From Mucilaginibacter ginsenosidivorans (lineage in GTDB: Bacteria; Bacteroidota; Bacteroidia; Sphingobacteriales; Sphingobacteriaceae), in assembly GCF_007971025.1 (NCBI RefSeq), contig NZ_CP042436.1, positions 4,898,001-4,962,000 of the forward strand: a stretch of 64,000 nucleotides of DNA, given 5' to 3'. Position 1 is the first letter of the stretch, and the number at the start of each line of letters is the position of its first letter. A model generated the notes under the pieces. That model made no database searches and was not told the origin of the DNA. It was given only the letters and a program-made list of their open reading frames with translations. This document shows positions 1-64,000 of the stretch, one piece after another. The position numbers were made by a program, and so were the translations under genes.

Positions 1-1172
1 TACAGGTAGTCTGTGCCGTGCTCAACTTTTGGTTTAATGGTGATAGCCAGGTCTTTGGTCATTTTGCCGCTTTCAACGGTTTCGATACAAACCTCTTCCA
101 GTGTTTTGCAGAACTTTATTAACTCTTTGTTATCGTCCAGCATGCCGCGGAACTCCAAACCTCTTGTCCATGCAAAAATAGATGCAATAGGGTTGGTTGA
201 TGTTGGCTTGCCAGCCTGGTGGTCGCGGTAGTGGCGGGTAACGGTACCATGCGCCGCTTCAGCCTCCATGGTTTTACCGTCGGGTGTAACCAGGGTGGAT
301 GTCATCAACCCTAACGATCCAAAGCCCTGTGCCACGGTGTCCGACTGTACGTCGCCGTCATAATTCTTGCAAGCCCAAACAAAGTTGCCATGCCATTTCA
401 GGGCCGAAGCCACCATATCGTCTATCAGGCGGTGCTCATAAGTCAGCTGGTTAGCTTCAAATTCCAGTTTGAATTCGTTCTCATATATCTCCTGGAAAAT
501 GTCCTTAAAACGGCCGTCATATTTTTTCAGGATGGTATTTTTTGTTGAAAGATACAAGGGCCATTTTTTCAGCAATGCCTGGTTAAAGCACGCGCGGGCA
601 AAGCCTTTTATCGATTCGTCGGTATTGTACATGGCCAGGGCAACACCATCGCCCTTAAAGTTGAACACTTCGTATGATTGTGGTTCGCCGCCGTCTTCGG
701 GAGTAAAGGTGATGGTCAGTTTACCTTTACCTTTGGTCAAAAAGTCGGTAGCCCGGTACTGGTCGCCAAACGCGTGACGGCCAATGCATATCGGTGCGGT
801 CCAGTTTGGCACCAGGCGCGGCACGTTCGACATCACGATAGGCTCGCGAAAAACCGTACCATCCAGTATATTACGGATAGTGCCGTTTGGCGATTTCCAC
901 ATTTGTTTTAAACCAAACTCTTCCACACGGGCCTCGTCAGGCGTAATGGTGGCGCATTTGATGCCTACGCCGTATTGTTTGATGGCGTTGGCTGCATCGA
1001 TAGTAACCTGGTCATTGGTCTCATCGCGGTATTCAATGCCAAGGTCGTAATACTTGATATCGAGGTCGAGATAAGGAGTGATCAGCTTATCCTTTATAAA
1101 TTTCCATATAATGCGGGTCATTTCATCCCCATCCAGTTCAACTACGGGATTTGCTACTTTGATTTTTGACAT
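1..1172 (-). CDS. icd: NADP-dependent isocitrate dehydrogenase, 3' end beyond window
   Basis: Oxidative decarboxylation of isocitrate to 2-oxoglutarate in the TCA cycle, in the cytoplasm. The minus-strand frame opens at ATG 1172 ([20 protein letters not shown]) and stays open for about 390 codons to the left edge, so only about 15-20 C-terminal residues are missing compared with the homodimeric family of about 410 residues. Visible family features are the substrate loop SPNGTIRN, the block FREPIV, and the metal-binding stretch [19 protein letters not shown] followed by AAHGTVTRH. This is the eukaryotic-like NADP-IDH subfamily common in Bacteroidota, not the E. coli type. It is divergent from the outer-membrane gene starting at 1382, with about 210 bp between. 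Identity is firm; cofactor preference follows from the subfamily. Confidence 0.95.
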
Positions 1173-1381
1173 AACAGGTATTCGTTTTTTTTCGTAAAAG
1201 GTCTCAAATATATAAAATTGACAATAGCTATTGTACTAAATACCATATTGAAATTATCGATACTTAACTAATTAATTCGTACGTTTTAGTATTGTTTTAT
1301 TGAAGAATGAAGTTATTTTTATAAAATTGTGGCACAAGAATAGCAGTATCTGATCCTACTTGTAATACCTGATAGTAAATT

Positions 1382-2092
1382 ATGACAAAATTTATACTAA
1401 GAATTACGCTTTTGACCTTGCTCACCTGCTTCACAGCTTTGGCATCAAAAGCGCAGGTAGGATACGATTATTCACAATACGACGTCGGCGCATCAGTAGG
1501 TTTTAATTCCTATTATGGCGATGTAGTGACATCACAATCAAGCAATTCGTTTAACCTGAACTTTGATTATAACCAAAGTGCCTTTATCAACTATATCCTG
1601 GAGATCCAGGTTGGTAAGGTGATGGGTGGCGATTCGACAAAAGATCTGTTAGGCAGGCAATTCTCTGCCGATTATACATCTTATGCCTTTAGGATACAGT
1701 TACAGGCCGGCGAGCTGATAGACTATTCGCAAAGCAAGGTGCTTAACGCTTTTAAGAATTTATATGTCGGGGGCGGTATAGGCATCATCTATAGCAATAT
1801 AAAAGAGATCAACCGGTACTCACTTCAGCTACCCGGATTTTATACCCCCGGCGAAAATAAAGCTAACCAGTTATTTTTTCCCGCCCGTATTGGCTACGAA
1901 CTAAAAATTTACAATAAATACAAGCGCCCCGATTTCAAGGTCGACGTTGGTTACCAATACAACTTCATTTTTGGCGATAACTTCGACGGTTTTAAAGCCG
2001 GCGCCCATAACGACGCTTACGGACAATTTACCATAGGGGTCAAGTTTTCCATTGGCGGCGTAACTTCCTACCGCAAGGATATCCAATACTAA
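1382..2092 (+). CDS. Outer-membrane beta-barrel protein, signal peptide
   Basis: A 236-residue exported protein of unknown specific role. Residues 1-24 form a signal peptide (hydrophobic LRITLLTLLTCFTALASKA, cleavage before QVGYDY). The rest alternates polar and aromatic residues typical of a small beta barrel, with repeated glycine-aromatic turns such as VGASVGFNSYYGDVV and YVGGGIGIIYSN, and a last strand YGQFTIGVKFSIGG. Length and layout fit the DUF6089 or OmpW-like small barrels common in Bacteroidota. It stands alone, 114 bp before the next gene on the same strand. Barrel fold is inferred from pattern; function is not known. Confidence 0.75.
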   Translation: MTKFILRITLLTLLTCFTALASKAQVGYDYSQYDVGASVGFNSYYGDVVTSQSSNSFNLNFDYNQSAFINYILEIQVGKVMGGDSTKDLLGRQFSADYTSYAFRIQLQAGELIDYSQSKVLNAFKNLYVGGGIGIIYSNIKEINRYSLQLPGFYTPGENKANQLFFPARIGYELKIYNKYKRPDFKVDVGYQYNFIFGDNFDGFKAGAHNDAYGQFTIGVKFSIGGVTSYRKDIQY

Positions 2093-2206
2093 ACCTTTGT
2101 AAAAAATAGGCTATAAACACCCTTCTTGCCAAATTAAGCAAGCAATTGTTGTAATTTCATTTGCTGCCCGGTTATATTTACGCTGATTTACTGTAAACCC
2201 AAGATA

Positions 2207-3730
2207 ATGAGAAAAACTTTACTCACCTTCATCGGCATCAGCCTGCTTGCCTTAACCGTTAAAGCGCAAACACCGGCTCCGGCGCCTCCAAAGAACACAC
2301 AAAAAATATCGCCAGGGCGTATAGTGCACGTCGATACGGCCGTAGTTACCAAACATACCGTTACCATCAAAGGTAAAACCATTCCCTATACCGCCACTGC
2401 CGGCATGATGCCGGTTTGGGAAGAAGACGGCAGGCCAACAGCGGGCGTTTTCTATACTTACTACGAACGCGACGATGTGCAGGACAGGGCATCGCGCCCA
2501 CTGGTTATATCGTTCAATGGCGGCCCTGGCACTCCCTCGGTCTGGATGGAACTGGGCTACACCGGCCCGCGACTGCTCAATACCGACGACGAAGGTTACC
2601 CTGTACAGCCATATGGCTTTAAAGAGAACCCGAATTCTATTCTTGATGTAGCTGACATTGTGTATGTCGACCCGGTTAATACAGGCTACTCCCGCCCGGT
2701 TAGTGCGGATATTCCAAAATCCAACTTCTTTGGTGTGAACGAGGATATCAAATACCTGGCGGAGTGGATAAACACATTCGTAACCCGCGAGAACAGGTGG
2801 GCATCTCCCAAATTCCTGATCGGGGAAAGCTATGGCACCACGCGCGTTTCGGGTCTGGCGCTTCAATTGCAGGATGCCGAATGGATGTACCTGAACGGCG
2901 TCATCCTGGTATCACCCACCGACCTGGGTATCGAGCGCAGCGGTCCGGTGCAGGAAGCGCTCAGCCTGCCCTATTTCTCGGCAACAGCGTGGTATCATAA
3001 AAAACTACCCGCCGACCTGCAGCAAAAAGACCTTACAGCTATGCTGCCCGAAGTTGAAAGCTTTACCGTTAATGAGCTTTTACCGGCCTTATCCAAAGGC
3101 GGATCGCTGGACGATGATCAGAAAAAAGCTATCGCCGCTAAAATATCACGCTACAGCGGCCTGTCCGAAAAAGTGATCATGGATAACAACCTGGTTATAT
3201 CCTATAACTTGTTCTGGAAGGAACTGCTGCGCGACCAGGGCTTTACCGTAGGCAGGCTCGACTCACGCTACAGGGGTATCGACAGTAAGACAGCTGGTGA
3301 CGGCCCGGATTATAACGCCGAGCTCACCGCCTGGCTGCATGAGTTTACCCCCGCTATCAACATTTACCTACGCAACGACCTGAATTATAAAACCGACCTG
3401 AAATACAACATGTTCGGCAATGTATGGCCATGGGATAATAAGAACGACCACACCGGCGAAAACCTGCGCCAGGCCATCGCTCAAAACCCCTATTTGCACT
3501 TATTGGTGCAATCGGGATACTTTGACGGCGCCTGCGATTATTTCAATGCCAAATACAGCATGTGGCAGCTCGATCCGAGCGGGCGACTGAAAGACCGCCT
3601 GAAATGGGAAGGTTACAAAAGCGGGCACATGATGTACCTGCGTAAAGAGGACCTGGCAACGGCGACAGAGAATTTGCGGAAATTTATTTTAGGCGCGATA
3701 CCGAAAGCAGGTCAGCCGGCAAAATATTGA
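2207..3730 (+). CDS. Secreted S10-family serine carboxypeptidase
   Basis: A 507-residue exported peptidase of family S10 that would remove C-terminal residues from peptides in the periplasm or outside the cell. A signal peptide ends near residue 20 (ALTVKA/QTP). The family oxyanion block SFNGGPG lies near residues 101-107. The catalytic serine is Ser208 in GESYG, the aspartate is Asp440 in SGYFDGACDY, and the histidine is His474 in KSGHMMY. These agree with the order Ser-Asp-His of the family. Length is normal for bacterial S10 members. No partner gene is evident; the nearest neighbour downstream is an unrelated acidic protein. Confidence 0.9.
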   Translation: MRKTLLTFIGISLLALTVKAQTPAPAPPKNTQKISPGRIVHVDTAVVTKHTVTIKGKTIPYTATAGMMPVWEEDGRPTAGVFYTYYERDDVQDRASRPLVISFNGGPGTPSVWMELGYTGPRLLNTDDEGYPVQPYGFKENPNSILDVADIVYVDPVNTGYSRPVSADIPKSNFFGVNEDIKYLAEWINTFVTRENRWASPKFLIGESYGTTRVSGLALQLQDAEWMYLNGVILVSPTDLGIERSGPVQEALSLPYFSATAWYHKKLPADLQQKDLTAMLPEVESFTVNELLPALSKGGSLDDDQKKAIAAKISRYSGLSEKVIMDNNLVISYNLFWKELLRDQGFTVGRLDSRYRGIDSKTAGDGPDYNAELTAWLHEFTPAINIYLRNDLNYKTDLKYNMFGNVWPWDNKNDHTGENLRQAIAQNPYLHLLVQSGYFDGACDYFNAKYSMWQLDPSGRLKDRLKWEGYKSGHMMYLRKEDLATATENLRKFILGAIPKAGQPAKY

Positions 3731-3865
3731 TATTCGTCACTAATGGTTTTTATTGCCTTTAAAAAAAGCGGGTAAATATATTATTTGCGTAATTTTATGC
3801 TTGTGCCACTCCTGCAGCACAAACTAAATTATACGGCTAATGTTTACTATTTAAAACCATAGATC

Positions 3866-4297
3866 ATGAGCGCCAAAAGACCGCATTCCCGCTTCGATAA
3901 CGATGATGACGACAGGGACAAATATTTGAAAGACAGTTTAAGCGAAGAATCTGAGACTGAAGATCTTTCATACAACGCTGACGACGACAGCTTCGAATAC
4001 GACGTTGAAAGTGACGACCCGGACTATCAGCACCCCGATCCGTATAACACTTCGGTTAAGAACGGCGCTGATATGGATTCGACCTACGACGAGGCGAATC
4101 CTTTTGATGCTGTTGACGAATATATTCCAAACGAATCGCTGGAAACCGATGTGGACGATCTTGCTATGCATATCGACAAAGGAAAGATCGTTAGGCTGGA
4201 CCCTATAGATGAGATCATCTCCCGAACGCCGGAGGATAGCCGCCCCGACCTCGATGAGGAAGGTTACCCAAAAAATGACAGGCCAAAACATCCCTAA
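3866..4297 (+). CDS. Acidic hypothetical protein (143 aa)
   Basis: A 143-residue soluble protein with no signal peptide and no recognised domain. It is extremely rich in Asp and Glu (for example NDDDDRDK near residue 12 and several DDD clusters) and has a basic N-terminus, MSAKRPHSR. Low complexity and lack of hydrophobic core suggest a disordered protein. The C-terminal part (GKIVRLDPIDEIISRTPEDSRPDLDEEGYP) is less biased and may be the conserved portion. Codon use looks like that of its neighbours, so it is probably a real gene. Function unknown; compare the even more acidic 75-residue protein at 9682. Confidence 0.6.
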   Translation: MSAKRPHSRFDNDDDDRDKYLKDSLSEESETEDLSYNADDDSFEYDVESDDPDYQHPDPYNTSVKNGADMDSTYDEANPFDAVDEYIPNESLETDVDDLAMHIDKGKIVRLDPIDEIISRTPEDSRPDLDEEGYPKNDRPKHP

Positions 4298-4434
4298 AAA
4301 TTCCAAACCAAATGTCATTTCGATTTGCTGAATAGCGGAGAGAAACCTTAGACAAAGTGCATATCGTTTATTCTTGTTGAAGGTAATCTAAAGGAAATGA
4401 CATAGATTAACATTATTAACTAATATCTACCACT

Positions 4435-4725
4435 ATGTTTATTATCGACATCCATTACACCGCCCCGCTTGAAGAAGTAGATAAGCATATCGAGGGCCAT
4501 ACCGCCTATTTGCAAAAATACATCGGAAATAATACTTTTATTGTCACCGGTCGTAAAGTGCCGCGCACGGGCGGCATCCTTATCGCAAATGCCGGATCGA
4601 AGGAGGAGGTTGAAAAGATCATTACCGAGGACCCTTTTTACCAGCATAAAGTGGCTGAAATGACCATTACTGAGTTCCTGCATGCCCGCCATAACCCCGC
4701 TTTAGATGGCTTGCTGGGTAGCTAG
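4435..4725 (+). CDS. YciI family protein
   Basis: A 96-residue protein of the YciI (YCII-related) family, a small ferredoxin-like fold that usually acts as a dimer. The pattern fits: first strand MFIIDIHYTAPLEEVDKHIEGH with the conserved histidine near residue 22, then a glycine turn at GRKVPRTGGILIAN, and the family block EDPFYQHKVAEMTITEF at residues 65-81. The biochemical role of most members is unknown; some catalyse dehalogenation or related chemistry. Its stop codon overlaps the stop of the convergent gene at 4722 by 4 bp. Confidence 0.88.
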   Translation: MFIIDIHYTAPLEEVDKHIEGHTAYLQKYIGNNTFIVTGRKVPRTGGILIANAGSKEEVEKIITEDPFYQHKVAEMTITEFLHARHNPALDGLLGS

Positions 4726-5999
4726 TTACTAATCTTATAATCCCAGGGTAACAGGTACGACACTTTTCCATTGGCCATATAGCCGTCGGTAAATATTTCG
4801 CCTTCGTTGTACCCTCCGTTGGGGTATATCACCAACTCTTTTTTTGGGGTAAGTATCATCAGCGAATACTGCATATTACGCGGCTCTTTCCGGCGGAAGT
4901 AAACCTGTTTTTCCGTCACATTAAAGCCAACGTTTTTAACGGGCAGCTGGAAGTGCACCTGTTTCACCCCGTGATTTTCGGCATATTGTATCATCACTGT
5001 ATCGTGCATGTGCAGGCGGGCGTTCTGGGTTTGCAGGTCGAGTGTAAGGCTATCCCGCAACGATACGGATGTGGTGTCCCTGATCACGTAATCCGGTTCG
5101 CCAAGTTTTGCTTCATAATAAAATACACTGTCACGATTTCCGTTGGCCATGGATGCCAGCGTAACTGTATTTGGGCTGCGGTTCTCCTGGTAAGCCTTTG
5201 CAAGGGCGTCCGACTCAAGATGCTGTACCCTGAGTTTTTCCGGATTCTTCTTTAAATGAATAGCAATAACTGTAAAGCCCCGGCGGGAATAGTTCTTTTT
5301 ATACACCGACCGGATAAAATCCATCTTCGAGCCGCTGTAGGCTATTTTGCGGTTCCTGATAAACTTATTCTGCTCGGCCGAATCGACAGGAGTTAGGGGT
5401 TCAAAAAGCGCCGTAATATCCGTGCTAACCAGCAGCGTTTTGAAAGAATAATGAAACGTATTAAGGTCGATCTTATATAAATAACCCAGCGCCCGGTTTT
5501 CGACCAGCAGCGTATTTCGCGAAGTGACGGTCAGTTCGCCGTCCGCTTTACTGTAGTGGAAAACCAGCACTTCGGGGTTTTTGATGGTACATTTTTTTGC
5601 AAACGCCGATGTACCTATAAAATGATCGGTAAAAAGGTTGCGCCACTTCTGCCAGCCTTTCAACGGGTCGGCAGTGATCACTACTTCATTTAGCACGGCA
5701 TTTTTGGGGTCGACGGCGATGATCAATACACCCTCCGGCTGCCCGGTATGGAGTAATAATACCCTCTTTTTAAAAGATATATGTGACACTACAAGGTCTA
5801 TCCTGCCGCTATAGTCGGCCTTTAAGGTAAACTCGCCCTTGTCGTTCGTGGTGGTGCCTACCGAACTGTTATTGATGTAGACCGACGCCCCGGCTACAGG
5901 CAGGCTGCCCACCGAACTAATGACTTTTCCGGAAATATTTACCTGTGCACAGGCAATTGTAGAAATAAAAATAAAGCAGACGAAGAATAAGGTTCTCAT
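4722..5999 (-). CDS. Carboxypeptidase-regulatory-like domain protein, secreted
   Basis: A 425-residue exported protein. A signal peptide spans residues 1-18 (MRTLFFVCFIFISTIACA/QVN). Residues 20-95 are a carboxypeptidase D regulatory-like beta-sandwich with the typical sequence ISGKVISS...PVAGASVYINNSSVGTTTN, as seen at the start of SusC proteins and of many standalone surface proteins in Bacteroidota. The rest (about 100-425) is a large beta-rich domain of unknown function found in such standalone proteins. There is no TonB plug or barrel, so it is not a receptor. It converges on the YciI gene with overlapping stop codons. Role unknown, probably envelope. Confidence 0.75.
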   Translation of the reverse strand: MRTLFFVCFIFISTIACAQVNISGKVISSVGSLPVAGASVYINNSSVGTTTNDKGEFTLKADYSGRIDLVVSHISFKKRVLLLHTGQPEGVLIIAVDPKNAVLNEVVITADPLKGWQKWRNLFTDHFIGTSAFAKKCTIKNPEVLVFHYSKADGELTVTSRNTLLVENRALGYLYKIDLNTFHYSFKTLLVSTDITALFEPLTPVDSAEQNKFIRNRKIAYSGSKMDFIRSVYKKNYSRRGFTVIAIHLKKNPEKLRVQHLESDALAKAYQENRSPNTVTLASMANGNRDSVFYYEAKLGEPDYVIRDTTSVSLRDSLTLDLQTQNARLHMHDTVMIQYAENHGVKQVHFQLPVKNVGFNVTEKQVYFRRKEPRNMQYSLMILTPKKELVIYPNGGYNEGEIFTDGYMANGKVSYLLPWDYKISN

Positions 6000-6071
6000 A
6001 ACAGAATAGGAGGCAGGTATTGATGTATTTGATCAAATATTGCTAATTTTATTTTCATTTCAAACAATTAC

Positions 6072-6683
6072 ATGGGACAATACAATGAACGGGTTGATGC
6101 CTACATCGCCAAATCAGCCGATTTTGCGAAACCAATACTCATACATATCAGGGAAGTGGTTCACCGCGCCTCACCTTTAATAAACGAAACCGTAAAATGG
6201 GGCATGCCTTTTTTCGATTATAAGGGACCTATTTGTATGATGGCTGCTTTTAAGCAACACCTGGGATTCGGCTTCTGGAAGGCGTCCCGGTTAAATGACC
6301 CGGAACAGTTACTGCAGGGCAGCGACGATGAAGCAGCCGCCGGCAGCTTTGGCCGTATCGTTACCATGAACGACCTGCCATCGGACGAGGCTATCATCGA
6401 TTTTGTGCAACAGATGATCAAACTGAACGAGAGCGGCGTTAAAGAACCAAAGAAACCAGCAGTACCCAAAGCTGAACTGGAAACGCCCGCCGACTTTGAT
6501 AAACTGCTGCGGAATAATCTGGCGGCCATGGATAATTTCGAAAAATTCAGCCCTTCAAAAAAACGCGAATACCTGGAATGGTTTGCCGAAGCCAAATCGG
6601 AAGCCACCCGCCAGAAACGCATAGACCAGGCGCTGGAATGGATAGCCGAGGGGAAATCGAGGAATTGGAAGTATCAAAGGTAG
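6072..6683 (+). CDS. DUF1801 / YdeI family protein
   Basis: A 203-residue cytoplasmic protein with two recognisable parts. Residues about 15-115 match the DUF1801 fold (ADFAKPILIHIREVVHRASPLINETVKWGMPFFDYKG...), and residues about 135-200 match the YdeI/OmpD-associated helical domain (PADFDKLLRNNLAAMDNFEKFSPSKKREYLEWFAEAKSEATRQKRI). This two-domain layout is a standard YdeI protein. Members are linked to stress and peptide resistance in some bacteria, but the mechanism is unknown. It is separated by 21 bp from the membrane protein that follows on the same strand. Confidence 0.85.
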   Translation: MGQYNERVDAYIAKSADFAKPILIHIREVVHRASPLINETVKWGMPFFDYKGPICMMAAFKQHLGFGFWKASRLNDPEQLLQGSDDEAAAGSFGRIVTMNDLPSDEAIIDFVQQMIKLNESGVKEPKKPAVPKAELETPADFDKLLRNNLAAMDNFEKFSPSKKREYLEWFAEAKSEATRQKRIDQALEWIAEGKSRNWKYQR

Positions 6684-6704
6684 GTTTGCTGATTACTTGA
6701 TTTT

Positions 6705-7190
6705 ATGATTGTGTTAATGTTGACCGGTGTTAAAGGATTTTTAAAACGACCCTGTAATTGGTTTTTTTTGATAGCTATGATATTGCTGATGGTTTCTTTA
6801 TTCCAGTTTGGCGAAGTGGCGGATATAATCTTGCATGACGGCTACTACGTCATTCCGCTAAATTATGAAATATGGGCTTTAGTGGCGGTATTGCTAATTG
6901 TATGGACTTTATACAGATTGTTAGATAACATGCTTTTGAGTAAACGACTTTCCTGGCTGCATGTAGGGGCAACTATTCTCGTTTTCTTACTAATAAAGGT
7001 ATGGATCGTAATATTATCACATACTAAGATAACAGTTTATTCCCCCAAGGATTATCTGGAAAACAACAGTAGACAGACAATGTTTTGGAGGCCGGTGATT
7101 ATTATATTCATTATAGGCCAGCTTGCTTTTATTGTAAATATTATTGGAGGTATTGTTCGGTATTTATTCAAAAAGAAAGCCAGTTATTGA
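6705..7190 (+). CDS. Hypothetical four-helix membrane protein
   Basis: A 161-residue protein with four predicted transmembrane segments: about residues 17-36 (NWFFLIAMILLMVSLFQF), 56-74 (IWALVAVLLIVWTLYRLL), 85-105 (VGATILVFLLIKVWIVIL) and 130-153 (VIIIFIIGQLAFIVNIIGGIV), then a basic tail. It has no recognised domain. The base composition is more AT-rich than that of the preceding gene. It may be cotranscribed with the YdeI-type gene 21 bp upstream. Function unknown. Confidence 0.6.
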   Translation: MIVLMLTGVKGFLKRPCNWFFLIAMILLMVSLFQFGEVADIILHDGYYVIPLNYEIWALVAVLLIVWTLYRLLDNMLLSKRLSWLHVGATILVFLLIKVWIVILSHTKITVYSPKDYLENNSRQTMFWRPVIIIFIIGQLAFIVNIIGGIVRYLFKKKASY

Positions 7191-7314
7191 TTACGAATAT
7201 TTCGGCTTAGTGCCCTTATTAATTGCATTATTTAAAGAATATTAATTTTCAAGACAAAAAAATATTAGAAAAGTCTTCTCGACTTATACGGACTTAGGGG
7301 ACTTCCCGACCACT

Positions 7315-8013
7315 TCAAAAATCCAGCGGCCCCAACCGCCGCATATTCTTCCTGATCAAATACTGCCGGTGCTGCACATAACCGCTGGGGTTGGTAGGCG
7401 ACCATTTGAGCGGGTCGGGCCAGATGGACGCTATAGCGGCGGCTTCGTGCTGGTTAAGGTCGGCGGCCGACTTGTGGAAGTAGGCTTGCGAGGCAGCTTC
7501 GACACCGTAAATGCCATCGCCCATTTCAATCTCGTTCAGGTACACCTCCATAATGCGCTTTTTGCTCCAGAATATCTCTATCAGCAGGGTAAAATAAGCC
7601 TCAAAGCCTTTGCGTACGTAGGATCGGCCCTGCCAAAGGAAAACGTTTTTGGCTGTTTGCTGCGATATGGTACTGCCGCCCTGTAGCTTGTGGCTATGCG
7701 CATTTTTATCGATGGCGCGTTCCATCGCCTTAAAATCGAACCCGAAATGGTCCAGGAACTTTTGGTCCTCGGCCGCTACGGCTGCTCGCTTCATCGGGTC
7801 GGCAATACTGTCAAAGTCTATCCATTTTTTATCGATCTTCCAGTCCTTGCCGTCGGCTTTGCGTTCGAACCCGCGCGAAATCATCAGCCAGGTAACAGGA
7901 GGGTTTACAAAACGGTAAAGAATAACCCAGAAAATAGAAATGCCGAAGAAAAGGATAATGGTGAGTTTGAGTATTCTCAGGATAAGCTTCAGCAGGCCGG
8001 GTTTAAATTTCAT
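7315..8013 (-). CDS. mtgA: Monofunctional biosynthetic peptidoglycan transglycosylase
   Basis: Polymerises lipid II into glycan strands at the periplasmic face of the inner membrane. The 232 residues are normal for MtgA. One transmembrane anchor lies at about residues 11-34, followed by a GT51 domain. Visible motifs are AAEDQKFLDHFGFD, with the catalytic glutamate at Glu82, and GGSTISQQTAKNVFLW, with EVYLNEIEMGDGIYGVEAAS after it. The transpeptidase domain of class A PBPs is absent, which distinguishes it from them. It is a single gene downstream of the ribosomal operon on the same strand, separated from it by about 240 bp containing a terminator. Confidence 0.95.
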   Translation of the reverse strand: MKFKPGLLKLILRILKLTIILFFGISIFWVILYRFVNPPVTWLMISRGFERKADGKDWKIDKKWIDFDSIADPMKRAAVAAEDQKFLDHFGFDFKAMERAIDKNAHSHKLQGGSTISQQTAKNVFLWQGRSYVRKGFEAYFTLLIEIFWSKKRIMEVYLNEIEMGDGIYGVEAASQAYFHKSAADLNQHEAAAIASIWPDPLKWSPTNPSGYVQHRQYLIRKNMRRLGPLDF

Positions 8014-8087
8014 TAAGCGAAAATATCTGAATTATTCCGAATGTAGGAGGTTCAATTTCGAAATTTATTTAGATGGAACATCTCAGC

Positions 8088-8170
8088 GCCTCCGTGAAAA
8101 GTTCTGCGTCCTTTGTGGTTACAAATTTTACCACGGAGTGCACGAAGGAGGCACAGAGTATACAGAGACT
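8088..8170. repeat. Imperfect palindromic intergenic repeat
   Basis: Between mtgA and rplI, arms at 8088-8096 (GCCTCCGTG) and 8141-8152 (CACGAAGGAGGC) are near-inverted copies, with inner near-inverted segments CTTTGTGGTT (8111-8120) and ACCACGGAG (8130-8138). The style (CACGGAG and CACAGAG words around a palindromic core) resembles a short sequence recurring between genes in many bacterial genomes. Only one copy is in this window, so its repeat status across the genome is an inference. Confidence 0.45.
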
Positions 8171-8178
8171 TTGTTCAA

Positions 8179-8213
8179 CAAAAAAGGTGTTCAGCTTTTA
8201 CTAAACACCTTTT
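8179..8213 (-). terminator. Rho-independent terminator of rpsF-rpsR-rplI
   Basis: Read on the minus strand, AAAGGTGTT (8212-8204) pairs perfectly with AACACCTTT (8191-8183) around a 12-nt loop and is followed by a run of T. It lies about 40 bp after the rplI stop codon, the expected place for the end of the ribosomal operon transcript. Confidence 0.85.
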
Positions 8214-8224
8214 ATAGATCTAAT

Positions 8225-8240
8225 CCTGATAGCTATCGGG
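8225..8240. repeat. Short palindrome CCTGATAGCTATCGGG
   Basis: A 16-bp near-perfect palindrome just after rplI, centred on the AGCT core. Words of the form CCCGATAGCTATCGGG are frequent between genes in this phylum (general knowledge). Here it sits between the rplI stop and the terminator hairpin. Confidence 0.45.
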
Positions 8241-8252
8241 ACGAAATCAAAA

Positions 8253-8696
8253 TTACTCTGCTACTACTTCGAACGGAACTTTCACCTTCACTTCTTTGTG
8301 CAGGTTAAGGTTTGCGGTGTATTCACCAACAAATTTAGGTTCGGTATCAAAAGTGATGCGGCGGCGGTCAACCTCAAAGCCTTCTTTTTTCAAAGCGTCG
8401 GCTATCTGTATAGTGTTGATGGCACCGAATATTTTACCGGTTTCGCCTGCTTTAGCGCCAATGGTCAGTTTTACACCTTCCAGTTTAGCAGCAATAGCAT
8501 CAGCGTCCTTGCGTATTTTCTCTTGTTTGAATGCTGCCTGTTTCAGGTTTTCGGCCAAAACTTTGCGGGCAGATTCAGTGGCTTGTTGCGCAAAGCCTTT
8601 TGGGATAAGGTAGTTGCGGCCATAGCCTGGTTTTACATTGACGATATCGTCTTTTTCGCCCAGGTTCTTAACGTCTTGTTTCAAAATAACTTCCAT
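8253..8696 (-). CDS. rplI: 50S ribosomal protein L9
   Basis: Binds 23S rRNA and forms the long L1-side arm of the large subunit. The 147 residues match L9: N-terminal domain MEVILKQDVKNLGEKDDIVNV followed by KPGYGRNYLIPKGFA, a long connecting helix, and the C-terminal domain with LTIGAKAGETGKIFGAINT. It is the last gene of the rpsF-rpsR-rplI operon, 16 bp after rpsR, and ends before a clear terminator. Confidence 0.98.
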   Translation of the reverse strand: MEVILKQDVKNLGEKDDIVNVKPGYGRNYLIPKGFAQQATESARKVLAENLKQAAFKQEKIRKDADAIAAKLEGVKLTIGAKAGETGKIFGAINTIQIADALKKEGFEVDRRRITFDTEPKFVGEYTANLNLHKEVKVKVPFEVVAE

Positions 8697-8712
8697 TGTG
8701 TTTGCCTCCTGG

Positions 8713-8976
8713 TTATTTTAACGAATCTGTTACATACGGAAGTAAACCGATGTGGCGTGCACGCTTAACAGCCTGTGCCACTTTACGCTGAAATTTCAGT
8801 GAAGTACCGGTCAAACGGCGTGGTAATACTTTACCCTGGTCGTTGATGAACTTTAAAAGAAATTTCTCGTCTTTGTAATCGATGTACTTGATGCCGTTCT
8901 TTTTGAAGCGGCAATATTTTTTGCGGTTATCCTCCACTTTGGGAGCGGTAACGTACTGGATCTGGTCGTTTGCCAT
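8713..8976 (-). CDS. rpsR: 30S ribosomal protein S18
   Basis: Small-subunit protein that pairs with S6 on 16S rRNA. The 87 residues carry the S18 signature ([37 protein letters not shown], then [21 protein letters not shown]). Its ATG overlaps the rpsF stop codon by one base (TAATG at 8978-8974), so the two are translationally coupled. As is usual in Bacteroidota, no ssb gene lies between rpsF and rpsR. Confidence 0.98.
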
Positions 8977-9344
8977 TATTTTGCTGCCTCCTCTGCTTTA
9001 ACGGTTTTTTTCTGGTTGAAAGCACCGCTGCGTTTTTTCTCGTTGTAAGCAATGGCATGTTTGTCCAATGCAATAGTGAGGAAACGCAGAACGCGCTCAT
9101 CACGACGGAATTCAACCTCCAATTTGTTAATTAAATCACCCGGAGCCTTGTATTCTGTTAAGTGATAGTACCCTGTCGTCTTTTTTTGGATCGGGTACGC
9201 TAGTTTCTTCAAACCCCAATTATCCTCCTGGACAATTTCGGCTCCGCCATCGGTTAAGATCTTGCTGAATTTGGCAATAGCCTCCTTAGCAGTTTCTTCC
9301 GAAAGCAACGGGGTAAGAATGATCACGGTTTCGTACTGTTGCAT
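8976..9344 (-). CDS. rpsF: 30S ribosomal protein S6
   Basis: Small-subunit protein that binds 16S rRNA as a heterodimer with S18. The 122 residues start [17 protein letters not shown] and include [19 protein letters not shown] and [14 protein letters not shown], all typical of S6, with a lysine-rich tail of about 15 residues ([11 protein letters not shown]). First gene of the operon; a strong Bacteroidota promoter box lies about 45 bp upstream. Confidence 0.98.
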
Positions 9345-9681
9345 TATCTTGCTTTGTTTTAATGTTTTACCCGCTATTACGGGGCTGCAAATGTAGGAAG
9401 AAAAAAGTGAATTTTTAAGAATTTTTATGAAAAAAGTTGTCGCGGAGTGCTTGAACTATGATTTATATGTTGAATGACTGCTATGACTATTATCGGGTTT
9501 TAAAGTAGCCTCTCAACAGACAGCTGAATGCTGGTGCCCCACTCTGGGCTTTAGCCGCCCATACAGGTAATTGTTCTGCCAAAAAATTCTTAAAAAAAGT
9601 ATAATAACGTATTGCAAAAAGTTTTTAATAAATTTAAACTTGTAAACCGGTCGACCCGTATTATTACTAAATTATACTATT
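9345..9681. other. Intergenic region between rpsF and the acidic protein gene
   Basis: This 337-bp stretch holds the rpsF promoter (9388-9395) and no convincing gene. A tract at about 9440-9500 (TTGAACTATGATTTATATG and following TGACTGCTATGACTATTA) has the look of a degenerate intergenic repeat in this phylum; no second copy is in the window. The final 100 bp are AT-rich and probably contain the promoter of the gene at 9682. Confidence 0.5.
9388..9395 (-). promoter_or_regulatory. -7 box TACATTTG of the rpsF operon
   Basis: Perfect match to the Bacteroidota sigma-ABfr -7 consensus TAnnTTTG on the minus strand, 44 bp before the rpsF ATG. It is followed by CAGCCCC, the same extension seen after the tRNA-Phe promoter box at 19474. 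A clear -33 element is not visible. Confidence 0.7.
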
Positions 9682-9909
9682 ATGCTTACTGACCTTGAAA
9701 ACGAATATCTGAACGACGATGCCCCGGCATTCAACAGTTCATGGGGCCCGGAAGATGAAAGCTGGGACGACGATGATGATGAAGACTTTGACGACGAACT
9801 GGAGGATCTGGACGACCTGCACGAGGTACAGGTAGAGGAGGAGGATTTTGACGCTCCGGACCCGGATGACGACGACCACCTGCCCGAGGAGGAAGAGGAC
9901 GACGAGTAA
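9682..9909 (+). CDS. Very acidic small protein (75 aa)
   Basis: A 75-residue protein in which about half the residues are Asp or Glu, with runs such as WDDDDDEDFDDELEDLDD and a final EEEEDDE. No signal peptide, cysteine or transmembrane segment. The N-terminus MLTDLENEYLNDDAPAF is more ordinary and may be the recognisable family part. Such D/E-rich small proteins recur near ribosomal or housekeeping genes in Sphingobacteriaceae, but no function is known to me. An AT-rich upstream region and an ATG start support a real gene. Confidence 0.55.
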   Translation: MLTDLENEYLNDDAPAFNSSWGPEDESWDDDDDEDFDDELEDLDDLHEVQVEEEDFDAPDPDDDDHLPEEEEDDE

Positions 9910-9942
9910 ACCAGTGCCGGAGAGCGGTCTCGTATTTTCCTT

Positions 9943-11844
9943 CTAATTTATCCAATAATCCACTTTTAAAGTCAACTTATAATTATTTGTGCCTGGTGTG
10001 GGTACCGAGGCGTAATTGGCAGCGTATACCAGAAATATATCGGACAGCGGTTTAAAGCGCCACTGGAAACGACTGTTAACGTTGACGTTGCGCAAGCTGC
10101 TGTTATACTGCACAAAAGTGGTGAGGTACATGTTGTTGTTTAAATCGAATTCGAACGTGGGGGCGGCAATGAAGGGCTTCACTGAGTTACCGGCCACTTT
10201 TACATAGTTGTAGTTGAAGCTCAGGCCGAGGTAGGCCCAGGGCTGTATGCGCTGCTTGACGCCCCCTGTGAACGATACCCTGCTACCGCTGAAGTAGCTG
10301 CCTGCCTGGGCGCTGGCGCTCCACGAGAAGGGCCGCAGGAAATTGGATTCGTAATCGAACGTATAATAGCCGAAGGAATAATGCCCGGGTTTGAAATTAT
10401 CGAGGCCGGCCAGGATGCCCGTTTCAAACGGGAGGTGAATGTCCTGGTGCGCCCAGGTGATGGACGCTGTACGCCTGTTTGCAAACAATATAGCGTATTG
10501 CATGTTCAGATCGGTTTCATTCATGCTGCCATTCTCGTTCAGGAAAACCGAACTGTTAAAAGTTAAAACATGTGTATTTATAACCTTTTTGTTTTTAGGA
10601 TAAATACTATAGGTTACAATGTTGGTGTTTTCATAATAACCCAGCCGCAGCGTACTGTCCCGCGCAGCATCAAAATTATTAATGCGCGGCGTAAAGCCTG
10701 TTAAGGTAATATAGTTTTTACCTACGCTGTTAAATACAACTGTTGCAGCTACCTTTGGGCTGAAATAATCGACATAAAGCGTATTATAAAGGTTGTCGCC
10801 CAAATGCGTGGGGCTAAGCGAACCCGAAAATTTGGCTCCAAAATCGTAATTGCTCCCGGGCGCTACATAATTAAACTCGGTCCCAAACACGCGGTTGAAC
10901 CGGCCCGTATCCGAAGCTCGTGCCTGTTTGCCTCCAGTTGATTGCACATTGGTGAAAAAAGCCCTTACATTAGAATGTTGAAGGATCTCCCGTTGAACAA
11001 TAGCGGCAAAATAGTTTTGATAAAGATTGTTTTGTTGACGGCCTGATTGCACATCCATCACTTCGATCCTCGTTTTCGAATCGAGGTAACCGTTCAAGCG
11101 GGTACCCCCGATAAGCGATATGCCCTGGCCATTTTCAGTTAGCCCTATTTTTCGTGAAAAAATAGGGCGCAGGATAGGCGAACCCAGAGTTGAATAAAGA
11201 TCACCGTTCTCCAGGAAAAAAGACCTTTTTTCAGGGAAGGAAATATCATAACGAGTGAGGTTGATGACCTGCTGATCCACATCCACCTGCGAAAAATCGG
11301 GATTGAATGTAAGATCAAGATTAAGCGATGAGGTAAGCGCCAGCTTGGCATCTAACCCGGCATTGGGTTTAGTGATTGTTTTGTTGCCGTTGTTACTGAT
11401 GCCCGTGTTAATATAAGGTAATATCGCGTTGTTGCTGCCGGGTTTTGCCGGTGGCGCTTCAAATATTCCTTTGCCTAAAAAACCCAGGTTAGCCCCGAAA
11501 TACGCAACAGGGACCCTGTTCCAGGTTGAAAAGGAATTGTTCGTCATGTCATTCCGGATAAAATTCACTCCCCATTGCGTCGCATTTGCCGGGAACCGCA
11601 ACGACTTAAAAGGTATGGCCATTTCGGCCGTCCAATAACCGTCATATCTTTTCGTGGCCGAATACCATTTAGCGTCCATCTCGAATGAATCGCTGTTTAA
11701 TTGAACGATGCCGTCAAACTGTGCACCGCTTGCGTTGACGCCGAATGTGAACCCGGACGATTTTTGGTTACTGGGGTCGAGTACTATCGAAAAGCCTTCA
11801 CTGTAATAGGGGTTTACGTCTCTTTTTAGGGATTGGATAACCAA
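9943..11844 (-). CDS. DUF5916 outer-membrane protein, C-terminal part after a frameshift
   Basis: About 633 codons that form the main body of a DUF5916 protein: the end of the carbohydrate-binding CBM9-like domain (VIQSLKRDVNPYYSEGFSIVLDP) and then a large beta-rich barrel-like domain ending in the aromatic strand YKLTLKVDYWIN. There is no credible start of its own: TTG 11844 lies in the middle of the domain. The N-terminal part is encoded in the frame ending at 11826, and a -1 shift at the heptamer at 11859-11853 joins them into about 735 residues, the usual family length. The gene is either a recent pseudogene, a sequence with one A missing, or a frameshift-expressed gene. Function of the family is unknown; it is thought to reside in the outer membrane. 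Confidence 0.8.
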   Translation of the reverse strand: MVIQSLKRDVNPYYSEGFSIVLDPSNQKSSGFTFGVNASGAQFDGIVQLNSDSFEMDAKWYSATKRYDGYWTAEMAIPFKSLRFPANATQWGVNFIRNDMTNNSFSTWNRVPVAYFGANLGFLGKGIFEAPPAKPGSNNAILPYINTGISNNGNKTITKPNAGLDAKLALTSSLNLDLTFNPDFSQVDVDQQVINLTRYDISFPEKRSFFLENGDLYSTLGSPILRPIFSRKIGLTENGQGISLIGGTRLNGYLDSKTRIEVMDVQSGRQQNNLYQNYFAAIVQREILQHSNVRAFFTNVQSTGGKQARASDTGRFNRVFGTEFNYVAPGSNYDFGAKFSGSLSPTHLGDNLYNTLYVDYFSPKVAATVVFNSVGKNYITLTGFTPRINNFDAARDSTLRLGYYENTNIVTYSIYPKNKKVINTHVLTFNSSVFLNENGSMNETDLNMQYAILFANRRTASITWAHQDIHLPFETGILAGLDNFKPGHYSFGYYTFDYESNFLRPFSWSASAQAGSYFSGSRVSFTGGVKQRIQPWAYLGLSFNYNYVKVAGNSVKPFIAAPTFEFDLNNNMYLTTFVQYNSSLRNVNVNSRFQWRFKPLSDIFLVYAANYASVPTPGTNNYKLTLKVDYWIN

Positions 11845-12143
11845 CTGCCCGAGTTTTTTACATGTAATTTGGCAAACACATACAGGTATTTGTCATCGTA
11901 TAATAGTTTTACCTCGGTTTGTAATGGGGCGGCACCAGTATCGACCGGCCATTTATTAATGAAACAATCGGTTTTTATGGCACCAGCCCATGCTTTCTCA
12001 TCATCAGCACCGTCCACAATTACGGGCTCGTTTGTTTTCATGATCTTTAAGACCTTTTGATCCGCGGTTTGGGCCTGCAAAGGATGCGGGATATTGCTGA
12101 TAGCGAGAATAAAAGCTGAAATAATAAAGATTGAATTTCGCAT
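11826..12143 (-). CDS. DUF5916 protein, N-terminal part (signal peptide and CBM9-like domain)
   Basis: Encodes a signal peptide (MRNSIFIISAFILAISNIPHPLQA/QTA) and the first part of a CBM9-like domain: EPVIVDGADDEKAWAGA, then TEVKLLYDDKYLYVFAKL. Family agreement ends at residue 94, exactly where the frame passes through GTA AAA AAC. The frame then reads 11 unrelated residues to a TAA at 11828. The homologous sequence continues in the -1 frame at 11853. On its own the 105-residue product would be an unlikely functional protein. Confidence 0.75.
   Translation of the reverse strand: MRNSIFIISAFILAISNIPHPLQAQTADQKVLKIMKTNEPVIVDGADDEKAWAGAIKTDCFINKWPVDTGAAPLQTEVKLLYDDKYLYVFAKLHVKNSGSWLSNP
11829..11859 (-). 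other. Slippery heptamer A AAA AAC with downstream hairpin
   Basis: In the zero frame the bases read GTA AAA AAC, so the heptamer A AAA AAC (11859-11853) has the canonical X XXY YYZ phasing for -1 slippage. Eight bases later a small hairpin TTGG-TTAT-CCAA (11844-11833) can form, extended by GGG (11850-11848) with CCC (11831-11829). Slippage joins the two halves of the DUF5916 gene. A single missing A in an A7 run would look the same. Confidence 0.5.
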
Positions 12144-12422
12144 TTCCGTTGGGATTAATCAGGTGCGAAATAAACCTTTCGGCCTATGCGGATTTGTGAA
12201 TTTAGACCAGTATAGTCAAAGCCTTGTTATACTGCGTTTCGAAAAATGCATAAGGCATATTCGTCCTGTTGCCTGTTGTTTGGCTTGTGTTAAATGTTGT
12301 TGGTCTAATATTTCTGCATTTCAGCGTATTTGCCTATCGGTCAAAGTGTTAAATTAGATAGTTTTTTACAATTTAGCAGGCGGGTTAATTGGCCGCAAAA
12401 GTGTTATTGACAAGGCGGAAAA

Positions 12423-13466
12423 GTGGTAAAAAGTTTTTATATCGCTAATAGCAGGACGCTGTCGCATGTTATTTTCTGGGTAGCGTGGATAGCCATGAAC
12501 ACAATATTCCTGGGTTCGTACGAAAATACCTATTTACGGCAGTTTTATGTTGAACTTTACGAGCTGCCCGAGAAGATGCTGGTGGCATACCTAAACCTTT
12601 ACTGGCTAATACCCGCATTTTTGATGAAGCGAAAATACTGGAAGTATGGGATCAGCCTGTCCGTAATGATCCTAGGTATGGCTTTCATTATGCGTGCAAT
12701 CTATGTCTTGTGGCTCGCGCCAATATATTTTCCCGATACGGTCAATCTGCCCTTTTTTCATACTTACCGTCTGCTTAAATACATCTTTTACAATATTAAC
12801 GGTGTGGTCATCATCACCACCGGGTTCAGGCTGTTCAATTACTGGTATTACCAGCAGCAATTAAATAACGAACTCGTGCAGGCGAAGCTAAAAGCCGAAT
12901 TGGGTTACCTTAGGGCGCAGCTTCACCCGCATTTTTTGTTCAATACTTTAAATAACATCTATTCCCTCTGCCTCGATAAATCAGACCTTGCGCCCGGGGT
13001 GGTATTGAAGTTATCGGATCTGCTATCCTATATGCTTTACGATTCGGAAAAAGAAAGGATAGAGCTATTGAAAGATATTGAACGCTTAAAAAGCTATCTG
13101 GAGCTGGAACGCGTGCGGTATGGTAATCGCTTGAATATTTCATTCAACAGGTCGGGCGATATGCAGGGCAGGCAAATTGCACCACTGATCATGTTGCCCT
13201 TTGTCGAAAATGCCTTCAAACATGGCTTTGATAATGATCTGAATAATATCTGGATAACCATAGATATTAAATTGAAGGATGATATGCTGTACATGAAAAT
13301 AAAAAACAGTCTTAACAAAACACCCCAGGTTGCGCCGCAGGCAAATGGCATTGGTTTGCAAAATATCCGTCGCCGGCTCGAATTGTTATACCCAGACAGG
13401 CACTCGCTTGAAATGATATCTGACAGTGATTACTTTGAAGTTGACCTGAAAATAAATTTAACGTAA
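12423..13466 (+). CDS. LytS/YehU-type sensor histidine kinase
   Basis: Membrane sensor kinase of the LytS/YehU class. About four transmembrane helices lie in residues 12-145. The HisKA-like domain follows with the block LRAQLHPHFLFNTLNNIYSL, in which His170 is the likely phosphorylation site. The ATPase domain has the N-box PFVENAFKHGFD and the glycine box GIGLQNIRRRLELLYP. The start is GTG 12423 (MVKSFYIANSRTLSHVIFW), as no better upstream start exists. The response regulator gene begins directly after its stop codon, so the two form a two-component pair. Signal unknown. Confidence 0.92.
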   Translation: MVKSFYIANSRTLSHVIFWVAWIAMNTIFLGSYENTYLRQFYVELYELPEKMLVAYLNLYWLIPAFLMKRKYWKYGISLSVMILGMAFIMRAIYVLWLAPIYFPDTVNLPFFHTYRLLKYIFYNINGVVIITTGFRLFNYWYYQQQLNNELVQAKLKAELGYLRAQLHPHFLFNTLNNIYSLCLDKSDLAPGVVLKLSDLLSYMLYDSEKERIELLKDIERLKSYLELERVRYGNRLNISFNRSGDMQGRQIAPLIMLPFVENAFKHGFDNDLNNIWITIDIKLKDDMLYMKIKNSLNKTPQVAPQANGIGLQNIRRRLELLYPDRHSLEMISDSDYFEVDLKINLT

Positions 13467-14177
13467 ATGGCAAAAATCAAATGCCTGTTGCTGGATGATG
13501 AACCGCTTGCCCTTAACGTGTTGGAAAGCTATATCCTGCAATTTCCGCATCTGGAGCTGGCAGGCAAATGCACCAATCCGCTTGATGCCATTTCCATATT
13601 AAAAAGCAGGCATATCGACCTCCTATTCCTGGATATTAAAATGCCGGTACTTAATGGCATCAACCTTCTCAAGACACTTTCAAATCCACCTAAAGTAATT
13701 TTGGCCACCGCTTACCGCGATTATGCTCTCGAAAGCTATGACCTGAACGTACTCGATTATCTTTTAAAGCCTATATCGTTTGAACGATTTGTTATTGCAA
13801 TCAATAAGTTCCAGCCCGTGCAGGTAAGTGCAAGCTCTGTAAGCAGCGGTCTGGCACTGAGCGAGGAACGGTTTGTTTATTTTAAGTCGAACAAGAAGAT
13901 GATCAAGGTATTTTTGAAAGATATTTTGTGGGTGGAAAGCCTGCGTGACTACATCAAAATCATCACAAAAGAACAAACCATAGTAAGTTACGAGCGCATA
14001 AGTCACCTCGAAGAAAAACTACCTGACGACATGTTTATGCGCATACATCGTTCGTTTATAGTAGCTATAGACCATATACGGTCGTTTACAAGCTTACACA
14101 TACAGGTGGCAGATTCTGAACTGCCGATAGGCAGGCTGTACAAGAACGAAGTGTTGAAACAATTAAAAGCGGAATAG
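13467..14177 (+). CDS. LytTR-family response regulator
   Basis: Partner of the LytS-type kinase; start ATG follows the kinase TAA without a gap. The receiver domain is residues 1-120: acidic pocket LLLDDEP, phospho-acceptor Asp56 in LLFLDIKMP, and the conserved lysine in DYLLKPISFERF. The LytTR DNA-binding domain is residues about 140-236 (VYFKSNKKMIKVFLKDILWVESLRDYIKI, MRIHRSFIVAIDHI, LPIGRLYKNEV). Genes regulated by such pairs cannot be read from the sequence. Confidence 0.94.
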   Translation: MAKIKCLLLDDEPLALNVLESYILQFPHLELAGKCTNPLDAISILKSRHIDLLFLDIKMPVLNGINLLKTLSNPPKVILATAYRDYALESYDLNVLDYLLKPISFERFVIAINKFQPVQVSASSVSSGLALSEERFVYFKSNKKMIKVFLKDILWVESLRDYIKIITKEQTIVSYERISHLEEKLPDDMFMRIHRSFIVAIDHIRSFTSLHIQVADSELPIGRLYKNEVLKQLKAE

Positions 14178-14222
14178 CTTTATAATTTGCACCTGCACCT
14201 GTTTCTTGCTACTTTAGCAGCA

Positions 14223-16016
14223 GTGGATAATTTTATAGTTTCGGCACGCAAATATCGCCCTGCAACGTTTGATACCGTTGTGGGTCAGCAACATATAACT
14301 AATACGTTAAAAAACGCTATTAAGAATAACCAGTTGGCCCAGGCGTTTTTATTCTGCGGCCCGCGTGGTGTGGGCAAAACCACCTGTGCGCGTATCCTGG
14401 CCAAAACTATCAATTGCGAGAATCTGCAGCCTAACGGCGAGGCTTGCGGCATTTGCCATTCGTGCGTGTCGTTCCAAAACGGAAATTCGTTCAATATCCA
14501 CGAACTGGATGCTGCTTCCAACAACTCGGTGGATGATATCCGCAGCCTGATAGAACAGGTGCGCATACCACCACAGGCGGGCAGGTACAAGATATATATC
14601 ATCGATGAGGTGCACATGTTGTCCCAGGCGGCTTTTAACGCTTTCCTTAAAACGCTGGAGGAACCACCGCACTACGCCATTTTCATCTTAGCCACTACCG
14701 AAAAACATAAGATACTGCCAACTATCCTGTCGCGCTGCCAGATATTTGATTTCAACCGAATAAGAGTTGAAGATATGGCCGGCCACCTGGCATCCATCGC
14801 GGCAAAGGAAAATATAAGCTACGAAGCCGATGCACTGCACATCATCGCCCAAAAGGCCGACGGTGGTTTAAGGGATGCTTTGTCGATGTTCGACCAGATC
14901 GTCAGCTTCTCGGACGGCAAGGTTACTTACCGCACGGTAATTGACAACCTGAATATCCTCGACTACGACTACTATTTCAATATCATAGACAGCCTGTTGA
15001 AGGAAGATACGGCCGGAACCTTGTTGCTTTTCGACGAGATATTATCGAAAGGATTCGACGGGTCACATTTTATATCGGGTTTGTCGGAACACTTCCGCAA
15101 CCTGCTGGTAAGTAAGGATGCAGCCACCATTAAGCTGCTTGAAGTAAGCGAAGGCATAAAGGCGAAGTATTTGCAGCAGTCGCAGGCGGCTTCGGTTTCG
15201 TTCATGCTATCCGCTATGAACATCGCTAACCAGTGCGACCTAAGTTACAAGCTTAGTAAAAATCAGCGGCTGCAGGTGGAGCTTTCCCTGCTTAAAATGT
15301 GTCATCTGCCTTCGGCATTCAATATGCTTACCGCGCCGGCTGCCCCACAGGAGCAGTTAAAAAAAAAACCTGATACCCCAGAGTTAAAATCACAAGCGGA
15401 GAACACCGCGAAGGATGAAGTGCCCGTGCTGCGTGATCAGCCAACGGTTTACGCCAAAACAGAAGCCCCGAAAACAGAGCCTCAAAAGCCTGTAACAGAG
15501 CCAGCGCCTGTGGAAAAGCCAAAAGTGTTCATTCCAAATTCGGGCAGTGCGTCGACATCGGTAAAAATCCCCTCTTTAAAGGACCTCAGCAACCAGGCGG
15601 TGGCAGCGGTTGAAGAGGACGATCCTTATTTAAAGGGAGACGACAAGGAAGATTTTACGATGGACGACTTCCTGAAGCATTGGACCGATTACGCAGCGAA
15701 GATAAAAGGGGAAGGGAACATGAGTTTGTTCACGGTATTTATTTCGAATACCCCGGTAATGCTGGAGTCTTATAAATTTGAGGTGATCGTTGGAAATAAA
15801 TCGCAGGAAACACTGTTCAGGGACGATAAGCACAATATTTTAAACTACCTGCGTACAAATTTGAAGAATTTCGATCTGGAAGTTCATACCCGTGTCGACG
15901 AAATAAAGGCAACCAAAAGGCCCTATACCAATACGGAGAAATTTCAGCACATGGCAAGCAAGAATCCACAACTTACTGAATTGAAACGGCGATTTAACCT
16001 GGAAACGGATTATTAA
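14223..16016 (+). CDS. dnaX: DNA polymerase III subunit gamma/tau
   Basis: ATPase of the clamp loader that opens the beta sliding clamp and couples polymerase cores. I place the start at GTG 14223, giving MDNFIVSARKYRPATFDTVVGQ, the typical start; TTG 14187 is an in-frame alternative. Walker A is GPRGVGKT at residues 46-53, a zinc-binding cysteine cluster C...CGICHSC follows, and the DEVH box of Walker B is in IYIIDEVHML, with the SRC motif in LPTILSRCQIF. Residues about 375-480 are a low-complexity linker, and the last 120 residues are the tau-specific part. The linker begins with an A10 tract at 15359-15368 (see the separate entry). Confidence 0.96.
   Translation: MDNFIVSARKYRPATFDTVVGQQHITNTLKNAIKNNQLAQAFLFCGPRGVGKTTCARILAKTINCENLQPNGEACGICHSCVSFQNGNSFNIHELDAASNNSVDDIRSLIEQVRIPPQAGRYKIYIIDEVHMLSQAAFNAFLKTLEEPPHYAIFILATTEKHKILPTILSRCQIFDFNRIRVEDMAGHLASIAAKENISYEADALHIIAQKADGGLRDALSMFDQIVSFSDGKVTYRTVIDNLNILDYDYYFNIIDSLLKEDTAGTLLLFDEILSKGFDGSHFISGLSEHFRNLLVSKDAATIKLLEVSEGIKAKYLQQSQAASVSFMLSAMNIANQCDLSYKLSKNQRLQVELSLLKMCHLPSAFNMLTAPAAPQEQLKKKPDTPELKSQAENTAKDEVPVLRDQPTVYAKTEAPKTEPQKPVTEPAPVEKPKVFIPNSGSASTSVKIPSLKDLSNQAVAAVEEDDPYLKGDDKEDFTMDDFLKHWTDYAAKIKGEGNMSLFTVFISNTPVMLESYKFEVIVGNKSQETLFRDDKHNILNYLRTNLKNFDLEVHTRVDEIKATKRPYTNTEKFQHMASKNPQLTELKRRFNLETDY
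15359..15368 (+). other. A10 tract in dnaX, possible slippage site
   Basis: Ten consecutive A residues in the frame TTA AAA AAA AAA CCT, at residues 379-382 of DnaX, on the border between the clamp-loader core and the linker. One extra A or a -1 ribosomal slip gives ACC TGA, ending the protein at about residue 383. One A fewer also ends it, six codons later at TAA. Thermus dnaX makes its gamma subunit through slippage in an A9 tract. Confidence 0.5.
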
Positions 16017-16043
16017 AAACGTGCAGGGAAATGACAGGCTTTT

Positions 16044-16529
16044 CTAATTTGCAACCAAATCTCCAAACAAAGCCGGGTGCCAGCTTTCTTTAAAGGGCAC
16101 TTCCCATTTGGTTTCCAATTGAAGCAGGTCCTGAACCAGGTTATTGAATACGATCGTATTTGTTCCTATCCGCCCCGACTTGAGCAGTTCCTCAAACTCG
16201 CTCCGTGGCGCAGAAAGCACTTTTTCGCGGTCACGATACGCAAAATTGAAACGGTCGAACAGGTTAATGCCGAATTCCCGCTCTATGCCCTTCATAAAAT
16301 TCACCGACTTATCAATGGAGCAACCGCTTGCCCCTGCCTGGCTTTCATCAACAATAAGGATTAGGAACCGCTTGTACCGCACCTCGGCCTTAGCTTTCAG
16401 TTGGTGGTTGTGAGCGGTCCACTCAGCGGCAAATTTATTTAGCCGGCTAAGTAACCCTAAAACCTGTTCGTCCGTTAATTCTTTGTCGGATTGGTACACC
16501 CAAACCCGGGAGTGTTCAGAAAATTGCAT
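16044..16529 (-). CDS. Conserved hypothetical protein (161 aa)
   Basis: A cytoplasmic protein of 161 residues with no Walker motif or other recognised catalytic pattern. It starts MQFSEHSRVWVYQSDKELTD and includes a stretch VRYKRFLILIVDESQAGASGCSIDKSVNFMK, with one glycine-serine turn around residue 70, and an amphipathic C-terminal half. Homologues of this length are common in Bacteroidota and are sometimes labelled ABC transporter ATPase, but no ATPase motif is visible here. It is convergent with dnaX. Function unknown. Confidence 0.65.
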   Translation of the reverse strand: MQFSEHSRVWVYQSDKELTDEQVLGLLSRLNKFAAEWTAHNHQLKAKAEVRYKRFLILIVDESQAGASGCSIDKSVNFMKGIEREFGINLFDRFNFAYRDREKVLSAPRSEFEELLKSGRIGTNTIVFNNLVQDLLQLETKWEVPFKESWHPALFGDLVAN

Positions 16530-16575
16530 TTACAAAAATACTCAATTTATTAATTTAGGATAGGTGATCGTTGTC

Positions 16576-17058
16576 ATGTTTAAATCACTTCTTTCAAAGG
16601 CTCCGAAATTTGTGATACTACTCGCCATTATACCTGTTTTGGCCTTCAAATATCATGGAAAGCCCAAAATGGATGAACAGGAATGGCTGCAATGGAGCAA
16701 CAAATGCCTCCACGAATGCTACGACCCTTCCGGCGAAGCTAAATTGAAGAATTGGGAACTTACCATCTCGTCCGAACATTTTCTGCGCCTTCGGAAAACT
16801 TTTCAACATGGCAAGCAGGAATATTTTTCGCTGCATTTGCATCTGTTTAACGACCTGGATTATTTCGGCGACATCAGCCACGGCACCCTGGAGCTAAAGG
16901 CCGACAAGGACGATATCATCGTCCAAACGTACGACGACCCCAAAGGCAATGTCGATTCAATGGCTACCGCATTGGACCTTCCGGTTAAGAATATGGAACC
17001 CGAAAGGCTAGATAGTTTGCGAAGTGCGTTGTTATTTTTTAAGACAGGCGGGTTATAA
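16576..17058 (+). CDS. Hypothetical protein with N-terminal membrane segment
   Basis: About 160 residues. The N-terminal MFKSLLSKAPKFVILLAIIPVLAFKYHG has a hydrophobic stretch that could be a signal anchor or a signal peptide. The rest is hydrophilic, with no recognised domain. I prefer ATG 16576 over GTG 16564 because it gives a normal signal start. No functional clue from neighbours: a hypothetical gene lies divergent on the left, and the Fe-S operon converges on the right. Confidence 0.5.
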   Translation: MFKSLLSKAPKFVILLAIIPVLAFKYHGKPKMDEQEWLQWSNKCLHECYDPSGEAKLKNWELTISSEHFLRLRKTFQHGKQEYFSLHLHLFNDLDYFGDISHGTLELKADKDDIIVQTYDDPKGNVDSMATALDLPVKNMEPERLDSLRSALLFFKTGGL

Positions 17059-17129
17059 AAAGCGCCAGCTTGCGCGATTCTTTCTCCCCGGGGAAGGGCA
17101 GGAAGGGGTTAGCCCGTGTACGTCGGGCA

Positions 17130-17921
17130 TTACAACCCGTTCACCCTCACTGTAATCTCCGCAACATCCAGCACCTGTATCTCTTGCTCTTTGTCCTTGC
17201 CTTTTACACCATCGCGCAACATCGTCATGCAGAAGGGGCAGGCAGCGGCCACAATTGTGGCTTTGCTTTCCAGTATATCCTCCATACGTTCTATATTAAT
17301 GTCCTTAGTTCCCTTTTCCGGCTCCTTGAACATCTGCGCACCGCCCGCACCACAGCAAAGGCCGTTGCTTCTGCAGCGCTTCATCTCCACCAGATCGGCG
17401 TCCAAAATCTCCAGAGCCTTTCGCGGCGCTTCGTAGACATCATTCCCCCTGCCTAAATAACAAGGATCATGATAAGTAATCCTCCTGCCTTTAAAACTCT
17501 CGCCGCCTTCGGCTTTCAGTCTGCCTTCGTCGATCAGTTGCTGTATCAGTTGCGTGTGGTGTATAACCTCGTAATTGCCGCCCAGGCCAGGGTATTCGTT
17601 TTTAATGGTATTAAAGCAATGCGGGCAGCCTGTAACTATCTTTTTGGTATTGTAGACGTCCAGCACCTGTATATTCATCATGGCCTGCATCTGGAACAGG
17701 AACTCGTTACCCGCGCGTTTGGCCGGGTCGCCGGTGCAGCTTTCCTCGGTACCCAACACCGCAAAGCTGATGCCCACATGGTTCAGTATTTTGCAGATAT
17801 CACGCGTAATGCGCTGTGCCCTTTCATCAAAACTACCGGCACAGCCCACCCAAAACAGTATCTCGGGTTCCTTGCCTGCGGCGGCCATTTCGGCCATGGT
17901 CAATATTTGTACTTCACTCAT
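17130..17921 (-). CDS. Heterodisulfide-reductase-B-like Fe-S protein
   Basis: A 263-residue soluble redox protein with two cysteine-rich CCG domains. Domain one has GCAGSFDERA and TGCPHCFNTIKNEYPGLGG; domain two has YHDPCYLGRGNDVYEAPRKAL and SNGLCCGAGG. These bind a noncubane Fe-S cluster in HdrB and related proteins such as GlpC. It follows the membrane Fe-S protein gene on the same strand, about 108 bp downstream. The pair probably passes electrons between a dehydrogenase and the quinone pool, a role inferred from the family. The substrate is unknown. Confidence 0.85.
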   Translation of the reverse strand: MSEVQILTMAEMAAAGKEPEILFWVGCAGSFDERAQRITRDICKILNHVGISFAVLGTEESCTGDPAKRAGNEFLFQMQAMMNIQVLDVYNTKKIVTGCPHCFNTIKNEYPGLGGNYEVIHHTQLIQQLIDEGRLKAEGGESFKGRRITYHDPCYLGRGNDVYEAPRKALEILDADLVEMKRCRSNGLCCGAGGAQMFKEPEKGTKDINIERMEDILESKATIVAAACPFCMTMLRDGVKGKDKEQEIQVLDVAEITVRVNGL

Positions 17922-17936
17922 ATATGCGTCATAGTG

Positions 17937-18014
17937 TCGATGGACGATAGACCATAGACCATAGTTTTATTATTTTACACAAAGCTCCATGGACTATCGA
18001 CCATGGACTATCAA
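17937..18014. repeat. Short tandem and inverted repeats between the two Fe-S genes
   Basis: A tandem pair CCATGGACTATCGA / CCATGGACTATCAA occupies 17987-18014. Opposite it, at 17944-17964, is the related word GATAGACCATAGACCATAG with the same ATAGACCAT motif. The two blocks are roughly inverted and could fold into a hairpin. It interrupts an otherwise tight operon spacing. No coding potential. Confidence 0.6.
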
Positions 18015-18029
18015 CTCAAGACTTCCGAC

Positions 18030-19328
18030 TTAAGACTCTTCCTTCCAATTCAACCTGTCCGCCGCTGAATACTTCCAGGGCGCTCCGTTGTTCTCCACAT
18101 TGCCGAACATGTTGTTTAAACTCGCCGGCGCCTGCGATTCTTCCATCACCACATAGCGCCGCATTTCGGTTATGATCTCCAGCGGGTTAATATTCACAGG
18201 GCAGGCATCCACACAGGCATTACAGGTGGTGCAGGCCCAAAGCTCCTCGCGGGTAATGTAGTTATCAAGCAGGGTTTTATCGTCCTTAAAATCCTTGCCG
18301 TTTTGGTCTATCCCCTTCCCTATTTCGGTTATGCGGTCGCGGGTATCCATCATGATCTTTCGCGGCGACAGCAGCTTCCCCGTCTGGTTTGCCGGGCATA
18401 CCGACGTACACCTGCCGCATTCCGTACAGGTATAGGCCTCCATCAGGTTCTTCCAGGTGAGGTCGGTTACGTCTTTGGCGCCAAAACGGCTTACTTCCGC
18501 CGGTTCGGGTACGAAAGACGGATCGAGCATCGCTTTCACCTCGTTCGTAACCGAAGCCATATTGGTAAATTTCCCTTTAGGGTTCAGATTGGAATAATAC
18601 ACATTCGGGAAAGCCAGCAGGATATGGAAATGCTTGGAATAAGGCAGGTAATTCAAAAACGCCAGTATGCCGATGATATGGAACCACCAGCAACCGCGTT
18701 CTATCATTTCAAGCGCTGAAGCGCGATCCGGCAATAGCGGACCGAGCAGATCGCTTACCGGAAAATTTCCCGCTTTAATATAGTGCCCGAAGTTTAGCAA
18801 TTGCAGCTTATGGTCGGCAGCGTTCATCGTCAGGAAAGCCGTCATTAGCAATATCTCGATGATGAGGATATAATTAGCGTCCGACTTCGGCCATGCCGTC
18901 ATCTCCACCCCGCTGAAGCGTTTCAGCTTACCGATATTCCGGCGGATAAGGAAAGTAACACAAGCCACCAGCACCAGCACCGCCAGTATCTCGAACCCGC
19001 CAATCAGCAGGCCATACAAGCCACCGAGGGGATGCGAGAACACCCGGTGCGAGCCGAATACCCCATCTACCAGTATCTCCAACACCTCAATGTTAATAAT
19101 CACAAACCCCACATAAATAAAAAGGTGCATCACTGCGGCGAACGGCCGCTTCACCATTTTGCTTTGACCCAGCGCTACCAGCGCCATGGTTTTCCACCTT
19201 TCGCCCGGGTTATCCGAGCGGTCGGTATCTCTTCCCAATAAAATATTTCGCCTGATCTTGCCAACATTTTTGCTGAAAAGCCAAATGGCGGCAGCCAGTA
19301 TGATGATGAATATGATTTGCCCGATCAT
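18030..19328 (-). CDS. Membrane (Fe-S)-binding protein, HdrC/E-like
   Basis: A 432-residue inner-membrane protein. The N-terminal half has about five transmembrane segments (residues 2-17, 65-85, 108-128, 150-170 and 215-230) resembling the nitrate-reductase gamma/DsrM-type cytochrome b fold. The C-terminal half has two [4Fe-4S] motifs: CTECGRCTSVCPANQTGK and CTTCNACVDACPVNINP. This architecture carries electrons between the quinone pool and a soluble CCG protein, encoded next in the operon. Start ATG 19328 follows an AT-rich region. Family clear, physiological partner unknown. Confidence 0.88.
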   Translation of the reverse strand: MIGQIIFIIILAAAIWLFSKNVGKIRRNILLGRDTDRSDNPGERWKTMALVALGQSKMVKRPFAAVMHLFIYVGFVIINIEVLEILVDGVFGSHRVFSHPLGGLYGLLIGGFEILAVLVLVACVTFLIRRNIGKLKRFSGVEMTAWPKSDANYILIIEILLMTAFLTMNAADHKLQLLNFGHYIKAGNFPVSDLLGPLLPDRASALEMIERGCWWFHIIGILAFLNYLPYSKHFHILLAFPNVYYSNLNPKGKFTNMASVTNEVKAMLDPSFVPEPAEVSRFGAKDVTDLTWKNLMEAYTCTECGRCTSVCPANQTGKLLSPRKIMMDTRDRITEIGKGIDQNGKDFKDDKTLLDNYITREELWACTTCNACVDACPVNINPLEIITEMRRYVVMEESQAPASLNNMFGNVENNGAPWKYSAADRLNWKEES

Positions 19329-19473
19329 TATGCGTGCATAGTAATTTTTGTCAAAGTTAATTTTAAACTTGAAATGTCAAAGGGGAGTTGAATGGTTGAT
19401 TAAGTTGATTGGTTGAAATTCGTTTTCCAAAAAGCTTTTTTCAAAAAAAGTTTTCATAAACAAAAAAACAGCT

Positions 19474-19481
19474 TACATTTG
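19474..19481 (+). promoter_or_regulatory. -7 box TACATTTG of tRNA-Phe
   Basis: Exact Bacteroidota -7 consensus TAnnTTTG, followed by CAGCCCC, lying 16 bp before the mature tRNA 5' end. The upstream region is AT-rich. The same 15-bp word occurs at the rpsF promoter. Confidence 0.7.
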
Positions 19482-19496
19482 CAGCCCCAACGGGAC

Positions 19497-19569
19497 GGTA
19501 TCATAGCTCAGTTGGTAGAGCAAAGGACTGAAAATCCTTGTGTCGCTGGTTCGATTCCAGCTGATACCA
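19497..19569 (+). tRNA. tRNA-Phe (anticodon GAA)
   Basis: All arms fold. The acceptor stem is GGTATCA with TGATACC, the D arm is GCTC...GAGC, and the anticodon stem is AAGGA with TCCTT. The 7-base loop CTGAAAA has anticodon GAA at 19530-19532. The T arm is GCTGG-TTCGATT-CCAGC, and the discriminator base is A. The 3' CCA is not encoded (the next bases are CTC). A terminator follows within 20 bp, so it is a single-gene transcript. Confidence 0.97.
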
Positions 19570-19583
19570 CTCTTAAAAGTCAA

Positions 19584-19615
19584 AAACCTTCAGCCGCAAG
19601 TCTGAAGGTTTTTTT
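19584..19615 (+). terminator. Terminator after tRNA-Phe
   Basis: Stem AAACCTTCAG (19584-19593) with CTGAAGGTTT (19602-19611), loop CCGCAAGT, followed by T residues. Confidence 0.9.
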
Positions 19616-19665
19616 GTAATGGAAGCCGAGAGAACCTTTACAAACGATATTATCTATAAAAGTTT

Positions 19666-20004
19666 ATGACAGAGCTACCCCCCTGCCCATTGTGTAAATC
19701 GGCCTTCACCTATGAAATGGATGGCCTGCTTGTCTGCCCGGAGTGTGGTCACGAATGGAGCCCGGAAGAAGATGACGCCGGCAAGAATGAATTTGTTGTA
19801 AAAGATTGCAATGGTAATATTTTACAAAATGGCGATGCTGTGGTGATCATAAAAAATCTCCCGGTAAAAGGTTCATCCCAAAGCATAAAGGCCGGCACTA
19901 AGGTCAAAAATATTCGCCTGGTGGACAGCGACCATAACATTGACTGTAAGATAGATGGTTTCGGCGCCATGGCGCTCAAATCTGAGTTTGTGAAGAAAGC
20001 CTAA
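19666..20004 (+). CDS. PhnA/YjdM-like zinc-ribbon protein
   Basis: A 112-residue protein of the PhnA (YjdM) family. The N-terminal zinc ribbon has CPLC near residue 7 and CPEC near residue 25, and the C-terminal domain (residues 45-112) has the typical [28 protein letters not shown] and [14 protein letters not shown]. Historical names tie the family to alkylphosphonate use, but it is not part of the C-P lyase, and its role is unknown. Terminators lie on both sides, so it is monocistronic. Confidence 0.9.
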
Positions 20005-20029
20005 CTATCGGTTGCTTTTGCCGTTCAGA

Positions 20030-20061
20030 AGGCCTTCCAGTGTAAAGCTGAAGGCTTTTTT
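20030..20061 (+). terminator. Terminator after the PhnA-like gene
   Basis: Stem GGCCTTCCAG (20031-20040) with CTGAAGGC (20048-20055), one bulged base, followed by six T residues. Confidence 0.85.
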
Positions 20062-20124
20062 CGTTTGGTTTGCCCGCGCGGAAACTAAGTGTAGAAAACA
20101 TGGTTACCCGTCCACCTAAATCAG

Positions 20125-20164
20125 GCCATAAAAAAACCAGGAAAAGCTTTCGGCCTCCCCTGGT
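20125..20164 (-). terminator. Terminator of the SusC-SusD transcript
   Basis: On the minus strand ACCAGG (20164-20159) pairs with CCTGGT (20141-20136) and is followed by a T run. It lies 36 bp after the susD stop, so the transcript ends with SusD. Confidence 0.8.
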
Positions 20165-20199
20165 AATCAACTAACTATGTAACCAAATTAACGACGTGG

Positions 20200-21747
20200 T
20201 TATTTATCCCACCATACATGCGTGGTTAGCAGGTCGGGACCCTGCCGGGACACGGCTGCATTGTAATTTGCAGTGTTGATGGATGCCTCCGAAAGCGGGT
20301 ACATCATCCTGCGTGGTATGGTGCCGTTGGAGTTATTTCCCTGGTAGTTAACGGGCGTCAGAACAGGGTAACCGGTCCGGCGCCAGTTTGAGAACGACTC
20401 GTATTCGTCGTAGATCAGCGAGGCCCAAAATTGGGTATGTATCTGTTCCATTTGCTGATCGAATGTACCCGGCGCTAACGGGTGCGCTGCCAGGTAAGCA
20501 TCTATTTTTACTGCCGAAATAGCACCTGCACTGCCATAAAGCGCCCACTGGTGCATGGCCGCTGTTACACCGGCACTATAATATGTGGCGGCCGTGCCCT
20601 CGGTGGTCCAGCCCCTCAGCGTCGCTTCAGCAAGCAGCAGGTTGGTTTCCGCATTGGTTAGCACCATCAGGGGGGCGGTATATTGCAGTATGGTAGCAGG
20701 ATTAGGCTCGGAGTACGACTCGAAATTGACCGGCTGCGAAGTTAGCCCGTTGGGCATCCCTTTCTGGTTCGCCGCAGTAGTGTCGGGCACCGGGTTATTC
20801 GGGTCCTGGTAGTTCCATACAACCGCCAGCACACTCAAACGCGGATCGTTATTGTTTTTCAAGTAATTAATATAGGTATTGCTGTATTTATCGCCTTCTA
20901 TCAGGTTAAGGCCATAGGCTGTAGCCGAATAGTCGTTTCCGATCAATTCGACAGCGATGGGGTTGCGGTTGATATTGATAGAACCCGACTGATATTTCAT
21001 TACCGCAATGTCTGCATCGTTCAGTATCACACCGCCCGCTATCGCCTTCTGAACCCATTTTTGTGCGTTTGCCGGGTCCACTTTCGTCAGGCGCATGCCC
21101 AGGCGCAGCATCAGCGAATAGGCAAATTTTTTCCAGTTGCTGATATTCCCCCCGTATAGCAGGTCCGCCGTGCCGAAAGTAGCTTTACCGGCGTCGAAGG
21201 CCTGTGCAGCCGCATCCAGTTCGTTCAGCATGTCACTGTAAATATCCGACTGCGCATCATAAACCGGGAAAAACGTATTGTTAACGTACCCCTGCGCAGC
21301 CTGGGAGTAAGGCAGATCGCCGAACTGGTCGGTCATCCGGTGCATCACATAAACGCGCCATATCCGTGCCTCGGCTAATTTGTTTACATCTGCAGGGTCT
21401 GAACTTGCCCTGATCACATCGCTGATCTCGCTCACTGTGTTTTGATAGTAAACATTTAATGCTGCGCCGCCCTCGTTATTGGTAAGGTATTTATCGCCAA
21501 AACCCGATGCGAGTTTATAATTGGCAAAGTGCTGGATAAAGCCCGCCACGTTTGATATCTGCGAAGCATAATAATTTGCGTTAAAGGCGTCCAGTTCGGC
21601 CTTTGAGAACAGGTAAGGAACCGTAGGCGATGATATGGCGTTGGGGTCGGTATTGATAGCCACAAAATTCTTTTTGCATGCCGGCGTCATAATGGCAATT
21701 ATGGATACCAGGCATACGCCTAAATATATTTTTTTCATTTTCATCAT
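20200..21747 (-). CDS. SusD/RagB-like outer-membrane lipoprotein
   Basis: Surface nutrient-binding lid for the SusC receptor encoded 8 bp upstream. The 515 residues begin with a lipoprotein signal ending in MTPACKKNF, with the lipidated cysteine near residue 24. Typical features are the N-terminal NTDPNAISSPTVPYLFSKAELDA and the TPR-like helical body, for example MLNELDAAAQAFD, and the C-terminal YDEYESFSNWRRTGYPVL. These place it in the SusD-like subgroup found with STN-bearing SusC. The ligand cannot be read from sequence. Confidence 0.92.
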   Translation of the reverse strand: MMKMKKIYLGVCLVSIIAIMTPACKKNFVAINTDPNAISSPTVPYLFSKAELDAFNANYYASQISNVAGFIQHFANYKLASGFGDKYLTNNEGGAALNVYYQNTVSEISDVIRASSDPADVNKLAEARIWRVYVMHRMTDQFGDLPYSQAAQGYVNNTFFPVYDAQSDIYSDMLNELDAAAQAFDAGKATFGTADLLYGGNISNWKKFAYSLMLRLGMRLTKVDPANAQKWVQKAIAGGVILNDADIAVMKYQSGSININRNPIAVELIGNDYSATAYGLNLIEGDKYSNTYINYLKNNNDPRLSVLAVVWNYQDPNNPVPDTTAANQKGMPNGLTSQPVNFESYSEPNPATILQYTAPLMVLTNAETNLLLAEATLRGWTTEGTAATYYSAGVTAAMHQWALYGSAGAISAVKIDAYLAAHPLAPGTFDQQMEQIHTQFWASLIYDEYESFSNWRRTGYPVLTPVNYQGNNSNGTIPRRMMYPLSEASINTANYNAAVSRQGPDLLTTHVWWDK

Positions 21748-21755
21748 TCGAAAAA

Positions 21756-24700
21756 TTAGAATTTCACCATTAAGTTTAAACCGTAACTGCGGGTACGCGG
21801 AACGCCAAACATTTCCAAACCTTGCTCGTTACCCGCCGTAAAGGTTGATTCCGGGTCGATATTCGGCGCTTTTTTGTACAGGATCAACAAGTTTCGCGCA
21901 ACAAACGAAACGTTCAGCGACTGGATCTTTACCGATCCGATATGCTTTGCCGGAACGTTATAACCGAATATCACCTGCCTTAACTTGATGAAACTGCCGT
22001 CGTAAACAAAAAAGCTCGATATATTTTTGCGGTTATCATAAAAATTGGCAAGGTCGCTCACCGGAACGGTGTAGTTGAACGGCTGTCCGCCGTCGTCCAC
22101 ACCGCTGAGTGCCAACCCGCTCTCCCTGCCAGGCAGGGTACTCTTCAACAAACCGAAGCGGTCGCCGTAAAGGTTGGTACCCGAATATATTTTGTTGCCG
22201 TATTTCCCGTCTATCAAAAAGCTGAAATTAAACCTGTGATAGTTAAAGCTGTTGGTAATGCTCATTGCCGAAGGCGCTACGCCAGTGCCCAGGTCCACAG
22301 GGGCGCCCTGTTCCTCGTTGCCGTTTGCCGCATATACCGTGCGACCCTGCGCATCTTTTTTAAGTGCATAAGCCTGTAACTGTCCATAGGGCTTACCAAC
22401 TTCGGCGTAGATAGAAACATAACTATTGACCGCTGTACCCAGGAAGAAACTGTTCTGGCCGGCGGCCAGTTTCTCAACCGTGTTCTTGTTGTACGAGTAG
22501 GTGTAAGTTACATCCCAGGTAAAGTGGTCCGCCTTCACGGGCCTGCCCGTCAGCAACAGTTCAATACCCTTGTTGCTTATTTTACCTATGTTGAGGTATG
22601 CCGAACTAAACCCGGATAATGGGTCGACGTTAGCCGGAACGATGTCATTGATCGTTGTCCGGTTATACAGCGCGAGGTCCAGCCCCAAACGGTTCTTAAA
22701 GAATTTCAGCTCTGTGCCCACCTCGAAGGTTTGCGAGATATAAGGCTTTAACTTGCTGTTGGGCACAACCAGGTCGCCGTTTACGTCGCGGCTTATCTGC
22801 TGAAGCGGAATGGTGCTGCCCGCCAGCTGGCTGTAGGTGAGGTTAATACCATAAGGGTTCGGTGCGCCGCCGCCTACCTGGGCCCACGAGGCTCTTAATT
22901 TGGCATAGCTGATCCATTCGGGCAGCCTGGTGGCTTCTGAAAGGATGAAGCTTCCGCTCACCGACGGGTAAAAGATATGATCGTCCTCAATGCTCAGGGT
23001 CGAGAACCAATCATTTCTCCCGGTCACACTCAGGTAAGCGATACCCTTATAGTCAAAATCTGCGGATGCAAAAACCGAGTTGACCGCAGTTTTGGTGTAT
23101 TTGGGCAGGGTAACCACTGCGTTTACATTGGACAGGCTATAAAAGAAGGGAATATTAAAGTTACTTCCGTCAACCTCCACACCATCAAGTGTATGCTGCT
23201 GCTTGTTACCGCCTGCCAGCACATTCACATTAAAATCCTTAAGGAATTTAGTGTTATAGTTCAGTGTAAGTTCTGAGTTTATTTCAGAGGTGCTGTACTT
23301 CGTTACGTTCATTACCCCCTGCGGTGCATAAGCTGTACCGGTTGGCGTAATGCCTGTATAATCGTACGACAAATAATCGTCGCTCACACGGCCCTTGATA
23401 AATAAGTTGTCCAGCAAATTATATTTAACACTGGCGTAGCCGATAAAACGGTTCTTGGTGTCTTTTTCCTGGAACCGGTTAACAACAAAATAAGGGTTTG
23501 ATGCATAGCCCGAAACATTCCATAAGGTCTCATTGCCGTTGGCATCGTAGCCTGGCGCCAGGTTACGGATATCCACCGAATTGGCTATCATATAAGTACC
23601 CCAGTTGGGGTTGCCCAATGCATCGCCCAAACCGGGCCGGTTGATATTATTTTCAACATTGTACTGAGCTACGGCTTCAATGCTCAGGTTCTTGCCTAAT
23701 TTGGCGTTCACATTCAGGTTGGATATCTTCTTATCCAGCGAATTGTTCGGCACAATGCCTTTATTATTCAGATCGGAAACCGAGAACCTGAAATTGAGCG
23801 CCTCTGAACCACCCGTAAATGCAACTGTATTAGTAAAAGTTTTTCCGGTATTGTAAAAGTTTTTGATGTTGTTTTTCTGTGCAATGTAGGGTCTCGACAC
23901 GCCGTCGAATTGTATGACGCTTGAACCATCAAGTTTTGCGCCGAAGGATAAACGTCCGTATGAAATGGCGTCCTGCTGGTTGGTAACCACGGTACCGAAC
24001 TTCCCTTCGCCGTACTGATACTGCCAGTCGGGTATAACCAGCGGCGTTTCGGCTGCAAAAGTGGAGTTGTATTCAACCCCGACCCCTTTTTGGGCGGCCC
24101 CTTTTTTGGTAGTTATCAGGATGACACCGTTGGATGCGCGTGAACCATACAATGCGGATGCCGTGCCGCCCTTCAAAACACTGATAGACTCAATATCGTC
24201 CGGGTTGATACCGCTTATACCGTCGCCGTTATCCACGTTCAGGCTGGTTCCCGAGCCATTGGTTGTATTGGGCGTGGATGGTACATTATCGATAGGCATA
24301 CCATTAACTACGTACAACGGCTGGTTGTTACCCGCAATACTTCCGCTGCCCCGTATCACCACCCTGCTCGAACCACCCGGCCCGCTTGCAAGGCTTGATA
24401 CATTAACGCCGGCCACTTTACCTTCCAGCGCGTTGGCAACGTTTACCTCACGGGCCTGCACAAGATCCTCGCCCTTAACTTCGGTAACAGAAAAACCTAC
24501 GGCTTTTCTTTCCTTCCTGATACCAAGCGCTGTTACCACAACCTCGCTCAATGCGCTCGAGGCCGGTTTCAGCCTGATGATCAACAGCGAACTCAGGTTA
24601 GCCGCCGTTACCTCCTCCTTGTTGTACCCAATGTAGGCCACAACAACGGTAACCGGCTTGCCGTTATATTTATCGGGGATGTTTAATTCAAATTCTCCTG

Positions 24701-25268
24701 CATTATTTGTAGTGGTCCCAACGCCGGGGTCGTTTTTTAAGATCACCGACGCACCCGGAACAGGCTGCGAATTGTCATCGAAATAAACCTTGCCTTTCAG
24801 CACCCCCGCCGTATATTCTGCCCTGCTGTTCGGCGGACCAATGGCGTCGGACGATTTATTTTTGACGTCGCTTTTCTCAAAGATGATGATCTTTTTGTCA
24901 AACTGCTTGAAATCGAGATCAGTATTGTCGAGAATTAACTTCAAGGTTTTTTCGACGGTACGGGTTTCTTTTGGTATTGTGATGTTTTGATATAGAACAA
25001 TTTTTTCAGAAGGATAGGCCATCTGGAAACCTGAAAGTTTTTCAATTTTTTTGAGGGTTTTCTTCAGCGGTTCATTTTTCGCTTCTATCGTGATCGTTTC
25101 GTCCTTTATATTTTGCGAATTACCCGTCTTTGCCAGCAGCAGCTGGGCCGTAATCAGCATAATGGAACAACAGCAAACACTTAATCTCATGATAAACGGA
25201 AAACCAATATGTGTGCATAATTGAGCGGCACTAAACGGCCGCTTTGCAAAAGCAGTATTTTTTTGCAT
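21756..25268 (-). CDS. SusC/RagA TonB-dependent receptor with STN domain
   Basis: Outer-membrane importer of 1170 residues. In order: signal peptide (about 27-48), STN domain (about 55-125, DETITIEAKNEPLKKTLKKIEKLSGFQMAY), a carboxypeptidase-regulatory-like sandwich (about 150-235, LKGKVYFDDNSQPVPGASVILK), a TonB plug (about 240-390, with RESGSG-like RVVIRGSGSI and VVNGMPIDNVPS), and the barrel ending GLNLMVKF. The STN domain signals to the anti-sigma FecR protein, whose gene is 190 bp upstream on the same strand. TonB box DEVVVTA is replaced by SEVVVTA near residue 238. Substrate unknown. Confidence 0.94.
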   Translation of the reverse strand: MQKNTAFAKRPFSAAQLCTHIGFPFIMRLSVCCCSIMLITAQLLLAKTGNSQNIKDETITIEAKNEPLKKTLKKIEKLSGFQMAYPSEKIVLYQNITIPKETRTVEKTLKLILDNTDLDFKQFDKKIIIFEKSDVKNKSSDAIGPPNSRAEYTAGVLKGKVYFDDNSQPVPGASVILKNDPGVGTTTNNAGEFELNIPDKYNGKPVTVVVAYIGYNKEEVTAANLSSLLIIRLKPASSALSEVVVTALGIRKERKAVGFSVTEVKGEDLVQAREVNVANALEGKVAGVNVSSLASGPGGSSRVVIRGSGSIAGNNQPLYVVNGMPIDNVPSTPNTTNGSGTSLNVDNGDGISGINPDDIESISVLKGGTASALYGSRASNGVILITTKKGAAQKGVGVEYNSTFAAETPLVIPDWQYQYGEGKFGTVVTNQQDAISYGRLSFGAKLDGSSVIQFDGVSRPYIAQKNNIKNFYNTGKTFTNTVAFTGGSEALNFRFSVSDLNNKGIVPNNSLDKKISNLNVNAKLGKNLSIEAVAQYNVENNINRPGLGDALGNPNWGTYMIANSVDIRNLAPGYDANGNETLWNVSGYASNPYFVVNRFQEKDTKNRFIGYASVKYNLLDNLFIKGRVSDDYLSYDYTGITPTGTAYAPQGVMNVTKYSTSEINSELTLNYNTKFLKDFNVNVLAGGNKQQHTLDGVEVDGSNFNIPFFYSLSNVNAVVTLPKYTKTAVNSVFASADFDYKGIAYLSVTGRNDWFSTLSIEDDHIFYPSVSGSFILSEATRLPEWISYAKLRASWAQVGGGAPNPYGINLTYSQLAGSTIPLQQISRDVNGDLVVPNSKLKPYISQTFEVGTELKFFKNRLGLDLALYNRTTINDIVPANVDPLSGFSSAYLNIGKISNKGIELLLTGRPVKADHFTWDVTYTYSYNKNTVEKLAAGQNSFFLGTAVNSYVSIYAEVGKPYGQLQAYALKKDAQGRTVYAANGNEEQGAPVDLGTGVAPSAMSITNSFNYHRFNFSFLIDGKYGNKIYSGTNLYGDRFGLLKSTLPGRESGLALSGVDDGGQPFNYTVPVSDLANFYDNRKNISSFFVYDGSFIKLRQVIFGYNVPAKHIGSVKIQSLNVSFVARNLLILYKKAPNIDPESTFTAGNEQGLEMFGVPRTRSYGLNLMVKF

Positions 25269-25311
25269 TCTTTGTATAGTTTAAAAGTTTTCACCAAAAT
25301 TTTTCGACTTC

Positions 25312-25341
25312 AAACTCCCATTGCTTCCCGGCTGGGAGTTT
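25312..25341. repeat. Inverted repeat between fecR and susC
   Basis: AAACTCCCA (25312-25320) and TGGGAGTTT (25333-25341) form a perfect 9-bp stem with a 12-nt loop. The T run (GTTTTTTC) lies on the plus-strand side, which is opposite to the direction of the flanking genes. It lies in the untranslated leader of susC. Confidence 0.6.
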
Positions 25342-25458
25342 GTTTTTTCTGCGTGAACTCCCTGCTTCCCCAGAGAATCACTTGCTTTTTTTGCTAAGTT
25401 GTACCTGCTTTTCTTTTATTTATCCATACGCGTTGGTTTTTTTTTAACGGTGATCATT

Positions 25459-26442
25459 TTAATTACAGCCATTGCCATCAATGGTAATTTTTTGTGCATT
25501 TTCAAACTTATAGGTAGTGCCGCGGGCAGTACATAATATTTCGAGAATCTCTTTCAGGGTTTCTGTACCGGTAAATGATGCCGTGATAGGGCATTGTTCA
25601 AGCGCCGGGTTCTTAAATTCGATGGTTACCTGGTAGCGTTTACCTAGCAAAGTTGCAATTGATTTGAACGACTCGCCGTCGAACACCATATCGCTACCCG
25701 CCCACGTTAACGACTTCGATGCCTCAACTTTCGTTTTCTGAGCCACTGCGGTCCGGTTATCACAAACTACCTGTTCATTCGGCGTAAGTATTACCAATAT
25801 CTTATGGTCGTCTTCAACTTTTACCTTTCCCCTGGTAACAGTAACCACTACTTTCTTTTGTGAAGGATAGGCCGCAATGTCAAAGGCTGTACCTAAAACC
25901 GTGGTCTTTATAGTGCCTGTATGAATTACAAACGGCTTATTTTCGTCGTGATGAATATCGAAATACGCTTCGCCAATCAGCTCCACCTCGCGCTTGCTCC
26001 TATTGAAGGCCGCGGGATAGTGAAGTGTGCTGCCGTGCCGCAATACCACTTTACTTCCATCCGCAAGTGTAATAAACTGGTTTTCGTTTTTCTTTTCGGG
26101 TACCGCAACCGCTATCCGGTTTGGCGCCGGTTCTACCCTGTTGAATAAATAATATGCTCCGGCCAATAAACCGAACCCTACCAATACCGCAGCGACGCGG
26201 GTTATCCACCTAATGGGGTTGATGCGGCGAATACCGGCTTCCTTATCGATACGGCCCCTGAACCGCACGAACATATCTTTCGCCAATTCATCTTCACCTC
26301 CTGCCGAGCGGATAATATCTTCGAATGACCGGTCATTAACATCGAGTGATTGATACCAGGCGTTTAATTCGGCATCTTCATCAGGTGTGCATATCCCTTT
26401 ATAATAACGATCCAGTAAATAATTCAGTCGTTTGGTTTCCAT
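25459..26442 (-). CDS. FecR family anti-sigma factor
   Basis: Inner-membrane protein of 327 residues that transmits the state of the SusC receptor to the sigma factor. The cytoplasmic N-terminus (residues 1-75) has the family helix LLDRYYKGICTPDEDAELNAWYQS, a single transmembrane segment lies at about 78-100 (ITRVAAVLVGFGLLAGAYYLF), and the periplasmic FecR domain follows (TLADGSKVVLRHGSTLHYPAAF... EAYFDIHHDENKPFVIHT). The C-terminal domain (FDGESFKSIATLLGKRYQVTIEF) contacts STN. It is divergent from the sigma factor gene. The whole set is a trans-envelope regulator of SusC. Confidence 0.93.
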   Translation of the reverse strand: METKRLNYLLDRYYKGICTPDEDAELNAWYQSLDVNDRSFEDIIRSAGGEDELAKDMFVRFRGRIDKEAGIRRINPIRWITRVAAVLVGFGLLAGAYYLFNRVEPAPNRIAVAVPEKKNENQFITLADGSKVVLRHGSTLHYPAAFNRSKREVELIGEAYFDIHHDENKPFVIHTGTIKTTVLGTAFDIAAYPSQKKVVVTVTRGKVKVEDDHKILVILTPNEQVVCDNRTAVAQKTKVEASKSLTWAGSDMVFDGESFKSIATLLGKRYQVTIEFKNPALEQCPITASFTGTETLKEILEILCTARGTTYKFENAQKITIDGNGCN

Positions 26443-26699
26443 TGTAAGCGTTTACAAAATATAAAACACTTAACCCTGGCATCACCGTTACTTAACATCG
26501 GCTTTTTTTGAAATTTTCTTTTGAAGCTCCGCTCATTTTAAAAAAATAAGCAATTGTACTGCTACTTATTAAAAAAATTGCCTATAAAGCATCCAGACTC
26601 GGAATATTTTTATTAATATCGTTTTCGAAACTTTCCCGTGCATTCGAAAGTGTTTGAAAAGGAACTGTTTGCCCTTTTTAACTATTAATTTTAGCTGGT

Positions 26700-27290
26700 A
26701 TCAACCCTATTGATCAATATAGCGACGCTGAATTAATTGCGCTTTGGCAGCAAGGCACCGAATATGCATTTGAAATTTTATATAAAAGGCATGTTGTAAA
26801 ACTGCTGTCTGTTGCCTCAAAGAAAATTGACGACACTGAAACAGCGCAGGAATTTGTGCAGGATGTGTTTATTAGCCTGTTCGAGCGTCGAGATTCGTTC
26901 GACCCCAAAACTTCTTTACCGGCTTACTTATATGTGGCGCTAAAAAACCGCATTTTAAATCACTATCGTCACCAAAGCGTTCAAAAACGATATGAACAAT
27001 ACGTTGTGCTGCAACAGCCCGTCGTAACAGAAACCGCCATCTCGCAACTTCAGGGTAAAGAATTGGAAATGCAGATAAACGAAGAAATAAAAAAACTTCC
27101 GCTGCAATGCCGTACGGTATTTCTGCTGAGCCGCAGCGAGGGCCTGCCCCATAAAGAAATTGCCGCGCACCTTGATATTTCAGTGAATACCGTGGAGCAG
27201 CATATGCGTAAGGCATTACGGATATTAAGGACATCCATGGGTAATTACCTGCACCTTATAGCTCTCCTGTTCTATTTCTGGGATAAATAG
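26700..27290 (+). CDS. ECF sigma factor of the SusC-FecR set, non-canonical start
   Basis: Sigma-70 family ECF factor, about 197 residues. The frame carries both full domains: region 2 in YSDAELIALWQQGTEYAFEILYKRHV and ETAQEFVQDVFISLFERRDSF, region 4 in LPLQCRTVFLLSRSEGLPHKEIAAHLDISVNTVEQHMRKALR. The conserved N-terminus extends to about 26700, but the only ATG, GTG or TTG in frame is GTG 26856, in the middle of region 2. Upstream in frame are ATT 26688 and ATC 26700 after a TAA at 26679. I place the start at ATC 26700 (giving M/I-NPIDQYSDAEL), but ATT 26688 is equally possible. It would activate the divergent fecR-susC-susD side. Confidence 0.8.
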   Translation: MNPIDQYSDAELIALWQQGTEYAFEILYKRHVVKLLSVASKKIDDTETAQEFVQDVFISLFERRDSFDPKTSLPAYLYVALKNRILNHYRHQSVQKRYEQYVVLQQPVVTETAISQLQGKELEMQINEEIKKLPLQCRTVFLLSRSEGLPHKEIAAHLDISVNTVEQHMRKALRILRTSMGNYLHLIALLFYFWDK

Positions 27291-27332
27291 TACCTGATAC
27301 TCTTTACTTTTATTCGAAACAGACAAATCTTA

Positions 27333-28421
27333 CTATACTTGTTCCTTAAGTGGTTTACGATGCCAGTAATTAGCCAGCAACGACCCTGTGATGTTCATAA
27401 GCGGGCCGAATACGGCAGGCGCCAGGCCCACTGTGGCAATTTTTCCCAATCCTTTTGCCAAGCCCGACGCAAGTCCGGCGTTTTGCATCCCTACTTCTAT
27501 AGCCATCGTACGGCAATCGCGTTCGGGCATTCTGAACAAGCGGCCGGCCCAGTAGCCCAGTGTATAACCCGACAAATTGTGGATCAGCATAAGCAGGATC
27601 AGCATAAAACCAATGTTCAATAAGCTGCTTCGACCGGCGGCTGTAATGATCACAATGATCAGCGCGATGCCGAACATGGATACCAGCGGCATTAATTTTT
27701 CCAGCCATAACGCCCGTTTTAGCAGATACTTATTAAAAAGGATGCCAGCGCCTATCGGTATGATGACGATTTTGACAATGTCCCACATCATGCTTAATAC
27801 ATCGATCTTGATAAATGCCCCGCCGAGAAGTTTCATTAGCAACGGGGTAAAAATTGGGGCCAGCATAGTAGAAACCGCTGTTATGGTAATGGATAAAGCC
27901 AGGTTTGCCTTAGCCAGGTACGACATGACATTGGAAGCCATACCGTTTGGCGAACAGCCCACCAGTATTATACCGGCCGCTATCTCGGGTGGAAAACCGC
28001 TTAATTTTGCCAGCGCAAAACCAAGCAGCGGCATAATAATAAAATGACTGCCAACACCTACAAACACTCCCCTTGGCATTTTAATTACGCCTGCAAAATC
28101 GCTCAGCCCCATGGAAGTTCCCATGCCGAACATAATAAGTTGTAAAAGCGGCGTAATAAGGCCCGAAAGCTTAAAGCCGTTTACAGTAATAAAATATTGC
28201 GGATAATATAAGGCAGTGGTTACAGCAGCAAAAATAACCACCGTATATGAAAAACCTTTTAACCGTTTGGACCCGCGAAAGGCGACGGATAACAGGACAA
28301 AAAAAGCGATGATAAAAGGCCCGGCGTGGGCAATTCCGTCCTGCCCGATGCGGATAGAGGCTACGAGCAGGCAAAGTATAGCTATACCGGCTATAACTTT
28401 ATAAATATCGGTATTTCTCAA
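27333..28421 (-). CDS. Bile acid:sodium symporter (BASS) family transporter
   Basis: Inner-membrane secondary carrier of 362 residues with about ten hydrophobic segments. The family pattern is seen in GLITPLLQLIMFGMGTSMGLSDF, in GCSPNGMASNVMSYLAKANLALSITITAVSTMLAPIFTPLLM (the crossing-helix motif CSPNGMASN), and in NAGLASGLA near the C-terminus. Characterised members carry bile acids, pantothenate precursors or pyruvate with sodium. It is the last gene of the eight-gene cluster (24 bp after the RraA-like gene), so it may take up the product of the pathway, for example a 2-keto acid. The substrate is an inference. Confidence 0.9.
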   Translation of the reverse strand: MRNTDIYKVIAGIAILCLLVASIRIGQDGIAHAGPFIIAFFVLLSVAFRGSKRLKGFSYTVVIFAAVTTALYYPQYFITVNGFKLSGLITPLLQLIMFGMGTSMGLSDFAGVIKMPRGVFVGVGSHFIIMPLLGFALAKLSGFPPEIAAGIILVGCSPNGMASNVMSYLAKANLALSITITAVSTMLAPIFTPLLMKLLGGAFIKIDVLSMMWDIVKIVIIPIGAGILFNKYLLKRALWLEKLMPLVSMFGIALIIVIITAAGRSSLLNIGFMLILLMLIHNLSGYTLGYWAGRLFRMPERDCRTMAIEVGMQNAGLASGLAKGLGKIATVGLAPAVFGPLMNITGSLLANYWHRKPLKEQV

Positions 28422-28445
28422 TGGCTTAAATTTAGGTTGATTTTA

Positions 28446-29378
28446 TTACCAGGTACGTTTTTCGGTAAAGGCATCTAATTGCGCCCTGGTTATTCTTGGT
28501 TCTTTAGGGTTTTCATCGAGCCATTTCATAAAGGCGTCCTTTAGCTGGCCGGTCCATTGGCTATCAATTTCACCGGGCGAGAACCTGCCCGATTTCAGCA
28601 TGGCATGACTAAAATCATCGCGTACAGCTATAAACTCTGCTGTGGCAATAACCTTTTCGGCCAGGTGGGCCGGAATAAAAAGCACGCCTTCCTTTTCCGA
28701 TATCACAAGGTCGCCGGGCAAAACAATAGCGTGGCCTATGCGTATAGGCGTATTAAGTCCCATCAAAACCATTCCTTCAAGGTAGGACGGGTCAAAATCG
28801 CGCACGAATGCGTTGAAACCCTTGATATCCTTTAAACCCGACAGGTCACGGGCCGAGCCGTCAAAAATAACCCCGTTACCCGATTTACTGAATATCGAAT
28901 TGCCCAGGTTATCGCCTATCAGCGTTCCGCCCCTTATCTTCCCAAAACCATCGGCCACATAAACGTCGCCCCTGGTCAAGACATCTATCGGCCACGAATT
29001 GGTGTTCCCTTTACGCCCCTGTTTTGCTCCTCTCTCTTTAATATTTTTTTCAATATCGGGCCTGCTCGGCATATACATCGCCGTAACCACCCGGCCAACC
29101 ACAGGTATGGTATCGTTAACCATCTTCCAGTCGCCTTCAAACTGGTTATTATAGCCCTCGTTCCGCAATACGGTCCATGCTTCTTCTATCCCTATCTTTT
29201 TTGCGCGTTCTATCAAAGCATCGGGGATCTTTGGCCTTCCATCAGGAAATCGTTCACCTTTCCATTCAGATGTATAAAAGATGAGCTCATCCCTCGAAAT
29301 GGTTTGCGCCCTGGCAGCCTGGCAGCAGCAAGCGCTGGTTAGTAACGATAACAATAAAATTTTGTAGTGTCTTCTCAT
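28446..29378 (-). CDS. Exported RraA-family aldolase
   Basis: A 310-residue protein of the RraA / 4-hydroxy-2-oxoacid aldolase family. The catalytic block is VIFDGSARDLSGLKDIKGF, with the conserved Arg and Asp of DG.xRD, and the C-terminal metal block GDLVISEKEGVLFIPAHLAEKVI is also present. A signal peptide (about residues 1-24, LLLSLLTSACCCQAARA/QTI) is unusual for this family and would export it. It is cotranscribed, 30 bp after the amidohydrolase gene. Related enzymes split 4-hydroxy-2-oxo acids into pyruvate plus an aldehyde. Whether the catalytic metal site is complete was not fully checked. Confidence 0.85.
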   Translation of the reverse strand: MRRHYKILLLSLLTSACCCQAARAQTISRDELIFYTSEWKGERFPDGRPKIPDALIERAKKIGIEEAWTVLRNEGYNNQFEGDWKMVNDTIPVVGRVVTAMYMPSRPDIEKNIKERGAKQGRKGNTNSWPIDVLTRGDVYVADGFGKIRGGTLIGDNLGNSIFSKSGNGVIFDGSARDLSGLKDIKGFNAFVRDFDPSYLEGMVLMGLNTPIRIGHAIVLPGDLVISEKEGVLFIPAHLAEKVIATAEFIAVRDDFSHAMLKSGRFSPGEIDSQWTGQLKDAFMKWLDENPKEPRITRAQLDAFTEKRTW

Positions 29379-29407
29379 GGTTTATAAAATGGTGCGATAT
29401 AGCTAAG

Positions 29408-30700
29408 TTAGTGTGTTTCTCCTTTTAAAGTTGCCTGCTTGCTCAAAGCAACCTTTTTAGAGGGATAAACCGGCGACGCGATACCGTTAAGGTCATATAA
29501 TATCTTTCCGGCCCTTACGGTAAGCTCGCATTCCAGCTTTTTACTGGCTTCTACTTTGTAACCTGTGTAATCAAAAAGGCCGAATTTACCTTCGCGAATG
29601 CTCAGCACGGCTATATCGGCATCGGCACCCACGGACAGGTTACCCAGTTCCTCATGTTTTATTTCTTTCGCGGGGTTTGATGTGCTGGCTTGTATCACAT
29701 CGTGCAGCGACATTCCCAGTTGCAAAAATTTGGTCATGCAGGTTAGCATATCCTTCATGGCATCATTCATGCTGCCAACGTGGATATCGGTGCTGATGGA
29801 GTTGGGGAAAAAGCCCTCTTTAGTTGCCGGCAATGCCTGCGAATACGCGAAACTGATGCCCCCGTAGCCGACGTCAAAAATGATCCCGCGCTTCCTGGCC
29901 TCATAAACAAAGGGCTTCACCTTGTTTGTTTGCAGGTCCACAATGTATTCCCTGCTGCCAAGCTGACCGAAACAGTGTGTAAAAATATCGCCGGGGCGCA
30001 GGTGTTTCATAAATAACTCTTCGATCGACAGCGGTGGGTTACTTCCACCAAAGTCGATCATCACTGGTATGCCGCCTGCAAGCGCGCCCGCTTCCACGGC
30101 ACGGTCGGTAGGTGCCCAATCGTGTCCTTCGTAATGAGCCAGCTTAATGCCTACAACAATATCCTTATATTTCCTTGCCATCAGCGCGGTCATTTTCGGA
30201 TCCATATCGTTCAGGTTCTGCTCGTATCCGCCGCGCATACCCTCGCCCACTATGTTCAAAAATGCCAGCACCCGGGTTTTAGAAACATCTATCGTTTGCG
30301 ATTTAAACGTTGGAAATGTTCGCCAGCCCGAACTGCCCGCATCTACAACCGTAGTAACGCCGTTCCTGAAAGTAAATCCATCAGGTGCTATCCCCAGGTT
30401 TCCGTCTTCGTACTGATGGTCGGGCTGTGTACCGTAAAAATCGTGCGTATGGATGTCTATCAATCCCGGGGTTACATACATCCCCTTTGCATCAACTACC
30501 TGCCCCCCCTGTTTGGGGTCGATGTTTTTTGCAACAAGCGCGATTTTGCCGCCATCTACCGCCACATCCATCACGGCGTCAATATCATTTTTGGGATCGA
30601 TGACATGGCCGCCTTTGATCACGATATCATAGGATTGCGCCATACCCGCCGGACCAAGGGCCAACAAAAGAGCCATTAACAGAAAAAAATTCTTCAGCAT
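29408..30700 (-). CDS. Exported amidohydrolase/deacetylase-family metallohydrolase
   Basis: A 430-residue dihydroorotase-like metal hydrolase of the EF_0837/AHA_3915 kind. A signal peptide covers residues 1-21 (LLMALLLALGPAGMA/QSY). The metal-binding start motif is PGLIDIHTHDFYG, then comes VTTVVDAGSSG, and later metal residues fall in KLAHYEGHDW and FTHCFGQ. The final sandwich domain has SVGADADIAVLSIREGKFG. Family relatives are predicted N-acyl amino-acid or amino-sugar deacylases and are usually paired with SelA-like PLP enzymes, as here (30 bp apart). Confidence 0.86.
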   Translation of the reverse strand: MLKNFFLLMALLLALGPAGMAQSYDIVIKGGHVIDPKNDIDAVMDVAVDGGKIALVAKNIDPKQGGQVVDAKGMYVTPGLIDIHTHDFYGTQPDHQYEDGNLGIAPDGFTFRNGVTTVVDAGSSGWRTFPTFKSQTIDVSKTRVLAFLNIVGEGMRGGYEQNLNDMDPKMTALMARKYKDIVVGIKLAHYEGHDWAPTDRAVEAGALAGGIPVMIDFGGSNPPLSIEELFMKHLRPGDIFTHCFGQLGSREYIVDLQTNKVKPFVYEARKRGIIFDVGYGGISFAYSQALPATKEGFFPNSISTDIHVGSMNDAMKDMLTCMTKFLQLGMSLHDVIQASTSNPAKEIKHEELGNLSVGADADIAVLSIREGKFGLFDYTGYKVEASKKLECELTVRAGKILYDLNGIASPVYPSKKVALSKQATLKGETH

Positions 30701-30730
30701 TTCAGGTCTATAATTAGTTTACGGCTTATC

Positions 30731-31945
30731 TCAGGTGGCCTGTTGCAATATCGATTTTACCCTGCCGGCCACAATATCCACCTGGTCGGGCCGCAAAAGC
30801 ACCACACCTACGAGTAAGTGATCTTTTCTGCCGCCGGCAACAATGCTTGGCGTGCCGCCTTTCAGGGCTTTCACTACGTCTTCGGGCTTTATTTTTATCT
30901 TCTCCGGGTCCCATGTCACCTTCAGGCTCGGAAATGCGTTAGCCGGCCCAGGATCAACCAACGTTTCGGTCTTAACGCTTTGTACCGTTTCGAGCTGCGA
31001 ACCTATATGTTTGGCACGTTGCAGCCAGTCTTCCCATTCTTTTTTATGGTCCCTCTCCAGGTAAGCTTTCAGGGCAGCGTACATGCCGAACATCTCCTCC
31101 TTATTTACTTTCATGGGCCTGCCGATAGGTGCTTCGTTAGGACTATGATTGGCGCGCGCGGCGGTTATCAGGTCCTTCCGTCCAAAAAGCAGGCCGGCGC
31201 TTTGCGGACCGCGTATCATTTTTCCGCCCGAAAAAGTAACCAGGTCAAAGCCTATCTTCTGATACTTGAACAAGTTTTCTACAGGTGGCACGTCCGCAGC
31301 GGCATCTAATAAGGTAGGGATATTATGCTTTTTGGCAACTGCCACAAAATCGGCGTGCTGGATACTGCTTTTTTCCGCTGCATTGAAAAATAATGCCATT
31401 ACCGTCCTGTCATTGATCGCCTTTTCCATTTCATCGGCACCTTCAACTTCAATAATTTTAGCGCCGGTTGTAGTGACTGCCTGGTCGAAAAGATAGCGGT
31501 GTGTTTTTTGCATGATAACCTCTGGCCTTGGGCCAGGCAAGTTTGGCAATAGTTTGATCTTTTCCGGGTCGGTCCCGGTTATAGCAGCCGCAGTACTTAA
31601 TAATATGGCGCAAGCCGCACCTGAAGTCACCATAGCAGCCTCTACATGAAGCATTTCGGCAATTTTAGCGCCTACTTTATCCTGCAATTCGTACATATTG
31701 GCAAAATCGTGCGAGGTTGAATTGATAGCCTCCAACACTTCTGGCAACATCAGCGAACCCGACAAAAACGTCATGGTTACCGATGCATTGATAACCGGCG
31801 TAACACCAAGCTCTTTAAACAGATCGCGTTCCGGCTTTACCGGTAACGCCGGCGCTTTTCCGCCAATCGACGCGGCAGCCTTGCCAACAATACCGCCTGT
31901 TAAGGGTAAAATGGTAAGGCCTTTTAATATATCTCTACGGTTCAT
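30731..31945 (-). CDS. Exported SelA-like PLP-dependent enzyme (DgaE type)
   Basis: A 404-residue fold-type I PLP enzyme related to selenocysteine synthase and to D-glucosaminate-6-phosphate ammonia-lyase. The PLP lysine is Lys242 in TFSGGKMIRGP, with the preceding aspartate in LLDAAADVPP. The N-terminus MNRRDILKGLTILPLTGG has a Tat-type motif (RR.ILK) and a hydrophobic stretch, then KAAASIGG. The start is ATG 31945: it gives the Tat motif, lies 12 bp after the RidA stop, and is better than ATG 31975, which overlaps RidA. Exported PLP enzymes are rare. Reaction inferred: loss of ammonia and water from a 2-amino-3-hydroxy acid. Confidence 0.82.
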   Translation of the reverse strand: MNRRDILKGLTILPLTGGIVGKAAASIGGKAPALPVKPERDLFKELGVTPVINASVTMTFLSGSLMLPEVLEAINSTSHDFANMYELQDKVGAKIAEMLHVEAAMVTSGAACAILLSTAAAITGTDPEKIKLLPNLPGPRPEVIMQKTHRYLFDQAVTTTGAKIIEVEGADEMEKAINDRTVMALFFNAAEKSSIQHADFVAVAKKHNIPTLLDAAADVPPVENLFKYQKIGFDLVTFSGGKMIRGPQSAGLLFGRKDLITAARANHSPNEAPIGRPMKVNKEEMFGMYAALKAYLERDHKKEWEDWLQRAKHIGSQLETVQSVKTETLVDPGPANAFPSLKVTWDPEKIKIKPEDVVKALKGGTPSIVAGGRKDHLLVGVVLLRPDQVDIVAGRVKSILQQAT

Positions 31946-31956
31946 TTTCGATAGTT

Positions 31957-32418
31957 TTAGATATAAGCTATGCAATCCATTTCCACCAGCGAGTTGCCAG
32001 GTACACCGCCCTTTGCTACGGCAACCGTAGTGCGCACCGGCGGATTGTTGCCGAAACGGCCCTTGTACACCTCGTTCATACCCTGGTAGTCGGCAATATC
32101 ATTCAGAAAAACAGAAACCTTCAGTACCTTCTCCATCGAAGAACCAGCCTTAATAAGCTCTTTCTCTAGTTCCTTCAATACAATTTCGGTATGCGCCTTA
32201 ATTTCAAACGGCTCCACATGCGCCCCTTTACCGGCAATAAAAACCATATTGCCCAGTTTGGTTGAACCCGAAAACAAGGGCACATCCTGTAACGTGGTTA
32301 CATTGTTGGCTACCTTTTCGTCCGCAGGTTTTGCAATGGCATCCCTGCTTATTCCGAATACGGACAGACCTACCACCGAGGCCAGCATTTTTTTCAAAAT
32401 AGATCTTCTTTGTTCCAT
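31957..32418 (-). CDS. Exported RidA-family enamine/imine deaminase
   Basis: A 153-residue RidA protein, 35 residues longer than usual because of an N-terminal Tat-type signal MEQRRSILKKMLASVVGLSVFG. The fold blocks are VPLFSGSTKLGNMVFIAGKG, EIVLKELEKELIKAGSSMEKVLKVSVFLNDIADYQGMNEVYKG, and the active site region NPPVRTTVAVAKGGVPGNSLVEMDCIAYI with the conserved Arg. RidA hydrolyses the 2-aminoacrylate-like enamine released by PLP lyases, which makes the neighbouring SelA-like gene (11 bp downstream) the obvious partner. Confidence 0.88.
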   Translation of the reverse strand: MEQRRSILKKMLASVVGLSVFGISRDAIAKPADEKVANNVTTLQDVPLFSGSTKLGNMVFIAGKGAHVEPFEIKAHTEIVLKELEKELIKAGSSMEKVLKVSVFLNDIADYQGMNEVYKGRFGNNPPVRTTVAVAKGGVPGNSLVEMDCIAYI

Positions 32419-32466
32419 GTTGTTTTAAGTTTTAGTGATCGTTTGTTTTTCTATGAGTAAAGCTAT

Positions 32467-32916
32467 TTATTTCGAACTGACGGGTAAATTCTTTGGATTT
32501 AAGGTAAGTATATATTTGACCATTTTATTGGCATCGGCCAACGCTATTGCAGGATGCGGCGCCATCGGGATCGGTCCCCAGACGCCGCTGCCGCCTTTGA
32601 TAACCTTTTGCGAAAGTTCGTCAACCGAGCTTTGATTTTGAGGATATTTTCCAGCAATGGCCGAATATGGCGGCCCCACCAGTTTGTCGTCTATCTTATG
32701 GCACGCCAGGCAGTCCGATTTGGATATCAGTGTTTTGCCCTCTTCAAGTTCGGGCGCAGCAGCAAAAGGCGGCGCAGGCGGGGGTACCACTTTGGCCACG
32801 GATGCAGGCGCTTTCCTTTTTACGGCGCCTTTTTTCTTTACCTGCGCTGGTGCATGCCAGGCAAAAACAATAAATACCATACTTATAATGCCTGTTATTG
32901 ATCTTTTAAACTTCAT
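32467..32916 (-). CDS. Periplasmic c-type cytochrome
   Basis: A monohaem cytochrome c of about 149 residues. The haem motif is C69-L-A-C72-H73 in SDCLACHKIDDKLVGPPYSAIAGKY. A possible Met ligand lies in GPIPMAPH. A signal peptide spans residues 1-24 (MKFKRSITGIISMVFIVFAWHAPA/QVK), followed by a Lys/Pro/Ala-rich linker. I use ATG 32916; ATG 32946 would overlap the preceding gene. Spacing of 2 bp after the SMP-30 gene and its role as an electron acceptor make it a likely partner of the dehydrogenase at 33844. Confidence 0.85.
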   Translation of the reverse strand: MKFKRSITGIISMVFIVFAWHAPAQVKKKGAVKRKAPASVAKVVPPPAPPFAAAPELEEGKTLISKSDCLACHKIDDKLVGPPYSAIAGKYPQNQSSVDELSQKVIKGGSGVWGPIPMAPHPAIALADANKMVKYILTLNPKNLPVSSK

Positions 32917-32918
32917 AG

Positions 32919-33851
32919 TTATTTCTGTTTTTGCGACATTTTCCATTCACGGCCCGGCTCATCTACCCTAAAGGTTTCCAGGTTGCCCTGGTCCTGCAAT
33001 GTGACATACATAGTTTTACCATCCGGTCCGCCGAAGGCAATATTGGTTGGCCGTTTGCCGATGAGGGCAATCTCACGGATAATTTTCCCATCGGGCGAAA
33101 TTTTGGCTATGGTCCCTTTGCCGAAACGTGCCTGGTAAATGTTACCCTTTACATCGCATCTTAATCCATCCATTCCAAAATCTGTAAATTCGGTTACAAG
33201 ATGTTTATTGCTTATTGTGCCTTTTGACGAAAGATCATAGGCCCATATCTTACGCTTTTCGTTTACATACAAGGTACGATTATCCGGACTCACATCTATA
33301 CCGTTAACGGTGGCCATACTATCCAAAAGTGTTATTTTTCCATCCGGGTCGATACGCCATATTTTACCTGTCCCTGCTTTCCAGTTCGGGTCGCTGGCAT
33401 ATATCCTGTCCTTATTATCAATAGCGATATCATTGGGCTGGCTCATTGTCACCTCATGGGCCAAAATGGTTTGTTGTTTGGTAGCCATGTTCACTTTAAT
33501 AATGTTATGCCCCGTATAATCCGCTATCAGCATATTCCCATGGCTATCAAACCTGGTCCCGTTACCGGTGCTGCCTTTGGGTAATTCGATAAAAACAGAA
33601 GCCGATCCGTCCGGCGTCATTTTGCCGATGGTCCCATCGTGACTGAAATTCACAGCGTAAATATTGCCATCTTTATCAACCGCCGGCCCTTCGACCCCTA
33701 TGGTAAAGCTATTAACAGGTGTAAATAAGACTGATTTAAAAAGCAACGCCGTATCCGCAGACTGGGCATTTGCGCTTACTGTAACTATTGTAAGCCATGC
33801 CAATACGAATAGCTGCTTAGTGAAAGCGGGGTTATGGACCTGTCTAATCAT
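32919..33851 (-). CDS. SMP-30/gluconolactonase-like protein, exported
   Basis: A 310-residue six-blade beta-propeller of the SMP-30/gluconolactonase/LRE family. A signal peptide ends at TVSANA/QSA (about residue 30). Family blocks are EGPAVDKDGNIYAVNFSHDGTIGKM, GNGTRFDSHGNMLIADYTGHNI, SQPNDIAIDNKDRIYASDP, NGIDVSPDNRTLYVNEKRKI and DGLRCDVKGNIYQARF. Residues of this kind bind calcium and open aldonolactones. The gene overlaps the preceding dehydrogenase gene by 8 bp, consistent with lactone hydrolysis directly after oxidation. Confidence 0.88.
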   Translation of the reverse strand: MIRQVHNPAFTKQLFVLAWLTIVTVSANAQSADTALLFKSVLFTPVNSFTIGVEGPAVDKDGNIYAVNFSHDGTIGKMTPDGSASVFIELPKGSTGNGTRFDSHGNMLIADYTGHNIIKVNMATKQQTILAHEVTMSQPNDIAIDNKDRIYASDPNWKAGTGKIWRIDPDGKITLLDSMATVNGIDVSPDNRTLYVNEKRKIWAYDLSSKGTISNKHLVTEFTDFGMDGLRCDVKGNIYQARFGKGTIAKISPDGKIIREIALIGKRPTNIAFGGPDGKTMYVTLQDQGNLETFRVDEPGREWKMSQKQK

Positions 33852-35637
33852 GAGTTTCTTTCGGTAATGTTTTTCTTACTGCGCCCACTTCTTCAGGCGT
33901 AACAATTTCAGGCAGGTTGTTAAAATTTGATTTTATATAAGTAAGCACCTCGGCTACCTGGGCGTCCGACAGGAAACTGCCGTGCCCCGGCATCACCTCG
34001 TTATAGGACAGCCCTTTCACCTTCACAGGACCTTTTAACCCGTTAAGGATCACTCTTATCAACCGGGGTGTGTTGTAATTCACCCACTCGGACTGCGCCA
34101 GCGGCGGGAACCTGTTTCCGTCGCCCTTCCCGTCTGCCTGGTGGCAGGCAATGCAATAAGTGCTGTACACCACCGATGTGGTGGCCATGCCTTTGAACAG
34201 GTTATCCTTTATTTCGTCGGGCGTTTTGATATTGGATGCCGTTTGCTTGCGCTTTTCCATAGCCGCCAGTTCGGGCGCCCCGAATTTCCTTTTGTCGCCT
34301 GTATACATGATCCGCCATATCCTGCCTCTTTCGGTATCGCTCACATACAAAGAGCCATCCGCGCCCTCAGCCAGCCCCATAGGACGATATACCGCATTAC
34401 TTACATTGACTATCGGGTCAACCCCCGCAAACCCATCAGCAAATACTTCCCAGGGTCCTGAAGGCTTGCCATCTTTAAATGGAACAAATGCAATAATGTA
34501 GCCAGCCTGCGGGTACGGAGCCCTGTCAGTCGAACCATGAAAGGCCACAAAAGCGCCGTTTTTGTAATGCGCGGGAAATTGCTTACCACGGTAAAATAGT
34601 AGGTCATTTGGTGCAAAATGCGCCGGGAAGCCAATAAGCGGCTGCGTTAATTTTGCGCCTTCGCCCTCCTTAACCTGGTCGCCGCCAAATTCAGGATTAA
34701 GCAGTTTCTTCCCTTTGATCTGGTCGTAATAATAGTAAGGCCAGCCACCGTCAAACCCTTTGGTTACCTTAAAAAATTCCTCTGCCGGTTGCATCGCACT
34801 TTCCCAGGGTGTATATATATCGGGCCAAAGCATACGAAAATCGTCGCGGCCATGTGCTACCGTATACAGCGATTTACTCTTTGGGTCCCAATCCAGTGCT
34901 ACTGTGCTTCGCAGCCCGGTAGCATATTTTACTCCATCAGCCTGATGTTGGCCGGTTTTATTGGCATCAAACATCCATATGCCGCCATGATCCTTTAACC
35001 AGGGATTACCTTTATTAGGCGATCCCGGCTCGCCAACCCCGGGCGATCCAGGCTGTCGGTTGTTTACCTGCCCCGCGTTCGAGCCGGCGCCCCAGCCAAC
35101 ATAAATGTGCCCTTTGTTGTCAAAGGCGATGGGTTTGGTCTGATGTTCATGATACGGCGGATTGTCTATAACAATCGTGTCTATTTTGCTGTCCGGAACC
35201 AGTTGTCCCTTTTTCAGTTTCATCCGGTAAACCATCAGTTCCGAACTGAAATACAAATAGCCATTATGTATCCGCATAGCCGTACCGTAAGTATGTCCGT
35301 CATATTTGCCAAAAGGAGTTATAATATCAGCCCTGCCGTCGCCATTAGTGTCTCTTAGGGCTATATTGCCATAGCCTCCGTTTAAATTGTGATTCCTGGC
35401 CTTTACATAAATATCACCGTTCTTATTAACAGCTATGTGCCTGGCCTGGCCCTTTAAGCTGTCAACGACAACCAGCGCCTGGAAACCATCCGGCAAATAA
35501 AGGCCGTCACTGTCGTTGTAAACAGGCAGTATCTTTAGCCGGGCGTTTTTCCACGAAAAGCCCATAAATGCAAGCAATGCGCCCGCGGCAATAAACTTCC
35601 ACAAATGTGAATGAAAATAACTTTTAGCCTCAGTCAT
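33844..35637 (-). CDS. Sorbosone/glucose dehydrogenase-like protein fused to cytochrome c
   Basis: First gene of the cluster, 597 residues. An N-terminal membrane anchor lies at about residues 12-28. Residues about 45-460 form a beta-propeller of the PQQ sugar dehydrogenase/L-sorbosone dehydrogenase kind (LPDGFQALVVVDSLKGQARHIAVNKNGDIYVKAR, GGIWMFDANKTGQ, VAHGRDDFRMLWPDIYT, PMGLAEGADGSLYVSDTERGRIWRI). Residues about 480-575 form a cytochrome c with C495-I-A-C498-H499 and a Met ligand in YNEVMPGHG. It would oxidise a sugar at C1 in the periplasm and pass electrons to the cluster cytochrome. PQQ dependence is an assumption. Confidence 0.87.
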   Translation of the reverse strand: MTEAKSYFHSHLWKFIAAGALLAFMGFSWKNARLKILPVYNDSDGLYLPDGFQALVVVDSLKGQARHIAVNKNGDIYVKARNHNLNGGYGNIALRDTNGDGRADIITPFGKYDGHTYGTAMRIHNGYLYFSSELMVYRMKLKKGQLVPDSKIDTIVIDNPPYHEHQTKPIAFDNKGHIYVGWGAGSNAGQVNNRQPGSPGVGEPGSPNKGNPWLKDHGGIWMFDANKTGQHQADGVKYATGLRSTVALDWDPKSKSLYTVAHGRDDFRMLWPDIYTPWESAMQPAEEFFKVTKGFDGGWPYYYYDQIKGKKLLNPEFGGDQVKEGEGAKLTQPLIGFPAHFAPNDLLFYRGKQFPAHYKNGAFVAFHGSTDRAPYPQAGYIIAFVPFKDGKPSGPWEVFADGFAGVDPIVNVSNAVYRPMGLAEGADGSLYVSDTERGRIWRIMYTGDKRKFGAPELAAMEKRKQTASNIKTPDEIKDNLFKGMATTSVVYSTYCIACHQADGKGDGNRFPPLAQSEWVNYNTPRLIRVILNGLKGPVKVKGLSYNEVMPGHGSFLSDAQVAEVLTYIKSNFNNLPEIVTPEEVGAVRKTLPKETHD

Positions 35638-36139
35638 AGCAGTTCCAGTGCTTTTTTAAGGTTAATTAAGAAGTAAAACAGTAAAAAAATCAACAACCTT
35701 CGACCAGGCAGAAACTGGTCAGTTGCCTTAAATATCTTAGCGCTAAAGTTTATACAACTAACGCTTAAATCTTTTAATATCTAAAAACACGGCGCAACAG
35801 CACATATACACTCACCCTGGCGGTATAGCCAGGTCTATTTCGTTGGGGTGCCGTATTTTTATTATCGCAAGAGGCTGGAGTAATACTAATATTATCACTC
35901 ACCATGTGGGAAGCAGGTAGCAACAATTGCAGTGGCAATATAATAGAAAAATTTTGGTTTCCAATAATTTTGATATTTTTCACTTATTCTACATTTGACT
36001 TTTCAAAAACTTCTATTTAGCATAGATATTATTAGCGCAGGATTAAGGCAAATGCGCAAATACTGTTTGGAAGTTCCTAACTTTGATTGGTTTTGAGTTA
36101 TACCCATGTAGTATCTGTTTTAAAAATTCTCCTCTAAAA
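35638..36139. other. Intergenic region upstream of the dehydrogenase operon
   Basis: About 500 bp without a gene I can support. It must contain the promoter of the minus-strand operon and of the plus-strand gene at 36140. A perfect 6-bp hairpin CCTGGC-GGTATA-GCCAGG lies at 35816-35833, without a T run. A 69-codon minus-strand frame at 35774-35983 has no recognisable features. Confidence 0.5.
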
Positions 36140-36427
36140 TTGAAAACGCTAACCGAATTTAGAGAATCACTAACGCTGGAGCAGCCGGTCGGCGAGCTTT
36201 CTGCGCAGCTAAAAAGCCTGTGGTATGATGGTAAAGGCGACTGGCACCGGGCGCACGCCCAGGTCGATTACCTGGACGACCGCGACTCAGCGTGGGTACA
36301 TGCCTACCTGCATCGTAAAGAAGGGGACATCGCCAACGCCGACTACTGGTACAGCAAAGCCCGGCAAAGCCGCCCCAACATGTCGCTGGATGAGGAATGG
36401 GGGCAGTTGGTGGAGCGGTTTCTTTGA
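36140..36427 (+). CDS. Conserved hypothetical protein (95 aa)
   Basis: A 95-residue soluble protein. The start at TTG 36140 gives MKTLTEFRESLTLEQP, a better match to a normal N-terminus than ATG 36083, which adds an unlikely 19-residue leader. The second half, LWYDGKGDWHRAHAQVDYLDDRDSAWVHAYLHRKEGDIANADYWYSKA, looks like a TPR-like helical pair and is characteristic of a small conserved family in Bacteroidota. Function unknown. Confidence 0.65.
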   Translation: MKTLTEFRESLTLEQPVGELSAQLKSLWYDGKGDWHRAHAQVDYLDDRDSAWVHAYLHRKEGDIANADYWYSKARQSRPNMSLDEEWGQLVERFL

Positions 36428-36507
36428 GCATCTCCTCCCGATAAACTTCACAATAAATATCATCTTCAGGTCATAAACATTGAAAAATGTTAGTTTCAAT
36501 TTAAAAA

Positions 36508-36529
36508 TAGACTTTTTAGTATATTTTTG
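36508..36529 (+). promoter_or_regulatory. TetR operator overlapping promoter of the tetR gene
   Basis: The imperfect dyad TAGACT-TTTT-AGTATA (36508-36523) is followed at 36522-36529 by TATTTTTG, a match to the -7 box TAnnTTTG, about 20 bp before the ATG at 36549. An operator overlapping the promoter box means that the regulator would repress its own transcription. Inverted copies of the same 16-bp word lie at 37155 and 37250. A separate 7-bp inverted repeat ATTGAAA/TTTCAAT is at 36479-36500. Confidence 0.6.
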
Positions 36530-36548
36530 CAACGTTAATCTAAATAAA

Positions 36549-37139
36549 ATGTTTACAAAGGCAGAAAGAACAAAACAATTTATTCTGGAAACAGCGGCTC
36601 CAATTTTTAATCAAAAAGGGATATCAGGCGCCAATATAGACGATGTGCTTGATGCGGCAAAACTGACCAAAGGATGCCTTTACGGCCATTTTGAAGGCAA
36701 GGAAGACCTTGCCTTACAGGTTGTTGATTTCATGTTGAATACTAACGGCGAAAAAATGTTGTTAACTATCAGCAAGGGAAAAACGGCGAAAGCTAAAGTA
36801 TTTGCTTTTCTTGATTTTTATAAAGATCCTTTGAATACTTACCTTAAAGGCGGCTGTCCTGTATTTAATATCGCGGTGGAATCCGATGATAATTTTCCAA
36901 CCATTAAGGAAAAGATAGCGAGTGTCATCCGACATGGACAGGAATTGTTTGTCAGTATTTTAAGTCAAGGCATTGCCGATGGTGAATTTTCCGACAAACT
37001 TGATCCGGCTGTTTACGCATTCAAAGCGGTATCCGCTGTTGAAGGCGCCGTTGTGATGTGCAGGGCGATGAATACTGCAAAACCGATGGCTGGTTTGCTC
37101 AGGAGCCTGAAAGCAGAGTTAGAAAGTTATGCAATATAA
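36549..37139 (+). CDS. TetR/AcrR family regulator
   Basis: A 196-residue repressor. The N-terminal HTH (KAERTKQFILETAAPIFNQKGISGANIDDVLDAAKLTKGCLYGHFEGKEDLALQVV) is the TetR/AcrR DNA-binding domain; the remainder is the ligand-binding helical domain. ATG 36549 is chosen because it starts the normal MFTKAERTKQF motif and is preceded by the promoter box. It leads into SDR and MDR dehydrogenase genes 138 bp downstream, which carry the same operator, so it probably controls them. Ligand unknown, likely an electrophile or organic compound. Confidence 0.92.
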   Translation: MFTKAERTKQFILETAAPIFNQKGISGANIDDVLDAAKLTKGCLYGHFEGKEDLALQVVDFMLNTNGEKMLLTISKGKTAKAKVFAFLDFYKDPLNTYLKGGCPVFNIAVESDDNFPTIKEKIASVIRHGQELFVSILSQGIADGEFSDKLDPAVYAFKAVSAVEGAVVMCRAMNTAKPMAGLLRSLKAELESYAI

Positions 37140-37154
37140 TTTTTTGATATAAAA

Positions 37155-37170
37155 TATACTAAAAGGTCTT
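37155..37170 (-). promoter_or_regulatory. Second TetR operator copy (weaker)
   Basis: TATACT-AAAA-GGTCTT on the plus strand is an inverted copy of the operator at 36508 (two mismatches in one half-site). It lies 15 bp after the tetR stop. Confidence 0.5.
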
Positions 37171-37249
37171 TTTATATAAACACGACTAAGAACCAAGCAC
37201 AAATACATCATTCTAATTAAGGAAATAAAAGCACAAAATCACAACAAAA

Positions 37250-37265
37250 TATACTAAAAAGTCTA
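37250..37265 (-). promoter_or_regulatory. Third TetR operator copy upstream of the SDR gene
   Basis: TATACT-AAAA-AGTCTA is the exact reverse complement of the operator at 36508-36523; identity extends to 18 bp (AAAATATACTAAAAAGTC). It lies 12 bp before the SDR start codon at 37278. Confidence 0.6.
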
Positions 37266-37277
37266 AAACAAAAAACC

Positions 37278-38090
37278 ATGGAATTAAAAGAAAAAACGGT
37301 ATTAGTCACAGGTGCCTCATCGGGCATCGGGCTGCTTGTCGCCAGCAAGCTTCACGAAAATGGCTACCAGGTAATTGGCACAAGCCGGGATCCCGAAAAA
37401 CATCAGGCAAAATTACCATTTAAGTTACTGCCATTGGATCTAAATGATGACCATTCTATAGCATCTTTTGGCAAGCAGCTATTCAGTCAGGTCAAAACTT
37501 TAGATGTGCTGATCAACAACGCAGGTTACTTAGTAAACGGACTCGCCGAGGAAACCCCTATTGACTTAGGCAAGCAGCAGTTTGAGACCAACTTTTGGGG
37601 AACGATCAAAATAACCAACGAGTTGCTGCCATACTTCAGGAGGCAAAAACATGGAAAAATAATTACGCTTGGTTCCCTGCTGGGTTTAGTGAGTCTTCCA
37701 AATACTTCCTACTATTCGGCTTCCAAACACGCCCTCGAAGGCTATTTTAAGGCACTTCGGTCTGAATTGAACCAGTTTAACATCAAGGTGGTTATGGTTG
37801 AGCCAATCAGTTTCAAAACCAATATCGGCGAAAGCGCAACTGTAGCGAAAGGAACGATCGCAGACTATGATCAGTTCAGGCAAAAGGTTATCGCGTATAC
37901 CAAAACGGCATTTGATAAGGCACCCGATCCTGCGCCGGTTATCGCTACTTTATTGCGGGCAGTAAAGGAAAAAAATCCAACGTTTGGTTACCCTGTCGGA
38001 AAAGGATCATCAATCGTACTCCTGCTTCAACATTTCGCCTATAAGCTTTTCGAGAAATCCATTCTGAAATCGATCAACGCTTCAAAATAG
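37278..38090 (+). CDS. Short-chain dehydrogenase/reductase
   Basis: A 270-residue classical SDR. The cofactor-binding glycine motif TGASSGIG is at residues 11-18, NNAG is in VLINNAGYL, the catalytic serine is in ITLGSLLGLVSLP, and the catalytic pair is Tyr and Lys in YYSASKH. Residue Arg near TSRDPEKH, after strand two, suggests NADP preference. The gene sits just after a copy of the TetR operator and 66 bp before an MDR gene, so the two are probably cotranscribed and repressed by the TetR protein. Substrate unknown. Confidence 0.92.
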   Translation: MELKEKTVLVTGASSGIGLLVASKLHENGYQVIGTSRDPEKHQAKLPFKLLPLDLNDDHSIASFGKQLFSQVKTLDVLINNAGYLVNGLAEETPIDLGKQQFETNFWGTIKITNELLPYFRRQKHGKIITLGSLLGLVSLPNTSYYSASKHALEGYFKALRSELNQFNIKVVMVEPISFKTNIGESATVAKGTIADYDQFRQKVIAYTKTAFDKAPDPAPVIATLLRAVKEKNPTFGYPVGKGSSIVLLLQHFAYKLFEKSILKSINASK

Positions 38091-38156
38091 TATTAACAAA
38101 ATTTACAAGGTGTTAGTCTCATAGAAATTATTCCCATCACAATAGAAAAGAAAAAA

Positions 38157-39158
38157 ATGAAAGCATTTATTATAGACAAATATAAAAGCAAGGATGGTGG
38201 CCGGATTGGGCAAATGCCCGTTCCGGAATTGAAACCAGATGAAGTACTGGTAGAAGTATACGCTGCCGGTATAAACCTCCTGGATTCCAAAATCAGAAAC
38301 GGGGAGTTTAAACTCATTTTACCGTACAAAACACCATTCGTTTTGGGCCATGATGTGGCAGGCGTTGTAACTAAAGTTGGAGCCCGGGTGCAACAATTTA
38401 AAGTTGGAGACGAGGTTTATGCACGGCCGGCAGATCACCGAATTGGAACGTTTGCAGATTTCATCGCAATTAAGGAAGCTGATATGGCTCTTAAACCGAA
38501 AAAGCTGAGCATGGAAGAAGCCGCATCGATTCCGCTGGTAGGACTAACGGCCTGGCAAGCTTTGATCGAAAAAGGCAACTTAAAGAAAGGGCAAAACGTT
38601 TTCATACAGGCAGGATCAGGTGGTGTAGGCACATTTGCCATTCAACTGGCTAAACATCTCGGTGCTACTGTGGCTACAACTACAAGCGCAGAAAATATGG
38701 AGTTAGTGAAAAGCTTAGGTGCAGATGTCGCTATTGATTACAAGAAAGATGACTTTGAAAAAGTGCTGCACAGGTACGACCTAGTTTTGAATAGTCAGGA
38801 TGGCAAGATACTCGAAAAATCGTTGCGCGTGTTAAAATCTGGTGGAAGACTCATTTCGATCTCTGGCCCGCCAGATCCGGACTTCGCGGATGAGATCGGA
38901 GCTCCCTGGTTTGTGAAATTAATCATGCGTCTTTTAAGTTCCGGAGTAAGGAAAAAAGCAAAACGGCTTAAGGTGGGCTTTTCCTTTCTTTTTATGAGAG
39001 CAAATGGAGACCAGCTAAAGGAAATTACCGCTCTTATAAATTCCGGTACCATAAAACCGGTTATGGACAAAGTTTTCCCATTCGAATCGATCAGGGAAGC
39101 GATAACCTATGTTGAAAGCGGCCGCGCCAAAGGAAAAGTCGTAGTTAAAATGAAGTAA
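38157..39158 (+). CDS. NADP-dependent quinone oxidoreductase-like MDR protein
   Basis: A 333-residue zinc-independent medium-chain dehydrogenase/reductase. The GroES-like domain (about 1-125) includes VYAAGINLLDSKIRNGEFKLILPYKTPFVLGHDVAGVV. The nucleotide domain has AGSGGVGTFAIQLAKHLGATV (about residues 150-170) and the later YDLVLNSQDGKI. Cysteine ligands for structural zinc are absent. Probable role is reduction of quinones or enones in a detoxification pair with the preceding SDR. The gene ends ahead of the convergent aspartate kinase. Confidence 0.9.
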   Translation: MKAFIIDKYKSKDGGRIGQMPVPELKPDEVLVEVYAAGINLLDSKIRNGEFKLILPYKTPFVLGHDVAGVVTKVGARVQQFKVGDEVYARPADHRIGTFADFIAIKEADMALKPKKLSMEEAASIPLVGLTAWQALIEKGNLKKGQNVFIQAGSGGVGTFAIQLAKHLGATVATTTSAENMELVKSLGADVAIDYKKDDFEKVLHRYDLVLNSQDGKILEKSLRVLKSGGRLISISGPPDPDFADEIGAPWFVKLIMRLLSSGVRKKAKRLKVGFSFLFMRANGDQLKEITALINSGTIKPVMDKVFPFESIREAITYVESGRAKGKVVVKMK

Positions 39159-39301
39159 AATGGTCACGCTGTCAGAAATTGTCAGGCTGCCGCCGCAAGG
39201 GTCCGCCCTTGTGGCCCGCATGCTACTTCGCCGTCCTTACCACTGACACCGAATCAGCCCCGCCCAAAAAGAACTGCCCCTCGCCATTGCCACTCAAAAC
39301 C

Positions 39302-40675
39302 TTACCCCACCGCCTTATTCAGCGCCACGATGGCATTTTTAAACTGGTCGCGGGCAACCAGGAACTGGATATTCACCTTGCCTTTGGCTACGCCGGCGCT
39401 GATGATGTTGATCTCTGCTTTGGCCAGCGCCGTAGCGGCCTTCGCCAGCAGGCCCGGCTGATCCATATTGGTTCCGAGCAGGCAAACCATGGCAACGGGT
39501 TCGGTGGTCACTTTCTCAAACTGCAATTGCAGATCGTCGATCAGTCCGGGTTTAAAGTCACTTTCCCATATAACAATACTGATACTGTTGGCGCTGGTTA
39601 CTTTGAAGGTATAACTGATGCCATGCGTGTAAAAAAGCTGCATTATTTGCAGATCGCTGCCCACGTTACCCGTCATACGCGGATCGTAGATGTCGATAAG
39701 CAGTTGCTGTTCGCTTCCGGTAATAACTTCCACTCGTTTTATTTTCGACACATAGTCGCGGGTGATCAGCGTTCCGGGATGTGCGGGTTCGAAAGTATTT
39801 TTAATCCGCAGGTGTATGCCCCCCATCTCCAGCGGTTTTGCGGCTTTGGGATGGATGGCCTCCATACCCACATCCGCCAATTGGTCGGCAATATCATAAT
39901 TGGTATTACCAACCGGCTGCACGTTTTCAATGCCCACCAACGCCGGGTCGGCGGTCGATAAATGATATTCTTTATGGATAATGGCCTCCTGCGGTTTTAA
40001 TATCTCCGCTATCTTGCTGAAAGTAACTTCAGAATAACCCCGGTCAAACTCGCGCATAATACCCTCGGTGCCTTTGGCGTAACCTGTCGCAATGCAAACA
40101 CAACTTTCCAGGTCCACATCTTTAAAAGCATCCGATATCCGCTCGCTGATGGTTAAAGCCCGGCGGTCATCAAAACCGGCCAGGTCTATAAATTTTGCCG
40201 GCATACCGCGCTGCTGCAGTATGCTTGCCAGCACATAGCCCGAATGTGTTTCCCCTATCGAAGCCAGGATCTCCCTTGCCGCCAGCAGGATGCCCTCGTT
40301 CAGGTAGCCCGATGCAAGCATGGTCGTAGCGCTCTCCAGGTAAGATAGCGCCTTGGCAATATGCGCATCGATAAAGTCGTCTGCCTTCTGTATTTCCAGC
40401 CCCAAATGGGCGTATTGATGATTAAGCCCTCTTAGGTATGTTCCCATTTCGGCGATAGCCTCATGGTAATCCTCGCCGTTGGCCAGCTTATGGTAAACGC
40501 CGGGCGCCTTGGTCTTTTTGTTCTCCAGCAGCCGGTTGGTCACGCCCGAAAAAGCAGACACCACAAATACCCGGTTGCCAAATTCAGCAGCCGTACGGTT
40601 ATAGCAAATAATATTATCGATCACTTCGGCAAGCGCACTCATCGAAGTACCGCCGATCTTTTCTACTGTAAGCAT
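39302..40675 (-). CDS. Aspartate kinase
   Basis: First enzyme of the aspartate family pathway (lysine, threonine, methionine). The catalytic kinase domain begins MLTVEKIGGTSMSALAEVID (the family KxGGTS motif) and contains VVSAFSGVTNRLLE and later GFDDRRALTISERISDAFKDVDLESCVCIATGYAKGTEGIMREFDRGYSEVTFSKIAE. The C-terminal ACT domains are seen in VTSANSISIVIWES and MDQPGLLAKAATALAKAEINIISAG. ATG 40675 gives the normal start; the 10 residues upstream are not conserved. It is a single gene. Feedback regulation is likely but not readable here. Confidence 0.88.
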   Translation of the reverse strand: MLTVEKIGGTSMSALAEVIDNIICYNRTAAEFGNRVFVVSAFSGVTNRLLENKKTKAPGVYHKLANGEDYHEAIAEMGTYLRGLNHQYAHLGLEIQKADDFIDAHIAKALSYLESATTMLASGYLNEGILLAAREILASIGETHSGYVLASILQQRGMPAKFIDLAGFDDRRALTISERISDAFKDVDLESCVCIATGYAKGTEGIMREFDRGYSEVTFSKIAEILKPQEAIIHKEYHLSTADPALVGIENVQPVGNTNYDIADQLADVGMEAIHPKAAKPLEMGGIHLRIKNTFEPAHPGTLITRDYVSKIKRVEVITGSEQQLLIDIYDPRMTGNVGSDLQIMQLFYTHGISYTFKVTSANSISIVIWESDFKPGLIDDLQLQFEKVTTEPVAMVCLLGTNMDQPGLLAKAATALAKAEINIISAGVAKGKVNIQFLVARDQFKNAIVALNKAVG

Positions 40676-40745
40676 ATTGGTTATTCCAAAGGCCGAAAAT
40701 ATCAAATTTGAGGGAATAACCGAAGGTTTGGGAGGTTAATACGGA

Positions 40746-40970
40746 ATGATTGTTTGTCCCGCAACGGTGTCCGCAAACTACCTGCTCCCACCCAGCAATT
40801 TCGCTTTTCTGTCCAACGCCGTAAAAAGCGAGGCCACTGCCAATGTAGAAATGATCCTGATAGCGGATGTCGACCTAAAATTATTGGACCAGTTGCACGC
40901 TTAAGTCAGTGTAAGAAACCTTAAAGACTGCCGCACGGATTTTTACCAGGTCGTACAAATCACAACATAG
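40746..40970 (+). pseudogene. Decayed C-terminal fragment of a carbon-nitrogen hydrolase
   Basis: The plus-strand frame at about 40746-40916 translates as a nitrilase-superfamily C-terminus: ANYLLPPSNFAFLSNAVKSE (40776-40835) followed by ATANVEMILIADVDLKLLDQLHA, then a stop. The continuation in another frame (GTC at about 40906 onwards) is VSVRNLKDCRTDFYQVVQITT before TAG 40970. It is the usual end of CN-hydrolases with a frameshift between, and no N-terminal part is present nearby. It is a remnant between aspartate kinase and the SRPBCC gene. Confidence 0.6.
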
Positions 40971-41046
40971 AAGGCAATGAAAGAACTTGTTGCTTTAGCC
41001 AACCACTAAAACGCCGGCGGACCAACGAATCGTGAATTATTGACGA

Positions 41047-41505
41047 TTATCGATTCAGTTCTTCTTTGGTTGTCGGCTTTCCTTTACCAGTGGCGATAAG
41101 GCTTTTCAAACTGCCGTTGATATAGCCTCCCCAGGCGTTTGAACAATCCTTATAACATTCGATTTCAGGTACCAGGCCGATCTGCGTAAACCGCACTTCG
41201 GTTTGATCACCTTTTTCGGCAATATCAAAAATGATCTTAGTACCGGTCCATTCGCTTTCATCTGCAATGAAAGTGAGCTTACTGTCGGTTATCTGCCAAA
41301 CTATCCTGGTATACGGAACAACTTCTACCAGTTTTTGCCTGGAATAATGCACATCCCAGAATTGGACCGAAAACTCGTCATTTAGTTTTTCAGTGTTGCC
41401 GTCCACCCCTTCTGTCCACCAGCCGCGGACATTTGCGATCGCTTCAAAAGCGTCTTTCGGACTTTGATCAACCAGGAAGCTTGTAGTGAAATCATGTTCA
41501 TTCAT
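41047..41505 (-). CDS. SRPBCC (AHSA1-like) protein
   Basis: A 152-residue START/SRPBCC ligand-binding fold. Family blocks are TTSFLVDQSPKDAFEAIANVRGWWTEGVDGN at the start and TKIIFDIAEKGDQTEVRFTQIGLVPEIECYKDCSNAWGGYINGSLKSLIATGKG at the end. It lies 105 bp after the membrane protein gene at 41611 on the same strand and probably belongs to the ArsR-controlled operon. Function unknown, as for most family members. Confidence 0.88.
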   Translation of the reverse strand: MNEHDFTTSFLVDQSPKDAFEAIANVRGWWTEGVDGNTEKLNDEFSVQFWDVHYSRQKLVEVVPYTRIVWQITDSKLTFIADESEWTGTKIIFDIAEKGDQTEVRFTQIGLVPEIECYKDCSNAWGGYINGSLKSLIATGKGKPTTKEELNR

Positions 41506-41610
41506 AGCTGCCCCCTTTCATTGCCTCCGCATTGCTTCTTTCAGCAACCGTAGAATAGTTGTTAAAAATTACTTTTACCATGATTTTAAATGTTAGAAAT
41601 TGATTTCAAT

Positions 41611-42024
41611 TCAAATGTTTGACTTTCTTACACCCCCACTCATACCCAATAAAGTTGCTATGCCCGCCACGAACGAAAACGCAGCAGCAAAAGGGAAGAA
41701 ATAAATAAATTCGATAATAGACAAGAACAGTAAAAACAAGCCCAATGCCAAAATGAAGCGACGGTTTGGTTCGGCAGACAAAAGCCACAATAAAATGCTG
41801 ATCAGCAATAATACGCCGATCATACCGTAACCATAACCCGCAAAAAAATCTCCCATACTTACCGACCACCCCATAAAATCGAAGCGGTTACCAAGCATCC
41901 CGTCTATCACCTGTTTCACGGCCGCATTTGGCGCGTCCTTCCAGGTTAGGGCACCCATAGTATGCCCAAGTGTATGCAGCAGCATAATAATGCTCGCTAT
42001 GCGCAATAAAATTTTCGGCTTCAC
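41611..42024 (-). CDS. Hypothetical four-helix membrane protein
   Basis: A 137-residue inner-membrane protein with about four hydrophobic segments (about residues 6-26, 60-84, 92-110 and 112-128). It starts MKPKILLRIASIIMLLHTLGHTMGA with histidines in the first helix, a pattern of a small conserved family (LIC_13387-like). Its start codon overlaps the stop of the SRPBCC gene by 4 bp, so it is translationally coupled. Function unknown. Confidence 0.7.
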   Translation of the reverse strand: MKPKILLRIASIIMLLHTLGHTMGALTWKDAPNAAVKQVIDGMLGNRFDFMGWSVSMGDFFAGYGYGMIGVLLLISILLWLLSAEPNRRFILALGLFLLFLSIIEFIYFFPFAAAFSFVAGIATLLGMSGGVRKSNI

Positions 42025-42485
42025 TGTTCAGCTTGCTTTTTGTAAAGTTCCATGATGGTTCCCCAGCCTTCATTCATGCTTTCCACGGCTTTACCGCTGC
42101 CCAGCTTATGGAGGTCCTTATGTTCAAATTTCACACGTGTCATATTCGGTCCTTCGGGGATAAACTGCGTCACTACTTCTGTAATAAGATTAGGGTCGCA
42201 CTTAAACTCGCCGTTTATCTGCCAGGCCAGCACAAACAGGTCGTAAGGCTGGTAAGTTGAAACATAGCCGATATTGGCTTCGCTACCGTCGGCGTGTTTA
42301 GAATACCAGCGTCCGTTAACAAAAGGCTCCACTACAATTTCGGTCATATCGGCACTGCCGATGTGGTGTGTTCGCGGCCACCACATATCCATTTGTTCTG
42401 TAAAAACTTTAAAGGCCGTTTCCTGGGTGGCCGCTACCGTGAACTCTTTTTTGATAGAAGTTAAGCTGATGGTTTCCATACTCAT
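42021..42485 (-). CDS. SRPBCC (AHSA1-like) protein coupled to ArsR
   Basis: A 154-residue SRPBCC protein: EFTVAATQETAFKVFTEQMDMWWPRTHHIG, then YVSTYQPYDLFVLAWQINGEFKCDPNLITEVVTQFIPEGPNMTRVKFEHKDL. It overlaps the ArsR stop codon (ATGA) and the next gene (ATGA), so three genes are read as one coupled unit. ArsR/SRPBCC pairs are common; the metabolite sensed is unknown. Confidence 0.9.
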   Translation of the reverse strand: MSMETISLTSIKKEFTVAATQETAFKVFTEQMDMWWPRTHHIGSADMTEIVVEPFVNGRWYSKHADGSEANIGYVSTYQPYDLFVLAWQINGEFKCDPNLITEVVTQFIPEGPNMTRVKFEHKDLHKLGSGKAVESMNEGWGTIMELYKKQAEQ

Positions 42486-42808
42486 TGGGGTTTGCTATTT
42501 TCTTTTTCAGTGTTTTCAACAAGTTTTTTAAAATTGACCAGTGCTTCATCCCAAAATTTGTCGAGGTATTCACGCATCGCCAAAATACCTTCGCGGTTCA
42601 CTTCGTAAACGTTCCTGGTGCCATGGGTTTTAATGCTGATGAGTTTCGCTTCCTTTAGCACCTTAAGGTGCTGCGACACCGCCGGCCGGCTCACAGGCAA
42701 ACCGTCGGCAATATTTACCACCGCCAGGGGCCGATCGCGTAATTTCTCGAAGATCGCCCTGCGTGTGGGGTCACCGAGGGCGTTGAATGCTCTTTCACTT
42801 GCGCTCAT
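42482..42808 (-). CDS. ArsR-family transcriptional regulator
   Basis: A 108-residue winged-helix repressor. Helices: ERAFNALGDPTRRAIFEKLRDRPLAVVNIADGLPVSRPAVSQHLKVLKEAKLISIKTHGTRNVYEVNREG. The recognition helix is SRPAVSQHLKVL. No metal-binding CxC is visible in the helix, so it probably senses another cue. It heads a coupled operon. Two perfect dyads lie 17 bp upstream of its start and are likely its operators. Confidence 0.93.
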   Translation of the reverse strand: MSASERAFNALGDPTRRAIFEKLRDRPLAVVNIADGLPVSRPAVSQHLKVLKEAKLISIKTHGTRNVYEVNREGILAMREYLDKFWDEALVNFKKLVENTEKENSKPQ

Positions 42809-42824
42809 AAAATTTCATCAATTA

Positions 42825-42857
42825 GTAAGTATAAACTTACCGTAAGTACAAACTTAC
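42825..42857. promoter_or_regulatory. Tandem ArsR operator dyads
   Basis: Two copies of GTAAGT-N4-ACTTAC with one base between: 42825-42840 (spacer ATAA) and 42842-42857 (spacer ACAA). Each hexamer dyad is perfect, and the centres are 17 bp apart. They lie 17 bp before the arsR start, where an autorepressor would bind. Confidence 0.65.
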
Positions 42858-43078
42858 CAATAAAAATGAAACATGCAAATTTTTTAATATAAGACAGCTC
42901 CAATTTGTTAACACCTCTCTTTACCGGCAATTTCCTGGACTTACCAGGCACATGACATAGTTGCGGTGCACTTCTGATTATTGAATCCCGAGGATGTTTT
43001 TTAGGCGTCTATTTCGGGTGCTTTTCTTTGGAAAAGTTAAAATGTTTTTACTGATCGTTCGTCTCACTAAGTAAGGAT

Positions 43079-44248
43079 ATGAAAACTCACAAAATGAATT
43101 CTATACAGGATAAAAGCATAGCGATTGTTGGCGGCGGCCCCGGTGGGTTGACACTGGCACGCCTATTACAAATGAACGACGCCGATGTAAAAGTTTATGA
43201 GCGCGACGAAAACCGCTCGGTACGGGTGCAGGGCGCTACGCTCGATCTGCACTACGATTCGGGCTTAAAAGCGCTGTCCAAAGCCGGTCTCATGGACCAT
43301 TTTAAAGCCAACTATCGCCCCGGCGCCGACAAGACACGCATAACGGGCGAGGATGCAACCATACTTTTTGAGGATGATTTTGCGGCAACCGACGATGACG
43401 AATTAGCCCGACCCGAAATAGACCGCGGGCCGCTGCGTGAAATATTGCTCGATTCTTTGCAGTCAGGAACCGTGATTTGGGACAGCAACTTCGTTTCGAT
43501 GAACGAACAGAACGGCGCTTTCAGGTTGGACTTTAAGAACGGCTCCGAAGCATTCGCCGACATTGTGATCGCAGCCGATGGCGCCAATTCAAAAATACGC
43601 CCATATATCACCCCTGTTAAACCATTTTACGCGGGCATTACAGCATTGGAAGGTGCCGTTTATAATTCTGAAAGTGTGAGCCCCAATATTCATCAACTAT
43701 TAAGCGGGGGAAAGATATTTGCCCTGGCCGACGGAAAATCACTCATCGTAAGTTCCAAAGGCGACGGCAGCCTTGTGTTTTATGCCGGTTTTTATGCCGA
43801 CGAATCGTGGGCAAAAGATTGCGGAGTCGATTTTTCGAACAACAAACAGGTGCTCGCCTGGTTCAAAAAAGAGTTTGCCGGGTGGGCCGATATATGGGAC
43901 GAACTGTTTGAAAACTCTTTTATATTTACTCCCCGCCTGCAATATTGTATGCCGTTCGACCAGAACTGGATTGCCCTGCCGAACCTTACTATGCTGGGCG
44001 ATGCTGCTCACCTGATGCCGCCCTATGCCGGGGAAGGCGTAAATATGGCTATGCTGGATGCTTTGGAACTTGCCGAATGTCTACTAAGCAAAGACATTCC
44101 CAGTGTCCATTGTGCGATAGCGGCCTATGAAAGCAAAATGCGTATTCGCGCAGTTGAAACCGCGCGCATGACCATGGAACAGACCGCAGCACTGCATTCG
44201 CCTGATGGACTTGACCACATGCTGGGCATGTTTCAACAAAACGGCTGA
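43079..44248 (+). CDS. FAD-dependent monooxygenase, TetX-like
   Basis: A 389-residue group A flavin monooxygenase. The dinucleotide fold is IAIVGGGPGGLTLARLLQ, the mid-motif is GATLDLHYDSGLKAL, and the second FAD motif is LTMLGDAAHLMPPYAGEGVNMAMLDALELAECL. These resemble TetX more than phenol hydroxylases, but key substrate contacts were not compared. The start may be ATG 43094 (MNSIQDKSIAIVGG) rather than ATG 43079. It hydroxylates an unknown aromatic or polyketide substrate. It is alone, with about 270 bp on each side. Confidence 0.85.
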   Translation: MKTHKMNSIQDKSIAIVGGGPGGLTLARLLQMNDADVKVYERDENRSVRVQGATLDLHYDSGLKALSKAGLMDHFKANYRPGADKTRITGEDATILFEDDFAATDDDELARPEIDRGPLREILLDSLQSGTVIWDSNFVSMNEQNGAFRLDFKNGSEAFADIVIAADGANSKIRPYITPVKPFYAGITALEGAVYNSESVSPNIHQLLSGGKIFALADGKSLIVSSKGDGSLVFYAGFYADESWAKDCGVDFSNNKQVLAWFKKEFAGWADIWDELFENSFIFTPRLQYCMPFDQNWIALPNLTMLGDAAHLMPPYAGEGVNMAMLDALELAECLLSKDIPSVHCAIAAYESKMRIRAVETARMTMEQTAALHSPDGLDHMLGMFQQNG

Positions 44249-44367
44249 AAGTGTTATTTAAGAAGAAGCCGTTTGAACCAAAGCGGCTGTGACCATCTCA
44301 TTTGTCAAGAATATTGGCTGTTTTGTGTAAATAATTTACCTCAATTCTCCCTTTTATCTTCTTTAGC

Positions 44368-44402
44368 AGCATAAAGATTTTCTTCGGATTGATCTTTATG
44401 CT
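44368..44402. repeat. Perfect 11-bp inverted repeat
   Basis: AGCATAAAGAT (44368-44378) and ATCTTTATGCT (44392-44402) are exact reverse complements with a 13-nt loop. No T run follows on either strand. It is located between the flavin monooxygenase and the lipoprotein gene. Confidence 0.6.
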
Positions 44403-44535
44403 TGACAACATTTGCCCGATAACGAAAAGCAATTTAATGTGATCGTAAAGGACCGCTGAGAGGGACACTTATGCACGGGATGTTAAGCAGCATACTATGG
44501 TATGCCACGGCTGATTAACAACAAATTTATATAGA

Positions 44536-45591
44536 ATGAAAAAATTAAACATTACCAAAGCCCTGCTTGCAGGCCTCGCAACTGTCGTGTGCACCTATTC
44601 GTGCAAAAAAAATCAGCCGCCGCGTCAGCAGCAACTGATCGATGTCATTCAAACTAATCTTGTAGCCGACACTGCCGGGTATAATGCCGCAAAAATAGAC
44701 ACAGATCTTGTCAATGCCTGGGGCCTGGCTGCGAATCCCAATGGTATCATATGGGCCGTATCCAATCACAAAGGGCTCAGCACAATTTATAATCAAACAG
44801 GCCAGGCGCTGCGGGAGCCTGCTTTGATACCCTCAATTGACGCACATCAACCGGGCTCGCCCACCGGTATCGTATTTAATGGCGGAACTTCATTTGGAAG
44901 TAACAAATTTATTTTCGCTGGTGAGGATGGCATTATAACAGCCTGGATAATGAACGACAGTGCAAAAAAAGTCGCAGACCGCTCGCAATTTGCTGCCGTA
45001 TACAAAGGTTTAGCAATGGCGAAGGACGGGAATGCCGATTTTTTGTATGCTGCCAATTTTAAGGGCAAAAAAATCGATGTCTTCGACAGCAATTTCCAAT
45101 ATTTAACAACTAAACCTTTCACCGACCCTAATTTACCGGATGGTTTCGGGCCGTTTAACATCCAGAATATCGGAGGTATGCTGTACGTTTCCTATGCCAA
45201 ACTGAAAGGGCCGGATAACGAAGATGACGATGCGGCACCCGGAAATGGATACATTAATATTTTCAAACCTGACGGCACCCTGGTGAAGCGCTTTGCTTCG
45301 CAAGGCACGCTAAATTCGCCCTGGGGTATTACCCAGGCACCAGCGGGTTTTGCCGGCGACGGAGCTACTATCCTGGTAGGTAACTTTGGCGACGGGCGCG
45401 TAAACATATTCGACATGTCTGGAAAGTACAAAGGGCAATTGCAAAGTAATGGTCATACCTTAGGTATCGAGGGCTTATGGGCGCTCGACTTCCTGAAAAC
45501 CAACGCGAGTGTCAATGACCCCTTGTATTTTACCGCCGGTCCTAAAGAAGAAACTCATGGACTATTTGGATTTTTGAAAATAAGCAAGTAA
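44536..45591 (+). CDS. TIGR03118 family lipoprotein
   Basis: A 351-residue protein of the TIGR03118 family. A lipoprotein signal ends in CTYSCKKNQ (lipidated cysteine near residue 23). The family start LVNAWGLAANPNGIIWAVSNHKGLSTIYNQTGQ is followed by propeller-like repeats, for example LYAANFKGKKIDVFD and ILVGNFGDGRVNIFDMSGKYKG. Members often carry a C-terminal sorting motif; none is seen here. The function is unknown. A terminator follows the gene. Confidence 0.88.
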   Translation: MKKLNITKALLAGLATVVCTYSCKKNQPPRQQQLIDVIQTNLVADTAGYNAAKIDTDLVNAWGLAANPNGIIWAVSNHKGLSTIYNQTGQALREPALIPSIDAHQPGSPTGIVFNGGTSFGSNKFIFAGEDGIITAWIMNDSAKKVADRSQFAAVYKGLAMAKDGNADFLYAANFKGKKIDVFDSNFQYLTTKPFTDPNLPDGFGPFNIQNIGGMLYVSYAKLKGPDNEDDDAAPGNGYINIFKPDGTLVKRFASQGTLNSPWGITQAPAGFAGDGATILVGNFGDGRVNIFDMSGKYKGQLQSNGHTLGIEGLWALDFLKTNASVNDPLYFTAGPKEETHGLFGFLKISK

Positions 45592-45607
45592 TAGTTAATT
45601 CAGTTTT

Positions 45608-45639
45608 AACCCAGCCGGGCATCGCACCGGCCGGGTTTT
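45608..45639 (+). terminator. Terminator after the TIGR03118 gene
   Basis: Stem AACCC-A-GCCGG (45608-45618) with CCGGC-C-GGGTT (45627-45637), an A-C mismatch, followed by TTG. Confidence 0.75.
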
Positions 45640-45839
45640 GAAAGCTAATTCCAAACACAAAACGTAGTAATAGATTAACGCACCCCATCTGCTCCGTCAA
45701 CAGTCTCCGATCAAACCCCGGGTCGTCAACAGGTATCAGGCTCACCTGTTTTGCCGGCAGCAATTAATCCAATCAATAATCAATTCAATTTAACGAAGTC
45801 GTTCAGGCAAGTCCTATTAACGATCAATAACCTATTACA

Positions 45840-46148
45840 ATGACAAACGAACGTCAACACATTCTTACATCTTCTTTAAGATTATTTCTTAGTAAGAATC
45901 ACAAACAAGTTTCTGTCAAAGAAATTGCCGACCAGGCAGGCGTAACAAAACAAACCATACGTAAATATTTCAACAGCAAGGAAGAAATATTCGTTGAAGT
46001 ACTCAAGTTCTTTTTTGCCGATTATATCTGCATCAGCGGAAGCCGTGTTTCGGCGTTTGCCCTCTCCCAGTTCTATCGAACGATATTAAGGGGAATAGAA
46101 GGTAATAAAAAAGCAGATGAAACCATAGAAAGGAGACAGGTAGCATAA
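45840..46148 (+). CDS. Short TetR-family regulator
   Basis: A 102-residue protein with a complete TetR HTH (RQHILTSSLRLFLSKNHKQVSVKEIADQAGVTKQTIRKYFNSKEEIFVEVL) and then only about 50 residues, so the usual ligand-binding domain is missing or replaced. It may be truncated: bases 46149-46250 downstream do not show an obvious continuation. It precedes the metallothionein-like gene by about 100 bp on the same strand. Confidence 0.7.
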   Translation: MTNERQHILTSSLRLFLSKNHKQVSVKEIADQAGVTKQTIRKYFNSKEEIFVEVLKFFFADYICISGSRVSAFALSQFYRTILRGIEGNKKADETIERRQVA

Positions 46149-46250
46149 AAGCATTTTCGCCCGAATTCTGTAAATCTTTCCCAACACGATATAATAGCGA
46201 AGTGCCCCGGTGCAGCGACATTTGTTCCATCAAATAATTAAAAAAAGATC

Positions 46251-46373
46251 ATGAAATCAGAAATCAGCGTGAGTGAAATATCTCAGAAAAACGGGCAAAA
46301 ATGTTCAAACCCAAATTGCACTTGCACAAACTGCAACTGCGGTGACAATTGCACCTGCAAAAATTGCAAATAA
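46251..46373 (+). CDS. Metallothionein-like peptide (40 aa, eight Cys)
   Basis: A 40-residue peptide from ATG 46251 to TAA 46371, too short for usual gene calling. Residues 18-39 hold eight cysteines at 18, 23, 25, 28, 30, 34, 36 and 39, in CxC and CxxC pairs (CTCTNCNCGDNCTC), with no aromatic residue. That is the hallmark of thiolate metal-cluster proteins. A purine-rich leader (AAAAAAAGATC) precedes the ATG, and a terminator follows 24 bp after the stop. It would bind Cu(I), Zn or Cd in the cytoplasm. The function is inferred from composition only. Confidence 0.65.
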   Translation: MKSEISVSEISQKNGQKCSNPNCTCTNCNCGDNCTCKNCK

Positions 46374-46396
46374 TATGTGTTTCGAATTTGGTTCAG

Positions 46397-46427
46397 ATAG
46401 CCGCTCCACACCGGGGTGGCTATTTTA
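46397..46427 (+). terminator. Terminator after the metallothionein-like gene
   Basis: ATAGCC (46397-46402) pairs with GGCTAT (46418-46423) with further G-C pairs inside, followed by TTTATT. Confidence 0.75.
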
Positions 46428-46513
46428 TTAAACTGCTTTATGAGACAAAACAAATTGAATCGGTTATAAATAACCCGTATTTTGCTACTATCTTCATTTC
46501 ATATTATCAGACC

Positions 46514-47071
46514 TTGAAATATTATATTAAAAATATGGTTTGCCTGCGCTGCGTTAAAGCGGTAGAAAGTATCCTTGGTAACCTGGATGCCGGCATTGCA
46601 GATATCCGCCTGGGCGAGGTCCTGTTAACTCAACCCCTTTCGCCGGGCGACACCGAGCGATTCAGGGCCCAATTGTCGCAGGCTGGTTTTGAATTGCTGG
46701 ATGACAACCGCAGCCAGTTGATCGTAAAGATAAAATCCATCATAGTCGATCATATTCATTACCTCGAAGATGAAAAATTCTCTTTCCCCAAAGTGTTGTC
46801 CCGCGAGCTTAACAAGGAGTATTCACAATTAAGCAAACTATTTTCAGAAACTGAAGGCATCACTATAGAACATTACGTGATACAGCAGAAAATAGAAAAA
46901 GTTAAGGAACTACTGGCTTATAACCAAATGAACCTGAACGAGATCTCTTACAAATTAGGCTACAGCAGTGTTGCTCATTTATCGGCGCAATTCAAAAAAG
47001 TTACCGGGTTAACGCCGTCACAATTCAAAACACAAGGGATCCACTTGCGCAAAGCGTTGGACCATATTTAG
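46514..47071 (+). CDS. AraC-type regulator with HMA-like N-terminal domain
   Basis: About 185 residues from TTG 46514 (M/L-KYYIKNMVCLRCVKAVESIL). The N-terminus resembles a heavy-metal-associated domain: MVCLRCV is the MxCxxC site and LGEVLLTQPLSPGD the following strands. The C-terminal half (about 105-186) is an AraC HTH: IEKVKELLAYNQMNLNEISYKLGYSSVAHLSAQFKKVTGLTPSQFK. Starting at ATG 46349 would overlap the metallothionein gene and add a non-conserved leader. Proteins of this layout are common in Bacteroidota and often lie near metal efflux genes. It probably senses metal ions; the target is unknown. Confidence 0.85.
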   Translation: MKYYIKNMVCLRCVKAVESILGNLDAGIADIRLGEVLLTQPLSPGDTERFRAQLSQAGFELLDDNRSQLIVKIKSIIVDHIHYLEDEKFSFPKVLSRELNKEYSQLSKLFSETEGITIEHYVIQQKIEKVKELLAYNQMNLNEISYKLGYSSVAHLSAQFKKVTGLTPSQFKTQGIHLRKALDHI

Positions 47072-47082
47072 CTGGCCGTAAC

Positions 47083-49536
47083 TTATTTACCTTCTTCTTT
47101 TTTCCGGTCCTTGTTCCAGCCGATCTTGATCCTGCCTGTCGAATCGGATATCGCGCGGATATGCAGCACAATGCCTTTGTACCTTTTCTTTTCGAGTTTG
47201 GCCTGGTTGGTTATGGTTGTATCGTTCTTGGGGTTACGCAGCGGTACATCCAGCGCCAGGTTTGTTCCGCCATTTAAGCCATATACACCAGCCACATCCA
47301 TATTCAACACGCTCGAGCTGAATTTTAACGGGTAAACCGTTATCATATCACCGTGCACGTCAAAGCGGCCGTTCAGTTCGCGTACCTGGATGTTTTTCAG
47401 ATCGCGCCGCGGGAACGCAAATTTGGCTATGCTGCCTATTGGATTAAAATTCACAAGGGCGCCGTCCTGCAGGTTCAGATCGAGCGTGCCGTTAATAGAT
47501 TTAGGCATTAATTTGCCCTGATCCGACATCGAAGCGGCTATCTGTGTTTTAGCTGACAAATATCCTTTCAGGTTGTCGGCTGTAAAATCCTGCAACCCGA
47601 AATTATCGAACGCGCTAAAAAACTCCCGGATATTTACATGGCTTATTACTGTGTTCAGGTCCAGCTGGTTTGATTTTCGCCCTTTGGACACCGATCCGTT
47701 CATCTTTAAAGAGCCGCCCGCGTGTTTTAATCCTACGTCCCGGATAACAACTTTATCTTCCGATGTAAGCACTTCCGCGTGCACATCCGTCGCTACAAAT
47801 TTTTTATAGTAAACGTTGTTCACTTTCAGGTTCATATCAACACGTGATTTTTGCAATACGGTGTTCAGTTGCGTAACTACATTGCCGCTGTTATCATCCC
47901 CGGCTGGCTGTTCTGTTGGGGTGCCGTCCTGCGCGTTGCCACTTATAACGCCTAAAAACTCGCCCAGGTAAAGCTGCGGGCTGCTTATATCGCAGTGTAC
48001 CAGTATTTTTTCGGGCGCGCTGTAATACAGGTTCATAAAATTATTAACCCTTCCCTCCATGCTCACCACACTTTTACCGCTTTGCAGGCGAATATTCCGC
48101 AGAAAAAGATCGTTCTTTTTAATAAGAAGGGAAATGGCGCTATTTACAAAGCTGATATTTTCGGGCAGATATTTAAAGTTGGCGTTCCTTAAAATAATGC
48201 TGCCTGCAACAACCGGTTTATTTAACTGGTAGTTTACGATGTCGCCCCTGTACTTAAGATGCATAATGGCGCGACCGCGGGTAAACCGGGCGACACTTTT
48301 TGCCATTACGCCATTTGCATAAGACAGCGGAAAGTCGGCGTTAAAATCGCCCATGGCTATAGGCTGCTTTAGATCAATAATATCTCCTTCGGCCATCCAA
48401 AATGGCATCTGAAGGTAAGTACCCTGGAAATTAACGAGCCTGATGACTGAGTTATCGTCGCTAAATCCTGCGCCCTTTTTATATTCGTTGCTGAACACAC
48501 CGCCAAAACTGCAATGTTCTATCGTGCCGCCTGGTGTTATTACGGTATTATCTTTAACAGTAGCAGTAACGTACAACGAGGGATCGCCCCCGCCGGCAAA
48601 ACTGCCCGAAATAATTCCCCTGACCGCTATGGGTTGTGTAATATTAAATTGGTCGAGCTTCTTTTGAATATTTTCCGAAAGTAAAGCCGAAACACGCCTC
48701 CACATTGCCTTTTTTGCTTCCAGGTGAATATTGAAGCTCGAAGGCTGTTTCAACGTCTGGAAAACAGCGTTCACCACAAACGGATCGTCTGCAATATCCA
48801 GCGAGGGTGATTTGACCCAGAGCCTGCCGGTTTCGCTGTTATAGCCTGCGGTCAGGTCGCCTTCCAGCACCTTATTTTTTATAAAGCTGCCATTTTTTGT
48901 ATTGAATGCCATGCTTTTGGCAGTTACATCCATGTGGAAAGCCGCATTCCAGCCTGTATCCGGGTTACGCATTGTACCGTTCAGCCGGTTGGCGATAAAG
49001 TCGAAACGCTTTTTTTTATGGAGGTCCTCTACTATAAAATTGACATTAGTTAGCGAAAACCGGCCCAGCTGCGAATCGTAATTATTTGTCGATGATGTAT
49101 CCTTCCTTTTTGGATGCCCGCTCCTGAAAACCGAGCGGTTACTATACCCGGTACTATCGGTAAACAGGTCGACCGTAGCATTGCTGATATCGATGTGATT
49201 TATATCGAGACTACCCGTAAACAGCGGCCAGGCTTTTACCGATATCGAAAAGTCTTTAGCATCCAGCAGGGTGCGGTGATGTTCGGCAAAGCGCTTATCG
49301 CGTATCAGCACATCTTTAAGGCCGAGCGAAATATTAGGGAAATGCTGGAAAAAATTTGGCTTCATATCGCCTATGATAACGGTGCCGTCGAACTTGGCGT
49401 TCAGTTCGTCATTTACCAGCTTTAAAACTTTACTCTTATTATGTGTAATATACCACAGGCTGCCGAAGAACAGCAGGATGATAACCACAACAAATGCTGC
49501 AATTACCTTCAAAATTATTTTTAGCGTGCGTGGCAT
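47083..49536 (-). CDS. AsmA-like envelope protein
   Basis: An 817-residue AsmA-family protein. One N-terminal transmembrane segment (about 8-30, VIAAFVVVIILLFFGSLWYI) is followed by the AsmA domain (VNDELNAKFDGTVIIGDMKPNFFQHFPNISLGLKDVLIRD) and a long beta-rich periplasmic region. The C-terminus has the AsmA-C block LNGRFDVHGDMITVYPLKFSSSVLNMDVAGVYGLNGGTNLALDVPL. AsmA-like proteins carry lipids across the periplasm or influence outer-membrane assembly. Single gene, its own promoter is likely in the 200 bp upstream. Confidence 0.88.
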   Translation of the reverse strand: MPRTLKIILKVIAAFVVVIILLFFGSLWYITHNKSKVLKLVNDELNAKFDGTVIIGDMKPNFFQHFPNISLGLKDVLIRDKRFAEHHRTLLDAKDFSISVKAWPLFTGSLDINHIDISNATVDLFTDSTGYSNRSVFRSGHPKRKDTSSTNNYDSQLGRFSLTNVNFIVEDLHKKKRFDFIANRLNGTMRNPDTGWNAAFHMDVTAKSMAFNTKNGSFIKNKVLEGDLTAGYNSETGRLWVKSPSLDIADDPFVVNAVFQTLKQPSSFNIHLEAKKAMWRRVSALLSENIQKKLDQFNITQPIAVRGIISGSFAGGGDPSLYVTATVKDNTVITPGGTIEHCSFGGVFSNEYKKGAGFSDDNSVIRLVNFQGTYLQMPFWMAEGDIIDLKQPIAMGDFNADFPLSYANGVMAKSVARFTRGRAIMHLKYRGDIVNYQLNKPVVAGSIILRNANFKYLPENISFVNSAISLLIKKNDLFLRNIRLQSGKSVVSMEGRVNNFMNLYYSAPEKILVHCDISSPQLYLGEFLGVISGNAQDGTPTEQPAGDDNSGNVVTQLNTVLQKSRVDMNLKVNNVYYKKFVATDVHAEVLTSEDKVVIRDVGLKHAGGSLKMNGSVSKGRKSNQLDLNTVISHVNIREFFSAFDNFGLQDFTADNLKGYLSAKTQIAASMSDQGKLMPKSINGTLDLNLQDGALVNFNPIGSIAKFAFPRRDLKNIQVRELNGRFDVHGDMITVYPLKFSSSVLNMDVAGVYGLNGGTNLALDVPLRNPKNDTTITNQAKLEKKRYKGIVLHIRAISDSTGRIKIGWNKDRKKEEGK

Positions 49537-49741
49537 AAAGCTTAATACAAAGTACGATTTATTGCCTTTTGTTTTAAGCTTATGGTCTCAAGGCTGTTAC
49601 AAAGTCCGGTGCGGCCGCTGAACCGGGCGGTAAACAAAGCAAAGATCACCTTCTGAAATGACAGCCATCATTTATTTCGGGACCATAACACCCGACATTT
49701 GTATCATCATCATCATTATTTATGACATTAAACATTCAATC

Positions 49742-50845
49742 ATGGAAACTTTAGTATATCAGCCGGACGAAAAATCGCCCGAAGTAAACTTCGCCGGAAC
49801 AATGCATGCCCTGGTTTATCACGGGCCTGGTAGAAAAGCATGGGAAGAAAAGCCAATACCGACGATCGTCAAACCTACCGATGCGATAGTGAAAATACTT
49901 AAAACCACCATTTGCGGTACCGACCTGCATATTATGAAGGGCGATGTGCCTGAAGTTACCGACGGTCGGATCATCGGACACGAAGGTGTAGGCATTGTAG
50001 AAGAAACCGGGAGCGCCGTAGGCAATTTCAAAAAAGGCGACCACGTGCTTATCTCGTGCATTACATCCTGCGGCAAATGCGAGTATTGCAAAAAAGGTAT
50101 GTATTCGCATTGCGAGGACGGCGGATGGATACTGGGTCACCTGATCGATGGCACCCAGGCCGAATATGTGCGGATACCGCATGCCGATAACAGTTTATAT
50201 CCCATCCCTGCAGGCGCTGATGAAGAGGCACTGGTTATGCTAAGCGATATTTTACCTACGGGTTTTGAATGCGGCGTTTTAAATGGACAGGTAAAGCCCG
50301 GCGATACTGTAGCAATAGTAGGTTCGGGGCCAATAGGTTTGGCAGCTTTGCTAACGGCCCAATTTTATTCTCCGGGCGAAATTATTATGATTGACCCCGA
50401 CGACAACAGGCTAAATGTAGCCAAAACATTTGGTGCCACACAGGTGATCAACAACAGCACCGAAAACGTATTGGAACGGATCAAAAGTCTTACGGGAGGT
50501 AAAGGAGTTGATACTGCCATTGAAGCGGTGGGAATACCGGTAACGTTCGAACTTTGTACGGATATCATAGCGCCGGGCGGTCATGTTGCCAACATCGGTG
50601 TTCATGGAAAAAGCGCAACACTTCATCTCGAAACGCTTTGGGCAAAAAACATTACGATAACCACACGGCTCGTGGATACGGTAACCACTCCGATGCTGTT
50701 AAAAACCGTAAAATCTAAAAAACTGAATCCTAATAAGCTGATAACACACCATTTCCGGCTCGACCGCGTAATGGATGCTTACGAAACCTTCGGCAATGCG
50801 GCAAAAGAAAAAGCTCTCAAGGTGATATTGACCAACGAAGAATGA
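49742..50845 (+). CDS. Zinc-dependent alcohol dehydrogenase
   Basis: A 367-residue zinc MDR alcohol dehydrogenase. Catalytic zinc ligands are in TTICGTDLHIMKGD and GRIIGHEGVGIVEE; the structural zinc has four cysteines in SCGKCEYCKKGMYSHC. The NAD(P) motif is IVGSGPIGLAALL. I use ATG 49742 (METLVYQPDEK), since the ATG at 49658 would add a leader with a poly-isoleucine run that looks untranslated. A terminator lies 37 bp after the stop. The substrate is unknown; C-terminal PNKLITHHF is typical of the class. Confidence 0.93.
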   Translation: METLVYQPDEKSPEVNFAGTMHALVYHGPGRKAWEEKPIPTIVKPTDAIVKILKTTICGTDLHIMKGDVPEVTDGRIIGHEGVGIVEETGSAVGNFKKGDHVLISCITSCGKCEYCKKGMYSHCEDGGWILGHLIDGTQAEYVRIPHADNSLYPIPAGADEEALVMLSDILPTGFECGVLNGQVKPGDTVAIVGSGPIGLAALLTAQFYSPGEIIMIDPDDNRLNVAKTFGATQVINNSTENVLERIKSLTGGKGVDTAIEAVGIPVTFELCTDIIAPGGHVANIGVHGKSATLHLETLWAKNITITTRLVDTVTTPMLLKTVKSKKLNPNKLITHHFRLDRVMDAYETFGNAAKEKALKVILTNEE

Positions 50846-50881
50846 TCTGGACCATGGGTAAAGAACAGATCATGTGCTAGG

Positions 50882-50911
50882 CTCCCCGGGAGAATTTCCG
50901 GGGAGTTTTTT
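50882..50911 (+). terminator. Terminator after the alcohol dehydrogenase gene
   Basis: CTCCCCGG (50882-50889) pairs perfectly with CCGGGGAG (50898-50905), 8-nt loop, followed by six T residues. Confidence 0.93.
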
Positions 50912-50950
50912 ATCTGCCTTTAATTAAATCAACCTCAATAAAACAACCAC

Positions 50951-52450
50951 TTGTCACGATATATGTTAATAGAACAACTTGATACCGCACCGATGAAGCA
51001 CACCGAAGAAGTGCTGAAGGACCTCAAAAAGATTTATGAAGAAATGCTCGACGCCGAGCTGAAACACCGGGATACCATACAAGGAGTTAAAGTCTGCTAT
51101 CGTAACAGTGCAATTAACCTCATCGACTACTTGTCACTTCGGTCAAAAAATGTTGAAACTTTACAGGTAAAGCTCCATGAAAGCGGTTTATCATCGCTGG
51201 CAAGCAGCGAGAGCCATATCAAATCGCAATTAATGCAGGTAATGGAACGGCTGGGCGATAAACCGTCCTGCGGCTGCGAGGTGGATGTAGAAAGTGGCAT
51301 CAGGCATTTACAACATAATATTACCGGGTTACTCGGAGGTGCCCCCACCGATCAGACTATCCCGGTGATGGTTACTTTCGATACTAATTTTGAGAATGAT
51401 TTTGATTTGATTTGCAGCTTGTTGGAAAACGGCATGCGCGTAGCCCGCATTAACTGCGCCCACGACAACCCGGAAACCTGGACCAGGATGATCCTTAACC
51501 TTGAGCAGGCAAAAAAACAAACTGCCCAGCCCTGCAAATTGTATATGGACCTGGCCGGACCAAAAATACGGACACACATCGTCGGCCGTAAACATCAGCG
51601 GGGTAAGCTGAAGGTAGCTGAAGGAGACGAAGTGATCCTGACGGACCAGGAAAATCATTTTAAGAAGTCGGAAAAAGTTATCCATTGTACCCTGCCGGGT
51701 ATAGTGGAATACCTGCAGCCCGGGCACCGGGTATTTTTTGACGATGGCTTGTTTGAAGCGGTGGTACAAAACGCCGAAAATAAATCTGCAGTACTGATGA
51801 TCACCCACATCGCCACAAAAAAACCGGTTATTAAAAGTGATAAGGGAATAAATTTCCCTGATACCGGTTTTAGCGTCACGCCGGTTACAAAATATGATCT
51901 GGAGTGCCTGCCTTTTATTGTACAGCATGCGGATATGCTGGGGTTCTCATTTGTAAACAGCGCCGCTGATATGAAGGCATTACAAAGGGAGTTGTCCCGG
52001 TTAAATAAGTCCGCGTTCCCTGTTATTGCAAAAATAGAAACAAAGCAGGCCGTCGACCATCTGCCCGAAATAATTTTGCAGGGCATGAAACAGGGGCCGA
52101 CCGGTGTGATGGTGGCCAGGGGTGATATGGCTATCGAGATCGGCTTTGAACGAATGAGTGAGATACAGGACGAGATATTGTGGATATGCGAGGCGGCGCA
52201 TACGCCTGTGGTATGGGCCACGCAGGTTTTGGAAAATATGCAGAAACAAGGCATAGCTACGCGCGGTGAAATTACCGATGCTGCCCATGCTGCTCAGGCC
52301 GATTGCGTGATGATAAACAAAGGAGATTACACCCTCCAAGTGCTGCACACTTTGAAAGACATCCTGAAACGTGGGCGCAAAAACAATTTCAAGAACAGGC
52401 GCCTTTTTCGTAGTCTTTCTATTGCATCGCATTTTATTGGAGATAAGTAA
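50951..52450 (+). CDS. Atypical pyruvate kinase-like protein
   Basis: A 499-residue pyruvate kinase homologue with an unusual build. Residues about 1-135 are a helical extension without family similarity. From about 138 the barrel begins with PVMVTFDTNFENDFDLICSLLENGMRVARINCAHDNPETW. The active-site motifs are altered but recognisable: LYMDLAGPKIRT for LDTKGPEIRT, AKIETKQAVDHL, MVARGDMAIEIGFERMSEIQDEIL, and VVWATQVLENMQKQGIATRGEITDAAHAAQADCVMINKG. The C-terminal domain of classical PKs is absent. The MMxSxET motif is replaced. It may be a real pyruvate kinase variant or a related phosphotransferase. Confidence 0.75.
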   Translation: MSRYMLIEQLDTAPMKHTEEVLKDLKKIYEEMLDAELKHRDTIQGVKVCYRNSAINLIDYLSLRSKNVETLQVKLHESGLSSLASSESHIKSQLMQVMERLGDKPSCGCEVDVESGIRHLQHNITGLLGGAPTDQTIPVMVTFDTNFENDFDLICSLLENGMRVARINCAHDNPETWTRMILNLEQAKKQTAQPCKLYMDLAGPKIRTHIVGRKHQRGKLKVAEGDEVILTDQENHFKKSEKVIHCTLPGIVEYLQPGHRVFFDDGLFEAVVQNAENKSAVLMITHIATKKPVIKSDKGINFPDTGFSVTPVTKYDLECLPFIVQHADMLGFSFVNSAADMKALQRELSRLNKSAFPVIAKIETKQAVDHLPEIILQGMKQGPTGVMVARGDMAIEIGFERMSEIQDEILWICEAAHTPVVWATQVLENMQKQGIATRGEITDAAHAAQADCVMINKGDYTLQVLHTLKDILKRGRKNNFKNRRLFRSLSIASHFIGDK

Positions 52451-52473
52451 TGCCCTGTGTTTGCAGGTTATAC

Positions 52474-53727
52474 TTATTTAGTCGCTGGTTTTGATGGCAG
52501 TATAACCCATCGGTTTACGGTGTTTCCCGGCGCCTGTATGCAAACCTTATAAAACTGGGAAGGCATCTTACTCACATCTACTTTGACATGCGCATCACTA
52601 ACCGGCACTTCGGCAAGCAATTGGTAACCGTCTTTTTTGCCTTCCTTAAAATCGTTGGTGGCCGCAACTAATATTTTAGCATTGCCTTTTACATCGAGTG
52701 CCTTCCACGCAATATCCAGCTTGCCCTGTATAAAATTTGCCTGCGGCGCGGCGACAGATACCGGCCCTATCAACGAAGTGCCATCCATTTCGCGTTGCTG
52801 CTCTTCGGGTACCCGGATATTCATAAATCTGAGTATGGATGGTGTTATGTCGATGATCCCAGGCGTATAATACCGTGCATAGTCATTAAGCAAATGCGCA
52901 TTGGTCACCATCCAGGTGCTGCGCTGCCGTGGCGATTGCCCGCCATGATCCCTGCCATTTAGTTCACTCCTGCCGTGGTCGGTAGTGATAAATATCAGCC
53001 AATCCTCCTTAAAGTTTTTCTCCCGGTATTGTATGGCATCCCATATACGGCCAACCTGTACATCCATCTTCCTTATCGCATCTTCAAACTGCGGACTATC
53101 ACCGTGCGCGTGCCCCATGTCATCGGTATATTCCAGGTAAACCCAGCTTAGGTCCGGTCCGTTTTGTTTAATGCATCCGGCCCCTTCTTCCGATACTTTT
53201 TCATCAATCAAATGCATATAATTGCCTGCCTTATCATGGGGAAATTTATTGGTATCCAGTTCGAACCCGTCGGCTTTAAAATCCGTCTTCAAATTGTTGG
53301 TCTGTGGCAAACCCTCTCCCATCAGCTTAGTACGGTTATCGGTCCAACTCGAGAAAACAGCTATCTTTCTTGCGGCATCCGCATTCTTTACCATCCTGAA
53401 AATAGTCCAGTAGTTATAATTTGGCGCTTTAATCTCGTTACCCCAAACGTTATGCTTATTAACCCAGGTAGCAGTAAGCAAGCTGTTATAGCCATTGGCC
53501 GAAATGGTTGGCGTCTGCGAATAGCCGCCCTTCTCACCACCCACATAAGCCCGCATATAGCACCCTTTTGCGGCAATTGCTTTCAAATTGGGTGTATTCA
53601 CTTGTTCTATCACATCGGCCGGAATGCCATCGGCTATGATGAACACGGCTTTCTTTACCCGGTTTTGGGAGAATCCATGAAAGGATACCAATAGCAATAC
53701 CGTTAATAACTTATAGTGAATACGCAT
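52474..53727 (-). CDS. Alkaline-phosphatase-superfamily phosphodiesterase, secreted
   Basis: A 417-residue enzyme of the type I phosphodiesterase/nucleotide pyrophosphatase group. A signal peptide spans residues 1-21 ([17 protein letters not shown]). Metal-binding residues occur in [12 protein letters not shown], nucleophile region [26 protein letters not shown], then DDMGHAHGD and [20 protein letters not shown]. Exported, it would hydrolyse phosphate esters in the periplasm. It is divergent from the polysaccharide deacetylase gene, with 93 bp between. Confidence 0.9.
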
Positions 53728-53820
53728 AATAGCTGCCTTTTTTAAAGCGTTAAATGTAGGGGTTTTGAAAAAAGCATAGAATTAAGTAATTGTTATATTT
53801 AACCACCAATTATCATCTTT

Positions 53821-54594
53821 ATGAAAAAACTCACATTGCTATTGTTGTTGCTGAATTTTGCTGCACAGGCCCAGCAAAAAATGACCTGGCCAAAACATGC
53901 CAAGGCGTGCATCGTGCTGACGTATGATGATGCCATCGCCTCCCAACTGGATGTTGCCATCCCCCAACTCGATTCAGCAGGTTTAAAGGGTACCTTTTTC
54001 CTTACCGGCGAGATCAACAGCCTCACCATTCCGCGCTGGCGCAAAGCAAGCAAAGAGGGGCACGAACTGGCTAACCATACTTTGTTTCACCCCTGCCTTA
54101 GCGGCGAAGACAACCCCGTGGCATCAAACCATTATACCGTGCACCAGATCATTCACGAAATGGAGGTAATGAACCACCTGCTGTATGCCGTGGATGGCAG
54201 AAGCAGTTATACCTATGCCTACCCTTGTACTGAAACAAGCGTGGGCGGCAAAGATTATGTGGATTCTATCCGGAAATATAGTACTGTCAGGTATGCCCGC
54301 ATCGGTGGCGATACCAACGCGATTATAACCGATTTCAAAGATCTTGACCCTTTAAAAGTCCCTTCGTATGGTTTGGAACAGGGAACATCCGGAGAAAAGC
54401 TAATCGAATTTGTAAAAAAAGTAGAGCAAAGCGGCGGCATGGGTATTTTTATGTTCCACGGCGTGGGCGGCGATTATATCACCACATCAGCAGCGGCGCA
54501 CCGCGAGTTACTGAATTACCTGAAAGAAAATAAAAAGAATATTTGGGTAGCAACTTTTAAAGAAGCGATGGATTACGCTGAGAAAAACAAATAA
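53821..54594 (+). CDS. Polysaccharide deacetylase family protein
   Basis: A 257-residue exported NodB-type deacetylase. A signal peptide spans 1-17 (LTLLLLLLNFAAQA/QQK). The metal triad is Asp in IVLTYDDAIASQ and two His in HELANHTLFHPC. Later blocks TYAYPCTETSV and GGMGIFMFHGVGG carry the last family motifs. It removes acetyl groups from a surface or dietary N-acetylated sugar polymer. ATG 53821 gives a perfect signal peptide. Confidence 0.9.
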   Translation: MKKLTLLLLLLNFAAQAQQKMTWPKHAKACIVLTYDDAIASQLDVAIPQLDSAGLKGTFFLTGEINSLTIPRWRKASKEGHELANHTLFHPCLSGEDNPVASNHYTVHQIIHEMEVMNHLLYAVDGRSSYTYAYPCTETSVGGKDYVDSIRKYSTVRYARIGGDTNAIITDFKDLDPLKVPSYGLEQGTSGEKLIEFVKKVEQSGGMGIFMFHGVGGDYITTSAAAHRELLNYLKENKKNIWVATFKEAMDYAEKNK

Positions 54595-54683
54595 ATGGCC
54601 TCACCTAAATCCTCTCCAAAGGAGAGGACTTTGATTTGTAATAAACGATATTTTTTTGCAAGACGAGTTAGGATGAGACAGCC

Positions 54684-54887
54684 TTATTCGCCGGTCCGTT
54701 CCCTTATCTCACGCTCAAGGGCAACGAATTTCTTACGAAGATCGGCAATAGTGGCTATTTTGGTAAGCTGGTCGGCAATACCATCGTCGTAGTTGTAGTT
54801 ATTCAGTAAAAGTCGTCGAATCTTCAATTGAATTTCGCTTGCTTCCTTCTGCAATTCGGCCAGCGTCTTCATCCTGTTTTCAAACAT
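54684..54887 (-). CDS. Small coiled-coil protein
   Basis: A 67-residue, highly charged helical peptide with heptad-like spacing (LAELQKEASEIQLKIRRLLL... LRKKFVALEREIRE). No recognised domain; small conserved proteins of this type are frequent in Bacteroidota. A start at internal MKTLAELQKE (54872) is also possible. Function unknown. Confidence 0.45.
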   Translation of the reverse strand: MFENRMKTLAELQKEASEIQLKIRRLLLNNYNYDDGIADQLTKIATIADLRKKFVALEREIRERTGE

Positions 54888-55048
54888 TCCTGGGGTAGTC
54901 TATTTACTGAACAGCAAATTCGGCAAGATTCCGGTAATATTCAGCGATGAGTTATCCACAATTATCCACCTGGAGTAGGCTAATTGCCTGCTTTTTACTT
55001 AAATAACATTTCCACTTAACCAAATATGCTGTGGAAAACAACTTTTTG

Positions 55049-55651
55049 TCAGGTTTGCATTTTGGATATACGCAGGTCCTGTACCTTTGATAACAGCAGC
55101 ACCATACAAGTTGCGCCGATAATTGCGAACAACATATCTGACTGTGTATCCCATATATCGCCCTGTGTGCCAAGGAACGAATCGCCCGCCGAACCGGATG
55201 TGACAGATACCAACCATTCCAACAGTTCATATAATACGCTGATAGTGGCGCAAACACAAATGGTAAGGAAAGCTATCCAGCCTTTTCTTTGAATAACATC
55301 GCGCCGTATGAATATTTCCCTGATGATCATTGCCGGAACAAATCCCTGGAAAAAATGGCCCACTTTGTCATAGTTGTTCCGTGTTTGATGGAACACATCG
55401 CGTATCCAGTCGAACGCAGGCACCATCGCATAAGTGTAATGCCCGCCGATAAACAGCACGTAGCAATGCAGCAGGATAAAAACATAGGTTAGATAAGTGA
55501 ACCTGAACCGCTTAAATGTAAGCAATAACGCCAGGAAGCCCAATATAGCAGGAAAAACTTCCAGTATCCAGGTAAAGTAATCATGTGGGTTTATTGCCGA
55601 AATGATAAGGCCTGCGAAGAACAGGATAACGAGGGTTAGGTATTTATTCAT
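55049..55651 (-). CDS. DUF2238 (YjdF-like) membrane protein
   Basis: A 200-residue integral membrane protein with about six hydrophobic segments. The family block GGHYTYAMVPAFDWIRDVFHQTRNNYDKVGHFFQGFVPAMIIREIFIRR and the final LYELLEWLVSVTSGSAGDSFLGTQGDIWDTQSDMLFAIIGA are characteristic of DUF2238/YjdF. Conserved His and Asp residues near the membrane surface suggest metal or substrate binding. Function unknown. Confidence 0.9.
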   Translation of the reverse strand: MNKYLTLVILFFAGLIISAINPHDYFTWILEVFPAILGFLALLLTFKRFRFTYLTYVFILLHCYVLFIGGHYTYAMVPAFDWIRDVFHQTRNNYDKVGHFFQGFVPAMIIREIFIRRDVIQRKGWIAFLTICVCATISVLYELLEWLVSVTSGSAGDSFLGTQGDIWDTQSDMLFAIIGATCMVLLLSKVQDLRISKMQT

Positions 55652-55756
55652 ACCACAAGATAGGAAAAACTTTCACCGACCCAATCCTGCCGTTCACCGG
55701 GAATTTTTATTCCTTTACAAAGTAGGGCTACCCGGCTTAACGGGCGTGTTGTAGTT

Positions 55757-56155
55757 TTGATCATGTTAAAACGCAAAGCCATGAATTACGAGTCAACAGT
55801 GATACCCAACGAGGAAGATATGGTCTTCCTGAATTCAGTTTTCAGCAACATCGAAAAAACTATCCTGTCAAAAGATTTCAAGGGCGGGCATATTACCAAT
55901 GTGTTTGGCAATACCGAGCTGGATTTTACCAACGCCGACCTGCAAGGTCACGCCGTGCTCGACCTATCACTGGCCTTCGGCGCTATCAGCATCACCGTTC
56001 CCTGCGACTGGCGCGTGGAAACCGATCTTAGTCAAGTGCTCGCATCTGTAGACGATTACCGCAACGACATTTACAAAAGCCGCAATTCCGACAAGTTGCT
56101 GGTTATCAAAGGCAACTCGGTTTGCTCCAATGTCGAGATACAGCATAATTGCTGA
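55757..56155 (+). CDS. LiaF C-terminal-like soluble protein
   Basis: A 132-residue protein (124 if ATG 55781 is used, MNYESTVIPNEED). The core AVLDLSLAFGAISITVPCDWRVETDLS and the preceding GGHITNVFGNTELDFTNADLQG are the beta-helix of the LiaF-like C-terminal (cell wall-active antibiotics response) domain. Unlike LiaF it has no transmembrane part. It is preceded by a poor start context and followed by an inverted repeat at 56193. Role probably in stress sensing; not certain. Confidence 0.7.
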   Translation: MIMLKRKAMNYESTVIPNEEDMVFLNSVFSNIEKTILSKDFKGGHITNVFGNTELDFTNADLQGHAVLDLSLAFGAISITVPCDWRVETDLSQVLASVDDYRNDIYKSRNSDKLLVIKGNSVCSNVEIQHNC

Positions 56156-56192
56156 ACATTCATTTCCACAGCATTGTGGCCCATCATATACC

Positions 56193-56219
56193 GGAGCTCC
56201 GTATTTAACGGGAGCTCCT
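56193..56219. terminator. Inverted repeat GGAGCTCC/GGAGCTCC between convergent genes
   Basis: GGAGCTCC (56194-56201) and GGAGCTCC (56211-56218), each a palindrome, flank GTATTTAACG. Located between the convergent genes ending at 56155 and 56230. There is no strong T run, so terminator function is uncertain. Confidence 0.45.
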
Positions 56220-56229
56220 AATGTTTAAC

Positions 56230-57648
56230 TTAATTATACTTACTCTCAAACCCCAAATCCTTCAACCCTTTTTTTATCTCAGGGCAATTCATAAACAATT
56301 TCCATATCAGCCCGGTGCGGTAGTTCTCTATCATCACCACTATTGGCCCCTGGTCTATTGCCAAATGAGTTTTGGCGTACCAGTTATGCGTTTCGCTGAA
56401 ACCATCGGCAAAGCCGTAAGGGCCCCAAATTTTATCGCCCAGGTCGTAATAGAAATGCTTCAGCGCCTGCATGGAATATTCAGGCGTGTAGGGGAACGAT
56501 GATAAAGTTGCAGTAGGTTGAATTACCCCGCGGTCATCCTCTGGACAATGGGCCACGTAGCCTTTCCAGCTGTCGCCGGCGGTAAGGCCCCAGCAATTAG
56601 CGCCATAACCTTTAAATTTCTTTGGATTTTCAATGCAATAAGCTCGATTGATAAGGGTATGATTTTTTACCTGCTCGGCATAATCTATCCCATGGTCATC
56701 TTTCAACCCGTTCGGGTCGATCCCCATGTAGGTATATTGTTCAAAGAACAAAGGCCCGCCTTTTTCGTAATTACCAAGCGGAAGCCTAATGCCGTAGTAC
56801 GATTTACCGTTCTTCCAGCCGCCACTTTTCACCCACGAGTTTTCATATAATTCTTTGGATATCGGGTGCGTTTCGGATGAAGCAGCAACAATGTACGTGA
56901 TCAATGCCTCGTCGTACCCAAACACCGGGAAGTTCATGTCGAAATCATTCCTGGGGCTCCAGTGCCAGTAAAGCGCTTTGTTGTCGCCCTTGCTGTGCCA
57001 GTTCCAGTCGGCATCGCGCCACATTTCTGCAACGCGGTTACGAAAGTATTTCTCAAGCGGAACGTCCTTATTAAAATACTCTCTTGCGGTAAGCAGTCCC
57101 ATAAACAGGTAGGAGGTTTCCACAATATCAGCGCCATCGTCGAGGCGGCCAAAAGGTATGGTCTTGCCTGTTACCCCGTTCATAAAGTGCGGGTAAATGC
57201 CGTGGTAACAATCGGCCTTTGCTAAAAAATCGACGATCTTCACCAAACGCTTCAAAGCGGTATCGCGACCAATCCAGCCCCGGTTCACCGCAACCACCGT
57301 AGCCATAATGCCGAAACCGCTTCCCCCGATAGCGCATGCTTCCGGGCCGAATGTTCCCTTGCTGAAATTCGGCACATCATCAGCTTCATTGATATAGTCC
57401 CAGTAATATTCAGCGTGTACCGTATTGTCGCGCTCTCTCGCCAGTCCGCTAACCGGGTGCGCGAAATTCCAGAAATAGCGGAAGGTCTGCCGCTGTACAA
57501 TATCCAGCAAAACCGAATCGGGAATATTTTTGACAATACCAACCGGCTTGATCGTAGCATGAACGACGGGCTTCTTCGCCTGCCGTTGGGCAAATAACTG
57601 GCTGCCGCACAGGCAAAAAAGTAACAATATTGATATACTGCGTTTCAT
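56230..57648 (-). CDS. Glucoamylase-family/GH144-like secreted glycosidase
   Basis: A 472-residue exported (alpha/alpha)6-barrel enzyme. A signal peptide spans residues 1-20 (LLLFCLCGSQLFA/QRQ). Family blocks are LLDIVQRQTFRYFWNFAHPVSGLARERD, GGSGFGIMATVVAVNRGWI and FPVFGYDEALITYIVAASSETHPI, then SGGWKNGKSYYGIRLPLGN and HNWYAKTHLAIDQGPIVVMIENYRTGLIW. They match the glucoamylase-like family that includes endo-beta-1,2-glucanases (GH144, first described in Chitinophaga). It would cut beta-glucans in the periplasm or outside. Specificity not confirmed. Confidence 0.85.
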   Translation of the reverse strand: MKRSISILLLFCLCGSQLFAQRQAKKPVVHATIKPVGIVKNIPDSVLLDIVQRQTFRYFWNFAHPVSGLARERDNTVHAEYYWDYINEADDVPNFSKGTFGPEACAIGGSGFGIMATVVAVNRGWIGRDTALKRLVKIVDFLAKADCYHGIYPHFMNGVTGKTIPFGRLDDGADIVETSYLFMGLLTAREYFNKDVPLEKYFRNRVAEMWRDADWNWHSKGDNKALYWHWSPRNDFDMNFPVFGYDEALITYIVAASSETHPISKELYENSWVKSGGWKNGKSYYGIRLPLGNYEKGGPLFFEQYTYMGIDPNGLKDDHGIDYAEQVKNHTLINRAYCIENPKKFKGYGANCWGLTAGDSWKGYVAHCPEDDRGVIQPTATLSSFPYTPEYSMQALKHFYYDLGDKIWGPYGFADGFSETHNWYAKTHLAIDQGPIVVMIENYRTGLIWKLFMNCPEIKKGLKDLGFESKYN

Positions 57649-57807
57649 CGGGTTACAATTGGGTATTTCTGAACGTATGGTTTATGTGGATGGCCCGGCT
57701 CGTTTCGGACGGCATCGTTGTGATCAAATGTGGGATTTTAATAAATATTTTACAATTTATTGGCCCCTGGATAATAATAAAACAATAGAATCACCTTATA
57801 ATCAGTT

Positions 57808-58266
57808 ATGAAAAAGTTGCTGTGCCTCGCGTTTATAGCTGCTGCGATCGTATCCTGCAAGAAAAACGATATCGGGGCTCCCGTATCATCATTAAAAAAC
57901 AAAATGCTGGGCAAATGGAATTTTATTTCAGTAACAACCGTTTTCCGCGATACTGCCGGTAATATCATTCCTTCCGGCATGGTTTACGCTAACCCGTCGG
58001 GCTCTTTTTATCAATTCAATAAAAACGGCACCTGGGCTTCAAAATTCCTGGATGACCCTACGATCGACCTTAATAACCGGGGCTTCTATACTCCGCTATC
58101 CGACACGAGTTTTACGCTGTCCGATACAGGAAAATTTGCCTATTCTGAAACGTGCAAAATATATGCGTTAACGCCCGCTCAATTTATTTTTAGCCACACC
58201 AGGAACATTGCCATCAACGGCGTTACGCCGGCAACAATGGAATACGTTTTTAAGCTTACAAAGTAG
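57808..58266 (+). CDS. Lipocalin-like lipoprotein
   Basis: A 152-residue protein with a lipoprotein signal ending in AAAIVSCKKND (cysteine near residue 17) and a lipocalin-like body (LGKWNFISVTTVFRDTAGN... FYQFNKNGTWASKFLD... YVFKLTK). This family is common in Bacteroidota; the role is unknown. It is convergent with the GH130 gene. Confidence 0.7.
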   Translation: MKKLLCLAFIAAAIVSCKKNDIGAPVSSLKNKMLGKWNFISVTTVFRDTAGNIIPSGMVYANPSGSFYQFNKNGTWASKFLDDPTIDLNNRGFYTPLSDTSFTLSDTGKFAYSETCKIYALTPAQFIFSHTRNIAINGVTPATMEYVFKLTK

Positions 58267-58273
58267 TGTTTGA

Positions 58274-59434
58274 TTAGTGTTTCGCTACCGCGATCTTTGA
58301 ATCGGCTGTGCCATAATAGATATACCATGCGCCTTTAAATTGCGTAAGCCCTTCCAAAAAACAAACCTGCCCAACCTGGCCGGTAATTTCATAAGGCTTT
58401 TCCGGCTTAATAAAATAGTGATCCATGCGGTGGAGTATTTTAGTAGGGTCATTTCTATCGAACAAAGCCTGGGCGGCAGCGTAGGTGCCTGCCGGAAGCG
58501 ATTTATCCCCTCCGGTAGCGAGGTTCTTACTGTTATAGATCAGTAGAATACCTTTATCGGTGATCATTGCAGGCGGACCTGATTCTACCAAATCGCTATC
58601 GAATTTCCCTGTTCGGGTTGGCAGTACTACTTTCAGGTCGGATACGGTAAGCGCCGCATCCCGCAAAGGAACGGGCGGATGTTCACCTTTTTTCATTTCA
58701 ACAGGTGTCCAGTTGATCAGGTCGGTCGAAGTGGCTATAAATATTTGCGTATCGCCCCAGTACATCCAGTATTTCCCGTTTATTTTGACGGCGACGGCTT
58801 GCCCGTCAACATATTTTGATACGATGGATCCCGACTTCGCCCACTTATTAAGGTATTTACCATGATAGGCTTTGCTAAATACGTTCCCGCATTTTCTCCA
58901 GTGTAAAAGATCTACTGATGTAGCTATGAAAAGCCTGGCCAATTTACCATCGTATGCGGTATAGGTCATATAATAAAAACCTTTGTCGTCCCTTACTACC
59001 CTTGGGTCCTCGCAACCGCCTTCCCATTCCTGTGGCTTTTGGGCATCGTTATCCGGGTAAAAAACAGGATGCGGCGACCGTACAAAATGCACCGCATCCG
59101 TGCTGGTGGCCAGCCCGATACGTGACGTGCCGGCTTTATCCTGTGCGCGGTAAAGCATGTAAACTTTCCCGTTACGGGTAACAATGGCCGGGTTAAAAAC
59201 ATCCTTTTCTTCCCAGGCTACTTTTGCCTTCCGTATCGGGTCGGTAAATACCCCTTTTCCCGGCCCAAGAATCGGGTTTGCTTTGTCCAGTTTGATAAAA
59301 GGAAGCAGCGCCCACGAATCAGCGGTGTCCTTGCTGATCGTGCTTTTTGTAGCAGGTTTATGATGAACCGGTTTTGCGGTATATGTATTTACCGATAATA
59401 AAACTAAACAGATGAATAGTAATGGTTTGAGCAT
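58274..59434 (-). CDS. GH130-family glycosidase/phosphorylase, exported
   Basis: A 386-residue five-bladed propeller of family GH130. Signal peptide residues 1-19 (LLFICLVLLSVNTYTA/KPV). Family blocks are FNPAIVTRNGKVYMLYRAQDKAG, WEGGCEDPRVVRDDKGFYYMTYTAYDGKLARL, KWAKSGSIVSKYVDGQAVAVKINGKYWMYWGD and LVESGPPAMITDKGILLIYNSKN. The EDPR motif carries the catalytic acid. Exported GH130s of Bacteroidota are usually beta-1,2-mannosidases. A terminator-shaped hairpin precedes the start. Confidence 0.85.
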   Translation of the reverse strand: MLKPLLFICLVLLSVNTYTAKPVHHKPATKSTISKDTADSWALLPFIKLDKANPILGPGKGVFTDPIRKAKVAWEEKDVFNPAIVTRNGKVYMLYRAQDKAGTSRIGLATSTDAVHFVRSPHPVFYPDNDAQKPQEWEGGCEDPRVVRDDKGFYYMTYTAYDGKLARLFIATSVDLLHWRKCGNVFSKAYHGKYLNKWAKSGSIVSKYVDGQAVAVKINGKYWMYWGDTQIFIATSTDLINWTPVEMKKGEHPPVPLRDAALTVSDLKVVLPTRTGKFDSDLVESGPPAMITDKGILLIYNSKNLATGGDKSLPAGTYAAAQALFDRNDPTKILHRMDHYFIKPEKPYEITGQVGQVCFLEGLTQFKGAWYIYYGTADSKIAVAKH

Positions 59435-59441
59435 GGTTTGA

Positions 59442-59478
59442 TTTTAAAAAAGAAAAGGTAGCCAATCGCTGGCTACCT
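59442..59478 (-). promoter_or_regulatory. Terminator-like hairpin immediately before the GH130 start
   Basis: Read on the minus strand, AGGTAGCCA (59478-59470) pairs perfectly with TGGCTACCT (59464-59456), loop of five, followed by TTTTCTTTTTT. The GH130 ATG lies 22 bp downstream of the stem. If this stem terminates transcription, GH130 expression from upstream would depend on read-through. Confidence 0.6.
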
Positions 59479-59709
59479 AATAACTAAACCAATTTTACAT
59501 ACACACAATTTATTGAGTAACTGAGTGTAATATAAAATTACGACTAATATTATTTGGTGTACATCATTCATAGTCGCTGTACTTTTTTTATAAAAAAAAT
59601 ATAAGTAAAATCAATAAAAATACAATACAACTATTTGATAATTAAGCAACTACAAACAATTAAATAGTCAAAAATATAGACACATTTTAATTATTGGTCA
59701 AATTTTCAT

Positions 59710-61035
59710 CTACTTCTTCATCACTAATCTGGTCGCTACCGAGTCGCCGACTATTCTTCCAAACTTATTTGATATAACACATGAGTTATGAAAGTGTATT
59801 CCGCCGTAAAATCTCGACCAAGCTGTCTCGTTTGCGGCGTCCCTGAACGACTTAAACGAGCGGTTCTTTATACCAAATTGAAGTTCCGAAGTATCGGTGT
59901 AAGCTACATTATCTCCTAAAACGCTGGTGAGCGCTTCTGCCGCCGACGCAGATATAGTACAGTGCCCGCAGGTATATTCGGGGAACGGCGGTGTTTGCAG
60001 GTGAGGGCGCCAGTTCGCATCGAAATATTTGTCGATTATGGTCTCGGGTCTAACAGTTTTGTAGATATATTTTGCCGCCCACGATTCGATAAATCCATCG
60101 AATAATGCAATGGACGTTTTTGCATAGGCGCATACCGTTGTATTGAAATCGGCATGTACCGTTTGTGCCCCTATCCCCACAATGCTTAGCCAATGCCCTG
60201 GCGGCGAAAACTTTTTGGTAATAAACATCACGTGCCCCGATACATTCATCTTTTGTGGGTTATCATCCCAAAAATCAGCGTTATGTATCTGGTCCTTAGT
60301 TAAACTGTCGCCGGTATTTTTAATATACATCACCTCCTTATAATACTGACTATTTTTGTCTGTAATGTTAAAAACAGGCGGCGGCGGCACTTTATATTGT
60401 TTAGCGTTGCTCATTACCATTGTTCTTATTTCGCCCCAGTGCGGCTCAACTGCTTCAAAATATCCCGGCGGGGTAGGTACCCAGCGCCAGGCTGAGTCAT
60501 TAATGGCAAATTTAGACATCGTCCGCGTTTGGGAATAATTGTCACCCTTGCTCCATGCCAAAATTGATGTGGCCACATCCTTTGCAAAATTTTCAGAATT
60601 GGCGATCATATCCGAAGGCATTCCATGATCTACCGCGATCTTATGCAGGCTGTCGGTATAAAACTTCAGACTTCCTTCGGGGAAAGTCACGGCTTCGCCT
60701 ACCCGGCAAAATGCGAGCAGCGATGCATATTCGTAATCTATTGCCTCGTCCTTACCCGGTTTTGCTACTTCTTTAAAGCCATTCAGCTGTCCTACCAACG
60801 ATTTATAATGCTCGGGATCTCCTGCCGCAATAACTTCGTAACCTGCTACATTGGCATAGGCGTAATTGCGCGAAGCAACAGGTGGTGTAAAATTATTACC
60901 CATAACCACATCGTTCAATGCAAAAACGGTGCGGCTGTAAAGCGTCGGATCGTGCAGTATCTTTTGATAATCGGCTTTTTTACACGATGTAAAAAACAGA
61001 CCGGCTGCGGCAAAAATTAGCAAATAGCGTTTCAT
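59710..61035 (-). CDS. Vanadium-dependent haloperoxidase-like lipoprotein
   Basis: A 441-residue lipoprotein (signal ending FFTSCKKAD) with the PAP2/vanadium-haloperoxidase helical core. Core motifs are KTVRPETI (normally K.xxxRP), FPEYTCGHCTISASAAEAL, in place of PSGH, and SRFYGGIHFHNS, in place of SR.x(5)H. Thus the three phosphate/vanadate-binding blocks are present, with a changed second one. ATG 61035 gives a normal lipoprotein signal; ATG 61056 overlaps the GH65 gene by 4 bp and is an alternative. Reaction not known: haloperoxidase or acid phosphatase. Confidence 0.82.
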   Translation of the reverse strand: MKRYLLIFAAAGLFFTSCKKADYQKILHDPTLYSRTVFALNDVVMGNNFTPPVASRNYAYANVAGYEVIAAGDPEHYKSLVGQLNGFKEVAKPGKDEAIDYEYASLLAFCRVGEAVTFPEGSLKFYTDSLHKIAVDHGMPSDMIANSENFAKDVATSILAWSKGDNYSQTRTMSKFAINDSAWRWVPTPPGYFEAVEPHWGEIRTMVMSNAKQYKVPPPPVFNITDKNSQYYKEVMYIKNTGDSLTKDQIHNADFWDDNPQKMNVSGHVMFITKKFSPPGHWLSIVGIGAQTVHADFNTTVCAYAKTSIALFDGFIESWAAKYIYKTVRPETIIDKYFDANWRPHLQTPPFPEYTCGHCTISASAAEALTSVLGDNVAYTDTSELQFGIKNRSFKSFRDAANETAWSRFYGGIHFHNSCVISNKFGRIVGDSVATRLVMKK

Positions 61036-61052
61036 TTTATTTATTCTTTGGA

Positions 61053-63092
61053 TCATTTAACAATATAAGTCTTTTTGTCAGGACCAACCCCGGTTATGGT
61101 GATCGATTTCCATTTTGAGGGAAGCTTGCTTTTGACCTGGACAATCCCCTTGTCCGTTATATCCAAACCGCCGAACCCCATCAGCAGGCTTTGGATAATA
61201 CCCCCAGCACCTGTGGCAAAATATGGGTTTGTTCCGCCCTTGGTCTCGGCAATTACCCTGAAAGGCGGATTCAGGTTCGGTTCATAGGCATCTTTAAAAA
61301 AGTGGTAAGCCTTCTCGCCATTTCCCAGCCTTGCATACAGCAGGGCGAACACCGCCTGCGTCATCGCGGGCGTACCCGCGTTCGGAACCCGGGTTTCATA
61401 ATACTCCAGGTCTTTTTTTATTTGTGCCGGGTCAGTTATCGTATTCAGCGGGTAAGCCAGCAGGTTTACGTCGGCCTGCTTAATACCTTCGCCATGGTAA
61501 GCAGCAAATTCTTTGGTCACTCCATCCGGAAATTTCAGGATCGGGATATTATCGGCTACTACCTGCCAATCGGGATCAGCTTTAAGGCCGAGGATTTTGG
61601 CAGCTTCTGTGGCAAATTGCAGGTTCGCTTTCGCTGCCGCGTTGGTAAAGGCGTTGTTATCAACATTTTCGGCCCATTCGTCCGCAGCTACCACGTCCTT
61701 AATGTCGTAATGGCCGGGGCCGTTCCGCTCAACACGACTTGTCCAAAAGTCGGCTGTGGCTGATAATATGGGCCAGCCTTTTTCCTGCAACCATTGTTTA
61801 TCCTGCGTTACGCAGTAATATTTCCAGGCCGCCAGCGCAACATCAGCTGTAATATGATGTTCGAAAGGGCCGCTCAATGCCCAAACCGGAGTTTCCTCCA
61901 CCCCGCTGTCGGCACTTTCCCAGGGGAACATCGCCCCTTTGTATCCGTGTGCAAAAGCATTTTGCTTTGCCATGGCTAATCGCTGAAACCGGTACTCGAC
62001 CATCGATTTTGCAATATCAGGGTGCAACACCAGTACCGCCGGGAACATCCATAGATCGGCGTCCCAAAAAACGTGGCCGTTGTATCCTAACCCCGATAAT
62101 CCCATCGGCGATGGGGAATAAGCTGTTCCCGCGCGAGAGAACGAATACAAATGATACAACATACTATGTACATCCTGCTGCACCTGCGGGTCGCCCTCAA
62201 TTTTGATGTCGCTTTTCCAAAGCTCGTCCCATGCTTGCTTATGGTATTGTATCAGCCGGTCACGGCCCTCCAACTTGGCAAACATGGTCAATCGTTCGGC
62301 CTGGTTCAGCGGGTCGGCATCGTGTGCCGAAGTAATCGACGAACCCGCCACAGCATATTGGTAGGTTTGCCCCGCAGCGATGGTTTTACTGAACTTCATC
62401 AGGTGCATATTGTTATCCCACATCTCGTGTATCACCCTGGGCTCCTGCCCGTGCTGCTCGTTAAACAAAAAGGTATTAGATGCACATAGTTGCAGTTTTC
62501 CAGTCGGGCTTTTTGCCGTCGATGTCAGCAAACTGATGGTTACATGCGGCCGGTCTATCTCGTTATAGTAATTCTGAACATCTTTCAAGGCATCCGGCGC
62601 CTCCATCACGCTGGCAGCGGTTATTTTGATCGGCTTTTTGGCGGTTACCGAAATATCCATCAAAACCGTAAAGGGTAAATTACGCAGCGAGTAGTAAGTG
62701 TATTTTACAGCGGCTTCGTCCCCAAAATCAAAACTGGTGGTAAACGCAGCATGCTGCATGTCCAGTTCCTGCTTAAAATTGCTGATGTTACCCGCGTCAA
62801 TACGTTTGTCATTGATCTCCAGGTACATATTGAGCAGGTTAAAACTGTTCAGGAAGTTGCTCACGCGCCCGCGCCCGTAAAGATCATAGGCGCCGGCTAA
62901 CACCACATTTTTTACCTTAAAGGGCTCCGGCGAGGATACAATGCCTATCATACCATTGGCCACAGTTACGCCGTAGTAATTCGAAGGATTTATTTTATCT
63001 GCCTTGACTATCCATTCATCCTGGGCACTCGCTATCGTGCTGAAAAAAAGGCATATACTGAATAACCTTAAATACAATTTATTCATCTTCAA
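61053..63092 (-). CDS. GH65-like glycoside hydrolase, secreted
   Basis: A 679-residue exported enzyme with an (alpha/alpha)6 barrel. A signal peptide spans residues 1-23 (LRLFSICLFFSTIASA/QDE). GH65 blocks are GLSGLGYNGHVFWDADLWMFPAVLVLHP, GYKGAMFPWESADSG and the catalytic region VVAADEWAENVDNNAFTNAAAKANL, where the glutamate of ADEWAENVDNN is the general acid. The C-terminus is the usual short beta domain. Related secreted enzymes in Flavobacterium hydrolyse kojibiose; others are trehalose or kojibiose phosphorylases. Whether it hydrolyses or phosphorolyses needs assay. Overlaps the upstream VCBS gene by 4 bp. Confidence 0.88.
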   Translation of the reverse strand: MKMNKLYLRLFSICLFFSTIASAQDEWIVKADKINPSNYYGVTVANGMIGIVSSPEPFKVKNVVLAGAYDLYGRGRVSNFLNSFNLLNMYLEINDKRIDAGNISNFKQELDMQHAAFTTSFDFGDEAAVKYTYYSLRNLPFTVLMDISVTAKKPIKITAASVMEAPDALKDVQNYYNEIDRPHVTISLLTSTAKSPTGKLQLCASNTFLFNEQHGQEPRVIHEMWDNNMHLMKFSKTIAAGQTYQYAVAGSSITSAHDADPLNQAERLTMFAKLEGRDRLIQYHKQAWDELWKSDIKIEGDPQVQQDVHSMLYHLYSFSRAGTAYSPSPMGLSGLGYNGHVFWDADLWMFPAVLVLHPDIAKSMVEYRFQRLAMAKQNAFAHGYKGAMFPWESADSGVEETPVWALSGPFEHHITADVALAAWKYYCVTQDKQWLQEKGWPILSATADFWTSRVERNGPGHYDIKDVVAADEWAENVDNNAFTNAAAKANLQFATEAAKILGLKADPDWQVVADNIPILKFPDGVTKEFAAYHGEGIKQADVNLLAYPLNTITDPAQIKKDLEYYETRVPNAGTPAMTQAVFALLYARLGNGEKAYHFFKDAYEPNLNPPFRVIAETKGGTNPYFATGAGGIIQSLLMGFGGLDITDKGIVQVKSKLPSKWKSITITGVGPDKKTYIVK

Positions 63093-64000
63093 TTATTTAT
63101 CTGCTTAAAAAACCTAAGCGGCTTATTATTAAATGCGACTACGTATACCCTGCCGCTTGCTATTTTTACAGGTTTAATATCCCGCACCTCGCCCCTCAAC
63201 AGGAAACCAGAAGAAACCGGCGACAGGCCTGCGAAACTTTTGTTCTTGTCCAAAAGCATCACGTCGCCATAGTCGGCATCATACCTGCCCTCGTAAGGCA
63301 CTACCCCCCCAAAGTTGCCACCTGCCAGTAACCCTTTTTTATTCCCTGTTAACGATGCAAAACCAAACAGCGGTGAACATTGTGCCGATGCAGGGAACGC
63401 TTTGAAGGCAAAATTACCGTTCCCTTTGTTATAGAAAACACCTGATTCAAATGAATTAACCATTAACGGTTTAACCCCTTTCAGCGAGTCGCCAAAAACC
63501 TCGCCGACGGTCTTACCGGCAAAGTCATGGTAGTAAAGAAATTTCTTTTTGATAATAGGCACCTGCTTTTCAATATCGCCCTTGCCCAGGAAGGTGTATT
63601 CCTGCTGTCCTATGCTGTAGGTCATTAACGGATCGATGGTGCCGTTCTTATCAATATCCGCCAGGTATAGTTTGATGGGGTCGGGAGCGGTTGGCTTAAG
63701 TTTAGAGTTCATACCGTAGTTGCCGGCGATGATGTCGATTTTCCCGTCCCCATCAATGTCGGCAAGCTGTACTTTTTGCCACCAGCCCGATAAATTATCC
63801 ATCCCGGCATTATGCTGTAAAACAAAATGACCGTTTTTATTCATAAACACTTTCACCGGCATCCACTCGCCGGCTACCACCAGGTCAGGCCAGCCATCAT
63901 TGTCCAGGTCGGCAAAAGCGGCCGAGCGTATCATGCCTGCTTGTTTAAGCTCTTCTGGTATTTCCACCGGTTTAAAATGCCCGGTTTTATCATTCATCAG
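63089..64000 (-). CDS. VCBS/FG-GAP repeat protein, 5' end beyond window
   Basis: C-terminal part of a larger protein; the frame is open from the right edge to the stop at 63089. Its repeats ADLDNDGWPDLVVAGEWMPVKV, ADIDGDGKIDIIAGNYGMNSKL and ADIDKNGTIDPLMTYSI are calcium-binding FG-GAP/VCBS units of the ASPIC/UnbV-type surface proteins common in Bacteroidota. The stop overlaps the GH65 start by 4 bp (ATGA), so translation is coupled. Role likely extracellular ligand binding in a sugar-uptake operon. Confidence 0.8.
   Translation of the reverse strand: MMNDKTGHFKPVEIPEELKQAGMIRSAAFADLDNDGWPDLVVAGEWMPVKVFMNKNGHFVLQHNAGMDNLSGWWQKVQLADIDGDGKIDIIAGNYGMNSKLKPTAPDPIKLYLADIDKNGTIDPLMTYSIGQQEYTFLGKGDIEKQVPIIKKKFLYYHDFAGKTVGEVFGDSLKGVKPLMVNSFESGVFYNKGNGNFAFKAFPASAQCSPLFGFASLTGNKKGLLAGGNFGGVVPYEGRYDADYGDVMLLDKNKSFAGLSPVSSGFLLRGEVRDIKPVKIASGRVYVVAFNNKPLRFFKQINN

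What the first reader, a model, noticed from the sequence alone, without database searches (positions are those of the whole stretch)
27333..35637. Eight-gene operon that reads as a periplasmic oxidative pathway for an N-acyl amino sugar
The genes in transcription order are a cytochrome-linked sugar dehydrogenase, SMP-30-type lactonase, cytochrome c, RidA, SelA-like PLP enzyme, EF_0837-type amidohydrolase, RraA-type aldolase and BASS carrier. Spacing is short (8-bp overlap to 48 bp). The first seven carry an export signal or membrane anchor, and the last is an inner-membrane carrier. The chemistry links: oxidise C1 to a lactone, open it, deacylate the nitrogen, eliminate ammonia to a 2-keto-3-deoxy acid, hydrolyse the enamine with RidA, split the 4-hydroxy-2-keto acid to pyruvate plus aldehyde, import the keto acid. 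Cytoplasmic DgaE-type D-glucosaminate routes are known; a fully exported version of this pathway is not known to me.
Basis: partly seen in the sequence, partly recalled or inferred. Interest (0 to 1): 0.82.

Follow-up and report, generated by a model that had tools for sequence, protein, structure and literature searches.

The report
Exported amino-sugar-acid breakdown gene cluster
A soil-type bacterium related to Mucilaginibacter carries a cluster of secreted enzymes that appears to oxidise an amino sugar and strip off its nitrogen outside the cell's inner membrane, a job so far described only inside cells.

Summary
The eight genes exist as described (35637 to 27333, minus strand). The locus probably also includes the SusC/SusD/FecR/sigma genes at 20200-27290. 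It is a conserved module: all eight genes recur in order in 7 of 65 fetched relatives and RidA-PLP-AmdH-RraA-BASS in 21 of 65. In 201 genomes of the family, the PLP enzyme and the amidohydrolase occur in the same 31; RidA and RraA occur in all 31. Twin-arginine motifs occur in 82/85 PLP enzymes and 51/51 RidAs; TatC is present.

Context fits an amino-sugar-acid route to a 2-keto-3-deoxy acid: other dehydrogenases and a lactonase stand in for the window's own in some loci, sugar-acid-dehydratase-like enzymes are inserted, and one related genus has KDGal kinase plus KDPG aldolase in the same gene run. The PLP enzyme is DgaE-like but lacks DgaE's proton-donor His163 and its phosphate-binding arginines, suggesting an enamine-releasing lyase for an unphosphorylated substrate, paired with exported RidA.

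Substrate, deacylation and the RraA step are untested. Cap15, an O2-using PLP enzyme, fits the PLP model as well. Verdict: real, partly supported, an exported variant of known cytoplasmic pathways.

The parts
33844..35637 (-). GSDHcyt: membrane-anchored beta-propeller sugar dehydrogenase with C-terminal cytochrome c; model fits AA12-type PQQ pyranose dehydrogenases
   Evidence: Pfam GSDH 29.5 bits and Cytochrom_C; Foldseek of AlphaFold model (pLDDT 79.5): 6jt5, 6i1q, 6i1t, 6h7t, TM(target) 0.70-0.73
32919..33851 (-). SGL: exported SMP-30/gluconolactonase-type lactonase
   Evidence: PF08450 146 bits; presumed metal-site E, N, N, D kept in 19 of 19 rows (ligand assignment recalled)
32467..32916 (-). 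exported cytochrome c
   Evidence: PF00034; second ATG gives a 2-bp gap
31957..32418 (-). Tat-exported RidA (predicted)
   Evidence: PF01042 69.9 bits; RR motif 51/51; catalytic Arg in 62 of 62 rows including one reference
30731..31945 (-). Tat-exported (predicted) DgaE-like fold-type-I PLP enzyme, predicted amino-aldonate ammonia-lyase
   Evidence: TIGR01437 197 bits, below cut-off 385; Foldseek 8t7j (Cap15) and 7lc0 (DgaE), TM(target) 0.88 and 0.85; active-site comparison
29408..30700 (-). exported amidohydrolase, NF006689 type, predicted deacylase
   Evidence: NF006689 450 bits, cut-off 371; best solved matches 8je0, 2ogj, 2ics; beta-5 His replaced by Asp
28446..29378 (-). exported RraA-like aldolase with complete D-x20-R-D motif
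   Evidence: PF03737 53 bits; motif read in A3 and counted
27333..28421 (-). BASS-family inner-membrane carrier, predicted keto-acid importer
   Evidence: PF01758 138 bits; PanS model 241 bits, below cut-off 400
26712..27290 (+). ECF sigma factor, opposite strand
   Evidence: Sigma70_r2/r4_2; 74% identical over 141 residues to one in L024 that also lies opposite to its FecR
25459..26442 (-). FecR anti-sigma factor
   Evidence: PF04773, PF16344
21756..25268 (-). SusC-type TonB-dependent transporter
   Evidence: 46-52% identical to SusC proteins directly upstream of SusD-RidA-PLP in other loci (best 22 rows)
20200..21747 (-). SusD-like lipoprotein
   Evidence: PF12771 294 bits; 46-50% identical to SusD proteins directly upstream of RidA (best 22 rows)

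Best explanation
The locus encodes an extracytoplasmic catabolic route for a 2-amino sugar or its aldonic acid. SusCD brings the compound through the outer membrane. GSDHcyt oxidises C1 and passes electrons to the cytochromes, and SGL opens the lactone. The amidohydrolase removes the N-acyl group. The Tat-exported DgaE-like PLP enzyme then eliminates water from the free 2-amino-aldonate. Because it lacks DgaE's C3 proton donor, it probably releases a reactive enamine/imine, which the co-exported RidA hydrolyses to ammonia and a 2-keto-3-deoxy sugar acid. RraA splits that acid to pyruvate and an aldehyde, and/or BASS imports the keto acid. Inferred: every catalytic step, the compartment, and the substrate. 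Shown by computation: gene content, order, co-occurrence, Tat/Sec-like N-termini, motifs and fold similarity.
For: Conserved order: 8 genes in 7 of 65 loci, 5-gene core in 21 of 65; SusC-SusD immediately before RidA in 19 of 65. Co-occurrence in 201 family genomes (window's own included): PLP 31, AmdH the same 31, RidA 31+1, RraA 31+7. Export: RR motif in 51/51 RidA and 82/85 PLP, background 20/428; TatC present. Other enzymes for the presumed same step: PQQ-type dehydrogenase in 4 of 65 loci (one checked by Pfam; all four full-length matches, 60-77% identical), with no GSDHcyt detected in those four stretches; 7-bladed lactonase in 3 of 65, two of them without a detected SGL. MR_MLE sugar-acid-dehydratase-like enzymes alternate with RraA in L042/L084. 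DGOK kinase (201 and 196 bits in two, cut-off 25) and Eda-type aldolase (178 bits in one, cut-off 156) in the same gene run as AmdH, with PLP, in 4 of 12 hand-picked loci from 4 genomes of a related genus (the rest by BLAST). DgaE residues over 102 sequences: PLP-Lys 102, Arg226 as R/K 99, His at 162 or 163 in 1, Arg at 301, 332 and 346 in 1 each. A DgaE H163A mutant accumulates a transient 293-nm intermediate and gives product protonated without stereospecificity, attributed to release of the enamine (PMC9529869, passages). In the ong pathway a RidA is essential with role unknown (PMC9537276, passages).
Against: The window PLP is only 31% identical to DgaE and 28% to Cap15 over aligned columns, so the reaction cannot be transferred by similarity. 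The amidohydrolase family lacks a metal-ligand His. 9 of 42 RraA rows lack the first Asp of the motif. GH20 occurs in 1 of 65 loci, about chance. No PqqE over the cut-off in this genome, so a quinoprotein would need imported PQQ. In 17 of the 19 loci with SusCD before RidA no GSDHcyt was detected, so local oxidation is not universal. DGOK/Eda were found only in loci I picked from one genus (0 of the 65), probably one ancestral arrangement. H163A DgaE is fully active without any RidA in vitro, so losing the His does not by itself prove a need for RidA.
Confidence: 0.6

Rival explanations
1. The PLP enzyme is an O2-dependent oxidase/oxygenase like Cap15 (or PvdN, a periplasmic PLP enzyme), which oxidatively deaminates or decarboxylates an amino acid-like substrate in the periplasm; RidA clears the imine.
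For: Foldseek ranks Cap15 8t7j first, TM(target) 0.88 against 0.85 for DgaE. Absence of a proton donor is one way PLP enzymes turn to O2 chemistry (PMC11794154, passages).
Against: RraA, MR_MLE, DGOK and Eda in the clusters point to 2-keto-3-deoxy acids. Slightly more family-conserved columns are shared with DgaE alone than with Cap15 alone (10 vs 6 of 65). TIGR01437 'DgaE family' is the best NCBIfam hit, though below its cut-off.
Confidence: 0.12
2. An exported pathway of the same shape for another beta-hydroxy amino acid (for example an N-acyl hydroxy-amino acid or a peptide-derived D-amino acid), not for a sugar.
For: OngC, the PLP enzyme of the ong pathway, also deaminates D-Ser and D-Thr (PMC9537276, passages). 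The amidohydrolase is not a known sugar deacetylase. A g4 cluster also holds M81-type metallopeptidase and gamma-glutamyltransferase genes (L104).
Against: Pyranose-dehydrogenase-like, lactonase, CBM9, sugar-acid-dehydratase-like, DGOK and N-acylglucosamine 2-epimerase-like genes in the clusters.
Confidence: 0.17
3. Hybrid route (differs from the best explanation only at its end): oxidation, deacylation and deamination are exported; the 2-keto-3-deoxy acid is imported whole by BASS and used by cytoplasmic KdgK and Eda; exported RraA does something else.
For: Related genus g4 has DGOK + Eda in the same gene run as PLP/AmdH. The window genome has one Eda-family gene over the Pfam cut-off, beside ORFs that look by eye like KdgK, UxaC and an MFS carrier. 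9 of 42 RraA rows lack the motif Asp.
Against: RraA co-occurs in all 31 PLP-positive genomes and keeps the complete motif in the window. The window genome has no DGOK match.
Confidence: 0.35

Closest known systems
Salmonella DgaABCDEF D-glucosaminate pathway (DgaE = 7lc0)
   Same: Fold-type-I SelA-like PLP enzyme, PLP-Lys and carboxylate Arg position; 2-keto-3-deoxy acid then aldolase
   Different: DgaE acts on the 6-phosphate after PTS uptake; here Tat signals, no phosphate Arg cluster, no His162/163, plus RidA, amidohydrolase and a different aldolase family
ong pathway for N-acetylglucosaminate in Pseudoalteromonas (PMC9537276)
   Same: Deacetylase, PLP deaminase giving KDG, dedicated RidA (OngD, essential), TonB-dependent uptake
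   Different: OngB is D-aminoacylase-like, OngC is fold-type III, both predicted cytoplasmic; substrate oxidised by LPMO; KdgK follows (passages)
Natrarchaeobius chitin clusters (PMC12343721)
   Same: Clusters holding a DgaE homologue, a glucose dehydrogenase, a RutC-family (RidA superfamily, recalled) protein and a galactonate dehydratase
   Different: Archaeal; a phosphorylated intermediate is proposed; RutC is called a repressor there; untested (passages)
Cap15 (8t7j)
   Same: Closest fold by Foldseek
   Different: O2-dependent monooxygenase-decarboxylase of capuramycin biosynthesis (passages)
AA12 pyranose dehydrogenases
   Same: Beta-propeller fold of GSDHcyt, TM(target) 0.70-0.73
   Different: About 19% identity; quinone binding untested; no PqqE here over cut-off

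Membership tests
[quoted passage not shown]
   197 vs 385 (TIGR01437) and 156 vs 600 (NF047797)
[quoted passage not shown]
   Lys 102/102; Arg 67, Lys 32 of 102; Arg in the window
[quoted passage not shown]
   1 of 102 has His at either column; 13 of 102 have some His in the loop 159-168, the window none
[quoted passage not shown]
   Window S/G/D by MAFFT; Arg in 1 of 102 at each column; phmmer's pairwise alignment places a window Arg opposite 332, so that column is uncertain
[quoted passage not shown]
   Needs enzyme assay
RidA imine deaminases | Catalytic Arg (Arg105 type; position recalled) | tested here: met
   62 of 62 rows, window and one reference included
RidA imine deaminases | Over TIGR00004 cut-off | tested here: not met
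   65 vs 106 bits; over the Pfam PF01042 cut-off
EF_0837 / NF006689 amidohydrolases | Curated cut-off | tested here: met
   NF006689 450 vs 371; the EF_0837 model itself 230 vs 432 is not met
EF_0837 / NF006689 amidohydrolases | Complete amidohydrolase metal site (HxH, K, H, H, D; recalled) | tested here: not met
   beta-5 His is D in 88 and E in 4 of 92; the other five positions invariant
RraA-family HMG/CHA aldolases | D-x20-R-D motif (motif recalled) | tested here: met
   Complete in the window; first D in 33 of 42, RD in 41 of 42
SMP-30/gluconolactonase | Pfam cut-off and metal ligands (recalled) | tested here: met
   146 vs 26 bits; 19 of 19
AA12/sGDH quinoproteins | PQQ-binding residues | not tested
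   Fold only
Tat substrates | RR motif plus hydrophobic stretch | tested here: met
   Own script, not SignalP: RidA 51/51, PLP 82/85; TatC in genome
ong GlcNAc1A pathway | OngB/OngC enzyme families | tested here: not met
   PpOngB chains match the window amidohydrolase only at 23 bits; the window PLP model matches SelA/DgaE-type folds, whereas OngC is fold type III

The most novel reading that the evidence does not exclude
A whole PLP-plus-RidA lyase system has moved outside the inner membrane in Bacteroidota. The lyase has given up the proton donor that lets DgaE release a safe imine and instead hands a reactive enamine to a dedicated, Tat-exported RidA. Some relatives have multiplied it: 11 of the 14 genomes of genus g4 that have it show nine lyase matches, the scoring limit, as if it were a general amino-sugar-acid strategy.
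Probability: 0.35. Interest if true: 0.85.

Novelty: new variant of a known kind. Interest (0 to 1): 0.68.

Why it matters
If true, it is an extracytoplasmic version of amino-sugar-acid catabolism with its own exported RidA. It would show that enamine stress must be handled outside the cytoplasm, give a natural counterpart to the DgaE H163A mutant, and suggest a role for the essential but unexplained RidA (OngD) of oxidative chitin catabolism. It would also give a function to a recurrent gene set of soil and marine Bacteroidota. I saw no paper describing it in the result lists, which cover only the open-licence part of PubMed Central; most listed papers were seen as listings only.

Tried and rejected
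Tried and of little use: GH20 as a marker of GlcNAc substrates. It sits near the PLP gene in L048 and L109 but in only 1 of 65 loci by BLAST with two GH20 queries, about what 6 per 5.35 Mb would give for 1.06 Mb, so I do not count it as enrichment. A PQQ-synthesis check gave nothing over the cut-off. My hydrophobic N-terminus criterion was weak (232 of 428 background ORFs pass), so I rely on the RR motif for RidA and PLP. Considered and rejected: L-seryl-tRNA selenium transferase (SelA) for the PLP gene, because the fold match is weaker (TM(target) 0.53-0.66) than to DgaE/Cap15; allantoinase or dihydroorotase for the amidohydrolase (scores far below cut-offs); RNase E regulation for RraA (25 bits vs 136, and a signal peptide). 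Literature searches were too loose; two searches gave one unrelated paper and none.


Full report
What is there. The window lies at 4898001-4962000 of a 5.35-Mb, single-contig genome. The best matches of its PLP protein among named genomes are Mucilaginibacter. Family scans give GSDH + cytochrome c, SMP-30 lactonase, cytochrome c, RidA, DgaE-family PLP enzyme, NF006689 amidohydrolase, RraA-like and BASS. Gaps are -8, 2, 48, 11, 30, 29 and 24 bp. Immediately downstream lie sigma (opposite strand), FecR, SusC and SusD. The SusC and SusD are about 50% identical to the SusC/SusD that sit directly upstream of RidA in related loci, so I count them as part of the locus.

Is it a unit? A pattern scan of the GTDB species genomes with the PLP protein gave 65 loci. 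By their titles they are Bacteroidota, except Rhodohalobacter (L072), which NCBI places in Balneolota. All eight genes recur in order in 7 of 65 loci (L022, L023, L024, L052, L058, L075, L085) and the five-gene core RidA-PLP-AmdH-RraA-BASS in 21 of 65. In the same-strand runs around PLP, AmdH occurs in 49 loci, RidA in 49, RraA in 37, SusC in 30, BASS in 22, GSDHcyt in 22 and SGL in 14 (lower bounds, many contigs are cut); anywhere in the fetched stretches the figures are 53, 53, 39, -, 26, 26 and 18. In 19 of 65, SusC-SusD directly precede RidA, and in 17 of these no GSDHcyt was detected in the stretch. Independent of adjacency, in the same 201 genomes of the window's family (own genome included) PLP has a match in 31, AmdH in exactly the same 31, RidA in those and one 68%-complete genome, RraA in those and seven more (sets compared; thresholds set before each search). 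Naive hypergeometric p values are below 1e-29, but the genomes are related, so the figure only says that the parts travel together. In a sample of 296 genomes spread over the phylum 7, the window's own among them, have the PLP gene, so it is patchy.

Where it works. By a rule-based script, RR motifs occur in 51/51 RidA and 82/85 PLP N-termini, against 20 of 428 neighbouring ORFs; sigma and FecR homologues give 0/20 and 0/18 on the hydrophobic criterion, while AmdH 55/62, RraA 39/40, SGL 12/14 and cytochrome 7/7 pass it. That second criterion is permissive (232/428 of background). TatC is present. Localisation is therefore predicted, not shown. That the cofactor-binding PLP enzyme uses Tat fits export in the folded state (inference).

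What chemistry. The dehydrogenase model matches AA12 PQQ pyranose dehydrogenases and soluble glucose dehydrogenases. Four of 65 loci (L038, L048, L054, L059) hold a PQQ-type dehydrogenase of another Pfam family (Pfam run on L059 only; the others are full-length BLAST matches at 60-77%), and none of these four shows GSDHcyt in the fetched stretch; two of them keep SGL. Three loci hold a 7-bladed lactonase; in two of them (L066, L079) no SGL was detected, and L068 has both. Use of other enzyme families for the same presumed reaction argues for sugar oxidation and lactone opening. In L042 and L084 MR_MLE enzymes, a family that includes sugar-acid dehydratases, alternate with RraA genes ahead of RidA-PLP-AmdH; two of the four pass the RR script and the other two show an RR motif by eye. 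In a related genus (g4), 11 of the 14 genomes with a PLP match show nine, the number that was scored; two other g4 genomes seen had none (G122; G445). There, four of twelve hand-picked loci, one in each of four genomes, have DGOK kinase and Eda-type aldolase in the same gene run as PLP and AmdH; sulfatase, BNR or MR_MLE genes lie between. These are probably one inherited arrangement, so they count once, and neither gene was found in the 65 loci, but they name the expected product class directly. Other hints in that genus are two N-acylglucosamine 2-epimerase-like proteins with RR motifs, a NagB-like protein, NagX-like proteins and an SGSH-type sulfatase, all below curated cut-offs where NCBIfam was used. 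GH20 is not enriched.

The PLP enzyme. The model (pLDDT 86) matches Cap15 and DgaE best. Over 102 sequences (window plus 101), the PLP lysine is invariant and the DgaE carboxylate Arg226 is R or K in 99. The proton donor His163 and its neighbour His162 are absent in all but one; Arg occurs once each at 301, 332 and 346. Position 332 is alignment-dependent: MAFFT gives Gly in the window, phmmer gives Arg. In DgaE the H163A mutant is fully active but accumulates a transient 293-nm species and yields a product with mixed C3 stereochemistry, which the authors explain by release of the enamine (PMC9529869, passages seen; that text names Lys-217, whereas the chain numbering I used gives Lys213). The loss of the proton donor beside a RidA with the same export route suggests that the two form an enamine relay outside the inner membrane. 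This is my main mechanistic proposal and it is untested. RidA keeps its catalytic Arg in 62/62 rows.

Weak points. The amidohydrolase has the beta-5 His replaced by Asp or Glu in all 92 members aligned, so its reaction, and with it the 'N-acyl' part, is uncertain. RraA has the whole motif in the window, but 9 of 42 rows lack the first Asp, so periplasmic aldol cleavage may not be general. The window genome also has an Eda gene, next to ORFs that look by eye like KdgK, UxaC and an MFS carrier, so imported KDG could be used inside. Identity of about 31% to DgaE and 28% to Cap15 cannot decide between lyase and oxygenase; the context favours lyase.

Comparison with what is known. Salmonella DgaE works on a phosphorylated substrate after PTS uptake. 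The ong pathway of Pseudoalteromonas runs deacetylation, PLP deamination to KDG and a required RidA, with enzymes of other families predicted cytoplasmic (PMC9537276, passages). Natrarchaeobius clusters combine a DgaE homologue, a dehydrogenase and a RutC-family protein (PMC12343721, passages). What is new here is the predicted export of the whole set, the use of a DgaE-like enzyme without its proton donor, and the exported RidA. I saw no description in the result lists (open-licence PMC text only).

Noticed in passing
G122 and G445 of g4 show no PLP match.
   Followed up: partly
L042 and L084, 3700-8490: Alternating exported RraA and MR_MLE (enolase-superfamily) genes, two of each, ahead of RidA-PLP-AmdH: looks like exported sugar-acid dehydratase/aldolase pairs.
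   Followed up: partly
L103:1903-4634: Two tandem N-acylglucosamine 2-epimerase-like proteins with twin-arginine motifs (by eye), followed a few genes later by a NagB-like gene.
   Followed up: partly
L104:15420-18761 and L105:2615-5957: M81/MlrC-type metallopeptidase and gamma-glutamyltransferase genes next to exported PLP/AmdH/BASS genes (family scans of the L104 copies only).
   Followed up: no
L061:10390-11964, L062:10344-13580: Proteins with RR motifs, DUF362 family in the one scanned (L062:10347-11951), beside a longer (about 535 aa) PLP paralogue that has its own RidA and AmdH on the opposite strand.
   Followed up: no
amidohydrolases of 92 rows aligned: beta-5 metal-ligand His is replaced by Asp (88) or Glu (4) in 92 of 92 members, unlike 2ogj and 8je0.
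   Followed up: yes
L104:12472-13020: A second, different Rid-type protein (YjgF_endoribonc) with a signal-like N-terminus (by eye) sits between AmdH and PLP.
   Followed up: no
window 26712-27290: Sigma factor is on the strand opposite its FecR; L024 has the same arrangement, whereas loci such as L027-L030 have sigma and FecR in one direction.
   Followed up: partly
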